Part shown: piece by piece, positions 1-64,000 of the stretch
Numbering within the stretch: the stretch's first letter is position 1
How the letters are laid out: each line of letters starts with the position of its first letter
NCBI GenBank assembly: GCA_963921825.1
Contig: OY997588.1
Coordinates: 125,891,203-125,955,202, forward strand
Source of the DNA: Erodium maritimum
Taxonomy: Eukaryota; Streptophyta; Magnoliopsida; Geraniales; Geraniaceae
Direction of reading: 5' to 3'
DNA: 64,000 nucleotides
Position numbers and translations under genes: made by a program
The notes under the pieces: generated by a model
The model's database searches: none
The model's input: only the letters and a program-made list of their open reading frames with translations
What the model was told of the DNA's origin: nothing

Positions 1-458
1 GAGGCAATTGCTGAATTGGACTCCTTGAGTGAGGAATCATACAAGGACAGTACTCTAATAATGCAGCTGTTGAGAGACAACCTCACTCTCTGGACCTCTG
101 ACCTGCCTGAAGATGGAGGTACTTCACAATTTCATATTATAAATTGTTTGCTCCATATAGTATGCCAAACAATGAGATCTGAGTTGAAAGAATTTGCACT
201 GGTCATGCAATTATCTAGTAGTTTGAATTTTGATTAATCTGATAAATCTATCAGTACTTAGCAAATGAGAGGCTGAAGTTTGGATTTGTTTGCATGTAGG
301 TGATGAGAACTTCAAAGGCGAAGAGCCCAAATCTGCTACTGCTGGGGATGGTGCATCTGCAGCAGCTAATGTAAGTAACTATAAGAATCTCTTGTAGCCA
401 AATTATGTTTTGTTTTACTAAATTCTAATCTCTAATCCAAAATATGTTGCAGAAATGA
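1..458 (+). CDS. 14-3-3 protein, C-terminal exons (5' end outside window)
   Basis: This is the end of a 14-3-3 gene, a dimeric phosphoserine/threonine-binding adaptor of the cytosol and nucleus. The window opens in frame 1 in the last helices: residues [20 protein letters not shown], then [13 protein letters not shown], the family's C-terminal helix signature. The coding exons I infer are 1-118, 300-370 and 453-458. The introns are GT-AG (119-299 and 371-452) and the phases join cleanly. The last exon adds only Lys and the stop TGA at 456-458. The tail after the last helix ([24 protein letters not shown]) is acidic and Ala-rich, as is usual for the variable isoform-specific end. No break is seen. 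The isoform cannot be assigned from the tail alone. Confidence 0.94.
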
Positions 459-1035
459 TTCACAGCAATTAGATGTGGAGCTACCATACAAAAGTTGGCG
501 CATTTGTCTTCTCTTTAGCTTTTACCACACGAGGATTAAATGGAACAATGTTGTAGACATTTGACGAAGCTTTTCCTCATTTTGGATGGTAGCAGAGCCA
601 AAGAGAGGGTCAAGATGCATCATTTGCCCTGCCGTTCTTTTTCTTTTTTTTTTTTAATTTAATTTTCTGCCGCATTTGCTTTATCTTCATGTTATCTTAT
701 AAAATTTTCTGATGTAGAAACAAAGCATTTCATTAACTCCATAGTTTGGTTCTCATTCTTCAATGCTTGCTCTCAATGAGAAGTAAATTGTATGGTTCAT
801 ATATTAGGTTGATTGAGAACTTATGTTTAGAAGAAGCATTTAACCTTCAATTGATGTAATACATCGGTCAGTTTTTGAGGATTTGATAAAAAGATCATTC
901 AAGGAAGTCTCAGTAGCTAGAGGTCTTTTGTCCTCCCATTTCAATTTTTGGAATGGGAGAGATTTATATGCTGCTTTGCTTATAAAAAATGATCATTCAA
1001 CCCTGAACTCTTGAACTATTCATTTAGCCATATAG
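459..1035 (+). other. 3' UTR and downstream spacer of the 14-3-3 gene
   Basis: AT-rich sequence follows the 14-3-3 stop codon, with T-rich stretches (around 637-660) typical of plant 3' ends. No reading frame, RNA gene or clear transposon terminus is visible. Confidence 0.5.
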
Positions 1036-1160
1036 TAGGGGTGCGTAAAAAAATCCGAAATCCGAAAAAATAGGCGAATTTGATCCGTAAAATGACCAAT
1101 CCGGACGAACGTGGACAAATCTGGTCCGGAATCCAGATATCAGGATGTTTAGAACTCGGA
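1036..1160. repeat. possible hAT-like element terminus
   Basis: The stretch starts TAGGGGTGCGTAAAAA and continues with repeated ATCCGAA motifs, a common look for ends of plant hAT-derived elements. A similar ATCCGAA-rich segment ending in CACCCCTA lies at 32640-32817. No partner terminus or 8-bp duplication was found next to this copy, so the call is weak. Confidence 0.3.
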
Positions 1161-1743
1161 TCCGGATCCATGATTAAAACCATATTTACACGCTATTACT
1201 AATGGTTTGTAGATTGTGTAAAAACGATAAATAATTAAAACGAGCTCATGGCTATTACGTGCACCATGCCAACAACACATCACACTGTGTTATCAAACAA
1301 GCATGTTATCAAACATTGTGTGATTTTTTTGTTTTAGTTAATTGCCAAGTTTCGAAAAAAATTAATATTCAGTCTATCGAAACCCTTCAAAAATGAAACT
1401 TTTAGACATTTAATTTTTGAGTTCGTCAAGACGGTTCCGAACTCGTCATGAGTAACTAAACGTTTTGTCCCGGCATTCCGACCATCCAATGGTCATGCTC
1501 GGCCTAACTCCGTCCAACGTAACCCCATTCGGTCATGGGATCGGCTCCTTGAGAATCCCGCTCTCATGACCCGAAAAATAAAAATAAAATTCAAAATTTT
1601 CAGATTTGAATGAACTTTCAAAATTACATTTTTCATGGTAATAAACCCACAAGCAAGAATTTAAATCATGTTATCACACAACATGCAAAAATCAAGCAAA
1701 ACCGAAACTACAAGTAAACTCTTGTGAATCCCGGAGGTACCAC
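1161..1743 (-). other. probable truncated internal leader of an LTR retrotransposon
   Basis: On the minus strand this follows the primer-binding site at 1744-1756. It holds no open frame and no recognisable gag. It is probably the untranslated leader of the element whose LTR lies at 1761-3330, cut off somewhere to the left. Confidence 0.4.
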
Positions 1744-1756
1744 GGCTCTAATACCA
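1744..1756 (-). promoter_or_regulatory. retrotransposon primer-binding site (initiator tRNA-Met type)
   Basis: The minus strand reads TGGTATTAGAGCC, one base different from the usual TGGTATCAGAGCC that pairs with the 3' end of initiator tRNA-Met. It lies 4 nt inside an LTR end (GATACCCA, 1768-1761 on the minus strand), which fixes the orientation of the element. Confidence 0.7.
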
Positions 1757-1760
1757 CTAT

Positions 1761-3330
1761 TGGGTATCTAGGTAGGGTAGGAGATGAACCAACTCATAGA
1801 GGAATGACAATTGAAACCAAGAGACCATGTAAGCCATGAAACAACTACCAAAGATTATAATCACAAGAAAAAAAAATCAACACAATTTCTTACCAAACCA
1901 AGAACACCGGGTAAAAAATGATTTGGCTTGAGTCTCCAAGACGTCTACATATCCTCCAAGGAATAAAAGTCACGTAGTTCTAAGCTTAGAGGACTCAAGA
2001 AACAAAAATGGAGATGGCTTGGTCGAAATTACAAGGGAGAGGAGGGATTGCTGGTGTTTTTTTCCTTTTGTGTGTTATTTCTTCTTATGTTGACAATGAT
2101 GACTTATATCATGTAATCCCATCAACATAATAAATAAATGGAATATAGGACAAAGATGGTCTAAAGTAGATAGAAGTTGGTGGTAAGTTGGTGGATTGAA
2201 TCACCAACTACTTAATCTACCTAGTTTAGTTAGAACCATTTAGTTAAGACTTAACTAGTTGGTTCCATTGGCTTTTGGTGGCATGGGATGCCCATGGGCC
2301 TCGCGGGTGATGGTCCGTGGTCATTCTCGACGAGGTCCTGTGACCCGCTTATCACCTTCACGCCTTCCATCCTTGATATGTCCAACATTATCTGATGCTA
2401 TCAATCCCAAGACTCCAAGTCTTGTCTTGATCCGTAAAGTCCTAATTACTTATGGGCGCATGACCCAAAACTCAGTTTTGGTCATGTCCCGTGTCAACTT
2501 CCCTCTTGGCCATTCTCCATAAGTATGTTAATGAGTTTCATCCTTCATGTGACCCTTAGGTTTATGCTTGTCGGTAGATCAACGTAAAATCTCATTTTAC
2601 TTGATCCTACATAAATGGAAACTAACGAGACTTTAGTATTGCCTGACATTACGAATCGGAACTTTCGATTCTAACCTTTATGTCGTCTATGTCACTATCC
2701 TTTTAAATCTAGATATCCTAATTGAGATAAAGAATAAAACCGTCATCCTTATTATTTTCAATCATTGTTCCTTGATATGTGAGACGACTGAATCTTTGAT
2801 ACCCAATATCATGTGCATGGTCATGCTATTCTTTCAGTGACTCTCGATCAAGTGGCCGAAAAGCGATATCTTTCTCATACCATAGTATGAGGGATAAATC
2901 CCTTAGCCGTCTTTCGTGTCACTCATGCAGTCTGTCCCCAAGCCAATCATGGCCGTTATGGAAGCCCTATTACAAGAAATGTTTGGCTCAAGTCAAACTC
3001 ATTTGTTTACTGCATAATGATCACAAAGGCTCCTTGGTCTAAGGATACATGACAAGCTACGACACTGGATATGTTCATGACTGGATCTATGAAACATATT
3101 CAAGTCAGGTTGTCCAATATCATGTCCCACATGATATATATGATCAGACTCCGAAATTCCATTCCAATGACTAAATAGAACGTAAGCCATAAGGAGTCAT
3201 CTTTCATAGTAGTCGCTTCTGGTGAAGCTTTGTTGACTAGGGACCCATCGATTGTGATCTAACCCGATCTATGGTTCTACTTCGTATGGTGGGCATAGAT
3301 CATAACACACATCGATATATTACTCCAACA
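1761..3330 (-). mobile_element. LTR of a truncated LTR retrotransposon
   Basis: On the minus strand the LTR ends GATACCCA at 1761, directly before the primer-binding site. Its start is less certain: TGTTGGAGTA at 3330 is my choice, but TGTTAGCC near 3421 is also possible, and an internal TGGGTATC (reverse complement of 2798-2805) mimics an end. No second LTR or gag-pol was found to the left, so the element is broken. Within the LTR no conserved reading frame is seen. Confidence 0.6.
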
Positions 3331-3595
3331 CATGTATACTATAAAGTCGCTTTAATTTTATTGTTTGCGATGATATTTACATTTGGACATTTATAATTGG
3401 ACTACGGGAACTAAGGCTAACAGTTCATGTTGTGGTTGTTAATGTAACCTCTATCTTTTTAATAAACATTCGCTTCTCGTTTCAAGTTTTTTTTCGTTTC
3501 AATTATATTTCGGAAACTTATCATCTTGAAAAATGCACCCAAACCCACTTGTGGCTGCACCAGCGGAACCATGCTGTAACACCGGCTCAACCGAC
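3331..3595. other. spacer between two LTR elements
   Basis: AT-rich sequence with no supported gene. It may hold the true outer end of the upstream LTR near 3421. The 5 bp before the copia LTR at 3596 do not match the far side of that element. Confidence 0.35.
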
Positions 3596-4091
3596 TGTTG
3601 GAATATATATGCAGAACTGATAAAATAAGGGGAACAGAATTAAACAATGCAAACAATTGAAAATTGGAAGAACCAACCGGTTAGACGTGCAGAAGCGGAT
3701 CAGCAGCGGTTGCTCCCCAAGTTTACACAGCTCTACCCAGCAGCGCGCCCACTCGCTCTACTGGATGTGGACTCCGCAGAACAGCACCAGAACAAAGGTG
3801 TAGTAAAATGAAAGAGGAAGGAGGGAAACGTGTATAGTATAGACTCTGGTTTGTGTTGAAATCGTGAGAAACAAAGGAGTACAGAACCAGCTATTTATAG
3901 GTTCGAAAGATGCAAGGTTAAAAAGGTAAAAACACCAACGAATTAAGTGCAAAAAACGTTTCAGTCATTAACCCATTGTTTTAATTCAGAATCAAAACGT
4001 TTCAGCCATTTTAATTCAGAATCAAAACTGGAAAACGTTACAACTTGTTTAAATTAAAAAAGATTTGAATTTCAGAAAATCTTTTACCCCA
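3596..4091 (-). repeat. copia 3' LTR (shorter copy)
   Basis: About 496 bp. It aligns to 6304-6931 over its whole length except for about 127 bp present only in the other copy. It ends CCCCA on the plus strand, where the truncated pol frame enters it. Confidence 0.85.
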
Positions 4092-5420
4092 AAAATTAAT
4101 TCGATAGTGGTTCTCTTGGGGTCAGTTAGGCCTACTTTCGCCAGACACCCCCACACTCTGAGAAACTTTAGGTTAGGAGCATAACCCTTCCATAACTCGT
4201 AGGGAGTCTTATCAAGGTTCTTGTGCGGCACACGGTTAAGTATGTGACAAGCAGACAAGACAGCTTCCCCCCACATTTCATCAAGAAGGCCTGAACTTAG
4301 AAGCATCGCATTCATCATATTCTTTGGCGTTCGGTTCTTGCGTTCAGCTACTCCATTTTGTTGAGGCACATATGGCGCACTTGTTTCATGAATGATTTCA
4401 TTAGATTCACAGACATCTTTCAAGAAGTTTGAGCCATACTCTCCTCCTCTATCGGATATAACTCTTTTGATTTTCCTCTCGAGTTGGTTTTCTACCTCAT
4501 TCTTATACTTGATGAACATCTCTTCAACTTCATCTTTTGTAGTAAGAAGATAAACTCTCGCGAACCTTGAGCAGTCGTCGATGAAGGTAACATAGTAATG
4601 TTTGCCTCCCTTGCTCCTAGTGTTCTTGAAATCCGCAAGATCGGTGTGGATTAATTCAAGAAGGTTCGTGTGTCTTGTTGTAATAGATTTGCAAGGTTTC
4701 TTAGATAATTTAGCCTCTACGCAAATCTCACACTTCGAGAGTTCAGAGGTAGAAAAGGATGGTATAATAGACATGTTTCTTAGTTGTTTAATTGAGGCAA
4801 CATTCACATGTCCTAGTCTACCATGCCACAAATCAAAAGACTCAACGATATAAGCGGAAGCGGAAATTTTATTATTCAAAATAACATGATCGACATTGAA
4901 AAGAAAAAGACTCCCACAATAATACCCCTTCCCTACAAACTCCTCATTCTTGGTGAAGACAACAGTATCATTCTCTATAACAGTCTTCATTCTAGCCTTC
5001 ATCAGTGGAGGTCCAGAGACAAGGTTGCGCTGCAAAGTAGGGACACAAAGGGCATTATTGAGTACGAGTGTCTTCCCAGATGTCAGCTTCAGCATGATCT
5101 TCCCGCTTCCAGCAATCACTGCAGTAGAGTCATTCCCCATATGAACCACTTCACCAGGTGCAGCGGCTTCAAACTCGTAGAAGAGTTCCTTGGAGTTGCA
5201 GAGATGACGGGTGGATGTAGAGTCCAACACCCAATCAACAATGTTGTGAACCAGTATAGCCTCAGCAACCACAGCAGCTACGATGTCATCATCTTCGGCA
5301 ATGTAGGCTCTTGCATCATTCTTCTTGTAGCCTTGGCGTTGCATACACTGATAGGCCTTGTGTCCAGCTTGGCCGCAAGCATAGCACAACAGATTCTGCT
5401 TCGGTTTTTGGATAGTAGAG
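4049..5420 (-). pseudogene. copia pol: CCHC knuckle, protease remnant, integrase
   Basis: In the open frame the order is CYACGQAGHKAYQC (CX2CX4HX4C knuckle), a protease region with WVLDSTSTRHLC, the GAG-pre-integrase motif LWHGRLGHVN, then the integrase core. The usual protease DSGA active site reads DSTS, so proteolysis is likely dead. The integrase DDE residues all seem present: HTDLADF, ISDRGGEY, and QQNGVAERKN. After KTPYELWKGYAPNLKFLRVWGC the family would continue into reverse transcriptase, but here about 30 more codons follow, entering the LTR and stopping at 4049. The frame has no ATG start. It is joined to gag by a one-base frameshift near 5400-5420, so in an intact relative it would be one polyprotein. 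Confidence 0.88.
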
Positions 5421-6260
5421 GAGGGCTACATACTTGTTGCGGTTGTTGGGAGGTCCTCGCTTGGGAGCTTCCTTGGTCTTGGACTTGGGCTTCGGTTTGG
5501 GCTTAGGTTGACGAGACGGCCAACCAGACTCCACGATGTTGGCCCTTGCCGTCGGAGGCGGCAAATGTGTTGAGACAGAACTCAGAGCATCCTTCATACT
5601 GTTTTCTCCCTCGATCTTCATATGGCTAATGAGTTCTTGAAGCGTCAGATCCTTCTCTCTATACTTGAGGTGATTGCGATAGTCCTTCCACGACGGTGGA
5701 AACTTCTCCAACAGTACATGGGTGAGGAACACCTCGTCCATCTTCATCCCTTCGTTGACAATGGAAATGTACAAGTCCTCGTAAACGTGGACTTGATCCA
5801 TGATGGAGCAGTTGTCCACCATTTGAAAGGCGGGCCACTTCACCACGACGTACTTCTTCTTCCCAGTGTCGTCAGCCCCATACTTTTTGTTCAAAGTCTC
5901 CCAAATAAATTTGGCTGACTTGTGAACACAAAGTAGGTCAAACAAGGTGTTGGTGACAGAGCTTAAAATCTGGCACCTAGCAGTTTTGTTGTCTTTATCA
6001 AAGTTGAGAAGTTTAGCCTCATTGTCCCTAACAATGGAGGCAACTACGGGAGTAGCACCAGGGGTAGCAGCTAAGGGAATTGGGGGATCATTAAGCAGTA
6101 CATAGTCGATGTCCATTTGTTCAAAAAACATCAATAATTTTTTAGACCAACGACAGTAATTGGTACCGTCAAGTGGTTCAACAACATGCATAGAATGAGC
6201 AGTAACAACAGGCATATAATTCAGGTTTGTATGCATGTCTATATTCATGTTCATGTTCAT
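5420..6260 (-). pseudogene. copia gag (UBN2-type)
   Basis: The frame starts at ATG 6260 with a Met-Asn repeat. It contains the conserved gag-like region from LDGTNYCRWSKKLLMFFEQM through FIWETLNKKYG to MKMDEVFLTHVLLEKFPPSW and LQELISHMKIE. A basic Lys-Pro linker (PKPKPKPKSKTKEAPKRG) precedes the zinc knuckle. The frame then slips and runs out of register to a stop at 5316, so the natural Gag-Pol fusion is broken. This is a structural capsid-like protein that packages retrotransposon RNA. Confidence 0.85.
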
Positions 6261-6303
6261 AACAGTTCACTAAATATATAAATAATCGATATTGCTTTCA
6301 AAT

Positions 6304-6931
6304 TGTTGGAATAAATATGCAGAACTGATGAAATAAGGGGAACAGAATTAAACAATGCAAACAATTGAAAACTGGAAAGAACCAACTGGTTAGACATGCA
6401 GAAGCTGATCAGCAAATCCGTGGTAAACTATTAGCACTTGATAGAACAAACTATTAGCAGTTGTGTTGTAAACTATTAGTTGTGGCGTGGCATACGACCA
6501 CTGACTTGAAAGCAATATTTCCGAGTGACCGAGGTGGCGATCAGCAGCGGTTGCTCCCCAAGGTTACACAGCTCTACCCAGCAGCGCGCCCACTCGCTCT
6601 ATTGGATGTGGACTCAGCTTAACAGCACCAAAACAAAGGTGTAGTAAAATGAAAGAGGAAGGAGGGAAACGTGTATAGTATAGGCTCTGGTTTGTGTTGA
6701 AAACGTGAGAAACAAAGGAGTACAGAACCAACTATTTATAGGTTCGAAAGATGCAGGGTTAAAAAGGTAAAAACGCCAACGAATTAAGTGCAAAAAAAAT
6801 TTCAGTCATTAACCCATTGTTTTAATTCAAAATCAAAACGTTTCAGCCATTTTAATTCAAAATCAAAACTGAAAAACGTTACAACTTGTTTAAATTCAAA
6901 AAGAATTGAATTTCAGAAAATCTTTTACCCA
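6304..6931 (-). repeat. copia 5' LTR (longer copy)
   Basis: About 628 bp. Relative to the other LTR it carries about 127 extra bases (roughly 6413-6539) bounded by GATCAGCA on both sides. The extra part contains three copies of AAACTATTAG. Either an insertion here or a deletion between short direct repeats in the other LTR explains it. Confidence 0.85.
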
Positions 6932-7272
6932 AAAAATTATTTCTTGCCCGCCCTGCAGGGGTTAGACCCGAACCCGAACCCGACCCAGCCTGTCCCGACC
7001 CGGACGGACGGCGGCAGCGGCGGGCGTGAGGCCTATTCCGGCCCAGCCTGCATAGGGAGCCCAAGAGCTAGTTGAGCAAGGACAAGGGGGTTGAGTTTAT
7101 TAACTCAACCAACTCCCCCTTTTTTCCGATGTGGGACAAGCAACAAAACCAAAGGCTTTAAGAAGCCATTTTTTCCAACACCGACCTCCACCTCCATTCC
7201 TCTTCCCATAAATACTCATCTTCCTTCACACCTCTCCTCTTCCCTTCTTTAGTTCTCTATTTTTAGCTCGAA
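6932..7272. other. GC-rich segment with a hairpin, upstream of a Myb-like pseudogene
   Basis: The first part (6945-7070) is GC-rich with CCGAAC repeats and no credible gene. At 7086-7119 GGGGGTTGAGTT and AACTCAACC-AACT-CCCCC can pair as an imperfect hairpin. At 7207-7213 ATAAATA in a CT-rich context resembles the promoter of the pseudogene that starts at 7273. Confidence 0.4.
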
Positions 7273-7639
7273 ATGGAAACTCCAGGACGCATAACTACGC
7301 CTTGGTCGGTGGAGGAAGCAACCCACCTTGTGGTGACATGGCCTGAGTATGCGGAAGTCGGTGGTCAGTATTGACCTAACCTTTACCAACAATACCTGAG
7401 GACCGACGATCCGGATATCAACCCCTGGTCCCAAGCCCAACTAAAGGATCGTTGGAGAAAGAATAGCAAGAAGGTGAAGAAATTTGACGATATCTATCGA
7501 CGTCGTGTCCAACAACGCCTTTCCGACACGATCGGTCGGGAAATTTTTTAGATGCGACTTTTACCGAGTACCACATGACGCATTGTTTTCCATTCAATAA
7601 ATTCCGTTGGTGGGATCTCGTCAAAAATCAAGCGAAATG
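7273..7639 (+). pseudogene. Myb/SANT-like (PIF/Harbinger-associated) protein, broken
   Basis: From ATG 7273 the frame reads TPWSVEEATHLVVTW (SANT/Myb helix), then WSQAQLKDRWRKNSKKVKKF. After a frameshift near 7550 it gives FPFNKFRWWDLVKNQAK and a stop at 7637-7639. The same order (W..EE...W, then a second W-rich helix, then W..VK.Q.K) is seen in the two frames inside the Harbinger-like element at 19277-21620, so this is a third family member. It has in-frame stops at about 7372 and 7549 plus the frameshift. No terminal inverted repeat was found around it. Such proteins probably bind transposon DNA; this copy is dead. Confidence 0.6.
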
Positions 7640-8182
7640 ACGTCTCTACGCTAGGATAATTTAATTTTTAATAAAATTATAATCGTCCATATAATTTTTT
7701 TCGTTTCAATAAAATTACATTTGTTCTTTATTAAAAATATAAAATTAAATTATTTGGAATTAATAAATTCCGATTAAATCAAACAGATTTTACACTACTA
7801 TAATCGTTTGGTTTAACAAAAAGATGTTAACAGCTTGAGTTAACTATTGAGACAAACTATAAGTCAAATGTTTGGCCCAATTATTGCACATGCTATTAAA
7901 ACTCAAGGCTTTCTCCAAATTCATTCTTCCCTATATCTAGATCGTGTTGTAGAATATAATTAGCTTCTTAGGCTAAGAGAGAGTTTAAAAAAAAGGGTTA
8001 CTTGTGATTGCTAATGGCACAATCAGATAAGAAGCCATAACCCACAAGGTTACCCACTGTACCTTCTTTTTTTACCTGATATATTGGATGAACAATTAGT
8101 CCAGACCTCCCAAACAACAATGCTTTTGGATATAATTAGTTCAAATAAAATCATCTTTAAAAAATTATGTCTAGAGCTAATT
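7640..8182. other. AT-rich spacer
   Basis: I see no gene, RNA or transposon end here. The last bases hold the first copy of the LINE target-site duplication. Confidence 0.5.
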
Positions 8183-8199
8183 AACATTGGAGTTGAGAC
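8183..8199 (+). repeat. LINE target-site duplication, left copy
   Basis: AACATTGGAGTTGAGAC, 17 bp, is identical to 10823-10839 on the other side of the LINE. Confidence 0.95.
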
Positions 8200-9960
8200 C
8201 TGACTTCCCAATGCATAGGGGTCTGAGACAAGGTTGCTCCCTATCACCTCTACTCTTTGCCTTAGCTGCTAAATGCTTAAACCAAATTATGAGAATTGGT
8301 CTGCATCAATCTCAATTCCAAGGAATACAAATTGGAGCCTCAGGATCTTGTATCACCCATCTCCAATTTGCTGATGATTCCATTTTCTTCATACAAGCCT
8401 CATCCTTTGGTGCCTCAAATCTTAGGAATGCTCTTGAGATGTTTAAACTCTCAGCTGGTTTGAGAGTAAACTACAACAAATCATCTCTCATCCCAATGAA
8501 TTTGTCCCTTGAAGAAACACAGGAGTATGCTGATATTCTCTCCTGCACTGTGGAGTCCCTTCCCTTCAAATATCTTGGATTCAGTTTGGGATCCAATCCA
8601 AAGAGGCTTATAACCTGGAAGCCAATTTTAGAAAAATTTAAAAAATCCTTTGGACTTTGGCAAGCTAAAACTCTTTCTTTTGGGGCAGAATAACAATGAT
8701 CAAATCCACTCTCAGTGCATTACCTCTGTATTTCGTATCCCTCCTCAAAGCCCCACATTCCATATTAAGATCAATGGAGGCTTGGCAAAGGAGATTCCTT
8801 TGGCATGGAGCTGCTCCAAAAAGGGTCTTCTGCAAAGTTGGCTGGTCCCAAGTCTGTAAACAAAAGGCTGATGGTGGTTTGGGAATCAAAAGCTTGAAAC
8901 TGATGAATATTGCCCTCCTAGCAAAATGGTGGTGGAGGTTTGCTGTTGAATCCAATTATCTTTGGAAACAAATTATTTGTGTTAGGTATGGAAATGGTGT
9001 TCATGACTGGGATCTTAGCAATTTCACTGAGTTGGGGAGCTCCAATTTTTTTACTCACATCATCTCCTTATCAAATGATCCCAACTTTGCTGATATATTT
9101 GGGAGCAAAGGCCTGTCTTGGCAACTTGGTAGTGGCTCTAGGATTTTTTTCTGGGAAGATATCTGGTGGGGAGAATTACACTTCAAGATACTTTTCCCCA
9201 GGATTTACTTACTTGAAAATTCAAAAAAGTCTATTATTGCTGATCTTTGGGATGGTTTCTGTTGGGATTTGGACTTAAGGAGGGATGCCAGAGGTTGGGA
9301 ACTCTTGGAATGGGGTTGTATCTGTGTCATTCTTAATGTCACCTTCTTATCTCCTACTGAAGATAAATTGAGTTGGTCTGCAAATGAAAAAGGCTTCTCA
9401 ATACACAAAATGTACTCCTTACTTGCTGCTCAAGGCTCCTCTACTTTGAATTGGACTAAACACCTCTGGATCCCTGGTATCCCCTCTAAGATCTCTGCCT
9501 TCTGTTGGTTAGCTTGTCTAGAAGCTATATCATCAAAATGTTTTCTTGAAAGCAGAGGTATGACTCTCTCATTCCAAGAGATTATTTGCCCCCAATGCAC
9601 TTGGGACTTTGAAGATGGTGCACACATTTTATTACACTGCAGAAAGGCTTAGGAGGTCTTGCATTTGGTGCTCTCTTGGTGGGGTATTCTGTGGGTATGC
9701 CCTTCTGATGTCAAAGAAACCTTCTGCACTTGGCCCTATTTGGTTCCCTCCAATTACAGAAGGGGCTGATGTAACATTCTGCAAGCAACACTCTAGCAAC
9801 TCTGGCTCTCAAGGAACTCTCTTCTCTTTAAAGGCCAACAAGACTCCTCCTCTCAGCTATTTGTTAAAATTCTGAATAACTCCTTCAGCTGGGAGTGGGC
9901 TTCCTTTGACAAGCATTATCACTTCACTGTCCAAGATTGGATCAACAATCCTTGGCAACT
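8200..9960 (+). pseudogene. LINE ORF2 fragment: reverse transcriptase (3' half) and zf-RVT
   Basis: The frame enters at the RT motif GLRQGCSLSPLLFAL, followed by LQFADDSIFFI (the catalytic [FY]ADD) and SLPFKYLGF. A one-base loss in a G run near 8682 shifts the frame; the second frame resumes with TLSALPLYFVSLLKAP. Then come FFWEDIWWGE, the zinc-binding reverse-transcriptase domain (LWIPGIPSKISAFCWLACL, then CPQCTWDFEDGAHILLHC) and a stop at 9652. Further stops follow near 9768. The upstream RT fingers, endonuclease and ORF1 are absent because of 5' truncation. Confidence 0.92.
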
Positions 9961-10822
9961 TCTCAGAAAATGATCACTGCATTTTCATTTGGGTGGGGTT
10001 TTGGGTTGGGTTTGGGGGTGGTTTGGGTGAGTTTGGTGAGTTTGGTAAGGCTTCTTTGCTTCTCTCTGTCTCTTGTGTGTGGCTCTCTCTTCCTTCTCCC
10101 CTCTCCTTGTATGTGGGTAGATTCATCTTAGGTTTGAGTGTTCTCCTTTTCCTTTGCTCTTTTTGTCTTTGTTCTGCAGGTTTATTTTGCAATTGCACTA
10201 CCCCTCTTCTGGCTTGTCTTCCTCAACGTACCATGGGCAAGCATTCTCATTCAATCTCAAGTCACTGATGCTGCAATGATCAATTACTTGGTACTCAAGC
10301 AATCTCTATTATAGCTCCATCACTCAGCTCATGTCCAAGTTCCAGTCTCAAGATCTTTTTGAGTTGCAGATGATCTTCACCTCTTCTACCTGGTCTTCCT
10401 CATTAACTCGTGGGCAAGTATTCTCGATCAATCACAAGACCCTGATGCTGCAGTGATCATTTTATTGGTTATTACTTGACATCCAAGCAATCTCTGCTCT
10501 TGCCCAAGTTCCTGACACAAGATCTGTTTCAAACTCAACCTCAAGACCTCCTGTTGACAGATTTTCTGTTGCCTTGAAGCTCATCACTTGCACCCTAAAG
10601 TTTCTGCAAACCCTCCTCCCTTTCTTTGGTTATGCTCATCTGTTGGCACTAAGCTACCCTATTGTTTAGTAGCCCTCGCTAATTACAGTTTTCTACCCTT
10701 TCTTTTGTGCAAACATGTAATTACCTCTTTTGTTTGCTGCAATCTGTAGTGAGATTTCTTTTTTGTAACCCTTTTCTACCTCAGAAGAGGTTATTTATAT
10801 ACCTGTTCTTGCTGATAAAAAA
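8200..10822 (+). mobile_element. 5'-truncated L1-type LINE with perfect 17-bp target duplication
   Basis: The insertion begins inside the reverse transcriptase coding region and ends in a short A tail (GATAAAAAAAA, to 10822). It is flanked by identical 17-bp repeats (8183-8199 and 10823-10839), the signature of target-primed reverse transcription with 5' truncation. The 3' non-coding part (about 9930-10810) is T- and C-rich. A second truncated LINE of the same type lies at 27117-28986. The perfect duplication suggests a fairly recent insertion, although the coding part already has lesions. Confidence 0.95.
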
Positions 10823-10839
10823 AACATTGGAGTTGAGAC
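10823..10839 (+). repeat. LINE target-site duplication, right copy
   Basis: AACATTGGAGTTGAGAC, identical to 8183-8199, directly follows the A tail. Confidence 0.95.
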
Positions 10840-11509
10840 ACATAAAATAGTAAAACAAAACTCATCATAATGTTCTTCTAAGACCATGTGGAGCGCGGTA
10901 ATGTTGATCTCGACGATTCTGTCGTCAATGTTAATCAGCGTTATTGTTATATGAATGGTCATCGAGTTCAACGAAAGGGTTTAGCGTTTGACCATCGGAA
11001 CGAGTCTTAGATATCGGCGACTCTGCCAAACAATGATACGATGAGGTGGGTTGTCACATCACGTCGACTTCACATCACCTATAGTGATACATGACGATTC
11101 GCAATAGAGTTTTGACTAGTCAATGATGTTACAACACCAAATCTGTGAGTCTCTAGAAAGAAAATTATTCAAATTTTCTTTTACAAAATGAGGCAAATTG
11201 ATGTGATTGTTCATCGAAGAAAAATTTTCCAAAAGTCATATAAGCATTATGAATCCGACTGCATTTGAGCACATGGTGACACAAATTAAGGTGGATATGG
11301 AAGCACGATATGCTTTCATGGTTGAAAATGTAAAAAAACAAGAGCGACAATATTTAGCGGGGAAGAACGGAGTACGGTCGTTGACCCACGACACCATGAA
11401 TATGGTTAACAACTATTATAAGATTATTTTTTTAAAACATCCCATCTACCAGGGATTTAAACTCCAATTAACAAACTAACTATATATATTACCTTCTCTC
11501 TGATAAAAA

Positions 11510-11512
<3 letters not shown>
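10840..11512. other. spacer with an unrecognised short frame
   Basis: A plus-strand frame with ATG at 11249 runs to 11479 (AFEHMVTQIKVDMEARYAF and so on). I do not recognise it, it has no promoter or splice context, and it may be chance or a fragment. Confidence 0.3.

Positions 11513-11565
<53 letters not shown>
11513..11565. repeat. (TA)n microsatellite
   Basis: About 26 uninterrupted TA dinucleotides, likely length-variable. Confidence 0.95.
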
Positions 11566-11567
<2 letters not shown>

Positions 11568-11882
11568 CTTGCAGCTTCCGCACAAGTTAAAACTAAAACT
11601 AAAGTAGTTCCATCAAAGATTGAAATCCACGTTCCAAAGATGTAAATGAGGAAATTTTAAACTAGATGGAGTATTTCGGTGTATAATTAGCTTTTCGTTC
11701 CCGTTGATGAGGATACTGACAAGGAGAGCACAATGTATAGAAATTCGAGTTAATGCACAAGACAAGATTAGGTAGAAGAGTTTTACAACAGTAAGCATGT
11801 GCATTTCACTAACGGATTTAGTGAAGTTGAAAATAAAAAGAAGCATCGTATTGGTATGTATAGTTAGGGCGTGACACGTATT
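11566..11882. other. spacer left of the TRIM array
   Basis: No gene is supported. The sequence directly left of the first TRIM LTR (GTAAT) does not repeat at the right end of the array (CCTAT). Confidence 0.4.
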
Positions 11883-11993
11883 GTTAAAGCCCAATCCAAC
11901 TCAAAAGCTCGAACTCATGGGTGGAAGCATCAATATGTATATTAAGGGGTCAATTAATCCACACACTTTTGATGTGTGACTCACACTTCAACA
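11883..11993 (-). repeat. TRIM LTR copy 1
   Basis: On the plus strand it runs from TGTTAAAG to CTTCAACA, 111 bp. It is the most diverged of the four in its middle part. Confidence 0.8.
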
Positions 11994-12119
11994 CCCCCCT
12001 TACGTGTAGGAATGGACATCTACATGTGGGTCATAGCAAGACTGGACATTTGCATATGGGGCAGAGACCATAGGGTGGAGGCGACAAACAGGTCATGAGC
12101 CGAACCAACTCGGATACCA

Positions 12120-12231
12120 TGTTAAAGTCAAATCCAACCCAAAAGCTCGAACTAATGGGTGGAGGCACTAATATGCTTATCAAGTGTTCAATTTGTCCAT
12201 ACACTTTCTATGTGGGACTTATATTTCAACA
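12120..12231 (-). repeat. TRIM LTR copy 2
   Basis: 112 bp. The GATACCA primer-site remnant lies directly left, and CTCCCCTCAC (a purine tract on the minus strand) directly right. Confidence 0.8.
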
Positions 12232-12285
12232 CTCCCCTCACGTTGAAGCATAGAGATTCGAAATGCTCAACTTGAAAATAATATT

Positions 12286-14915
12286 TGTCACGCCCCAAAT
12301 CCGGTTTTGACCGGACTCGAGACATGAACTTAAATAAAATATAAATAAAGCAGATTAATAATGAAAAAGGGACTCAAATAGTAGTTTAAAAGCTCCAAAT
12401 AATAACAGGAGTCAACAACTCGTCAACAACAAAAAGGTAACTCAGTTTAGAAACAGTAAAAATTGTGCGTCTCTAGACAACACTAGCTAAGAATCTCACT
12501 AGCTCCCAAGCTCCGAGAATCCCGTTAACACATATCCCGCTCAACATCTGAAAGTCAACAAGGTAAGGGGTGAGCTTTCGCTCAGTAGGAAAAGTAGTTA
12601 AGGTTATGAACATCAGTTCAATACCACGAGTAACCGTCCAATTAGGACATGCTAGCAAAGCATAACTATCAACAACGCCCACGGGACAAGTACCAACCAC
12701 CAATCAAACTCGCAAGACCACAATCACATATAAAAACAAAGCACATAGCCAACCAGCACGCACGGAACACATAGTTGAACAACACATAACTTAGTACAAC
12801 CGTTTCCAACATCACTGGCTATCTCAGCCCGTCCCATTTATATCGTACCGGAACACGAAGCATCGGTCCCGACATCTTCCCGTCACCTAGACTCGGGGTA
12901 ACATACCTGACCGGCAATACATTCAGTCGGATGTCTTCCCGTCACGAGACTCGGGGCCTCAAGCATAACGGACCGGCACATACCTCGGTCGTACGCCTTC
13001 CCGGACCACATAGCATCGGGGTAAAGGTTAAACCGTCCTCGTCCTCGATACTCTACACCGGCATACTCTCTCAGTGTAGGTATCCTACCGGTCACAACTC
13101 CTCTTGGAACACACATCAAGAGAATAACACGCATCACAATGCCATAGTTCGACCACGGCATACCAACCGAGCCAACTCACCATAACACACAAATCGGTCT
13201 ATCACTCACCCGATCATATCACAACCAAGGATTCACATCACATCAACCACGACACACTTGCCCACACATAGTCACAACATGCTACACCGAGTATATCATA
13301 ACATGATTCTTAATCTTATCGACACTTAGTCACACATCATGCATCTCAATCAAAGATCATGGCATTTCAATCGGCACACAACCTAAGGCTCGACATGGCC
13401 ATTCTACCAGCACGACAATTTCCCAAGAATTGAAAGCGATTATTCTAGTGAATCACATCCTACATGCAAACTAAGACTCGTCCGGTTATTAATGTAATTG
13501 AAAGCGATTATTCTAGTGAATCACATCCTATATGCGAACTAGGACCTTTCCGGTTATTATTATTATTATTCTAAAAGTGTGCTAGTAACTTTCCGCAATT
13601 AAACCGGTATTCGCTACGTTCCCTACCTCAAAAGTAATCAAGTCTCAACTCCTAGCTGCTGACGACCTGGCTAGCTTCCCCTTCGTCTCGTCACGAAGTC
13701 CAAACGTCTCCTCCTCCTCCGAGCTCGGGTCCAAAGTCTTGGATCACAAAACAACACCCGAATTAAGAGTAAGTCACAAAGGTTTAAAGAGGAAAAACTC
13801 CCAATTAACCCCAAAAGGGCCCGGTTATGGATAATCGTTCCAATTACTCGAAATTCAACAAAATGGGCTCAAAAGGCCCAATTCAGGTCTGCCACGGATC
13901 TGGTCACGGATCTGTGGGCTGCGCCGTCACGGTTATCCTCACGGAGCCGTGATTGACGTTGTCACGGTCTCCCTCACGGAGCCGTGACGTCTCCCGTTAC
14001 GGTTCCCGTCACGGATTCGTGACGGTTCAGCACTGTACCGCCTTCTTCTTCCTCCAGCCGCGATTTTCACGAAAATAACCCAAAAACCTTCATTGATGAC
14101 CATCCAAAGCTCCAAAAACAGTCCCTAAACGTCTCTACCTCAAAACCCACCATGGGTATTCATCAAAACTCCACAAAACCAGATTAAATCCATCATCCAA
14201 TCTCCTTTTCACTCCAAAAATCATCATCCAAACTCAAAACTCAAAAACCCAACCCTTGTTCATCAATTTCTTCAAAACCCAAGAACCAAAAATTGATAGA
14301 AACGAAAATAAAAGAGGGATTTACCTTGAGGATGAAGAATAGATGAAGAATCAAGAGTTTTTGAGAGATTTTGGGTAGAAAATGTCTTCAAACTTCCATT
14401 TTTCCTCCTTTCTTCTTCTTCAAGTCTCCAAAACCAATTTTCTTCTTCCTCTCTCTCTCAACTTCGGTCACACTAGAATAATGGCTGAAAAGTGACCCAA
14501 GTGAGGGCTTTAACCTACCCTTGAAATGTCCAATATGCCCTCTCACTTAATTGCCTTCTATGCCCAAGCTTTTGAGGGTAAAATGGTCCTTAGACCTTGT
14601 TTCTTCTCCTCCAAGCCACTATGGACATGTGCCCATAGTGGGGACCACCTCATTCAAATTATCTCAGCACACCATTAATTAATTAATTAAATCTCGAGGT
14701 TTGACCGAAGTTGACTCCGGGTTGACTTTTTCCAATATTACAGTCAAATGAAAGGAAACGGCCCAACTAAACTAACAGTAACGACGGATAAGCTTTTTGG
14801 GCCCCGGAAAGGTCCTGAATGACTCCCGGAGTCATCGGTTGACTTTTTCGGCAAAAAGTCAACTTTTGCCGAAAACCTCCAGTTCGACCGCGATAGACCG
14901 GGGGCGGCTCTTACA
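12286..14915 (-). mobile_element. solo LTR, large-LTR retrotransposon family, copy 1 (target duplication ATATT)
   Basis: On the plus strand the unit starts TGTCACGCCCCAAATCCGG and ends CGGCTCTTACA. It is bounded by identical 5-bp repeats ATATT at 12281-12285 and 14916-14920. There is no internal region, so this is a solo LTR left by LTR-LTR recombination. The copies at 43415-46770 and 59553-62705 share both ends and several internal blocks such as GTGAGCTTTCGCTCAGTAGG (12571 region). I infer that minus is the sense strand, because in the 43415 copy the same orientation shows a purine-rich leader followed by an AATAAA-like site. LTRs this long suggest a Ty3/gypsy chromovirus such as the Tekay/Del group, but that is inference. 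Confidence 0.93.
12830..13180. repeat. degenerate minisatellite inside solo LTR copy 1
   Basis: ACCGG...CATCGG/CTCGGGG motifs recur at roughly 60-70 bp spacing. The equivalent part of the 59553 copy has an expanded version (60100-60760). Confidence 0.6.
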
Positions 14916-14953
14916 ATATTATAAAACGATCATGTCTAGTGCCTTTGATGGCT

Positions 14954-15185
14954 GGTGCAAACGGATACTCGTCACGGGTCGGGGTGCAAACGGCATCTCA
15001 TCTCGTGGCCAACGGTGCAAACGGCTACTCGTCTCGAGGCCGACGGTGCAAAAGGCATCTTGTCTCAGGGCCGACAATGCTAAGGGCTTCTCTTCTTGTG
15101 ACCGGCGGTGCAAACATCATCACATCTTGTGGATGACGGTGCAAATAGCATCTCGTCTCGTGATCGTCATTGTAAAGATCATAGA
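14954..15185 (+). repeat. 31-bp minisatellite, about seven units, in the TRIM array's middle internal region
   Basis: Units begin GGTGCAAACGG or a variant at 14954, 14983, 15014, 15045, 15076, 15107, 15138 and a partial one at 15169. All spacings after the first are exactly 31 bp. The period is not a multiple of 3, so a protein repeat is not implied. Unit sequences differ at several positions, so the array is not newly expanded. Confidence 0.9.
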
Positions 15186-15271
15186 AGGTGGAAAACTGTT
15201 GTGGTTGATTACGAAGATGCAGAAGAAAAAAAAAACTATGAAATAAAATAAAAACACCCTTCAAAGGCCCT

Positions 15272-15306
15272 GCCCACTTGTTAGAACCATAAGCTAACAA
15301 GTGGGC
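15272..15306. repeat. perfect 13-bp hairpin
   Basis: GCCCACTTGTTAG (15272-15284) is the exact reverse complement of CTAACAAGTGGGC (15294-15306), with a 9-nt loop. It lies between the minisatellite and a TRIM primer-binding site. Confidence 0.85.
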
Positions 15307-15360
15307 AAAGATACGAATGCGTAAGAGCCTTCCAAAGATTAAAACCAGGCTCTGATATCA

Positions 15361-15472
15361 TGTTAAAGCTCAATCCAACCCAAAAGCTCGAACTAATGGG
15401 TGGAGGCATCAAGATGTATATCAAGGAATCAATTTATCCACACACTTTCGATGTGGGACTCGAACTTCAACA
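15361..15472 (-). repeat. TRIM LTR copy 3
   Basis: 112 bp. Directly left (downstream on the minus strand) is TGATATCAGAGCC, a primer-binding site for initiator tRNA-Met with one change. To its right is the purine tract of the adjoining unit. Confidence 0.85.
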
Positions 15473-15598
15473 CTCCCTTTCACGTGTAGCGCTGGACATC
15501 TACACGTGGGCCATAGTAGGACTGAACATCTGCATATGGGCCGAAGACCACAAAGTGGAGGCGACAAATAGGTCGTGGGCCGAACCGATCTGATACCA

Positions 15599-15710
15599 TG
15601 TTAAAGTCCAATCCAACCCAAAAGCTCGAACTGATGGGTGGAGGCATCAAGATGTATATCAAGGGGTCAATTAATCCACACACTTTCGATGTGGGACTCA
15701 CACTTCAACA
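15599..15710 (-). repeat. TRIM LTR copy 4
   Basis: 112 bp, close to copy 3. On the minus strand it is followed by TGGTATCAGATC and a 126-bp internal part ending GTGAAAGGGAG. Confidence 0.88.
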
Positions 15711-16400
15711 CCTATGTAGTGAGAGAAATGACAGGATGCAGAAAATTGGTTGAGAGTGGGGCAGAGCAATAAATAGACTCTCATGTTAGTATTTGTGGAA
15801 ATTGAAGACATGAGGCATTGGTGGTGGTATAGGTGGAGGTTCTGGGGGAGGACAGTGAGGTGCTATAGGTGGAGGTTCACATGGTGGCATTGGAGGTGGG
15901 AAAGGTGGAGGTGTATGCGGTGGTGTTGGAGGAGGAAAATGATGGTGGTATTGGCAGCAGAGTAGGTGAAGGTTCTCACGATAGTGGTGGCCTTAGAGGC
16001 GGAAAGGGTGGTGGTGTAGGTGGAGGTTCTCGAGGTGGTGTAGGTGGAGGCTCCAGAGGCTATAAGGGTGGAAGTGTTGGTGGAGGATCCGGAGGTGGTA
16101 TTTGAGGCGGTAAAGGTGGCGATGTTTGTGGAGGAACGCAGAGGAGTCTTTTGTGCAAGGAATCTAGAACCTAGAGACCGATCCTTCCCTAAAGACGAAT
16201 AAAGTAGTTGAAAAGGCTACTTGCGGCAACAGAGAAAATAAAATGGCATTGTTCACATTGGTTGATTCGAGCGAGAGAGATTTTGAGTAGGCAAAATGGG
16301 TTGAAGTTGGAGAAGAAAAAATAACGATATCATTTGAATTCATTTTCAACGTCGTAGCAAAACACTACAATTTTTTGTAAAAGACTACAAATGACTACAC
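15711..16400 (+). other. glycine-rich repetitive segment, possible gene remnant
   Basis: From about 15780 to 16135 GGTGG/GGAGG motifs recur at 18-36 bp spacing. One plus frame (15869-16105) encodes GGGVGGGSRGGVGGGSRG-type sequence. The minus strand would be proline-rich. No start context, signal peptide or splice sites convince me. It may be a decayed glycine-rich protein gene or simple-sequence DNA. Confidence 0.35.
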
Positions 16401-17368
16401 TAGTTTTGAAGTATTAAACTTTATCTTTTTTTTGCTTTACTTTGTTTTCAATAATAAATGATAAAAAAACGCCCTTGATTATTATAATATAAAAAAAGTA
16501 TTAAATATATCATTTAAGTCTGTCTAGCCTTTTAGACCTGTTGGGGTCATTTGATGTTGTTGCTCTCGTATTTTTTTCTTTCTGTTTTTCCCCGACTCTT
16601 TGAGGTTTAGGGTTCCCTCTTTGTATATGTTCTTGGATTAATTGTATTACCCCCAAAATTGTAACGAAAACATACCCCAAACTAACACTTCGTAACAACA
16701 TCCAACATTCCATGCAATTTTCTATCATTTACTGTTCATTTTTCAGAAATTCTGAAACTACTCTTTACATCACAAACCTAAAACCAACTCCAACTATATA
16801 TCCACTCTTGTTTTTTTTTTTTTTATAAAACCAGTTTTAAATTATTGTAAACAAAATTATATTTATCAAAAATTTATTTTTTTTAAATTATGTTTATCAT
16901 AAAATCATTTTAAGTTCAGTTTTTTTTTATATATAAAATCTGTTTTAAATTATTTTAATTTTTTTTATAAAAACTGTTTTAAAATCAATTCTTTATAAAT
17001 ATCTTCTCTATTATATAATGATTTAAATTAAATTCCATAAATTACATTTTTTTTATTATATTGTTTCACATTTTTATCAAAACTAAAATTAAATTAATTG
17101 AAAAAAAAGGATCGAGACTTGGTTGCTTCGTCTTCAATCTCTTATTCAATTCAAATGACCATGGACTAGTCGTTTCCGATGAGCACGGGACGGTGATAAA
17201 TGCGTCATCTCCAACGACCACATGACGGTGAGAGATGGTGATGTGCGGAAGAGAGAAATGAACAAAAACTAAAACCCAATCTAGTCCCAAAATCAACAGC
17301 ATGCCCAACTAGATTTTTATGGCCGGCGAGGGGAGTTGGTGCCGGTTGTGGCGAGACACACGAGCGAA
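16401..17368. other. AT-rich spacer with T/A runs
   Basis: Long A and T runs and TTTTAAATTATT-like repeats fill 16800-17080. No gene or RNA is supported. Confidence 0.5.
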
Positions 17369-17961
17369 TATGGATGGAAATGGAGCGGGGTTCGGGCGGG
17401 GACCCAGGCCCTGTCCCGATCCCGTGTCCCCGCCACCCGCCTTGTCCCGCGTTGACCCCGCCCTATGGGGACCCCGCGGGGACGGGGAGGGGAACGGGGA
17501 TTATATATGATTAGCATTTATATCAATATCTATATCAAATCATAATCACAACTCAAATATCTTAAAAGTTGATATAACAAGTTATACAATTTCCTAGAAA
17601 AAAGTTATAAACTCTTACAATTTTATAGACAAAATCTATAAACTCTATCATGGTATCAAATAAGAATAAATTTTGTATTAGCATGTTTTGTAAACGAAGA
17701 AAAGGACGTTGCTTTATTTCTACAAACATGACCATACAGCAAAGGTTTAAACATGAGAAAATGTTCTTAGACAAGTGCAGGGTGCGGGGCAGGGCGCCCT
17801 ACGTGGCGGGGAGTTATTGCCCCACCCCGCCCCGCGCCCTGCCAAAATCCCCGTTTATCACCTCGTACCCCATATCGCTTAAAAAAATCTCGTCCCGAAT
17901 CCACCCTACGCGGGGCAGAGACGGGGATCCCCGTCGCAGGCGGGGCGTTTTGCCATCCCTA
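17369..17961. mobile_element. hAT-type MITE, about 593 bp
   Basis: The left end TATGGATGG and right end CCATCCCTA form a terminal inverted repeat that continues into GC-rich arms (GCGGGG...CCCCGC). The interior is AT-rich. The 8-bp flanks CGAGCGAA (17361-17368) and CGGGCAAA (17962-17969) match at six of eight positions, as expected for an old hAT insertion. It has no coding capacity. Confidence 0.75.
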
Positions 17962-18175
17962 CGGGCAAAGTGGACTGGAAAATGAAATTGGGAATATATT
18001 ATTTTTTATACTATTATTTTAAAGAATATATAATAAATATTTAGAAACATATATTTTATAATTTAAATTTAAATCTGATATATACAAATCTTATTTTAAA
18101 AAATTTATGATTGTTAATTATTTTTTACTAATGAACAGAAGGGTTTAGAAGGATGGTTAGATTTTTATAATTTTT

Positions 18176-18922
18176 AGGGAAATTTTCAATTTAACACCTT
18201 GGCTAACATAAATTTGCAATATAATACCCTGATAAACATTTATTTTCAGTTTAATACCTAACCGTTACTTTGTTGTTAATTTTCCATCCAAAGAGTGTAA
18301 AATGTCCAAAATACCCCTCACTAACAATCAAATTTTCAAAAGCATGTCATTGGTTCTTCAAACCGTACAATTTGTAAAATATCAAAATTATCCTTCATTT
18401 ATCTTCAAATTTTCAAAATTTGCCATCAAAATTATTCTTTTTTCAAACATCATTTTTTATTTAGAAAAAAATCAGTTTTATTTTTAAAAAATCATTATTT
18501 ATTTGTTTTAAATTATTTTTTATTAAAAAAATCAGTTTTCATCTATAAATTTTTTTTAAAAAAAAATCAGTTATACATATAATATATAAAAGAGTAAGGA
18601 TCACATGAAACAAATGAAAAAAATAGAAAAAGGAGAATTAAGGTTTTAAGAAATCAAAGGGTATTATTGGTATTTAGGAAAATTGAGAGTCATGTGCTTC
18701 ACACATGACCACTTTCCATCCAAAATTGAAAGGAAAAGTAACGATTAGGTATTAAACTGGAAATAAATGTTTGTCAACTTATTATATTGCAACAAAAAAA
18801 ACAGTCTCGGGTATTATATTGTAAATAAATGTTTGTCAGTGTATTATATTGCAAAAACAAATAGTCTTGGGTATTATATTACAAATAAATGTTTACCATG
18901 CTATTGTATTGAAATTTTCCCT
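18176..18922. mobile_element. MULE-like inverted-repeat element, about 747 bp
   Basis: The left end AGGGAAATTTTCAAT and right end ATTGAAATTTTCCCT are inverted copies. AATTTTT flanks both sides (18169-18175 and 18923-18929). The arms contain repeated ATTATATTGCAAATAAATGTTT blocks (about 18775-18905 and, inverted, 18200-18255). It is non-coding. The flanking A/T run makes the length of the target duplication uncertain (7-9 bp). Confidence 0.65.
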
Positions 18923-18929
18923 AATTTTT

Positions 18930-19273
18930 AATACTAATTAGGGGTATTTTCACCATTTTACACACAAAAAATAACAGACATGTACGAAATGTTGGATGTT
19001 GTTACAAAATATTAATTCGAAATATGTTTTGTTATGGAAAAAACTAAGGGGACTGATCCGTTCAAACATGCATAGTACGAGAAAGATCAATGTAATTAAC
19101 CATATGTTCTTATTGTTTCATTAATGCATTTTATTTTATCTGATAAAAAACAAAGATACATCATTTAAAAAGTAATTAAGTAGAAAAGGATATTTCGGAC
19201 TTTCATGTGTTTTAACATCATATTTTAATTATGTAAATCTCATCTCCTCTACGTTTTTGTTCCACTTGTTTTT
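18930..19273. other. AT-rich spacer
   Basis: No gene is supported between the MULE-like and the Harbinger-like elements. Confidence 0.5.
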
Positions 19274-19544
19274 TTAGGGCATCCGCAGTCGTTGGCGAGG
19301 ATGCGTTGGCGGGGAGAAAACGCCGGCGAGGAGGAGGAGGCGTTGAGCAGGCTGGGAGCTGGCGGGGAGGTCGCTGGTAGGGAGGTCGCTGGCAGGGAAG
19401 GTAGTCGTTGAGTTCCTCGCCAACACTTCTCGCTGGCAAGTTGAGCTGGTCTACATTGGTCGTCGCGCCGGCCGTTGGCTGCTGACGCGCTGGCGACACG
19501 TGTCCCTTTGGTGGCAGCCAACATTTATTTTTTTCTCTTTCCCC

Positions 19545-19553
19545 CTATAAATA
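19545..19553 (+). promoter_or_regulatory. TATA box of the first Myb-like frame
   Basis: CTATAAATA lies 76 bp before the ATG at 19629 and is followed by a CT-rich leader. Confidence 0.6.
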
Positions 19554-19628
19554 CCAACCCTTTTATTTCAATTTTCACCCACACTTCTACCTCTCTTCTC
19601 TCTATTCTCCCTTTTATTTCAATTTACA

Positions 19629-20607
19629 ATGTCGTTCGATCTCAACGAGTGGGGCCATGTGTTTAGGTCGTTGCAAGACGACCCGATGATGCAAGAGTTT
19701 TTTCCACCAAACCTTCCATCCGACCCGACAAACGTTGCATCGCCAACGCTTACCGAGGCCGCCGGCGTGGTTCCACCAAAACCTAGAGGGAAGCGAAATC
19801 TGTGGAGCGCCGATGAGGACGAGCGTTTAGTTCGAGCTTGGATGCATCATTCTTACAACTCAATTCACGGGAATCAGAAACATAATCTAAAGTATTGGGC
19901 GGCCATCGCCGAAGAAGTTGTTGGTACGCGTGGACCGGATGATCCGGTAAGGTCACATAAGTAGTGCAAAAACCACTGGTCCCAAGTCAATTCGAGAGTG
20001 ACGAACTTTCAGGGGATGTTCATCCGGAACATTAAGGACCACAGGAGCGGCAGTTCCGATGATGAAATCATGTCATTGACCGAACAACAGTACGAGTAGA
20101 AGGAAGGACATTCATTCACTCGTAAATGTTGGTGGAACCTAGTCAAAGACCAACATAAGTGGAATTCAAAATATTTTGACGTCGAGCAGCCCAACGAAAG
20201 GAAACAGAGGCACACCGCTTAGTCAGTTCGATGTCGACGAGTCTACCGACTCGGGCAAGCGCACTCGTGAAGACACGACGCTTGAGGAGAGTCAGCAAAC
20301 CACATGTGCTACTACGGAGTGCCAAACGACGTACAAGCGTCCTATGGGTCAGAAGGCTGCCAAAGCTGCGAAGCTCAGAGGTAAAAACCCTATAGCATCT
20401 AAGAAAGAGCTTATCGATAGTGTTCAGCATGCCCATTTAGCGGCGAAAGAAGCAAGCGACGCGCCGGAAAGAGCAAATGTCGTGCAGCTGAAGCTCAAGG
20501 CATTCGATCGATGGTTACTGGAAGAATCGAAGGACACGTCGGCCATGACTCCCCCCCCCCCCAGCTTGAGGCACGCTATGCGACCCTTGCGATGTTATGC
20601 GATCTGA
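19629..20607 (+). pseudogene. Myb/SANT-like protein with NAM-associated C-terminal domain, broken
   Basis: From ATG 19629 an acidic N-terminus leads to RKRNLWSADEDERLVRAWMH-like sequence (Myb/SANT helix), YWAAIAEEV, and, after an in-frame TAG at 19962, CKNHWSQVNSRV. A second stop lies near 20098. CWWNLVKDQHKWNSKYF follows. A frameshift near 20185 then leads to RPMGQKAAKAAKLRG, the hallmark of the NAM-associated C-terminal domain, and a coiled, Lys/Glu-rich tail. A C run near 20552 may shift the frame once more. Intact relatives are about 300-350 residues, and this copy spans the whole length. They are annotated as trihelix/Myb-like proteins and often sit in Harbinger-type elements. Confidence 0.75.
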
Positions 20608-20864
20608 TGAAGTAGTGTCGCCGCTCTTGCTTATTTTTTTTAATTAGTTTGTTGTTTTTTTTTAATTTGTATTTTTTCGATAATAAATTGTCGTTTTTTT
20701 TATTTTGTAGTTTATTTAATGTAATGAATTATTGCTTTAATTTAATTTAAGAAGTTGTAGTTTTTTTAAAAAAATAATGCTTTGTAGTTTCTTGGGATGC
20801 GTGACATAATTGCCATGAGCATGATGAAAGGACCAAAACACCCCTACATGACTAGCGGTTTGGG

Positions 20865-20873
20865 CTATAAAAG
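20865..20873 (+). promoter_or_regulatory. TATA box of the second Myb-like frame
   Basis: CTATAAAAG lies about 107 bp before the ATG at 20972. Confidence 0.55.
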
Positions 20874-20971
20874 ACACCTCATCCTCATTTTTTTTAACAC
20901 CTCTTCACCCAACAAGCTTTCTTACTCCCGAGCTTCTTTCTTTCTAATTTCTTCTCTTGTTCGAAGGTCCA

Positions 20972-21376
20972 ATGGTCGGCATAGCAACACACTCCTGGAG
21001 CCACGAGGAAGAGATAGTGTAGGTTTTATGTTGGCTACACAATGCCCGGCCGGGGCCAAATAACAGGTATTGGCCGGAAGTGTTCGCTAATTATGTCCAA
21101 AATGCTCCGGCCGATGCCCCCTCGCGCACCCAGAAGCAGTGCAGGGACCACTGGCAGCATCTAGCCCGGAAAATCCACCGTTTTGAACTTTTCCACCGTG
21201 AAGCAGTTCAGGCTGCCCCGCCGGGACAAACCGAAAATTACTTTCGATCTGCAGCGGCGGACCGGTATGTTAGACAACATGGTCACCAGTTCACGAAGTG
21301 TTCGCTTTGGGAGGTCGTTAAAGACCAGCCCAAATTCCTCCCGTACGTTCACGAGCTGCAAATCGTGAACATGTAA
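20972..21376 (+). pseudogene. second Myb/SANT-like frame in the same element, one stop
   Basis: ATG 20972 opens a single frame that reads HSWSHEEEIV, an in-frame TAG at 21020-21022, then RYWPEVFANYVQNAP, TQKQCRDHWQHLARKIHRFE and CSLWEVVKDQPKF, ending at TAA 21374-21376. The W-EEE and W..VK.QPKF blocks parallel the first frame and the copy at 7273. It is shorter (134 codons) and lacks the NAM-associated tail. One premature stop is the only clear lesion, so it decayed later or less than its neighbour. Confidence 0.65.
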
Positions 21377-21816
21377 TCTCGTTTTTGTTTTTCTCGATCT
21401 TGTGTGTACTAATAAAAATTTCCGCCTTAATTTCCGTCTGAACTTATACTATATTAAAATATTATATTTTTTCTTACCGTTGACGGCTCCCCGCCGGCAA
21501 AAAAGTCGTCACTGCAGCTTGCGCAGGTGGTGAGCTGGCTAGGAAGGAAAAAAACTAATTTTTTAATCCTCTCCGTCAGCGCCTTCCCGTCAGTAGCCGG
21601 CGAAATAGTTGTGGATGCCCTTAGGAAGTTATGTTAATCCATAAATCGCTCTGTAGCAGATAACAATAAAAACATATTTAAGTACGCGTTTACCCAATCT
21701 CCAATTCTCCGTTCAATTAAGAAATGGTTTTTTAGTATAAAAATAAAATATAATGTGCACATTTCTTACCACGTTCCTTGATTTTTACAACAACAAAACT
21801 AACGATATAACACTTG

Positions 21817-22064
21817 TGTTGTAAATATAGTGGCCACCGATCATCATAAATAATGAGACCCCACATATCATTTCAAGAACTATTTACGTGTATGTTTCAT
21901 GGATCATGTCCTCCATTTCTACTATAAATAGAACCACCATTTCCACGTAAAATACAATGAATCGGAGAAAGAATAGTTTCAGAATTTCTCTCAATTCTTG
22001 TACTCATCTTATAGTTTGTGGTTCAATTCTATTTTTTCTTATTGTCTTTGCATGATTTACAACA
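21817..22064 (+). mobile_element. short solo LTR, 248 bp
   Basis: The unit begins TGTTGTAAAT and ends ATTTACAACA, perfect 10-bp inverted termini of the TG...CA type. CTATAAATAGAACC in the middle looks like an LTR promoter. The flanks ACTTG and AATTG match at four of five positions. No internal region is present. Small LTRs of this kind are typical of copia elements. Confidence 0.7.
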
Positions 22065-23331
22065 AATTGTCTTTTTTTACTCAGCAATAAAGGAAGACCA
22101 CACATAACTCTATAGGATAAATAACACAGGGGTTATCATCTTAATGGAATGTGACTCGCATATTAATTCTAATTCAGGAGTTGGTGAGATCAGATTCTTT
22201 GACCTTCACCTATCTTCTCATTAACAATGTATTGCTAATAGAAACACATCATATTCAATAGTGAATACAATGCATACAGAGTATATAGAATAGGTAAAGC
22301 CAAATGAGTCCATAATTGACGCCGCATGACTCTGAGGCTACGTGTTCACAGCCCATGTGCTTTAGTTTTAGCTTTAGTCACAATATTTATATAACCTTAA
22401 CCTGAATCTAATTAGCCCCCAATAAATCATATTTGAAACTAGTAATACAAAGATATTTCAGGCTCATCTTTCCGCGCAAATCTATTTGCTAACAATCCTA
22501 CAGTTTAAAATCCTACAAAAAAAAAGTGTTTGTTTAGCATATCATATGGTAATAGTATTAGTAGTAATTTGTTGCCTGATCAAGGATGGTATTGCCTTTA
22601 GGTACATTCAGCAACCAACCAAGATGCATGTATCTTCCTTAGTACGGATTTGTCTGGGCTGGATTTCATGAGACACACCTAGAGACCAAACGTGTCAGAA
22701 CATGATTTTGCAAAAAAGAATCAGTTTTAAGGAAAATATGGTTCATGAACGTAAGAACAAGCTGCGCCTGACAAATCCTAACATCAAATCTAAACTGTCC
22801 GCTTTTGTCACCACAGATTGACAAAATGCGAGTTTTAAGAATTCCAATCATACACGCAGGTTTTCTGTAAGGAACCGTAAAGGTTATATCCAGAATAGAC
22901 ATGTCCATTGAGCTGGAGCTCCAAGAATGAAAACATATGTTGCATACCCCAACATCGACACCAATTTTTATTTTGGGCATAAGTACATGTGCATCGAATT
23001 TGGAAAAGGTGAAAGGAATCATCCAGAGTGTGTTCTAATGAGATGTAGGTGTCAGGCTGGTGGTGGTTTAGGAGGGCTTGGCTTGCTAGAGGAATCATGT
23101 GGGTGGCATGTTCAATGAGTTTTGAGAACATGCCCAAGCCCCAAAGCAACCTACATTCAGAGCTCTGGCTAATGAAACTTGGCCCTCCCTCCCCTTTCAT
23201 TTTATCCTAATTCCTTCAGAATCCTTCTAACTCTATAAACTACTCAGAAATTGTGTGTGTATTCTAATTACTGTTATAATCATTTTAATAATACATGCTG
23301 TCTAAATACTGTTAACCCATGTCCTCAACTT
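22065..23331. other. spacer upstream of the bHLH gene
   Basis: No conserved gene is supported. Several 60-120 codon frames on both strands overlap one another and show no family signature. Confidence 0.5.
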
Positions 23332-23341
23332 CTTATAAAAG
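23332..23341 (+). promoter_or_regulatory. TATA box of the UPBEAT1-like gene
   Basis: TTATAAAAGG lies 187 bp before the start codon, followed by a pyrimidine-rich leader. Confidence 0.5.
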
Positions 23342-23518
23342 GCATAATCTTCGACCAGTTCTGCATTGGGGTCTTTCATTTCTCCATTCTTGCCCTTCAA
23401 TATTTCTCCAAACTCTAAAGATAAGTTCCCCAAGCCTCGACATCCTTAATAAGTTTGTTCTCATCAAGATTTCAAATACAAGTGGGGAGTGACTGTTCCA
23501 TATTTAGATCAAGGAATT

Positions 23519-23935
23519 ATGGGCACCTTTTCATATCCCCTCCTTGTGTTGAAGCACAAGGTCCAAAAGGATGAGAAGACGTGCAAGTCATCAAGTGAAT
23601 CCTTGTGCGATAAGGTTTTGGAAGCTCAAGCCAAGAGAACAAGGAAAGGAGGGAAGATCCAGAAGAGGGCAGTGCATGTGCAAAACATTGGACATTTTCT
23701 CAAGAAAACAAGGCTAGGAGCAAGGTATTTGACGAAAGGAAGAGCGCGTAGCAAGCGAGCTAGTAGTAATGGGATAGTGAGAAGGATCAGAACACTAAAG
23801 AAGTTGGTACCAAACAGCGAGTCTATGGGCGTGGATGGGCTCTTTAGGGAGACAACTGCTTACATTTTGTCCTTACAGATGAGAGTACAAATAATGCAAA
23901 TTATGGTGAAGGTATTAACAGATTCTGATGAGTGA
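23519..23935 (+). CDS. UPB1: UPBEAT1-like atypical bHLH transcription regulator
   Basis: The 138-residue protein has a basic N-terminal half. A short helix-loop-helix runs from about residue 85 to 132 (IVRRIRTLKKLVPNSESMGV, DGLFRETTAYILSLQMRVQI). It lacks the Glu/His/Arg residues used for E-box contact. The LVPN-(G/S)ES-MG-(V/L)DGLFRET pattern is the signature of the UPBEAT1/bHLH151 branch, which in Arabidopsis represses peroxidase genes and sets the root proliferation-differentiation balance. The gene is a single exon, as in that family. I use ATG 23519; the open frame extends upstream to 23489, but only from a GTG. The N-terminal 60 residues are poorly conserved. The family call is good; the exact orthology is less certain. 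Confidence 0.8.
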   Translation: MGTFSYPLLVLKHKVQKDEKTCKSSSESLCDKVLEAQAKRTRKGGKIQKRAVHVQNIGHFLKKTRLGARYLTKGRARSKRASSNGIVRRIRTLKKLVPNSESMGVDGLFRETTAYILSLQMRVQIMQIMVKVLTDSDE

Positions 23936-24302
23936 TGAACCACTCATTCATAGGTAAATGATGTTATCATTCTTTAAGTTTTCTGGGTTGTAGTTGCTAT
24001 GGTCATCGAAGCTGGTATTGGAAGCTCATGGCATGTGTTCATCTGTTGTCACTACAATTTTAGAGAACTTAAGGTCAATTTATTGTGTGGAATTCTTTGT
24101 GGGCTATTTATTGGGGCATTTTTAATTTTAAACTTGGTGTTGAGGTAAACATTTTCCATAACCTCTTCTACTTGTAATATTGATCTGTCTAGCTTTGTGC
24201 CTGAGTTCAATTCACTCACAGTTCCACATCTTTTTTGAGCTAAGCTTGTTCACAACAAAAGTCACGATGTTTTAACCAAGCAGACTATATATCGAATTCC
24301 CC

Positions 24303-24339
<37 letters not shown>

Positions 24340-24844
24340 TAACGCCAAACCCCAATGATCAATGCTACCATTAAAGAAAGTACAGAGCTAACAAGTTCTA
24401 ATATTTACCTAAGCCTGGTGGCCTAACATAAAACTACAGCCATAATTCCTTCTACTCTTGGCTCTGAACAAATGAACATGATATTCTAATGTTTTACAAT
24501 TCAACTGTATATACTAAAGGGGTTCAATGCTACGCTTATGAGTGTTAAAATGTATAAAGCATACCATACATGATCTCAGGATGAAAAATCTGCATATGAT
24601 TGATTATATGAACCTTGTATACATACTAAACTCTTACCAATAGTGAAAGAAATTAATCAAACTCATTTAGACAATAATAATGTCAGATGAAGGGAAAAAG
24701 CAGTTAATCATCAGTTTTGGGAGGGGATCCCTATATGACAAGATACATGCCAAAGGAATAAAAAATTCAATTATAATATTAGATCAAGTAAATTCTACAA
24801 ATGAATTTGTAAGCATGAAACGTATAATAGTTTAAAAATATTTC
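23936..24844. other. convergent 3' spacer between UPB1-like and SEN2, with a (TA)n tract
   Basis: The two genes converge here. A TA microsatellite of about 15 units lies at 24306-24336. The rest is AT-rich with no supported gene. Confidence 0.6.
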
Positions 24845-25573
24845 TTACTTGCCATTTTCAGCTACTGTTGGTTCCTCGCGGCTTTGTTCTGGACTCCATC
24901 TCGTGACTGTTTGCTCCTCAATGGTATACATATCCAAACAAGATGGAGAAACAGCACCATGTCCGTTTCTATTGAGGTGAAGAACTAATAATGTTTTTGC
25001 GACACTTCCACAAAGTCTAATAGTGCAGTGAAAATCAGACCACAGCCTCAACCTCCCATTTACATCACCATACCCATCTGATAAAACAAGCACAGCATAT
25101 TCAGCATGGACAAAAGCTGGATGATGACGGTAAGCAACAAAGTCAACACCATACTGCGATCCTGACCTCACTACCCAATTCTTCCCTCTAAGATGTGAAT
25201 AAGCCTTGTAGAGATTAGGGAATGTGTCCCTCTTGGATTTCATGTACAGCCATAGCTCTACATCATCTTTGGAGCACTTACCTTCACCGACTATCTTGAG
25301 GCATTTTAAGGAATGGCACAGATAAAAGGCTTCCTCCATACCCAACTGAAACCATTGCTTATCCTTGTCAACTGTAGCAATAGGTCGGCCGAAGCACGAA
25401 CGGTTGAGTAGATCAGTTTGTTCTGCTTCTGCAGCAAGAAGTACACTCGACCCAGAGAGTAACCCATAAGCATCTGATTCTATCAAAGAACACTGAAGCT
25501 GTGTAACTATCTTCGACATGGGTTCTACAAGAGCTTTGGCTTCTGACCCCTTTCCTTTCCAACGTGGCCCCAT
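24845..25573 (-). CDS. SEN2: tRNA-splicing endonuclease catalytic subunit SEN2
   Basis: The 242-residue protein matches the plant SEN2-type tRNA intron endonuclease, which cuts pre-tRNA introns at the 5' splice site. The C-terminal nuclease fold contains the catalytic Tyr, His and Lys: SGSQYGVDFVAYR (Tyr141), PAFVHAEYAVLVL (His157) and GSVAKTLLVLHL (Lys193). The N-terminal part (residues 30-130) has the expected EAFYLCHSLKCLKI and YSHLRGKNWVVRSG blocks. The start is ATG at 25573; codons further up are in frame but lack ATG. A single coding exon fits the family. A GC-rich stretch near 26911-27000 followed on the minus strand by CAG/GTATTC could be a 5' UTR exon with a 1.3-kb intron. No lesion is seen, so the gene is likely functional. 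Confidence 0.93.
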   Translation of the reverse strand: MGPRWKGKGSEAKALVEPMSKIVTQLQCSLIESDAYGLLSGSSVLLAAEAEQTDLLNRSCFGRPIATVDKDKQWFQLGMEEAFYLCHSLKCLKIVGEGKCSKDDVELWLYMKSKRDTFPNLYKAYSHLRGKNWVVRSGSQYGVDFVAYRHHPAFVHAEYAVLVLSDGYGDVNGRLRLWSDFHCTIRLCGSVAKTLLVLHLNRNGHGAVSPSCLDMYTIEEQTVTRWSPEQSREEPTVAENGK

Positions 25574-27101
25574 TTTATCCTTCAATAGGATAAACTAGTC
25601 TAAGTCAGTGAGCATCTGCTACTAAGTAAAGTTATTTCGTAGACGCTTTAAAAAGGCGTTTCATATAAGATTGTACATAGGATTTAAAGCAGCATAAACT
25701 ACAAGAAGTAATACACAAAATCCACCATAATCAACAAGCATTTCACTAGTACATAATCATATTTAAACAAAAATGCTAAATCATGGTCATTCCTAGAGAG
25801 TCCAAACTCCAAAATTCCATTTCAAGCATTTTATGCAGAACCAGGAATTTATTTTATGGGTAGCCATCGATAATTAATAAATATATAGAAGAAAATACTT
25901 TCGCAAGAAATCAATGTTTAATTTATAAATAAAAGTTAATTATAAAACTATATGTAACAATGAATCTATAAATCATGAATAGAAAAAATGAACATGTTTA
26001 ATGCAAATTACCATGTTTAATTCTTGGTACCGATTAAGTATCCCAAATATAATAACTAGGATCCTTAAACCCACTTACAATCCATAGATATCCTCATTCT
26101 CTGCTAAATCTATATGAAGTTAATCAGACCAGGTCGTGAAGGAAATTAGAAAGATGAAGCAGCGCTAAGTTGTATAGCTTTTGATGGTTATTATACAGGG
26201 CTGGAAGTAGGAAAATTATATAGTTCACTTTGAAGGCAATAGCAAAATTAGAGCCCTAACTGTTACACAATCAAATTTACTAATTTAAGCTAAAATGAAT
26301 CATAATTATCAATCAACACCACTCCTTTCCGTAAAATGAATCATACCCACCAATCAAAATCACTCTTTTCCCCAGTTTTTCACCAAAATCACCATTTTTG
26401 AACCAATGCAAAGTTACAGCCTTTCTTCATCGTCTGGCAATTGTTGAGCAAAAGACCCCAAACCCAGAAAGCAACTCAAACCCACCAAACCCAAAACAAC
26501 AGCCCAGTACAGTATCGGCTATGGCCTTCAAAATAAGAACAGTTCTGGTGCACAAACACTTGAATATGGATCGAATTTACATCTCACAAACACTTGAAAC
26601 AGAAGGGAACAACATAATCACAAAAATTAACCTCAGACAAATCGCAAAAAATTATAACTCTTCTTACCGAGCAAAATTCGGCTTCTGGGTGTCACTCATA
26701 TTGACCCAAACCATAAAAAAAATCCAAAGCAAAGCAACCCAACAATTGAATTTTGCAAATTTCTAATCACAGTTCATATAAACAGTAGTTTCCAAACAAG
26801 TAAGGCACATTCTTCTGCCTCCACCACGGTCCACACCTCATAAACAAGACCAACTTATTGAACTAAGAAGATCCCAAAACCTGATTTCAAGTGGTTTTGA
26901 AGAGAATACCTGGCCTTGACTGCGTTTCCCGGCGAGGAACGTTACTTGGAGTTGGAGGCGACGCGGAGGGGAGTTGGACGTTGGAGTTCAGCAGATGGAA
27001 GGGGTGCGGCGGGAAAGGGGGTAATGAATTGGTTCAAGTCTTTGTGGACCTAATAAAAGGAGGGAATTAGCAAAATGACTACGGATTTGTACCTCTTTAG
27101 C
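25574..27101 (-). other. probable 5' UTR intron and 5' exon of SEN2
   Basis: Reading down the minus strand, GC-rich sequence at about 27000-26911 ends in a good donor (GGCCAG/GTATTC). AT-rich sequence then runs to an acceptor-like CTATTGAAG just before the ATG. No other gene is supported inside. The exon model is inferred from splice motifs only. Confidence 0.4.
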
Positions 27102-27116
27102 AACGTAACCTTTATC
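27102..27116 (+). repeat. LINE target-site duplication, left copy
   Basis: AACGTAACCTTTATC differs at two of 15 positions from AACATAACCTTTACC at 28987-29001. Confidence 0.75.
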
Positions 27117-28986
27117 AAATGAGTGGGATTTATCCAAATTCTCTGAAATTGAATCAGGAGGTTTTTTACAACATCTACTGGCCTTAAATGCTGATCCAAG
27201 GTTCAATGATTTATTTGGTTTCAAGGGCCTCTCTTGGAATCTTGGTAATGGTCAGAGGATATTTTTTTTGGGAAGATATCTGGTGGGGAGTCTCTTCATT
27301 TAAATCCTTATTCCCAAGGCTCTTCATTCTTTCTCAAGCAAAAAAGGCTTTGGTTTCTGATGTTTGGACAGGTTCCTCATGGGAACTCCAATTCAGGAGA
27401 ACTCCTAGAGGCAGGGCTGAGCAAGATTGGATGTCCCTCCAGTTTATTTTGAATAATGTTATAATCCTTCCTCAAGATGACTCTCTCAGTTGGTCAAGTG
27501 ATCCAAAGGGTTTCTATGTCAAAAGAATTTATTCAATTCTTGATAATCAAGGCTCCTCTTTAACCAATTTTAACTGGTCTAGACACCTTTGGATCCCTGG
27601 TATTCCACCCAAAATAACTGCTTTCTCTTGGTTGGCCTGCCATGAGGCTCTCCCTAGTAAGTGCTTCTTGGATCTCAGAGGTATGCAGTTCTCTTTGGAG
27701 GAAATTCTCTGTCAGCATTGTCACTGGGATTTTGAGGACATCTCCCATATCCTATTGCACTGTTCTAAGTCTTAGAAGGTCTGGGCTTCTATTTTCACTG
27801 GTGGGGAGTGGTCTTTGTCATTCCTAGTTCTATCAAGGACCTCTTTTCATCTTGGTCTTTTCTTCTTCATAAGAACAGAAAATCACATTGGGGGAAATTA
27901 ATTCAATTATCTTGTTGGAATATCTGGTTGGCTAGAAACAAGCTGGTGTTTAATGGAGTTGATCTGTCAGCCATCCAAATCCATGATTCCATTGTCTCTC
28001 AGTCCTACAGTTGGGCTTGTGCTTCCTTCTCCAAAAATGGCTCCAGCTTTTCTTTCCAAGATTGGAGATCAGCTCCTCAAAGTTGCTGAGCTTGTTTCCA
28101 GTGGCCTGGTTCTATTGGGGTTTGGGTTGGGAAGGGTTTGGGAAGGGCTTGGGTTGAGTGGTGAGTTTGGTAAGGTTAGCTTGGCCTTCTTCTTTTGTCT
28201 CTAGGTTCTGTTCTGTTGGGTTTGTTGAGCTTTGTTTTGGCTCTTTCTCTTTCCCGTGTGTGGGTATTAGGATCTTCTTCTTTGAGTGTGGGTATCTATT
28301 TTTAGGTCTGAGTGTTTCTTCCTCTCCTTCTCCTCCTTTGCTGGTTGTTGGGTCTCTTTTGTCTTAACTGTACTGCTTCAGTTTTTGTTGTTGCTTGGTT
28401 TTGTTGCTGCAGATTCATTTTGCTGCATTTTATCTTTCTATCCTCGGCTTAGGTTGGCTGGTAAGACCATTTGGTTGCTTGTCTTGCCAATGGGTTGCAA
28501 TTCAGCTGCTATGCACTTTTTTCTCGGCCCTGCTTGGTCTGCAAGACTCTCTTTGGCTTGCTTGGATTGCAAGTTAACTTCATCTCTTGAATTTCTTGCA
28601 AAATGATTTGCCTTTGTCTGCTTCGGTCTGGATCTCTTGGTTGGTGGGAACTCATTTGCTGCATAATTCCCTACCATTTTCTGCAGTGCTGTTTATTGTC
28701 TTCTGCCCTGCTTTTCTTGGAGTGCAAGCAAACCCTCGGCCTTGCTTGGATTCCAAGCTATCTCGAATTTTTTGTTTCTCTTGCTTGACGTACAAGTCTC
28801 TTGTTGTTGATCTCTTTCCTACTTGTTTTATGTTTTGTTTGTGTTTTGTTTGTAGTTGTTTCCTCTTATAGATGGCATATGACCATCTTGGAGATTCGCC
28901 CCCTTTTTTTGTGGTCTTCTTGGCCTTGTAGCTCTCTTTTACCTCAAAAGAGGCTCTTTAATGAAAATTGCCTATTCAAAAAAAAA
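27117..28986 (+). mobile_element. second 5'-truncated L1-type LINE
   Basis: It starts late in ORF2, past the RT catalytic motif, and ends in an A tail (28979-28986). It is flanked by diverged 15-bp repeats (27102-27116 and 28987-29001). Layout and coding parts follow the LINE at 8200-10822, including FFWEDIWWG and the zf-RVT block. The two mismatches in the duplication make this insertion older than the first. It lies about 100-200 bp upstream of the presumed SEN2 5' exon. Confidence 0.88.
27118..28090 (+). pseudogene. LINE ORF2 fragment: linker, zf-RVT
   Basis: The frame from 27118 reads NEWDLSKFSEIESGG then FNDLFGFKGLSWNLGNGQRI. An extra T in the eight-T run at 27252-27259 shifts it to FFWEDIWWGVSSFK. 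Later come HLWIPGIPPKITAFSWLACH, CQHCHWDFEDISHILLHC (zinc-binding RT domain) and a stop at 27775. The remainder is out of frame. Confidence 0.85.
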
Positions 28987-29001
28987 AACATAACCTTTAC
29001 C
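28987..29001 (+). repeat. LINE target-site duplication, right copy
   Basis: AACATAACCTTTACC follows the A tail; see 27102-27116. Confidence 0.75.
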
Positions 29002-29106
29002 GAAACTCATTTAGCTATAATTTATTTTTTGAACCCAAAAATCATGGAAAATACAATTATATTATCAACTAAAACCACTATTTCTAATCGTTCAAAAAAA
29101 CCACTA

Positions 29107-30826
29107 TTTCTAATAAAATTTTCAATCTAAAAAAACTCTCACCTTGAGATTCCCTGCTAGTCTTAGTCGTCCTAGCTATGGTGCTTTTCCATATCCCTGT
29201 CGTCGATGTGACCCCTATCGTGCTTCCCTCTGTGCATGGTGTTACTGTAGTTGTCGGTGTTGCCCCCCTCGTGTGGTCTTGTCCCTCGCAGACCGTGTCA
29301 GGTGCGGAGGATAAGAACCACCGCTGGAGGACGACCACACCACAGGTTCGGCCTCCTTCTCTCTCTCCACCGATGATGATGTCGCTCGTGACTTTCGGCT
29401 CCTCAGGACAGTCTCCTCTCCCTCCGATCGTGGAACCGAAGCGAGGAGGATTCTTGCGGCGGCCCTGGGTTATTTCCTTCCCAAGCAACGGTTTCGTCCC
29501 TCTTCCTCCGAACCCTAAATCGTCGAGTTCCCGAGCGTACCATGACCTTGCTCTGGTTCCTATTCCGGGCGGCGCGATGGCTAGGGTTGCGTCTTTGCTA
29601 GGGCCTCCGAGAGTTTGACGGTCCACGCCTCAATACCCCTAGGCCACGCTTCCCCACCTTCTCTCGCCTCCTGATTCTCTTCAGACTCTGGGTACGGGGG
29701 TGGTTAGGGACGTGGTTGTGTGTTCGGCTTACTTCATCGACACCACCGTGTCGTTTCGGACACAGCATTCGATCCTTGATAGCTCTAGGTCACGGAGAAG
29801 GGTGGTGGTGGCCTCTTCCACGGTTGCTCGCTGAGGCTGAGTGAGAAGACAAAGGAGGCCCTGGATACCCTGCGGTGGAGCAGTTTCTGGCTTCGTGCCT
29901 GTCTGAGACGCTTTCGGACCTCCCTCACTGACCTTGAGGGGGTCAGGTGGGCAGGTTCCCCATGGTGGCAGGACGCGGGACGCTGAACGGGGGAGGACCA
30001 GGGAGCTGATTCAAGACTGATACCCTCAGAGCCATCTACCGGTGTACCAGCAAGGTTTGCTGCGGCGCACTCCAGCGATAGGGCCTCGCCCCCGTTTGAG
30101 GCGACAGGCGGACCAACCGTCCTCACAGACTCGACTGGAGCTAACGTCCTCTAAGGCTCACTGAGGAGATGTTGCCGCACGGGACTAAGGATTGGAGGAA
30201 GATGTCTCCGTCCCGTTGACTATGGACCCGATACCTAATTTGGTTCTACGCGGGTAAACCTAGGGCACCAGACGATCGCGTACGATAGGCCTCCCTGACT
30301 TTGTACACTAGAAGATTCGGCAGGGATCGGGTGATGATCGGCTCTCTGCTGATTCGATTGCTGCCTTTCCGACGTCCATGTCTGGTGGGTTTGGAGGTGG
30401 AGGACGCGCAACCCCAGGAGCGCGAGTTATTGAAGTTCCATCGCCCACTGGAGCACTAAAGAGGGCAGCAGTTGGAGATATTTGGGTCGTTTAGGCGAGG
30501 GAGGGGAAGCAGCCTCGCTAAGAGGAATGATACATCGGTTGAGCATTAGGGACTGGCCTTGGGAGGGGTACCTAGCCGATGCTTTTCCTCCCACCCACAT
30601 CATTACTATTGAGATCCCTGATTTCCGGTACCACCCCCCCCCCCCCCCCCCTGTCTTCTTTCATTGCCTATGGGGCGTCAAAATATCGTCTGTGACGGTT
30701 CTGGTACTACAAGGACCAGTGAACCATTGTTCGTTAAAACTGGCATATCCGTGGTCGAGGAGTATGTTCCTCGATGCACAAAGATGTAATTGATTTCAAG
30801 TTATAAAATTACACCTTTCGCTAAAA
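29107..30826 (+). mobile_element. unrecognised GC-rich retroposed-looking segment with A tail
   Basis: A GC-rich block in an AT-rich setting ends CGCTAAAAAAAA at 30830. AAAACCACTAT occurs on both sides (29097-29107 and 30827-30837), which suggests a retroposed insertion. No frame is recognisable; the longest plus frame (about 29178-29618) is Pro/Ser-rich without known motifs. A run of about 18 C lies near 30633-30650. It could be the first-ORF part of a LINE or a retrocopy of an unknown transcript. Confidence 0.4.
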
Positions 30827-30837
30827 AAAACCACTAT

Positions 30838-32640
30838 CTTTTCCTTCCTTCCCTCCACAATTCTCAACTCAACTCCCAACTCTTCTACTTCCCTCTTTCT
30901 TGTTGTCACCTTATTATCTCGCCTCAATCTCCGACAAACAAAGTTTGATTATGAGCGGGAGATAAGGTCCTCGTAGTCGTTCCCCTCGTCGGTCCTTCCA
31001 TTGCACAGTCATCGCCTTCTCGAGGTCTTCACCCAACAACGAAAAGCTTCTCTGAGGTACGTATTAGGGCTCATTCCGGTCGATTTTCTGGTAAAAATGT
31101 TGCACATCACACTAGTTGTAGAGGTTTATGTTGCAACATTGATGTAGATAGGTAGGTTGAATTTCGATCACCGACTAGTTGTATCTCTCGATCGGGTTTA
31201 GGATTTGTCTCTATCGAGACATAGTAAATTCTAGAGTAGTGTTGTTAGGCTATGGTGAATCAAGACCGTAGGAGAATTGGATGGTTTCTATCAAGGCGTA
31301 GTAAATCCTGGAGAAATGTAGTTAGGTTTGGGTTAATCGAGACCCTAGAATGACTAGCTGTATCTCAATCGAGACCAAGTGAGACATGGTTTGTCTCGAT
31401 CGGTACAACTATTGTATTGATATATCATCGATCGTGTTGATGTATTCTCGATCGATATTTTTAAAAGTTGTGTAATGTCTGTTGTTTCCCATACAGGCCA
31501 GTGCATTCAAATGGCAAGAAGGAAGCAAATGACTAACAGACCTGCTGAAGATGACATTCCGAGTGACAACGAACCAGTTCAATCGAAGCAAGAACAAATA
31601 GACGATGTTAGGTTTGATTCAGTTTTAAGCAAGAAATCTGAAGTTTTGCATATCTATGTGCTAATCTGATTTTTGTATTTGGATTGGGAAATGGTAGAAA
31701 TTGTAGAAGCAAACCACGACTTTAGGTTTGATTCAATTTGAAAAACCAATGAGTGTTTTATTTCTAGAGACTTCCATATATAAAATTGCTCTCTTTATAT
31801 CGAAAAAATAAAAATAAAAATTGTATTTGTAATCTGATTTTTATAATCTTAATTGTATCATTTGATTTGTATGTACTTTAGTTTATACTTTTTGTTTTTT
31901 AGAATAGTATCTTATGTGAAATGTTTCAACCTATTAGAATAGTGTTGTTGGTCTTTTTTTTTATGTGTGTTTGTTTTGGATGAGCTGCGTCTCAATCCCT
32001 TGTTTGGCATGTTAGTGCTTCATTGTTGTTTTCTAAAGTTTAGGCCTTTGTACCAGATGTAGGGTGGTTCGATTTACCCCTTGTTGGGTATTACCTGGTT
32101 GTTATGTCCTTTGTAGGACCTGGTCGTGCTCTTCATGTTCGACAAATTAGGGTTTACAGACCTGTGTAGTTCCCATTTTATGGGGTGTTTGTACTGTTTG
32201 GAGGTGCCAGTTTGGCATGCTCAGGTTTGTAACGAGGGTTTACCCTTGCCTTTGTTTTCCGTTTGAAAACATTGATTATTTATTAAAAAAAATTGCTGAT
32301 ATAAAAAACTATTATAATTGCCTTGCTTTGAAAATAAAGGGAGAACCTGTCGTAACATATGGATTAGGATTTGTGGCTGGTGGTAATATGATCACATCTG
32401 GCTTATGTTTAGATGTTGAAAGGTGGAAGGGGTGAAGCTACTGTTGCAGTCTTGAAGAACATGAAGTTAACCTACTCTGAAAGAAGACATACTGAGAAAC
32501 ATGTTTCAATGTTTCATGAGTTGTGTAATCTGTTTGTGTTCATTTTGCTTATTTTTGTAAGTTGGACACTTTTAGATGTTTGTTATTTTCTAATTTCTGT
32601 ACATAAAAAATAGAGCAAAAGTTGAACTTGGATTTAAGAT
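30838..32640. other. possible remnant of a gene 5' end and a LINE 3' tail
   Basis: CT-rich sequence near 30840-30950 followed by CTGAG/GTACGT (31051-) resembles a 5' UTR exon and donor. At 31494 an acceptor (CATACAG) precedes an ATG at 31511 and about 50 codons (MARRKQMTNRPAEDD...) that stop at 31669. I do not recognise the product and no later exons follow. The end of 31900-32291 (TTATTAAAAAAAATTG) looks like the tail of a short LINE fragment. Confidence 0.25.
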
Positions 32641-32817
32641 ATTGAGCCTATTAAGATCCGAATTCGTTCTGATAAAATCCGTAACCGATCCGAATCCGGA
32701 TAGAACAAAATCCGATAATCAAGACTGGATATGGGCATCAGGTTTTGATGTTTGGATGGACAGGGACTGGAAAATTTAAAGGGCCCCGGACCGGTTATCC
32801 GGTCCGGTGACACCCCT
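32640..32817. repeat. hAT-like element terminus
   Basis: ATCCGAA-rich sequence ends CCGGTCCGGTGACACCCCTA. A CCGGACCGG...CCGGTCCGG palindrome precedes the end. The matching left terminus was not found nearby. Confidence 0.35.
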
Positions 32818-33298
32818 ACATATAAGCTTTGTTCTCCATCATAGTTTTCTTACTTTAAGGTAATATTTTTTCTATACCAGTGCAGTGTTTCTAATCACCG
32901 GACCAGGAATCCTACTAAATTTTTGAACATTCAAATTATTCTTTGTACAATTAAATTTCAATGAATCAAATATACGAAAAGTAAATAAAAGATTATAACT
33001 TCATAGCAAATGAGAGTTCAAGTAAAGTAATTGATCATGAATGACTGGCAATTGAATTACTAAGCCTGTTTCCACATGTGCATATATCGTATCTAAGCAA
33101 CCGTTCTAAACACTTGTTCTTCACAACAGACTTATGATATGGTTCAGTCATTTATATAACTACCTAACTATGCAGAAGCATTCAGAATCAACTTCTTTTT
33201 AGATTAGCAGCACCTAAATTCTATCGGATTATTTAATATTGCCATGTACAACGAAATGATAGACAACGTCTCAAAACTATCTCATACGAATGTGTAGG

Positions 33299-35084
33299 TT
33301 ACTGCTCGTCCTTGATGTAAAAATTTGGCGGCAAGCAAAAATCTTCCTCTTGCTTCAGAATTTCCATCTCCTCTTCGTCCGGTTTCTGAGATTCATTGAA
33401 CAGGCAGAATCTTAAGTCAAATCATATCAGCAACATATACACATGACTTTAAACAACATTAGATATAACAAGCGAACAATATTCTTTTTTCCAGATTTTG
33501 GCCTCAATAGCTGCTTCAATATACTAAAGTTGTACCAAGCCATTTAGTATCGGAATACATAGTTCGAATCAAGTTTATTCTTTTTCTTATTGTATCGAAG
33601 TCAAGCTTAATTTTCAAACTTTCACATCTAGCCTTCCATTACAGCTATACATCTGTTTATCCCCCACAACTCTGAGTGACAAGATGAACAAGAGTTACAG
33701 CCACAAGTATTCCTACTCATTCCCACTTCTGTTTGTTCTGCCTACTACCTTTTATATATAGTTTTTTGTTTCCACATCCTTCCCTGAGCTAATTTATTCA
33801 ATAAGAAGAAGGTAGCTACATAATGCTCAATTTCAGTCATCAAACATTTGGAATGATTGGAAGAGGATCGGATTTATGTATCAGAAAGATTTGAAATCAA
33901 TGTTTTAGATTAAGCTCGTCAAATACAACTGTGAGGTTGCCAACTGGTTTTCTGAGATTCCAATTTGTTTAACTTGGTATTTGAGGCGATCTGTAATTTT
34001 TAACAGTTATAAAATATGAAGAACCATTAGTTTAGTTGAATACCAGCATTTCTATGTTGTAAAAGCGATCCACCAACTGCAAAACTTCATCAGAAGAGAA
34101 GGGTCGATCAAAGCTGCCAGGAGACATTAGCTCAGTGTCAAATTTAACAAACATGAAGGACTGTCGGAACTTGAAAAAAATAATAGGAATATCAGAAAGA
34201 AACCATGAGACAAAACAAAACAAAGCAAAACAGAACCTTCTTCGCATAAATTCCATCAGACCATAAAGGACAAAGTGGCGATGTATGCCTGCACAAAAAC
34301 AATTAGTTAAAGGACCATTAAAAGTGTTACTCGCGTGCCTTAAATAAGGCACTGCACGACAAAATATTTCAAATAATGTAATTCATAGTATATATTGAAA
34401 AGCGATGAGGGATGAAACCAACAGTCTAGTGGTGCTCAACAGTTTGATTCTTATCAAATCCACATTGGGTTCTAAACATTTCCCCGCTCGAATAGACAGA
34501 CCACGCCGCCTTCATTGTTTAGGTTACATACTGCCAGCGATCTTTTCACCATTGTTCCCACAAACGAGTCGAAACAACACAATAATCACACTTTTTGTTA
34601 GAACATAGTTTGTATCCTACAGCTCGGTTAAATTAAATTGAATGCTACTGATATTATATTCAAAGCCACGGAGAATTCACATGATATTGATATCGAGATG
34701 ACCTTCGAATCAAAATATAGTTGACCGGTTTATAAACCACTGATGCAAATGCAAAAATGTCTACTTTTGTTAAGTAATGGGCACAATTAGAAATACAGAA
34801 ATAGGGAATAGCAAAGAAGCTACCTTGTAACTTGGCAGGAGGATAAATTTCAAGAGCCTCCAGCAGCCTGAGCTCCAGTTCGATCCGTGATCGATCCTAA
34901 ATTAAGATACATAAAAGTTTCTCAGTCCAATCAGATACACTCATCAATCTCTACATACACCATTACACATAAACGTAAAGAGAGAGACCTTGGGAAGCGA
35001 AGAAGCAGAAGAGGGAGGAGCTTTGCAGGGGGAGTGTACGGACATGCCGTCTTGTTCCTCCTTGCCACCTCCACCGCCCGACAT
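33299..35084 (-). CDS. EAF7: EAF7/MRGBP-like subunit of the NuA4 histone acetyltransferase
   Basis: I infer five exons on the minus strand: 35084-34989, 34896-34824, 34288-34237, 34113-34044 and 33385-33299. All introns are GT-AG and all phases agree, giving 125 residues. A Gly/Ser/Pro-rich N-terminus (1-32) is followed by RIELELRLLEALEIYPPAKL, GIHRHFVLYGLMEFMRR and SFDRPFSSDEVLQLVDRFYN, then IEMLKPDEEEMEILKQEEDF and CLPPNFYIKDEQ. This matches the MRG-binding Eaf7 family: the conserved G-[IV]-[NH]-[RK]-HF core, a DRF/Y-N-(IL)-E-(MA)-L helix and an acidic tail ending in F-x-LP. The protein would be nuclear, linking MRG15-type chromodomain proteins to NuA4. No lesion is seen. Confidence 0.87.
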
Positions 35085-35707
35085 TTTCTAATTGCAATGA
35101 ATAAATCTCAAGTTTGTATTGGGAACTGTAAATTGCTTCCTGCTTGAACTGGAAATGACAAGAAATTCAAACCGTTGTTGTTGATTTCTGTTTTGAGCTA
35201 GGGTTTTAGATTTTTGATCCAAACGGAAACGAACTTAACATGGTTTTCGTTGTTATTGGGCCGGACCGGATCTACTCCTTACGGGCCAATGCTCGTGATG
35301 GGCTCTTCATTCCTAAAATTATTTGGCCTCTCGATGGAATACCGAATGCAAATGGCGGGAAGAGGAGAGTTGACTAGTTCGGTCACGAATTCATGCCACA
35401 ACATACGATACCAATCATGCGGTCTTTTCGTCATTTTATATAATGGATCTTATTTCATTCATTTTTTATTTCTTTTATTTTTGTCATAATTATTATATTT
35501 ATCTTATGGATAATATATTAATATTGACAATTTATAAACAGCTATTTTATACTGACCATCAGAATAAAAGGCATACTGCTTGTATTTTAATTCAGACTCT
35601 CTTTTAAACACATGATGCAGCTGTTATATGTAGTATAATAGTATTCCTCTCAGTTTCGCGTACATCAGGATGCTTGGTATTGGGGCATAGTCTGAGATAG
35701 ACGTTAA
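35085..35707. other. upstream region of EAF7 and AT-rich spacer
   Basis: The first part presumably holds the EAF7 promoter. No conserved frame is supported. The last part (35650-35707) may belong to the LINE remnant that continues beyond the MITE. Confidence 0.4.
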
Positions 35708-35710
35708 TTA

Positions 35711-36046
35711 GAGTATTTTTAATGGTTTGTCATGATTAGTGTAAAGAAATCATGGTAGGAGGTGTTTTTTGGCTTTCACTCTCATCCCTACCATGACTTC
35801 CTACCATGGCCTCTTCAATGGTCTGTCATGACTAGTCGTAGGGAGCCATGGTTTGGAGTTGTTTTTGGAGCAAAATGGTATTCTCTCTCCTCTGAAATAG
35901 CTCTTACCACGGCGTCGCGTCGTGTCTGGATCCTGCCACGACCCGTAGCCACGCCTCCCTTGCAACGACGTCCTGCCACGATGAGCCGTGGCGGAGCCGT
36001 GGCAGGCCCTACCACGACACGCCTGTCACGACCGTTGTGGATGCTC
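35711..36046. mobile_element. PIF/Harbinger-type (Tourist-like) MITE, 336 bp
   Basis: The left end GAGTATTTTTAATGGT and right end ACCGTTGTGGATGCTC are imperfect inverted copies. TTA lies on both sides (35708-35710, 36047-36049), and CATGACTAGT-type and CCACGAC motifs recur inside. It is non-coding. The terminus resembles the GGGCATCC end of the element at 19277-21620. Confidence 0.65.
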
Positions 36047-36049
36047 TTA

Positions 36050-37055
36050 GTCCGCCAGGTTTATAAGGAGCTTCTGACAGAGAAAGGTGACTAGGTAATT
36101 GATGGAACAGACATAATCAGGTGTGATATTTGAAAGTTGAAAGTACCTCCCAAAGTCCAACATTTTATTTGGAGAGGGGCTTCAAACGTGTTACCGGTGG
36201 CGCTTAATCGCAGGTTCAGGAGAATGGATATTCCTGCAGGTTGTGTGTACCGTGGGGAAGTGGAGTCGGGGGTTCATGCGCTGTTTTTATGTCTCAAGGC
36301 ATTAGACGTGTGGAGCAAGGTCCCGAATATATAGGTAGGTGCAACTGCTACCATTAAGGACACTTTGGAGGTGAGTTGGGGTGGGATGGATAGGGAAAGA
36401 GCTGCTTTCATGGCAGTCATTTGTTGGGAAATTTGGAGAGCACGCAACAAAACGGTGTGGAATGGAAAGGAGAGTTCGGGTGAGGCCATTTTGAGGTCCG
36501 CTTCAAACTTCTATTCAGGATGGAAGGAGGCTCAGATTACTGTTGTTACTAACAGGAGTGGGAGTGGGGGGAATCGTGTGAAGTGGCCATGACCACCGGT
36601 AGGGGTGATGGAGGAGGAGGCGGTATTATTTGCAAGGACGAGACCGGTTTGGTAGTAGGATGAAAATGTGTCCTTTTTCCAGGAATAAGGGATCTTGAGA
36701 CGGCATAGGCTCTCACGGTGAGGGAGGCCTTTAGGTGGATTTGTGGCAAAGAATGGAGGAGGGGAATTATTGAAACTGATTGTCTTAATGTAGTGCTGGC
36801 AGTATACAATTCGGAGTCATGTTGGCACTAATTGGAGATATTATTGATGACTGTAAGCACCTTTTGCAGGAGATCCCGGGATTTCAGGTTGGGCATGTTC
36901 GGCGGGAGGGCAACAAAGTGACACACGGGCTAGCTTGTAAGGCGCAGGATTGAGTTAATTCTGATATAAATTGTTCTATTATACCAGAACCTATCCATGA
37001 TCTCGTTATTAATGATCTTGCCTAATAATACAAGAGCTTCTTCAAAAAAAAAGAT
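36050..37055 (+). pseudogene. LINE ORF2 3' end: zf-RVT and RNase H-like remnant
   Basis: Plus-strand frames read VRQVYKELLTEKGD, LKVPPKVQHFIWRGASNVLP and HALFLCLKALDVW (zinc-binding RT domain). Next comes AVICWEIWRARNKTVWNG, and then, with frameshifts, ALTVREAFRWI and IIETDCLNVVLAVYNS (RNase H-like signature with ETD). Many stops are present. An A run at 37044-37052 marks the 3' end. The family has an RNase H domain and so differs from the LINEs at 8200 and 27117. Confidence 0.78.
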
Positions 37056-37060
37056 TTCTA

Positions 37061-37481
37061 TGTTTACATCATCGAATAATTGTGATTCACGTGGTTTCAT
37101 TTTTTAAGTGAAAATTGAATTAGTTTTGAGATATATTGAGATCAATCACCTTTAATTCCCTACTAGTTTTTAACCGTAAATTTCTATACCGCAAACGCCG
37201 CTTCGGTGCCCATTTTCACAACGCAAGAAACATCGGTTCGGTAGGAAATTGAAATGTTCTGGCCGATTAAAAACCAATGAACTCCGCTTTCATATCAAAC
37301 AACGAAACATTACAGTTTAACAAAAACTATTAGGAGAAATTAATATAGAAGACACCAAACTGCAAACATCAAATACACTAAAGAGAATAAAACAGAGATT
37401 AAGACACACGTATTGTTCCTTAGTCATAATCAAAATACATATGTTTTTATTGTTCCAAGCTATTAATCTCAGTACTGATCG
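37061..37481. other. 3' spacer of the diverged HPt gene
   Basis: AT-rich, with no gene seen. It likely includes the 3' UTR of the minus-strand gene ending at 37482. Confidence 0.5.
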
Positions 37482-39806
37482 TTAATACTCTGGGCGGGTC
37501 CTGGGTTCCTTGGGTGGCATCGTAGCCTCCACGTTGTTGGTCTCCAATGACTCGCAAGGCATGGCTGCTTCCACAAGTCCGGCCAGTCGCAACAACTACA
37601 ACACGTAAAAACATCAATATTAATCATATCACAAAAACAATATACTTTATGTATATGGAAGAGACGAGTCGTATACATCAAAATACTCTATCACTTTGAT
37701 CTTCAGCACACTATACTCCCCAATCAGGTCCGTAGGCAACTCATCCATACTGCAATAAATTATTCTTTGCACAAATTCAAATATTTTCTTACATAAAATT
37801 CCTAGGATGCAACCAGCTACATAGAATATTTCACATTTTGTAACTTATAGTCCCTTTATTTGATAATTGTAAAAACATGCAGTCAACCTATTTCTTTTCC
37901 ACATCCTGATTATTTTTGAAAAGTATAGTTTTATCTTTAAAATTTTCAAGTAATTAAAAAAAATTACCTCCATTAAATTTTCTTGTTTTTTTGATATAAA
38001 AAGAGGTCCTAACCCCCACCTTTCGTTTATTTCTAAATCCTAACCCAAGCAAACGTAAATTGTCATGGAGTAACATTCCCCGCATTTTTCGTCGAAAAGT
38101 TTAATGATCGTTTAGTGAGGAACAGGAAAAGTTGATAGTTTAGAGTTATGATTTGAGAATAACAAAAAGGTTTATGTTATGATTTAAGAATAAATGAAAG
38201 GTCTACGTTATAGTTTGAGAATAAGCGAAAAGTCGAAGTTTCCATTTTAGGAAAGTTTTAGAGCATGTGACAGCATGTGACTGGTATTTCACGACGTTAG
38301 TCACACTTAACTGATTTTGATACATTTTGAGAATTAATAAGGTAAAAACCGTTACTATCTTATACGTTTCGTATATGTAGGTTATGATTTGATGTTTGAC
38401 TTTAGTACAACGAGGTGACATGAAGTTCTTTCTTCAAAAAAAATTGTTTTTACTTATTATTATTTTTTTTAAATGAAATCACCATTTTGAAACAAATTTA
38501 CACCAAGTACCACAAAAAAACAAGTTCAATACATTTCTTTTCTTGTGATTATCAAAAAGACGTTCGTGACTTACAAAAAAATGAATCCCTTATGAACAAT
38601 ATATGGTAACTAATCATTCTTACCGTTCCTTTTCTTCATTATTGCAATGTTGTATTATTTCGTCAGTTGCTACAACTAACTTGGTTGCTCCCGCGCTGCA
38701 AAAATGACAAATTTTCATTAGTATATAGATTCGAGTCGTTTTTTGAACCATTAATATGATGAAATATTTACAAAAGTTCAATGGTATTACCAAGTGGAGC
38801 TATTTTTCAGCTTAGTCAGTTCATCCACAATCCCTTCCAAATTAACCTTCTCCGAGTTCCTGTCAACCAACCATTTATATGTTATACATAGCTTATGTAT
38901 GTAATCAAATGTGGTTTGTGGGATAATTGCAAGAAAAATAAGAACAATCATGAGGTATTTATCTTCTTCTGCAAATTGTTGTCATGTTTTTTGTTAATTA
39001 CATAAACATGCTATGAACATTTTTTGTTGTTGTATTCTGTGTAGATTTGTTCAAAATGTCAACTTTTTATAATAAACAAAACAAAAATAAGTATTTTCAT
39101 CTCTCTTTGTATGTCCAAAATAGAACAAAATCAAGAAAAAGGTGAAAAATCTTGATTTTTTGTTTTTTACTTCATCATTATTTTTAACTTAAATATATAA
39201 AAATAAAATTATCATTTTGAAATAAATTTACATACAACATAAGTAAATTCAAAACACGTTTATACGATTATCAAATGAATTTGTGAAAAATTAATACCTC
39301 ATAATATGTTTTTTTTTGCAACTACACCCTAGTTTGTACTAAAAATGATCATTAATTATTACATGGCATGAACCATTCGATGCAATATATGATGCCCCTC
39401 CTCGAAAAAAGACTTGAAAATGTTCTCAACGAAAGTGCCCGCGACGTTTTCAGGGTTGGGCCCTGCGTAAATTCTCTCCATCTTAACCAACTGTTCTTCA
39501 TCGATATATTTCTGCATCCGCACCAAAATATTTATTTACGATACTATTAATCAACATATATATATAATATGTTTCAAATAAAAATCACTTTTTACGATAC
39601 AAACTATGAACTCATCTCGATAGTTGCATCATCAAACTCGGACTTAAAAAAAACATTAATGACGTGGCTTGTAAAATAAATAACTTTAAATTCACATTTA
39701 TTTATGACTATACAAAACAAGAGGAATATGTACAAATAACCTCATCAAACAGGGATTTCCTCGCTGCAATAGCTTTTTCGCGCAACTTCTTGTAATTGTT
39801 CGACAT
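37482..39806 (-). CDS. diverged histidine-phosphotransfer (pseudo-HPt) protein
   Basis: I infer six exons on the minus strand: 39806-39741, 39511-39363, 38859-38791, 38695-38624, 37749-37677 and 37595-37482 (180 residues, all GT-AG, phases consistent). Exon sizes 3 and 4 (69 and 72 bp) are identical to those of the neighbour at 40267-41502, so the two are tandem duplicates. Residues 1-71 give the first HPt helices (YIDEEQLVKMERIYAG, GTFVENIFKSFFEEGHH). At the active-site helix the neighbour has LHKLKGSSS, but here it reads LTKLKNSST, with Thr87 in place of the phospho-accepting His. The later helices (TKLVVATDEIIQHC, GEYSVLKIKVIEYFDLLRLA) are intact, and there are no stops. Such proteins cannot relay phosphate and may inhibit the pathway, as AHP6 does in Arabidopsis. 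The role here is inference. Confidence 0.82.
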
Positions 39807-40266
39807 GGTATGAAGAACTACTTAATCAATAATCTTATTATGATCTAATGATATGAGAGGAAGTCAGTGTGCAATAATTATTATGATTGTAATCACTATA
39901 TAATATAGCTATAGCAAAGACCACAACATGCATGCACATTTCACAAAGAAATAAACATTTCATGTCTAGTTTATAGTTGAGTAGGAAGGTGTATATAATG
40001 TGATTTTATTCTTGGGAAGTTCGGATCATTTCAGAGTAGAAGGCCTGAAAATTCAAATAGTATTCCTTATTTTCACTCAAATTAATAATGTTTTGGACCC
40101 AACTTATAAAGAAAATAGAATCAGAAATTGCCCATAATTCAAAAATTAAGAAATAAAAATCAGAAACTACCCATAATTCAAATATTAAGAAATAAAAAAC
40201 AGAAATTGCCATAATTCAAATATAGAAAAAGTTCAGACAAGACTAATAAAATCCAGTGCATTTTAT
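39807..40266. other. spacer between the two HPt genes
   Basis: It holds the promoter side of the diverged HPt gene (TATATTATATAG on the minus strand near 39895-39906) and the 3' UTR of the upstream one. Two imperfect copies of a block containing CCCATAATTCAAA-ATTAAG lie at about 40110-40200. Confidence 0.45.
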
Positions 40267-41502
40267 TTAACTTTTATTGACTAATAATCCAAAAGCATCC
40301 TCAGCATCTCTGAAACCAGACCACACTCCTTCACTTTGCTGTCTGAAAAACAAAAAAATGTTACCAAAAGTAGAAATGTTAGCGAGTGTTTGGCTACAGG
40401 TTCAACTTCAATCTGAGCTAGTTAATCCTAAACCCGAAAGGGAACAGATGAATTGAAGGAACATACCTTTGTGCTGCCTCGAGAGGCCTCAAAGTAATCC
40501 TCCAGCTTCACTTGGGTGTCTAAGAATTCATTACCCAACTCTCTTAACACCGCCTTCATGCTGCTCATACACATTTTTTTTCAATATCGAGTTAATTTTA
40601 CGACATTCATCTCAAATAATCTAGGAAGACAAAGAGTTCAAAATCACACCCGTCCACATCCTGAGTCACGCATTGACCCCTCATTTGATTCACTTTCATC
40701 AGTATTTTCTTGGCTCCAACGCTATTATGAACGAAAAGGGTTCAACTTAAGGAATTAACTTCAAATGCAGATCTCTTAAAATACAAACACATCATAATCA
40801 TATAATTAATGTTGTATGATAATTATGTGCACATCATATAATAATTATAAAAACAAAATGTTTTTTTTTATTTGTAAGTATACCATTATTCTAATTTAGA
40901 ATTGGATATTTATAATCATCATATGTACTTTTAATTATCATTAATTGTATTTGATCATATACTAAAGAAATTGATACAAAGTTGAAATGAGATAATTTAC
41001 TTGGAAGAGCTTCCTTTGAGCTTGTGGAGGACCCTATCCATCTCAACGAAGTTGTAAGGACTTTTCTCCCTAGCGAGACACGTGACAAATAAACAAATAT
41101 TATATGTAATATTATACCATACAATTTATAAATCATAAAAAAAACAATAATATCGAAAAATATACATATTTTTACGAACAGTAATTCCTTACAGGGCAGT
41201 GTGCATTTTAGGTATCGTTGCATACATGCTCTTGAAAAACACCTTATAGATTTCCTCAACAAAATTGGGGATTTTCCCATCTTGCAAATTCTCCAATTCA
41301 ACATATTGAGAATCAAGTATACCCTACAACAGAACAAAGAAATATTTTTAGTAATTATTGAAAATCAAATTACATGCTATGGTACTAGTGTATTGCTAGA
41401 TTATGAAAATGTGACCTCGCTGAAAAGGGATTGTCTGAGGGCAGCGATCTCTTCGGGTGTGGAATTCTTCTTGTCGTCGTTGCTGCTACTGCTTGATGCC
41501 AT
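40267..41502 (-). CDS. AHP: histidine-containing phosphotransfer protein (AHP)
   Basis: I infer six exons on the minus strand: 41502-41416, 41323-41193, 41069-41001, 40721-40650, 40560-40467 and 40338-40267 (174 residues, all GT-AG). The order is a Ser-rich N-terminus, EEIAALRQSLFSE, GILDSQYVELENLQD, NFVEEIYKVFFKSMYAT, then FVEMDRVLHKLKGSSSNVGA. The last block is the HPt active-site motif with His88 as phospho-acceptor. The C-terminal helices follow (KILMKVNQMRGQCV, ELGNEFLDTQVKLEDYF). In cytokinin signalling such proteins carry phosphate from membrane receptors to nuclear response regulators. The last-exon acceptor is a choice: using the AG four bases earlier would end the protein after three residues. 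No lesion is seen. Confidence 0.85.
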
Positions 41503-42146
41503 AATATTGAAGATGATTAATAGTCTTTCCAATGTGTAATTACTAAAATACTTGGATCATACTATTACGAACTAGAATTAGTTCATATATAGTCGGAAAA
41601 AATAGTAGGTATGTGATCGGTGGTAGATTATTTTACTCGAGAGAGATTTTACATGTTGAGATATTATAACATGTTTCGCATGATAGTAAATTTTAACTAA
41701 TTTTGTTAATAAACACGTGTCGTATGATTATAGGTCATTATAGTTGCATGATTATGATTTAATAGGCATATGGTATCCACGAGGATTGCAAAACATATAA
41801 GTTTGGATTTGTGATTTTGTTTTCTATACTGATTCTTCTTTTCACAATTACTTTATATTGGATGATTGGTTTTAATCTAGTCGCTTACATAAGTATATAA
41901 ATTCGTAAGTTTCTTTTTAAAGAATGCACATAGTACTAATGTAATTTCTATAACTGTATGTAAAAACACCACATATAATAAACTACTTGTTATGGTGTTC
42001 GGATTTCAACCGTGAAGTAAGAGTTCTTGCTTAAATCTATGTACACAACTATTACATTAGTACACAACAATCTCTATAGTAGATTTTGATTGTATTTGTA
42101 TATTTGATTTTCAATCATAATCATAAATTGGTATATTTATCGACAA
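41503..42146. other. upstream region of AHP and AT-rich spacer
   Basis: CTATATATGA on the minus strand (41593-41584) lies about 85 bp before the AHP ATG and is a plausible TATA box. Nothing else is supported. Confidence 0.45.
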
Positions 42147-42178
42147 CTAGGTGATTGCACCGCGCTAACGCACGATGC
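42147..42178 (-). mobile_element. Helitron 3' terminus (minus strand)
   Basis: On the minus strand an imperfect hairpin GCATCGTGC-GTTA-GCGCGGTGC is followed by AATCACCTAG and then T: a Helitron 3' end (hairpin, short spacer, CTAG, host T). The hairpin core GCACCGCGC is shared with the plus-strand terminus at 52076-52106. The 5' TC end of this copy, which should lie at a higher coordinate, was not identified. Confidence 0.6.
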
Positions 42179-43409
42179 TTGTTTAATATAAAGGTTGTGA
42201 CTTTTTAACGATACTGTAAGATTCGAATGTATTTAAGTGTTCGAATTAACCCAATAAATAATTATGATAAGTCGTTTGGACCAAGGCCAACAATATCGAT
42301 GAATTTGTGTCATATTACGTAAAATTGTAGTCCTAGGTACATTAAAAACAATTTCGTTTTATCGTTTTAAAAAGCAATTATGTATATAAAAGTGCATACA
42401 AGTTCGCGTTACAAATTCAGAGAAACAAAAATAAAATCATCATAGAATTACAACAGGACATGCTTCTTTTGTAGAGTTTGTGATCATAAACCAAGAACGA
42501 AACTAATCTATGCGTACTTTTGATCACCATCATCTTTATCATTTCTAGAACAACCAATTATAATATTAATCACATGTGCGCAGTGCTACCTACAACGCTT
42601 TACTCATACATTTCTTCATACACAAACCAATACTTAATCGATAATACAATGGTCTTTGCCATTAATTATAAATACAGTACACAAAATAAGGAAAGGAACA
42701 CATAAGCAAAGTTGGAAATTAAAACATATTTTTTTATTTAGAAAAATAATACTTGAACAACTCTAATTTCTTCCTAATCACATCGAACATAAGTTCATGA
42801 TTTTCCTTCCTTAGACATAGAAAAAGGAACTATATTCACATTCGAAGCCTACTCTGATGACAAAATCGACAAAATATACATGACTATAAGAATTTGTCCG
42901 ATGGATCTATGTTTCAATCTCTCCATAACACCACAACCTTCAATTTCACCATACTAAGTGACACTTCTCCTTTAAACTTATGAAAACAATGTTGACGTCT
43001 TAGTTATACCCATTGCACCATGTGCTGGTGCTACGACAAGTTTCTTTGACGATAAATCACATGGAAAAGAATATTCATTGGATTAACTGACACCATCATT
43101 TGAACTTCACAACATATCACTTGTTATGTTAATGACAGTATATTATTCACTCTCAGTAGAGCAAAGGCTCAATTAAAAGAAATTTTGCTTCCCACCATAA
43201 TGAATGTTTTCAACTACTCATTCCACGCTTACATAGGAATATTTGCACCAAAGACAGTAATAAAAAAATATAGGTTGAAGCAAAAACACAATACAACAGA
43301 AGGATTTAACATCGGCCTTTGCACATCTTAGAAAAACTTAAAGATCATTTAGGGACTTGTACCAGCTAGAGCTAATAGGGAGTATGAACAAACTATGATA
43401 TCAAATACT
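42179..43409. other. AT-rich sequence, possibly inside a minus-strand Helitron
   Basis: No reading frame or exon is recognised. If the Helitron ending at 42147 is real, this is its 3' part. Confidence 0.35.
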
Positions 43410-45302
43410 ATTAGTGTAATAACCACTCCCGGTCAACGCCAGTCAAACCTGCGAAAAACAGGAAAATTTAAAAATTTTAAGACGGACACTTAATGAACCT
43501 AAAATGACCCCGAGTGTCATACCGGACTTAAGTTGACCCCGTTATTGACCAAAGTGAGTTACGGGGGACTCAGGGCAACTTTCTGATCAATTTGAGAAAT
43601 GTTGACTTTTCGCTGGAAAAGTCAACCGAGCAACGTTTTGGTCCATTCGAGGACCGTTTTGGATCCGAAAAGCTTAACCGTCATCGCAGCGGTCTTAGTT
43701 GAGCCGTTTCCTTGTGGCCCGCCAAGTTTCGTAATTTTTGGGAAAAAGTGCCCGTTCGGGGCCCGAAACGTCCGATTTTCGCGAATCTGATTGGAAAATA
43801 TTAACTAGATATTTTCCAAAAGGTGTGGGACCCACCTTGACACATGTCCTAAATGTGGTGGTGTTAGTTTTGGGGGGAAAATGAATGGAGGAGAAGGGCT
43901 GGCCGAGACTTGGGTTTTAAAAGAAAAAAAAAGAGTTTTAATTGGGTTTTTATGTTAGTTGTTTTAAATTAGAAAGAAGAAGAGAGGTTTTAGAGAGAGA
44001 AGGAGAAGGAGAAGAAGAGAGAAGAAGGGAGGTTGAGCTAGGGTTTGTGATCGATCCCTTGGATCGAGTCAAAGCAAAGAGCAATCCCGTTCCCCTCGTT
44101 CTCCTCTACGGTAATACCCGAATCGATTCTCGTTTTGGTTATTTTCTTGGAAGCTAGGGTTTGAGTATAAACTAAGGCTTAGGGTTGTGTAGAGTGTGGG
44201 GGAGGTGTTGGAGACGTTTTAGAGGTGTTTGGGGGTTTAATTTCACGTTTTCCGGTGACCGGAGGCTCGGGAGGAGCTCCGGCCACCGTGGGTGGTGGCT
44301 GGCCGGAGCTGGCAGCAGCCACCACATGGTGGCCGAGCCTCCCCTTAAACCCTAGGGTCTCGTCCAAGTAGTGTGGGTGGGGCCCACATGCTCGAGTGCT
44401 CGGTTTTTATCGTTCGGGTGGTTTAAAACGTTCCCCGGACCATTTATCCTTAATCGAATCGAAATTTGGAATTAAATTGGAGAAGTTGTAATTAACGGGT
44501 TTTGGAAACTTTAAACGTTAATTAATTGACTTAGAAGTCGGAATTCAATTCCGTCAAGTGCGTTGGGTTCCTTGAAATATTCTAAGACCGTAGAAACGAA
44601 AACGGGAACTTTTGGAGCCCCGGAAGGCAATTAACCAAAACCCGGGCAGATTCGCCATGTCGGGCGAATCTGGCCTTTACGGGTCCTTTATCGACAATAT
44701 CGAGTAATTGGGAAGTTTGGGAGTGATCGGCATTGTCGGGGTTACGTTTGGGCGTTAAGTATGTTAATTTTCGGTTTATTCGTACTAGTTTAAAAGTACT
44801 TTGAATTTGTGTTCTTTTAGATCGTGCTACGGACCGAGGCAAAGGGAAGCTCGGCGAGTGACTGGGTGTACTTCGGGTGTTGTTGGAGCGCTTTTGGGAT
44901 TATATACGAGGTAGGGAAAAGTAGCCGGATCTCGGCCCTGACTGGGGAAAGTTAACAGTAGAATTGCATGTGACACTGGGGTGTCGTGGGTTGAATAGGT
45001 TTATTTAAATATTAGAAAAGCATGATACGAGTTTGTAGCGTTTATTAGAAAAGCATGTTACGGGGACTTAGTAATTATTGGAAAGGCTTGTGACACTTAG
45101 TAGTGTCGTAGGAACAGAGAACTTAGCGCTAATTGTTTTACTGGAGGCATATGACCATGCCCGGAGGTTGTTTGTGAACTTATCTATATTAGGAGTACTG
45201 GAGGCATATGACCATGCCCGGAGGTTGATTGTGAAACTGTTGATGTTAGGACTGTTGGAGGCTTGGTTAAGCCGGAGGTTGATTGCTTATTTGGTGTCTT
45301 GA

Positions 45303-45670
45303 GTGGCCTTGAGAGCCCGTATTTTATTATCGAGTTCTGGGTGGCCTTGAGAGCCCGTATTATTTATTGATTGAGTTTGGGTGGCCTTGAGAGCCCGTAT
45401 TTTATTATCGAGTTTTGGGTGGCCTTGAGAGCCCGTATTATTTATTGATTGAGTTTGGGTGGTCTTGAGAGCCCGTATTTTATTATCGAGTTTTGGGTGG
45501 CCTTGAGAGCCCGTATTATTTATTGATTGAGTTTGGGTGGTCTTGAGAGCCCGTATTTTTATTATCGAGTTTTGGGTGGCGTTGAGAGCCCGTATTATTT
45601 ATTGATTGAGTTTGGGTGGCCATGAGAGCCCGTCTATTTAAATTGGTGTTTTGGGTGGCCTTGAGGGCCC
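45303..45670 (+). repeat. about 39-bp minisatellite inside solo LTR copy 2
   Basis: About ten copies of GTGGCCTTGAGAGCCCGTAT followed by either TTTATTATCGAGTTTTGG or TATTTATTGATTGAGTTTGG. The two variants alternate, so the effective higher-order unit is about 78 bp. Confidence 0.9.
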
Positions 45671-45989
45671 GTGTACTAAGGATGGTGTCTTTGGCTGGCC
45701 TGACCGAGTTAGAGTCTCGGGGGGGTTGCAAGCTTCCTTTAGCTGGCTTACGAGTTAGAGTCTCGGTAAGCTGCAAGCGTGTCTTATGGTTGGTGTCTTG
45801 GGAGGCCGTGAGTGCCTGTGGGATTGTTGAGTCCGTGTCTTACTATCGGTGTGTCTTGGGAGGCCGTGAGTGCCTGTGGGGCTGTTGAGTTCGAGTTTTA
45901 CTGTTGGTGTCTTGGTGGCCATGAGTGCCTGTGAGTGTTGAACTTGTGTTGTTACTGGTTGATGAATTTGCGTGTGATTGTGATTGCGG

Positions 45990-46165
45990 ATCCTGGTAGG
46001 TTGCAAGCATTCTTTGGCTGGCCTGACCAAGTTTGAGTATCAACGGGTTGCAAGCATTCTTTGGCTGGCCTGACACGAGTTTGAGTAACACAGGTTGCAA
46101 GCATTCTTTGGCTGGCCTGGTCCGAGTTTGAGTATCACAGGTTGTAAGCATTCTTTGGCTAGCAT
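45990..46165 (+). repeat. about 47-bp minisatellite inside solo LTR copy 2
   Basis: Four copies of GGTTGCAAGCATTCTTTGGC followed by TGGCCTGAC-CGAGTTTGAGTA-like sequence. Confidence 0.85.
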
Positions 46166-46900
46166 GATCCGTGTTCGTGTGAGTGGGAGAGGTTACTGAG
46201 CAGCTGGTATGCGATCCTTTGTGATCTTGTTTGGTGTGCGATCCTTTGTGATCTTGTTTGGCGTTGTGTAGTCTTTCTGTCGTGTCCTTGGAGGAGGTCG
46301 TCGATAGTTGTGTCGGGTCTACATTGTGTTATCGAGTGTTGAGTCTGTTGAGGAAGGTAACGGGTTGTGGGTCAGTTGGGTACTTGAGTTGGGGACTATA
46401 GTCCCAGTGTTGGGTTTGGTTTTAGTGTTACTGGCTTTGTCTGCTAATTATGCCGTAGTCAGTCTGTTATCCGTGGTGGTGAGCGAACGCTCACCCCTAG
46501 CTTCTTTTCCTACATGTACTGTTCGTGGGACGGACTAGGTGAGCTCTCGAAGTTCATGGAGCTTGGAGCGGAGTCTGGTCTTTACTTTTGTTGAGTCTAG
46601 TGACGGATGTGTACCTTGTCCACTTGTTGGGACGTTTTTGTATTGTAAATACTACTATTATTTTGGTAAATAAATGGAAATGTCAAAGCTTTTATTCAAA
46701 ACAGGTTTTAAGCATTCATGTTTTAAAAGTTCGCGTCCCGAGTTCGATTCGCTGAAATTGGGGCGTGACAATTAGCTAAAACTAAAGAATGTAAATTACT
46801 AAGGTCTGCACCATATTTTAACATGATTCTATGACATATGAGTAAAAATGATCATAATTACACAAGGAAAACAAAAAAAAAATATGAAGGCGATGTATAC

Positions 46901-47158
46901 CTGGAATAATTCTAATGGTTCTACAAATATCAGGCAGTCTCCTGATAGATGGCAATGCGAATCAGTAAAGATAAGACATAAAATGAAATATGATTTAGAA
47001 AGCAACAAGAGATCCAACCATTAACTTCAGAACAATTATGATGGAGAAGAACATTCCTTACCATGAAAATTATGGGAGAAACTTGGAGATACCGAGCGAG
47101 CAAGGCCTGCTAAAGAGGCAATAAAACGAAAAACTTTTCTGGAAATCGAAAGAGCCAT
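46901..47158 (-). pseudogene. orphan first exons of a mitochondrial-type precursor
   Basis: On the minus strand ATG 47158 opens 32 codons (MALSISRKVFRFIASLAGLA RSVSPSFSHNFH) rich in Arg, Ser and hydrophobics, like a mitochondrial presequence. The exon ends at a perfect donor (CATG/GTAAGG, 47062). A second exon (46941-46901, GDCLIFVEPLELFQ) joins in phase and ends at another donor (CAG/GTATAC). Beyond it lies the solo LTR, and I find no further exons on its far side. The product is unknown. It may be a gene fragment carried by a Helitron or a gene cut by insertion. Confidence 0.45.
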
Positions 47159-49457
47159 GCCCTACCAACTTTGCTGATTTAGAATTGAACTGCATACATA
47201 GCAAATAGTGACATCTTTTCCATCCTCTCGTTCAAAAAGTACAACTTGCGAAGTATATCATATACACTATGCAGTGCAACAACGAATATGCAAAACAAAT
47301 GAAGAATTACCCAAATTCTAAAAAAGAGATGTCATTACCTTAACATTTGATTTGCAGAGCCTGAGATTTTGTGCAAAAATCAGGTGTAGACATGCATCAA
47401 AACATACCCTAAAGCACTCCGAAAACCAGTGTTTAAATCAACCAATTTTCCAGATTCCCAGCCCAACAACTTACACCCCAAAATCAAAGACTTGCGATTA
47501 TTTTTGGTCTTTTCGCCTATTTTTGATGCGGTGCTAGTAGAAACGTTGTTTGAGAAAATACGTTGCAAAAACCCCAAAGCATGGATATGAATACTTGGCA
47601 TTCCATTAGCAACGCTGTGTATATTTGGCATTCTATTAGCAATGTTTTGCACTGAGATCGTTTGATGAAAAACCTTATGGAAACCCTTAATTAGTTTCAT
47701 CCGACTCATAACTTGCCTTAAAGGAGTTGGATCATAGGTTAATTGGATGAGAAACTTGATGAAAATTCTGAATTTCATTCGATTCATAATTTGCCTGAAA
47801 GGAGTTGTAGCATAGGTTAATTGGTGTTACATATGCTTCAATCTATATGAAATTATTCAATTGCTAACAGTTCATTTAATTCGATGTGAATCCTAACCTG
47901 TAAATCAAGAGCTGAAGGAACTTTTCTCTTCTGCCCCCATCAACATGTTGTACAACCCACTTCCATTCATGACATTATTGATTAATAGCTTCAAGAAGCA
48001 CCAATACCAAAGTTCCCACGAACATACCATCTGGAACAAAGAGAATGTAATCCTACACAGAAAAGATAGTAGATGTAACCACTGATTTAATCCATAATAT
48101 CCTTACCAGTTACCACATAAGGAATTATGACATTATAGAGTAAAAAGAAGAGAAGGATAGTTCGTGCAAGGTTTTTGCTCAGGCTTATGTGGATCCTATG
48201 TGGCAGCTCTCACTGTTGGTTATTGCTTTCTTCCTTGCTTCTCCTACCTCGGCACTGCTGTTTTTTATCGGTTACCACGGTTTGCTGTCGGTTACAATTG
48301 TTTCATTGGGTCTTTAAAGGATGGGTGAGGCCGAGCATTCATCATGTCTTGGATTGCAGTAAATGTACGAGGTTTCAACCGTCCCCCAACTAGCACGTTG
48401 TACCGATTCCTTTGTCGGTTACGTTGTGCGACCTTGCTGTGCACGCTAATCTTCAATTGCCGGCTTCATCATGCCTTGAATTGCAGTAAATGAGCATGAA
48501 TAGGTTTAATGGGCGGGTTGATTTTATTGTGCTTGGTAATGAGAGGGCTTTCAGTAACCTTATATACGTATGGTTTGAGGCACCTCTTTTCTTCTATCTT
48601 GCTGCGATTTGGTTTGCTTGGTAGAAGAACAAGATACGTGTTGCTTGTGATCAGTTTGATTTTATTAATTGCCAATTTTTTTTAGATTTTCTTTCACCTA
48701 AAGTGTTCGTTGTGCCCAATTTGATTTTAATGATTTCCATTGCTCTTTCCATTCAACCATCTATTTGTGTAGGTGTCTTTGGCATCTTAGATTCATCTAT
48801 TGATTTGGATTTTAGGGTTTCTAACATTGATTATGTCCATTGGTCATGCTCAATTTAGGATTTTTCACAATTATGATGACGTTGGTTTTGGAGTAATTGA
48901 TGTGCTCTCTGTATTTTCATTTCTGAATTTTCCTTGATTCAGAAGATAATGGATGATGAAGTGAGCAGTTTTATTTTAGTTTAATCAAAATAAGCTTGCT
49001 TTCTGAGTGTCAATGTTACTCAAATATGATTTTATGTTTCCTGAGACAGAATGATTTCGATTTAAGTGTTGATGTTGTGTGCCTGTTTATTTCCAGACAA
49101 CAGAAGATGGTGTTGTGGGTGAGTTCTTTCTGCTGGTTGTAGTTCCATTGGCTAAGTCCTAATTATTTCACATATTTTCCTTTAAACAACAGCATACCAG
49201 GACTTTAGGAGAAATGCTCAACTTTGCTCTCAGGGTTTGATGATTACAAGCGTTCAATTTCATATTGATTTGGCAATCAATGAGTTTAATGGTATGGTCG
49301 TTTCATGCAATCAATGAGTTGTTGTGTATAAACTGATCCAGACACTCTTTCTCTTTGTAGAAGTCATATCACTCATAGAGTATAGGAACCAGATTCGTAA
49401 CAGCGAGAGAAGTAGCAAGGTACATAGATATGAAGCCTAAGCCAAAACAGATTTAGA
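47159..49457. other. spacer with no firmly supported gene, possibly Helitron interior
   Basis: Short frames are present on both strands (for example 47380-47787 minus), but none shows a family signature. The 5' end of the plus-strand Helitron that ends at 52106 should lie in this region or just right of it, but I could not fix it. Confidence 0.35.
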
Positions 49458-49621
49458 CATAGGCAGTTCCTCCGCAGCCACCGCAGTGGATGTCGGTGCG
49501 GTACCACTTCAAGCGCCACCAATAAGGATCTAGCGGCGAGAACAGGATGCTATGGGCCGGAGGTCTGCATCAGTGGATGGACGAGGCTTACTTGTACAAT
49601 TGTTTTGCTCCGGCCGGTGAG
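49458..49621 (+). pseudogene. captured exon fragment of an RBP45/47-type RNA-binding protein
   Basis: The plus strand reads PPQPPQWMSVRYHF, a stop, then NRMLWAGGLHQWMDEAYLYN CFAPAGE, ending at a GT donor (49622). Gln/Pro-rich sequence with QWM followed by the first RRM start (TLW-G-L-WMDE-YL--CFA--GE) is diagnostic for the RBP45/47 family. Only the first exon is present, and it has a frame lesion. It lies upstream of the AMP deaminase fragments and the Helitron end. Confidence 0.72.
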
Positions 49622-50953
49622 GTGAGAACTACAAAAAGCTTACAATTCTACTAATTTTGTTGGCTATTTTTATTCCGAGTTCATTGGTTGGTTATTAGTT
49701 TTCTGTTTATGATCATCTGATATGGTTTTTTTATATTCAAGAAAATTAGTATGAAAATCTATAAATGATGATAAACATTGTTCTGATGTGATTTATTTTG
49801 TGGTGAAATGAGATTGAGATCGGTACTTTATGTCTTCAATTTCATGCTTCATCGTGTGTTCAATTACAGTAATTATGTCTTGAATGCCATTGGTTCATCC
49901 TCTCTTCCTTTGCGTTGACTTCGTGAATTCAGAATCAGACTAATTGTTCCAAACGGTCCAAGAATTGCAGTAAATGTACAATTATTTGGTCTTGAATGAA
50001 ATGGTTTCGACCGATTCAATGATTTGAACACCAATCTGAGTATCTGTTGCTATTTATGATGACTGGTACAAAGCCTCTTGGAGGCCGGTTAACTGTGTAC
50101 ATTGTATCTGCATTTGGGGTTTATGGTTTCCATAGTTTCTACATCTGGCATCCTCTACTTCTACAACAGGTAAATTCATTACCTTTCATTCCATTTTTTG
50201 TTGGTTCAACAAATACTATGGGCTATAGATTGTATTTGTGGTGCCCTCCCACACAAACGTATAAACATAACCATCTGAACTAGACATTCATCAACAGGTA
50301 TATATGTGCCTATAAATATCGATTTAAAAAACTAAAACATGAGATTGAATGGCATCAGATGAAGGTGTAGTTCTATAGATGAATTTGTTATTGATCTGGA
50401 ATTTTGCTGGTGCGAAATGGGTTTGCCTTAATTCAGAAATTAGGTTTTGGTTTTATATGTTTGTGAAATTGGAATGATTTATTGTTGCTTGATTTGTTAT
50501 GTTCTTATTAGAACTAATGCACTGTGATGTTGCACTTTTTCGCTGAGATTTATAACGATTGAAACCTTGAAATGTGTTGTAAGATTCATTAATTTGGGTG
50601 TTTGATGAGGATTCTATTTGAGATTTACGTATGGTGTTGTAATATGATACTAATTAGATGTTCTTTTCCTGACAAGAAATGAAAATTAAATGATATGAAA
50701 CTCTCTTCTCCTATAAAATGTTTAGTTGTTGAGACTATATTTGAAAGCATATGGCTCCAGTATTGTGGTTTTTTCCTATTGCATTGTTCAATCATGCGTA
50801 TGTTTTTGTTTTTGTATTTAATTGTCCGATAAAATGAAGGACTCTGACTGTTAAAATGCATATACATAATGTTATGTTGTCTATCTTCTTTTAGATATCT
50901 TCACCCCTTCTCTGCGGTTGAACTAATGTTTGTTGCTCTGCGGGTACGATCAG
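49622..50953 (+). other. non-coding or unrecognised sequence between captured fragments
   Basis: A plus-strand stretch at about 50050-50170 can be read as TGTKPLGGRLTVYIVSAFGVYGFHSFYIWHPLLLQQ, ending CAG/GTAAAT. This suggests a further exon of an unidentified membrane protein. Nothing else is recognised. Confidence 0.3.
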
Positions 50954-51925
50954 AATATTGATTTATTGGACGTTCATGCTAATAAGAGTATTTTCTACCG
51001 ATTTGACAAATTCAACCTCAAATATAATCCTTACGGATTAAGCAAATTCAGAGAAATCTTCTTAAACACGATAATTTTTCCAAGGTCTAACATACAGGTA
51101 CATATAGCTAATTTGTTGCCTTTAGAAAGCTTGATTAGTATTATTTAGTTAATATTTTCTCTATTTATTTGAATGTTTTACATTTTTTATACTTTGTGTT
51201 TGAAGTCCAAGTTAAGGTCAACTTCATATCAGTATTCTTTTAAATCAAGTTATGTCCATAAAATAAGAGTAAGTGCTCAATATTAAAGTGATTCACACAG
51301 GTAGATTTTTGGCCGAAGTAACAAAGCAAGTTTTATCAGATCTTAAAACGAGTAAATATCAGGTTTTATTATGTTTTATTTATATCATATATATTTCAAC
51401 AGAGATGTTGTAGAAATCACCCATGGGCTATAGTCTCAAATGGTCTTTTAATTATTAAAACCTTGATCTAAGTTACATTATATATCTTTTCAGATGGCTG
51501 GGTATCGTATCTCAATCTATGGAAGGAAACAAAATGAATGGTACCAACTGGCAAGCTGGTTTGTAAACAATTCTGTCTATACTGAGAATTTTGTTTGGTA
51601 ACTTGTAATGTCTATGCTTCTTACTTAGAAACTAGGGACATTTTATTCCAAGAAGACATATGACTATTTTCATTAGTGAAGAAAACTTGGTAGCTAAAAG
51701 GGAAAAGAAAATAAACAGCATGCTAAAATGTCGTATTTTGTATAACTTTCTTTTTAGGTGTCTTTTTGTGTGTGATTATATTCTACAGTTGACACGGTTA
51801 TAAAATGTGTACAAGAACATAGGATATGTTACATCATTCCAAAACATTTTGGATGACATTTCCATTCCACTATTTGAGATCCAAGTTCTCATCTTCAACC
51901 ATGCATGTTCTTGCTTTAGGCAAGT
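50954..51925 (+). pseudogene. captured AMP deaminase exons (C-terminal catalytic region)
   Basis: Four exon-like blocks in the correct order match plant AMP deaminase, the enzyme that converts AMP to IMP: 50954-51097 ([37 protein letters not shown]), 51301-51362 (FLAEVTKQVLSDLKTSKYQ), 51494-51597 (MAGYRISIYGRKQNEWYQLA, SWFVNNSVYTENFVW) and about 51796-51925 (YKNIGYVTSFQNILDDISIP). Introns between them are kept with GT and AG borders. The phase at the first junction is off by one, and the last block is frameshifted. The N-terminal half and the metal-binding His/Asp regions are absent. It is a genomic (intron-bearing) fragment and so not a retrocopy. It ends about 180 bp before the Helitron 3' end. 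Confidence 0.85.
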
Positions 51926-52075
51926 TTGAACTTCCAAATTTTCAGACCTCTTTTATTGTTTATATATTTAAGAATTTTCAAGTGGGTTTATCTTTGTTTT
52001 GCGTTTATTTTTAGTTCATCTGTTGTTTTTAATCTGCGATGAGTTATATTAATTTACGAAGAATTCTCACACCAA

Positions 52076-52106
52076 GCACCGCGCAACGCGCGGTGCACCC
52101 ACCTAG
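52076..52106 (+). mobile_element. Helitron 3' terminus (plus strand)
   Basis: A perfect 9-bp hairpin GCACCGCGC-AAC-GCGCGGTGC (52076-52096) is followed by ACCCACCTAG and the host T at 52107. This is the canonical Helitron 3' end (hairpin, about 10 nt, CTAG). The captured exon fragments upstream fit the known habit of plant Helitrons. The 5' TC end is not located, so total length is unknown, at least 2.6 kb if the RBP fragment belongs to it. Confidence 0.75.
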
Positions 52107-52107
52107 T

Positions 52108-52793
52108 ATGTCTTATGCTTAACAACATGAGGCAACTCACAGTACATTCATAAATGCATAAAAGATATCATTCAATCTCCAGCATCAGGTTCAACTATTT
52201 CAAATTGAAAATACATTCACCAACATGAGAAAGGGAAAATTCATATCGGATTTGAAATTGATTACCTTGACATAAGCAACAAACTCCATGGCTTGCTAGT
52301 CTCAAAACATGTAGGGTGGACATAATGCAACCTTGCGCCTGCACCTTAACTTCCATCATCGAAGTAACATTTGTACCTATTAAGATAGAAATCTTATTAA
52401 TAAGTGTTGATAAATAATTAAGAATGATCATTCTATAGAAAAAAGACATTGTTTTTCCGGAATAGTCAAAATGAGAAGGACCCGTCAGGTTTAACACATG
52501 ATTTTTGTCAATTTTAATCAACACGAATTACAATAAAATTGGTCACTGAAACTAATATATATTGAAAAAATGGCATGTAATAAAACTCAACAACATATTT
52601 ATTCTCAACGCGCCTAACCAACTCGACGAATCCGGACAACTACTCCACAGAAGTCCTCATAGTTTTCGCCGAACCGGTTTCGTGATTTACATCTTTAAAA
52701 CAAAATTAACCCAGAAAAAACCCAAATGGATTGTCAAAAAAATTAAATATGGTGAAATTCATGAGTATAGCTCCTAATCCCTTTTGAACAATC
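52108..52793. other. spacer between Helitron end and solo LTR
   Basis: AT-rich; no supported gene on either strand. Confidence 0.45.
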
Positions 52794-53865
52794 TGTTGGA
52801 CAAAAGTGAGTTTAGACAAATGGAAATGGTCAACTTGACGCTCAATTATATATAGGATCGGCTCATCCTAGAACTATGGAAAAATTAGTTTGGTATTCTA
52901 GGAAGTGAGGCCTTTCCAACGAGATATTATGAGGTCTAAACGGACAAGAGGTGAATGAGAAATTAATGCTCAAAGATCACCCGTTGAACTTAGTTGTTGA
53001 GAAAATTACAAGTGGAAAATACATCATTCTTGTGTTGTCCCACATTGAAAGATTACCGAACTTTCATTGGGTTTATATAGTGTTGCCTTCTTAGCATGTT
53101 TGAATTGCTTGGATGAAAGACTTTGAGCGGGACACGAATGCTGCAGCGGAATTGGGCGTGTAGTGCCAGCTCCGTTTTGCTTCGGCCCGCATTGAAATTT
53201 CAACAATTAATTTCCAATTTGTAGAATATGCAAATTAAGGAAATCCGAGATTGATATCTATTTCAGTTTTGGAAATTGATATGCAATTAAGGAAATTTCC
53301 AAATTGTATATTATTTCGAATCTTAATATAATTCCGGAAAAAAATTCGTTTCCGGATTTTATTAAATTCGAAATTAATATTTAATTACCAAATTTTGATA
53401 TTTCCGAAAGTTGTTGTTTCCAAAAACTCGCTCCCAACTCTCTCTCCTTTTCCTATATAAGCTCTGTTCTACTTCATTATTCGTAGTGAAAAATTAGACA
53501 CGTAGTAGAGACGAATTAGATATGAAATTTACCTACACAATTTCTCTCATTCTCCAAGAACAGAGCAACTGATTTCTTTCTACTCGGTGCTACTTCTCAT
53601 ACACGGTTTCGAGTTCGTTTACGTTGTCGTTGTATCTTGGGAGACTTGCTCAGACGGGGCAATAAAAAGTCTTAAGGAAACTGGTTCGCAGGCCTCGACA
53701 TACCAGTATCCTCTTCGAGTATCGACTGAGGTTACTGTATCGATTATGTATCGTGTTTACATTATTGCTTTTACATTATTGTTACTTATGTGATTCTACT
53801 GTTCATCAATAATATTTGATTCATTTTATCTGTTTATTATCGTTTATGGACTAACCCGTCTAACA
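52794..53865 (+). mobile_element. solo LTR, 1072 bp (target duplication CAATC)
   Basis: It begins TGTTGGAC and ends GTCTAACA, with identical 5-bp flanks CAATC (52789-52793, 53866-53870). CCTATATAAGCTCTGTTC near 53452 looks like its promoter, which fixes plus as the sense strand. No internal domain is present. It is unrelated to the large-LTR family at 12286, 43415 and 59553. Confidence 0.92.
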
Positions 53866-54007
53866 CAATCAATTTAACTTTGACTTAAGATGTCTACACA
53901 TCGATGCATTCTTTTTGTAGACATGATACATTTTGCTTACACATATTGATGATTATCAATTATTTGATCTCATAGCCAAAAAAACAAACAAAAAATCTGG
54001 ATGTCAA

Positions 54008-55490
54008 TTTTTTTTTATAAGCTCGAAAATTTATTAATAAGACCGATTCCCGAAAGGAACCATAATGCCCTGATTAAAAATAATCAGAGTAAAAGACAAC
54101 GATTACACAGGGACTCCATAACGGGGAGTCAAAAGGCCTACCCTTTTCCGAGAAACGAAAACGAAACAAATGAACATGAAATAAAAAAGATAACCCCACG
54201 AAACCTCGCCTCCCGACATCAGAAAATACTCGTTTCTTTCTTTTTAGAAACCAAATTAAAAATTGTAATCCAAGCATCGGTACCATGAGACGAAGTTGCA
54301 CCTGAAGAGTTTTCAGTTCTGTCATGCTCAATTTGTTTCCTAATGACAACGGGACGAGCAACTCTTTCCCGCTCCAAAGAGTGGTTCCTTGATTTGCACC
54401 GCATGGTATAAAAATCTGACAAATATTGGGAGGTCGACTCACTCGTTTCGACGATTTAAGTAGAGCGTCCTTCCAGGGACTACCTTTCGGAGGATCATCA
54501 CTCTCTCCCAAAAAATTCGTCGGGCTACCCAAAACAAGACTCAGATCACTAAAAGTCTGTAATGGAATAGCTTGTAATGGATCAATCGACCAATCCATGC
54601 CTACACTCAAGCCCAGACGCAGAATCTGCCCCAACCTTAGGCACATTCGCGTCCAGCCCAACTGACTCTTCTTCTCCCTCGCGCAAAACAATTGGTTCTT
54701 CAGCCGAAACGCAGTCAACAAATTGACATTCAATCTACTGAATCTCGATCACCACCAATCACGGAACCATCTGGCCGATCTTCGCGATTTTCTGAATTAG
54801 AAATCAAAATCGTTTGATTTCCAAGCTGCACACCGGGATCCTCTTGCCGAGACCGATCTTCACGGTTTGCATGATCAGAATTCAAAATTTCCATTTAATT
54901 TCCGATCTGCTCACCTGGAGAAAGGTTCGGCGATAGTCCCTTGCTGCAGCTCACTTCTGATGGCTGAGAGACGTATTCAGGTGAACAATTTGCCGGTACT
55001 AGCACCAAACTCAGTTTTGTTACTTCATCCTGCACTCTGGAATCAGCACTGGACTTCTGAGGCCAGGCAAGAGCCACAAACAAGTGATACCCATTAAATT
55101 TCAGCCCGTTCATACTCTTAACGGCCTGAGCAGCCGCCTCCCTTGAACTGTATCGCACAAAACCATACAACTGATGATTGCGATTTGGTCGACTCAAAGC
55201 CAACGAAGACACTATATCGCCAAAGGGACTGAAGGTATTACCGAGCCACTCGTCCGTTGTTCCATACAGAAGATTACAAACAAAAATTTCTTCGTCTATA
55301 ACTTTTCTAACACGTCGTGCAGAGGACGCCTCCACCAATCCTGTTTCCAGAACCTGCTTCACGGGCCTCTCCTTGACCTCCACAACCTTCGAGACATCCA
55401 GCACTACCTCCCCTGCTTCTATGGAACCGGAAGCAACACAATAAAAATCGCAATGAGTATCTTCCTACAAATAACGCATTATATTTTATA
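54008..55490 (-). mobile_element. LINE ORF1 fragment with RRM, minus strand
   Basis: A T run at 54008-54016 is the A tail on the minus strand (CTTATAAAAAAAAA). Reading from about 55460 on the minus strand, the frame gives EEIFVCNLLYGTTDEWLGNTF, a Phe-rich middle, LYGFVRYSSREAAAQAVKSM and NGYHLFVALAWP. This is a complete RNA-recognition motif with RNP2 and RNP1, as in ORF1 of some plant L1 elements. The frame stops at 54895. A second, shifted frame to 54074 contains PWKDALLKSSKRVSR. No start codon is left, so the 5' end is truncated. No target duplication was found. Confidence 0.65.
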
Positions 55491-55499
55491 AAGTTCATA

Positions 55500-56463
55500 A
55501 TTTTACCCCCTCCTACTATTTCACCAGACACTAAGAAGTCTAAAATCTTCCCTGGTGAGGTCCATCATCCCTGGAACGTAGTGGTGAAGTCTGGCGTTGG
55601 TCAACACTACGAGCTATCTTCGGAAAATATCAAGATTTCGATTAAATTCTCAAATCTTGATTGCGATTGTGATTTGGATTGTGATCCCGGGGAAGAAGTC
55701 AATCCCGTGATTCCCTGCGTGGATCGTGCTGGAATCGCTGAATCTACTCGTGAGAATGAGGTTGATATGCGTACGGTTCAGAAGGAATTTTAAGTTGGTA
55801 TTGGGTTGCTTATGGGCCAAGCAACTCAAGCCCATAACCCTCCAGCAGACCCAGATTCAATGATTATGTGGTCAGATCCAATAGGTGATGTTGGGTCTGA
55901 TCCGAAAGGCCTAAAACCCGGTTCATTTGTCGTTGGGTCAGATCCAGTAGGCCCAAAACACGGTTCAGGTAGTATGGATATCGAGAAGGTTGGTCCGTCC
56001 GGAGATCAGTCCGGCCCATGGAAGGATGCCCTTCTTTCCCCGAAACGATTGAGTCGGGATCCTTCATATCTTTCGGACTATAAATTATTTGGCGTAAAGC
56101 TCCCACCCATTCAGAACGTGTCCGACAAAGCATTACAATCGATCGACGGGTGGGTGGAGGAAGCCCTCGCGGCTAAGGCCCGTAAGGGATGGCCTAAGTC
56201 CACTTTGGTACCTCATCCCTATAATACCAGGTCCAAGACATGTGCCTTCAACCAGAAGGTTGTCAGCGTCCCGTCCTCAGATAGTGAGTGGTATGAGGAG
56301 GATTAGAGGAAGTTGTTTTGATTGGATGACCCTGGTCGTTTTTTGTTAAGGCTTTGAGCCTTGTTTTCTTCTATGAAGACTTTTGTAATCATGGTTGCTT
56401 GCTTTTTGGCTTCTCCTCCTTGGAGAATGACCATCGAATAAAAAATTTAGCGCTTATAAAAAA
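55500..56463 (+). mobile_element. related LINE ORF1 fragment, plus strand
   Basis: Plus-strand frames at about 55581-55793 and 55806-56306 encode an acidic linker, then GPWKDALLSPKRLSRDPSYL and LPPIQNVSDKALQSIDGWVE, ending SEWYEED. The PWKDALL-KR-SR block is shared with the minus-strand fragment at 54008-55490. The 3' end GCGCTTATAAAAAAG also matches that fragment's tail. The two lie head to head. This copy lacks the RRM and the whole of ORF2. Confidence 0.6.
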
Positions 56464-57891
56464 GATAGTATAAAACTGGTAGTTTGGTAATGGCTTCATC
56501 ATTCAGGTTAAAATCTACTTCATCCATCCTCAGACAAAATTTGCACCCTCTGACACCTACTTGTTTGATCTTCGAATTGCCACAATCCTAAAAATATTTG
56601 GCATTGTTAACATCTATATTCAAAGTAAACTCAACCCCAAATTCATTACAAAATCACATTCAAAATGTCAAGAACAATTTGAAATCTCAGTGATCATCAG
56701 AACTGCAAATCAAAATCCATAGTTCGAATTTGAGAACAAACGATTCAAAAGAAACAACATATCACCTAATTGTGAATTAAAAAAAATTACCCACCATGAT
56801 GACCCGACTCTACTATCATCCTAAAGTGGTTAGCTTTCACAAATGAAATAAAGTTCGTACATCCAGATACCCAATGCATATAAATTCAATTGAGATTAAT
56901 CATAAAGCCCTAAACAAAAATCAATTATGTTTATCATAAAATTCACATTAATTGTACCTTTAATGATGGACGAGAAATATCAATGAACCACATGTAGCTT
57001 GTGCTCCCAAACCCAATGTATCTAGGACCCTAAAAACATGCCAAAATCGATCCCTTACATAACCAATGCAAAGTCCATGTAGAATGCGCCTATAATAAAT
57101 CAGGGAAAATCACCAGGGAAGCCTTGGTAGAATCGCCACCAAATCTCAAGCCGTACGAAGCAATTTCATCTCGTCCAGCAGAATCGCCACCAAATCTCAA
57201 GCCGTCAATTGATCCCTGCGACTGAGAAATTTTCCATCTGAATGATGAATTCAAAAACTATTAGTATAAATTCTAGCTTCTCATTTCGTCCAGCAGAATC
57301 ACCACCAAATCTCAAGCCGTCAATTGATCCCTGCGACAAAGAAATTTTCCATCTGAATGATGAATTCAAACAACTTTGTGATAAGAATCAACCTATGCAA
57401 ATCATCATTGCTTCAAAACTAATAATAGCGTACCTGCCTGAATCGAGGTTCAAGGCCTTTGAGGTTGGATAGTTAAGAGGACATGAGAGAGTGGACCAAA
57501 CCTGGATGAAGAGCAAGCAACAAAGACCATAGACTACGTAGTGGGGGTTTTCGGAGAGCCGTGGAAGAGAAGCCGCCGCCGGACCAGAGGAGCTTATAGG
57601 CTACGAAGTCGAGAGGTTATCGATTCAGAGTGTCGCAGAGAGAAGCAATTAGGGAATTGACTTTTAAGAGCTACAAATTTGCAAACCAGCGTGTGAGAGG
57701 ACTGTAGGGCGCGTCAACTGCGAGTGAAAACAGACAAATAGGCGCCTGCAGCAGTGTTATAGTCCTTTTATATATAATATAAATTCTTTTTTCTAAAAGG
57801 AAGAAGATTATATTTTGATGATTTAAATTTGTTATTTCATCATAGCTGATTACATACACAATATTGATAATGAATCAATGAAGAAATAAGA
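56464..57891. other. spacer with a 115-bp-offset duplication
   Basis: An 84-85 bp block (TCGTCCAGCAGAATC...GATGAATTCAAA) occurs at 57171-57254 and again at 57286-57370, nearly identical. A shorter third copy of its start lies at 57129-57154. On the minus strand GC-rich sequence at 57640-57480 resembles a gene leader with a CAG/GTACGC donor at about 57435, but no protein is recognised. Confidence 0.4.
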
Positions 57892-59236
57892 TTTTTTTTT
57901 ATAAAATTAACTATTGATATTATAAATAGCAAGTGTTTACAAAACTGAATAGTAATAAAACACTGAAAAATAAATAACATAAAAGAAACGAGTTCCCACG
58001 ATGGAGGATACTCATGCAGAAAATTAAAGCACTCAAGTCATCGACTACCTCCTGAAGGCGCCTGAAAGGTGATACTGCGGTAGCGTCTGAAGACACCAAT
58101 ACAGCTAATCTAGACTGGCGGAAGCTAGGATAGAGCAGGCCCCTTACCGTTAACAGATAATGGTGAACAAAGTACTCCCCCAGGTTGTCAGCGTGTGTCG
58201 TCCTCCCTTGATTGATAATGGTAGGGCTCCAAAAAGCGGGATTGATGACTTATGAGCTGATAGGAAAGTACCGTGTTGGCTTTTAGTGGAACCACTGCCA
58301 CCTTACGTCCAGAGGGGCGGTACAACCGACAAACCCCCCGCCGCTATAATTGGTGTTCCAACCGAAAGAATGGAGTCTTCATATTCCTCCACCTCGGATT
58401 TCGAGATAGTGACCATTTGATCCCAACCGGCCCGCTTTCTGCCATGGTTTCCCCCAAGCCCGTACTGTCCCGGGTCAACTTGCCCACCCAAATCCAAGAC
58501 CCCTTGGGCCTTTCTTCCCCGAGCTGGGCCAGCCCATATCCGAATTCTATTGGGCCTCGGCCCAATAAGGAAAATCGAGGGCCCGGCCCTTGATCTCCTT
58601 GCCCAGGAACCCCAGAAGACCCTCGTCCCTCACGCTGCCACCGCCCGCTCAGACCGGTCCTATGCCCTTCCGGTGAACGAAGATCAATTCCTTGAGAATC
58701 CGACACCGAAGTGGTCGGACCTAACGAAACCCGACCCCCATCCTTGACGAGATGGTCCATATTCCGGTCCTCTGCCTCCATCACCCCCGTCATGACAGTA
58801 CCCCACTGGAACCCCATTGTTGGAGAGCCCGATCTTGGCGAAACCTTCGTCGACTTCTCCACACGACCCTAACGCGGTCATGGCCCCACCGCAGGAGTTC
58901 GCCTCACAAGGCCTCGCCGGTAATCCATTATGTGCCCCTGAGATCTTCTCCCTCCCAAACCTCGGGTCACCGCAGATCATTCACCCTCCTTCCCTCCGAG
59001 CGGTGAAGTTAATCATGTCCTCCTTAGATGTCGCCCTATCGGATCTTGGTGATAAGGATCGGGAGAGAACTCGGTCAGGAGAAGTCACCGACCGATCAGA
59101 GCCTGCTGACCCACCGCTACGCTCGTCCTCGCTCCTATGTTGTAGATGATCGGAATCAGCCATGAAAGCCATCACCGCCATTCACAAAGTCGTAAAACCC
59201 TAGGTTTCCAAAGAGAAAAATAAAGTTATATTTTTT
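57892..59236 (-). mobile_element. ORF1-only LINE-like element, minus strand
   Basis: A T run near 57892-57901 is the minus-strand A tail (TTTTATAAAAAAAAAA). Identical AAGAAATAAGA flanks lie at 57881-57891 and 59237-59247. Near the 5' end (59163, minus) a frame MADSDHLQHRSEDERSGGSA is followed by Gly/Pro/Arg-rich frames broken by stops and shifts down to about 58344. The sequence between duplications is only about 1.35 kb and shows no RT. I infer an internally deleted or ORF1-only L1 derivative. Confidence 0.55.
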
Positions 59237-59247
59237 AAGAAATAAGA

Positions 59248-59366
59248 AATTTATAATTAGAAAATGTTTCAATATAATACACATACACAATAATGTCTCA
59301 CTTTCAAGTTTCAACGGATAATTATTTAGTTTGGTTTATTGCTTCTCATAAATGGTATATTCTTTT
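59248..59366. other. short host spacer between the two LINE-like elements
   Basis: AT-rich; nothing recognised. Confidence 0.5.
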
Positions 59367-59382
59367 GAGTGTATTATGCGAT
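59367..59382 (+). repeat. target-site duplication, left copy, of the LINE-like element 59383-63984
   Basis: GAGTGTATTATGCGAT matches GAATGTATTATGCGAT at 63985-64000 at 15 of 16 positions. Confidence 0.85.
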
Positions 59383-59552
59383 CCTTAAAAAAAGAGCTAT
59401 TGTAGTATTGATGTATTCTTGATTTTTTTTAGAATTGGATGTACTTTTATCATTTATTATCAAAATAGAATAAAGTAACGTCGCAGTTCTCCAAAAACCC
59501 TAGGGTTTAGAACTGAGTATTGCGTTTCCTCCCTTTCACGGTAGTTCAATGG

Positions 59553-62500
59553 TGTCACGCCCCAAATCCGGATTTGATCGGACTCGAGACGTGAACTAAA
59601 ACGGGTAATACATAAAGTAAAATTTAATGAAATAAACCTTCAATGAATAATCAAAAATCGGTAATTCTGGTACCAAGAGTCAAATGCTCAAATCCAAATA
59701 TAAAAGTTTGGTACGAAAAAGTAAATACATCTCTAGACAACCCACAAGCTAGGACTCTCGCTAAGCTCCCGGGCTCCGAGACATCCTCTAACCCAACTGA
59801 CGATCGAAACCTGTAAAACAATAATAAAGGGGGTGAGCTTTCGCTCAGTAGGAAAAAGTAGTAAAGGGGATGAGCTATCCGCTCACCACCACGGGTAACC
59901 GTCCAAATATGGCATACTAGTAAAGCACAATAACTAACGATCCGAACGGTAATCACAACCACAATCATAATCAACCCCACTTAACTGTACCTCGTGTTAT
60001 CAAATCACTTACCCAATCGCCACACTTGGCGTATGAGATCAACCTTGCTCAACAATTAACAATTACACAATGTTCACACCCAAACCATATCTCAAAGAGT
60101 CGTCGAGTACAACACACAGTAATCATTACCAATACACACCGGAACACACATCATCGGTCTAGATATCCAATACCGGAATCCTCCTTCGATATAAGTATCA
60201 TACCGGAACACACGATATTGGTATACGTATATCAGAACACATAGCCTCGGTCAAGATATCCTATACCGGAATCCTCCTTCGGTATAGTTAACCTACCGGA
60301 ACACCCAGCCTCGATCTAGATACCGGAACACACAATATCAGTCAGGATATACGTACATCAGAACACACAGTATTGGTCGGGATATCATACCGGAGTACCT
60401 AGCCTCAGAACATATCTACCCAGCACACAACATCAGCCTAAATATCGTCCCGCCACACCACCCTCGGTCTAGATATCCTATACCATAATCCTCCTTCGGT
60501 ATAAATATAATACCGGAGCACCTAGCCTCGGTCTAGATATCCTATACCGGAATCCTCCTTCGGTATAGATATCATACCGGAAGGCTCGGTCTAGATATCC
60601 TATATCGGAATCCTCCTTCGACATAGGTATCGTACCGGATACACCGCCTCAGAACATATCATGCCGGAACACACAGCATCAGCCACGATATCGGGCGGAC
60701 ACACCATCCTCGGCCTAGACATCCCAACGGGGTACACACATACAGGATCTCAAACACATCACAAGAAATAATGCACACCAATATTTCCCACAACATATCT
60801 TACCGAACACACCACATCGGTCTATCATTCACCCGATCATATCACAAGGTAAAAGTTCACGTCATACCGAACATATCATACCAACATATCATACCGATCA
60901 TATCCTACCATGATCATTAATTAACAACGGAACATACCACTAATTAATCATACCACATCTACTAATCACAAACAAGAGCAATCATCACACAATCCTACAG
61001 GCCCAACCAGGGACCCACATGCAATTCTACAGCACATCAATTCCCACACCTACGGGCACGACCTGGCCCGCAGGTGGTTCCATCTTATAACGACTACCCT
61101 AGTTATTCACATCCTACATGTGATTCTACAATATTTCGAGAATTCGTAACCTATATGCGTACTAGTAACTTTCCGTATTTAAACCGGTATTCGCTACTTT
61201 TCCCTACCTCAACCGATATCCAAACGCGAACGATCACGAGTCGCCTAGTAGCCTCCTCCACCGTGCTCGGGAACAACGTTTAAGATTACAAGTAATACGA
61301 GAATTAATAACAACTCAAAGGTGGTTCAAAGAGAGAAATAACCAAACTAACCCCCAATTACTCAATCTTGTCAAAATGGGCCCGGAAGGCCCATTTTGAC
61401 CGGAATATGGAAAATGTCCCCCGGGCCTCCGAAAATTCCCCCTTTTGTTTCTATCATTCCTAATTAAATTTACTTGTTCCAACGCACTTGACGGAATTAA
61501 ATTCCGATGTCCGAGCGTTCTAAAACCGCAATTAAAGTTTCTAACTACAATTTTCGAAATTGTACGAACCACTTCCATAATTCGTTCCGGGCATGAATTA
61601 TCGATCTGGGGTTCACCCAAGACCACCCGAACACGAAAACCCGCATCCCGGGCCGAGTGGGCCCCACGGTCATAGGTGGACCGTGGGTGGCCGGACCGAA
61701 CCGCCACCGTGTGGCCGGTCACGGTTCCGTGCTCTCCCTCCGGCCATGGCCGGTTATACCCCCCGGTGACTGGCCAGAGCTTCGGCGAACCTCCGATCGC
61801 CAGAAAATACCCCATTTCTCCAAAAAGTTCCTAAAAAGCTCTAACCTCTCCAAAAATTCCATTTTTAAGTTCCAACACTTCAAAATTAACCTCAACAACT
61901 CCAAAGTTTCAAGACCCATGGTAGGTTTCATCAAACCAACACAAACTCAATGGAATTTCATCAAACTCTTCCACTTTCTCTCCACAATGATCTATTTAAC
62001 CAATAAAACCCCAAACTCATAAAGCCCAAATCTTGTTCATGCACTTTCTACCAAACCCACAACTAGAAATTTATCAAAAGGGAAGTTAAGTGCTAGAATA
62101 CCTTAGAGAATAAGTAGATGATGAAGAACATGGAAGAAAATAGAGGTTTTGGGGTAGAAATCAAGTGAAAGGAGACACTTTTCTTCTCTTCTTCTCCTTT
62201 ATTCTTCTTCAAGCTATGGAGGCTTCAATGGAGTTTTCTCTCTCTCCTTCTACTATCTAGGTTCGGCGTACACTCAAAAAATGAGATGGTTTTGCTCCAA
62301 AAGTGGTCCTTATCCTAAAGGTAGAAATGTCCCTTTCGTCGTTTAACCCATCTTTCTCTCTTTTGTCCACAAGTGGGGACCAAATGGTCTTTTTCCCCTC
62401 TTTTCTTCTCCTCTAAGACACATGGACATGTGTCCATGTGGGGTCCACCTCTACCCAAAATATCTCAGCTCAAATTAAATTAATTCGATGAGACCTCTAA

Positions 62501-62705
62501 TTCGACCCGGATTTGACTTTTTCGCAAAAGTAGTCATTTGAAAGGAAACGACCCAACTAAGCTAACCGTAACGACGACTAAGTTTTTTGGGTCCTGGAAA
62601 GGTCCCGAATGACTCCCGGAACCATCAGTTTACTTTTCCAGTGGGAAGTCAACTTTTCCCAAATTTCACCGGTTCGACCGGTGTCGACCGGAGGCGGTTC
62701 TTACA
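59553..62705 (-). mobile_element. solo LTR, large-LTR family, copy 3 (target duplication AATGG)
   Basis: The unit runs from TGTCACGCCCCAAATCCGG to GGCGGTTCTTACA (3153 bp). Identical 5-bp flanks AATGG lie at 59548-59552 and 62706-62710. Shared blocks with copy 1 include the first 30 bp, GTGAGCTTTCGCTCAGTAGG (59833 region) and the CCCGGAAAGGTC-like end region. It sits inside a LINE-like element exactly at that element's start codon. Confidence 0.95.
60100..60760. repeat. expanded ACCGGAA minisatellite inside solo LTR copy 3
   Basis: Units of about 55-65 bp built from TAGATATCCTATACCGGAAT, CCTCCTTCGGTATA and CATACCGGAACACACAGC recur about ten times with shuffled order and point changes. Confidence 0.85.
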
Positions 62706-62706
62706 A

Positions 62707-63562
62707 ATGGAAACGTCAGCAGCATATCTGTCAGAAGGCGAGGGGGGCTTCGACATAGAGCTTCTATGCGAGCCGAGTAGCCCGGAATCCGGGCGGAGAT
62801 CAACGACGGAGGAGTCGAGCGGAGGAGGCTCACCAGTGAGAGTTGTCTTGCCATGGGAGGAGTCCCTCTCAGAACCGACCTCGTTGACACCACAAGTGGG
62901 TGGTGCCGGAGGCGAGGCTGAAGTTTTAACGTCTCTGCAACAAGGAAGGAGGATGGAGAACGGGGTGGTGGCGGCGCGGGGCGGTGGTCTCAGGCCATGG
63001 CATGGGGTATTCTACGTCGTACTCCGGCGATAGGGCCGAGACCACGGGCGGGTCGCAAAACCATTCCGGTAACACCAGTTGGGGTGGCAGGCGTTCCGGC
63101 GTTCCGATGGTCGAGATGTTACCGGCGAGCGGAGGTGCAGAGTTGTCGGTGGCCATCTTATCGGATACGGCCACGACGTCGCTGAAGACGCCGGAGGCGG
63201 AGACTTGGCGTCGAAGGAAGGGGAAGGAACCAGTTAGGGTTTCGACGGAGCCGAGGGAGGAACTGGGCATGGGCATGAGACGAGATTTGATGGCATACGC
63301 ACGTCGGGTCTGGGGAACTTGGTCGGTCTGGAACCCAAAGGCTGGCACGGGCCCGAGGAAGGTAGACGGGCTGAGGAAGATCGGGCCAGAGGAATGTGGG
63401 CCGGGGCGTATCGGGGGCCCGGATCCAAGGGAAGGTGTAATGGGTCGGGGCTTCGGTTCGTTGTCCGATCCGAGTGGGGTTTACAAACGGGTCGGGTCTG
63501 GATCGGATGGAGCATCACACGCAGCGGCGGGGGGCTACAAGCACCCTCGCCTCAAGAAATGA
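62707..63562 (+). pseudogene. ORF1-like frame of the split LINE-like element
   Basis: ATG 62707 was rebuilt by the target duplication of the solo LTR (AATGG). The first 109 codons are acidic and Gly/Ser-rich. After a shift near 62985 the second frame is basic and Gly-rich and ends HPRLKK. I recognise no RRM or zinc knuckle, so the ORF1 label rests on position and on the retroposed ends. Confidence 0.45.
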
Positions 63563-63984
63563 GTTCTTGGGGGTCCGGGAGGGGCCGGTCAGCTGTACCG
63601 CCTCTCTGGACGTGTGGTGGTAGTGGTTCCACCAAAAGTCGACAAGGTTCCCTGCTAGTTCGGGGTCATCACTCCCGGTTTAGGAGCCCTACCAGTATCA
63701 GTCAAGGGAGGACGACGCACGCTGACATCTCGGATGAGTTATCGGTCCACCGCTACAAAGATCCACACTATATATGTTTGATCAGTGCTCATTTGATTGG
63801 TTTATGATGTATCAGTGTCCACGGATGCTACCGCAGTTCTCTTGTCCAATCACCCTCTATGTCTAAGAGCAAATTTACTATTCAATTTTTTTTTATCAAT
63901 TCTATACATATGTACTCTGGTATTGACAGTTTTACAAATATTTTAAAATTATAATATCTCTGTTTTCGATAAAAGAAAAAAAAA

Positions 63985-64000
63985 GAATGTATTATGCGAT
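63985..64000 (+). repeat. target-site duplication, right copy
   Basis: GAATGTATTATGCGAT ends exactly at the window edge; see 59367-59382. Confidence 0.85.

Follow-up and report, generated by a model that had tools for sequence, protein, structure and literature searches.

The window analysed here is a 64,000-nucleotide stretch of the Erodium maritimum genome (C1:125891203-125955202), which we compared with the assembly as a whole (763,042,520 bases in 40 contigs; 763 Mb). Within it, upstream of a perfect terminal hairpin, lie pieces of three host genes. They comprise an exon fragment of a decarboxylase, the beginning of an RBP47-type gene, and a segment of an AMP deaminase (AMPD) gene that spans four exons (Table 1). 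All three are in sense orientation relative to the plus direction of the Helitron whose 3' terminus the hairpin marks.

Table 1. Features of the Helitron copy and its flanks, in window coordinates; C numbers denote contigs and L numbers fetched sequences.
Feature	Position	Strand	Basis or remark
Left flank	47983..48176	+	90% to C2:38952869-38953059
Helitron copy without 5' tip, non-autonomous (very probable)	48173..52106	+	~3.93 kb; limits of family and flank homology
Family 5' subterminal region, lacking the terminal ~24 nt TCATATATCTTTATAAAAAGAACG	48173..48489	+	homology to fetched copies
Internal segment	48490..49144	+	79% to family copy at C9:37.228 Mb; partly elsewhere
Captured pyridoxal-dependent (aromatic-amino-acid type) decarboxylase exon fragment	49145..49232	+ (sense)	likely source C8:9300957-9301045
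Captured RBP47-type fragment (end of 5' UTR, exon 1, start of intron 1)	49413..49830	+ (sense)	likely source C1:157378063-157378599
Family-type internal sequence	49832..50340	+	homology to L009, L010 and a C5 copy
Further internal pieces	50373..50850	+	genome matches
Captured AMPD segment	50863..51988	+ (sense)	likely source C7:18052544-18053805; BLAST homology from 50866
AMPD exon A	50944..51084	+	acceptor 50942-50943 AG now GG; two 1-nt frameshifting deletions
AMPD exon B	51301..51362	+	splice sites intact
AMPD exon C	51494..51597	+	10-nt deletion at 3' end
AMPD exon D	51789..51919	+	TAA stop in frame; 10 nt deleted; GC in place of donor GT
Family 3' terminal module	51977..52106	+	~130 nt, entire in L009, L010 and L011
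3' terminal hairpin	52076..52096	+	perfect 9-bp stem, AAC loop
CTAG terminus, then T (52107)	52103..52106	+	sequence and family comparison
Right flank	52107..52238	+	86-87% to C2:38952683-38952815

The hairpin is separated by a 6-nt spacer (ACCCAC) from CTAG and the T that follows, an arrangement that provides both the 3' CTRR terminus of plant non-autonomous Helitrons and the hairpin found shortly upstream of a Helitron 3' end. Folded as single-stranded DNA, it has an energy of -13.3 kcal/mol (z -5.5) that none of 200 shuffles equalled. When the motif was defined strictly (a 9-bp stem without mismatch and with seven or more G/C, loop of 2-5, spacer of 4-10, CTRRT), the window gave one hit and 60 first-order Markov sequences of equal length gave none; since a looser version was found four times in 40 Markov sequences of window length, the motif by itself is suggestive at most. 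The decisive evidence for a Helitron 3' terminus is a genome-wide family. A search with bases 52000-52110 returned 40 scored matches out of 107 candidates, and a 37-nt pattern of the 3' end, allowing up to three mismatches, matched the genome 64 times, the window copy included; the reversed pattern, run as a control over the whole genome at the same tolerance, gave no match. Twenty sister copies, those ranking directly behind the window copy in the search with 52000-52110, were fetched at 10 kb each (L009-L028). In all but L014 (52116) homology with the window breaks off at 52105-52109. Of the 20, 19 end in CTRR|T, L010 ends in TTAG|T as read by eye and in the pattern search, and every one has a T after the 3' end. 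Beyond this point the sequence varies between copies by eye, L016 and L017 having a common flank. Other than in the three copies that hold the 3' terminal module entire, ~60 nt of it is present in most fetched copies. The preliminary description had called the hairpin, CTAG and T a textbook Helitron 3' end, and this family bears it out.

Comparison of the sister copies also identified the family's own 5' end, which a scan with a plant Helitron consensus did not locate. The terminus A|TCATATAT, with up to four mismatches in 20, is present in 8/20 fetched copies, each time preceded by A; it is interrupted by an insert in L011 and can be read by eye in a ninth copy, L026. It was not found in the remaining fetched copies, which may exceed 10 kb or be diverged. 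Three of four copies aligned on their 5' side start with A|TCATATATCTTTATAAAAAGAACG, and copies with both ends are about 4.1-7.1 kb long. The 5' TC end that the preliminary description had proposed to locate exists in sister copies; the window copy lacks it, along with the rest of the terminal ~24 nt. Here family homology starts at 48173 and runs to the CTAG at 52106, its 5' subterminal part extending over 48173-48330 in L009, 48173-48324 in L010, 48177-48329 in L023 and 48197-48277 in L026. Since copies having both ends share homology with its 5' subterminal as well as its 3' terminal DNA, we refer to it as a 5'-deleted copy. An earlier left limit at 46.8 kb had to be given up: 46774-48172 is flanking DNA outside the element, as 47983-48176 matches the empty site described below and 46774-47163 matches C1:10528463-10528851 at 92%. 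No Rep/helicase protein of the kind that defines an autonomous Helitron was found in the element, AMP deaminase being the sole Pfam hit in six frames of 46780-52110. Elsewhere the genome does contain Helitron_like_N (PF14214), with 105 matches among 150 candidates scored. An autonomous partner sharing these exact ends was not identified.

Judged by its alignment, C2:38952651-38953350 is a paralogous empty site. It matches 47983-48176 and 52104-52238 in two blocks that lie 50 bp apart on C2. At the position of the 3' junction C2 reads ...GATTAA|TACGTC, that is A|T, so that the target is canonical for a Helitron; insertion at A|T without target-site duplication is read in the window copy from its 3' side alone, the left side having been destroyed. 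A second candidate empty site, C5:12717122, was rejected, its right flank alone matching, and weakly. Compared with C2, the left side of the window copy misses ~53 bp of target in addition to the Helitron's own tip, and flank homology reaches 48176, where the two sequences join at a short GTTTTG-like microhomology common to both. Deletion after insertion is the simplest reading of this missing left end. The microhomology would suit a primary 5'-truncated insertion, with initiation inside the element, but such an event leaves the loss of the target and the canonical A|T on the 3' side to be accounted for, both of which follow simply if a normal junction was later deleted; neither course is proven, and we consider primary truncation unlikely.

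For each captured fragment a likely source was found by sequence comparison. The decarboxylase fragment matches a gene at C8:9.30 Mb at 87.6% over 89 columns; the 800 bases around this match hold two open exons with a PF00282 (pyridoxal-dependent decarboxylase) hit at E 7.2e-39, and we take the gene to be of the tyrosine/aromatic-amino-acid decarboxylase type. (The source regions were examined over 0.8 kb on C8 and 1.0 kb on C1.) A family copy on C9, with its 3' end at C9:37225251, contains family-type 5' sequence together with a longer piece of the same decarboxylase (L038; 85.8% to the C8 gene over 394 columns). Neither RBP47 nor AMPD was matched in this C9 copy, be it in the genome searches or in the 3.0 kb fetched from it (L038, L044), which reaches to ~1.4 kb from its 3' end.

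The likely source of the RBP47-type fragment, at C1:157.38 Mb, is 87% similar over 329 columns (49503-49830 against C1:157378063-157378391), and its exon 1 is open from the ATG to the donor GAG|gtgagg. In the window the ATG lies at 49430, BLAST homology starts at 49418, and the exon's last base, 49621, is followed by an intact donor GT (49622-49623), where the preliminary description had placed it. The exon itself has lost stretches and carries stops, and the frame from the ATG ends after 8 codons. When 33 residues of 49526-49624 were compared with the PDB, all 13 listed matches (E up to 10) were RRM proteins, the best being tRNA selenocysteine associated protein (E 0.0053; others 0.09-1.8); Pfam reported no RRM for the fragment. 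The identification is thus weak by protein tools alone and strong by DNA match, and RBP47 is the name we assume for this RRM-type exon. One open frame at 49360-49437, which sits just upstream of the 5' UTR homology, was considered as an extra coding exon and rejected, as neither it nor a longer stretch gave a PDB or Pfam hit. RBP-intron sequence also occurs at C4, at C6 and at two C1 places, three of which adjoin sequence like 49956-50116. None of the four has a family 3' end (up to three mismatches) within 20 kb downstream, and for this reason the RBP47 capture was dropped as evidence of spread by the Helitron family. A three-way comparison of the window, the C1 source and the C4 place (24, 21 and 10 shared sites) is unrootable.

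The AMPD segment gives Pfam PF19326 hits in two plus-strand frames (E 1.3e-28 and 7.7e-9) and a match to PDB 2a3l at E 2.5e-42 for a query put together by hand from the exons. It has one other colinear place in the genome, at 85-88%, in a gene at C7:18.05 Mb that is its likely source; each of the three plus frames of the 10 kb around it yields PF19326 (12 stretches in total, best E 4.1e-100), and the counterparts of the four exons are open there in one frame. The captured segment begins and ends inside introns of this gene. At a further AMPD-like locus, C9:14.69 Mb, exons alone match (75-76%), and a genome search in which three candidates were scored found no second copy of the segment in Helitron copies. 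Several predictions of the preliminary description could be followed up with this alignment. Its four AMPD exon blocks, ordered on the plus strand with introns kept, are confirmed against the C7 gene, as is its reading of those introns as a mark of DNA-level capture (intron identity 0.889 over 678 sites). Its first deaminase junction, given as 50954, belongs at 50943/50944, and 50888-50943, considered as coding, is intron in the source gene. The alignment to the genome that it had advised yielded the C7 and C1 sources as well as the copies sharing the hairpin end. Neither of the findings it had named as damaging came to light: no intact AMP deaminase continues at this locus, the gene being on another contig (C7), and searches of the genome found no place where the same fragments lie together without the hairpin/CTAG boundary.

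Divergence from the C7 gene is much the same in exons (438 sites, identity 0.879, K2P 0.134) and introns (K2P 0.120). Differences at codon positions 1, 2 and 3 number 16, 14 and 23 of 146 each, a third-position excess that could stem from silent substitutions on the side of the C7 gene. The exons carry four frameshifting deletions (1, 1, 10 and 10 nt). GC donors are occasionally used in plants, so the GT-to-GC change at exon D weakens this donor without proving its loss. By these sequence measures no coding constraint has acted on the AMPD fragment since its capture; with exons as diverged as introns, and with frames and splice sites broken, it appears as a decayed fossil and not as a gene in the making. 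If 7e-9 substitutions per site and year are assumed, K of 0.12 would correspond to ~8-9 million years, as an order of magnitude only.

These observations bear on the proposal, made in the preliminary description, that gene shuffling is in progress here through a young, mobile Helitron with a chimeric RBP-AMPD transcript. Although the three fragments share one orientation, the RBP donor and the AMPD acceptors at exons B, C and D (ending at 51300, 51493 and 51788) are intact, and spliced Helitron transcripts are documented in maize (PMC4528327), the 5' terminus is missing, a second copy of the AMPD segment did not turn up, K2P from the source gene is 0.12-0.13, and an acceptor (A), a donor (D) and the AMPD and RBP reading frames are damaged. 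We therefore regard shuffling in progress as highly improbable. The chimeric RNA as first conceived, joining the RBP donor to the first deaminase exon, is not supported: the native acceptor is now GG and the RBP frame is 8 codons long. Transcription of the captured exons from within the element, with splicing from the 49622 donor to one of the three remaining acceptors, could give a non-coding chimeric RNA, a prediction we hold to be very doubtful; were it true, the RNA could act on AMPD or RBP47 mRNA, for instance, via shared sequence or small RNAs.

The segment 48490-49144 has partial matches at C3:75.96 Mb (83%) and C9:30.74 Mb (81%). To its right, 49832-49874 is found in L010, 49979-50029 in L009 and L010, and 49902-50340 as four tandem units in the copy ending at C5:46829308. 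Bases 50373-50602 are common to three family copies (C7:65.82, C4:36.05 and C1:21.17 Mb), 50391-50673 also matches other places, and 50772-50850 is 88% similar to C3:3993007. Among the 37 non-self matches listed for 48200-50880, several of them from one copy, 14 lie up to 20 kb upstream of a same-strand family 3' end and 23 do not. Rfam and tRNA scans of the window gave no hits and blastn against plasmids no match; a bacterial promoter/terminator scan of the 3' end, uninformative here, returned nothing. In L010, sequence like 48173-48466 is closely followed by sequence like 49832-49874, and in the window a ~40-nt family unit flanks the intervening block, at 48450-48489 on the left and 49833-49872 on the right (48323-48362 is a third copy), so that the block of ~48490-49831 looks inserted into family sequence.

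These relationships fit a stepwise series of captures, with the decarboxylase earlier and the order of RBP47 and AMPD not fixed; the RBP-intron places without a family 3' end count against this scheme. An element of a family with ends A|TCATATATCTTTATAAAAAG... at 5' and ...GCACCGCGC-AAC-GCGCGGTGC-N6-CTAG|T at 3' took up genomic DNA, introns included, from at least three host genes. The decarboxylase piece was probably acquired in a separate, earlier step, since it is common to the C9 copy in which no RBP47 or AMPD was found. The AMPD homology (to 51988) overlaps that of the 3' module (from 51977) by ~12 nt; this overlap and the retention of the family 3' end suggest that the two were joined by template switching or microhomology joining during replication, which we think likelier than simple read-through. 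The element inserted at an A|T dinucleotide, as the paralogous empty site shows for the 3' side; the ~53 bp of target and the 5' tip are absent and would have been lost on or after insertion. Segmental duplication or ectopic repair patches beside a Helitron end, with no Helitron capture, might be invoked for fragments that come from different chromosomes (filler-type repair can join such pieces) and for the short overlap at the AMPD junction, but the empty site lacks 48173-52106 as one block, family sequence is present on the 5' side (48173-48489), in the middle (parts of 49832-50340) and at the 3' end, and in the C9 copy the decarboxylase piece has family-type 5' sequence before it and a family 3' end after it, leaving this reading largely refuted and exceedingly improbable.

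Taken together, the locus is almost certainly a decayed, non-autonomous plant Helitron copy, deleted at its 5' end, which holds fragments of at least three host genes. As in gene-capturing Helitrons, the captured DNA includes introns and has its likely sources elsewhere, on C7, C1 and C8. The preliminary description had seen exons of two unrelated genes; the capture is real, but the decarboxylase fragment and the left boundary were overlooked. As a fossil of gene shuffling the locus is clear but unremarkable, and it leaves the known picture unchanged. Its history is nearly fully reconstructable, with family termini, three likely sources, an empty site, a sister copy with intermediate cargo, and exons and introns that have decayed alike, which makes it a useful illustration, from a plant other than maize, of how Helitrons capture genes step by step. 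It also cautions that exon-like blocks may have died long ago even where they adjoin a perfect Helitron hairpin.

A literature search combining Helitron and AMP deaminase returned no paper; the closest known systems come from maize and bats. In maize, helA and helB are relatives with different fragment subsets, taken as stepwise capture in the excerpted account (PMC3288121). They share with the Erodium copy CTRR, the 3' hairpin, A|T insertion and several gene fragments per element; the host is different, the 3' end sequence differs as far as compared, and the Erodium copy is decayed, misses its 5' tip and draws on decarboxylase, RBP47-type and AMP deaminase sources. The maize elements Hel1-331/332/333, for which alternatively spliced transcripts are described (PMC4528327), likewise carry captured exons separated by spliceable introns, and show splice-site loss, an AG-to-GG acceptor change among it, whereas the window copy is known from DNA alone and has two native splice sites and its frames broken. 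A 3' hairpin, a CTAG end, an AT target and capture of host DNA are also features of the bat Helraiser/Helibat system, which is experimentally active; there, according to the passages of PMC4778049 considered, the hairpin is a termination signal, and its bypass by 3' read-through gives new 3' ends with captured DNA. On mechanism, a plant review uses the term peel-and-paste (PMC13317346). The window copy differs from the bat system in keeping the family 3' end with its captures internal.

The Helitron copy lies between two repeats. To its left, a long LTR-like repeat is bordered on either side by ATTAG, a 5-bp target duplication, and carries internal minisatellites with units of ~78 and 47 nt. 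No pol-like ORF was found for this repeat in the ORF list. It is probably a solo LTR, and relatives were seen in the fetched Helitron copies L009, L012, L016, L017, L019 and L025, as well as in fetched sequence L037. On the right, beginning ~690 nt past the Helitron end, the sequence at 52794–53300 is strongly repetitive: the best 40 of 439 candidates were scored, and these were 91–93% identical to it, the self-match excepted.

Further genes and elements were identified in the window. The ORF with tRNA intron endonuclease domains is a Sen2-type host gene, or a copy of one. The RRM-containing ORF perhaps represents a LINE ORF1. The Copia-type element has 405-bp repeats (3698–4102 and 6539–6943) that are 95% identical.

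Genes and mobile elements surrounding the Helitron copy
Feature	Position	Strand	Details
Copia-type element	3596–6943		gag/integrase ORFs on minus strand
LINE reverse-transcriptase remnants	8181–9652 and 27188–27775	plus	RVT_1, zf-RVT
tRNA intron endonuclease-type ORF	24845–25594	minus	both domains present: PF01974 and PF02778
LTR-like repeat	43415–46770		~3.36 kb; reads TGTAATAACC...GGGGCGTGACA
ORF with RRM domain	54895–55464	minus	PF00076, E 2.4e-14

The sister copy with its 3' end at C5:46829308 contained four tandem copies, 578–596 bp apart, of a segment resembling internal sequence 49902–50340; these copies, at C5:46822845–46825006, are known only as search matches. In sister copy L015 (and, by eye, L014), an extra partial 3'-end-like segment without the hairpin was found directly upstream of the terminus. 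In L011, ~1.4 kb of sequence (~4527–5938), starting GGGAAATTTC and ending GAAATTTCCC, splits the Helitron 5' end, with TATCTTTA on either side. This insert has the appearance of a TIR transposon that sits within the Helitron tip and has an 8-bp duplication.

RBP47-intron sequence also adjoined other gene-like sequence at C4:27608700–27609500 (L040) and C6:35058600–35060100 (L043), and no family 3' end was present within 20 kb of either place. These loci suggest that the same RBP47 region was captured or duplicated in other events.
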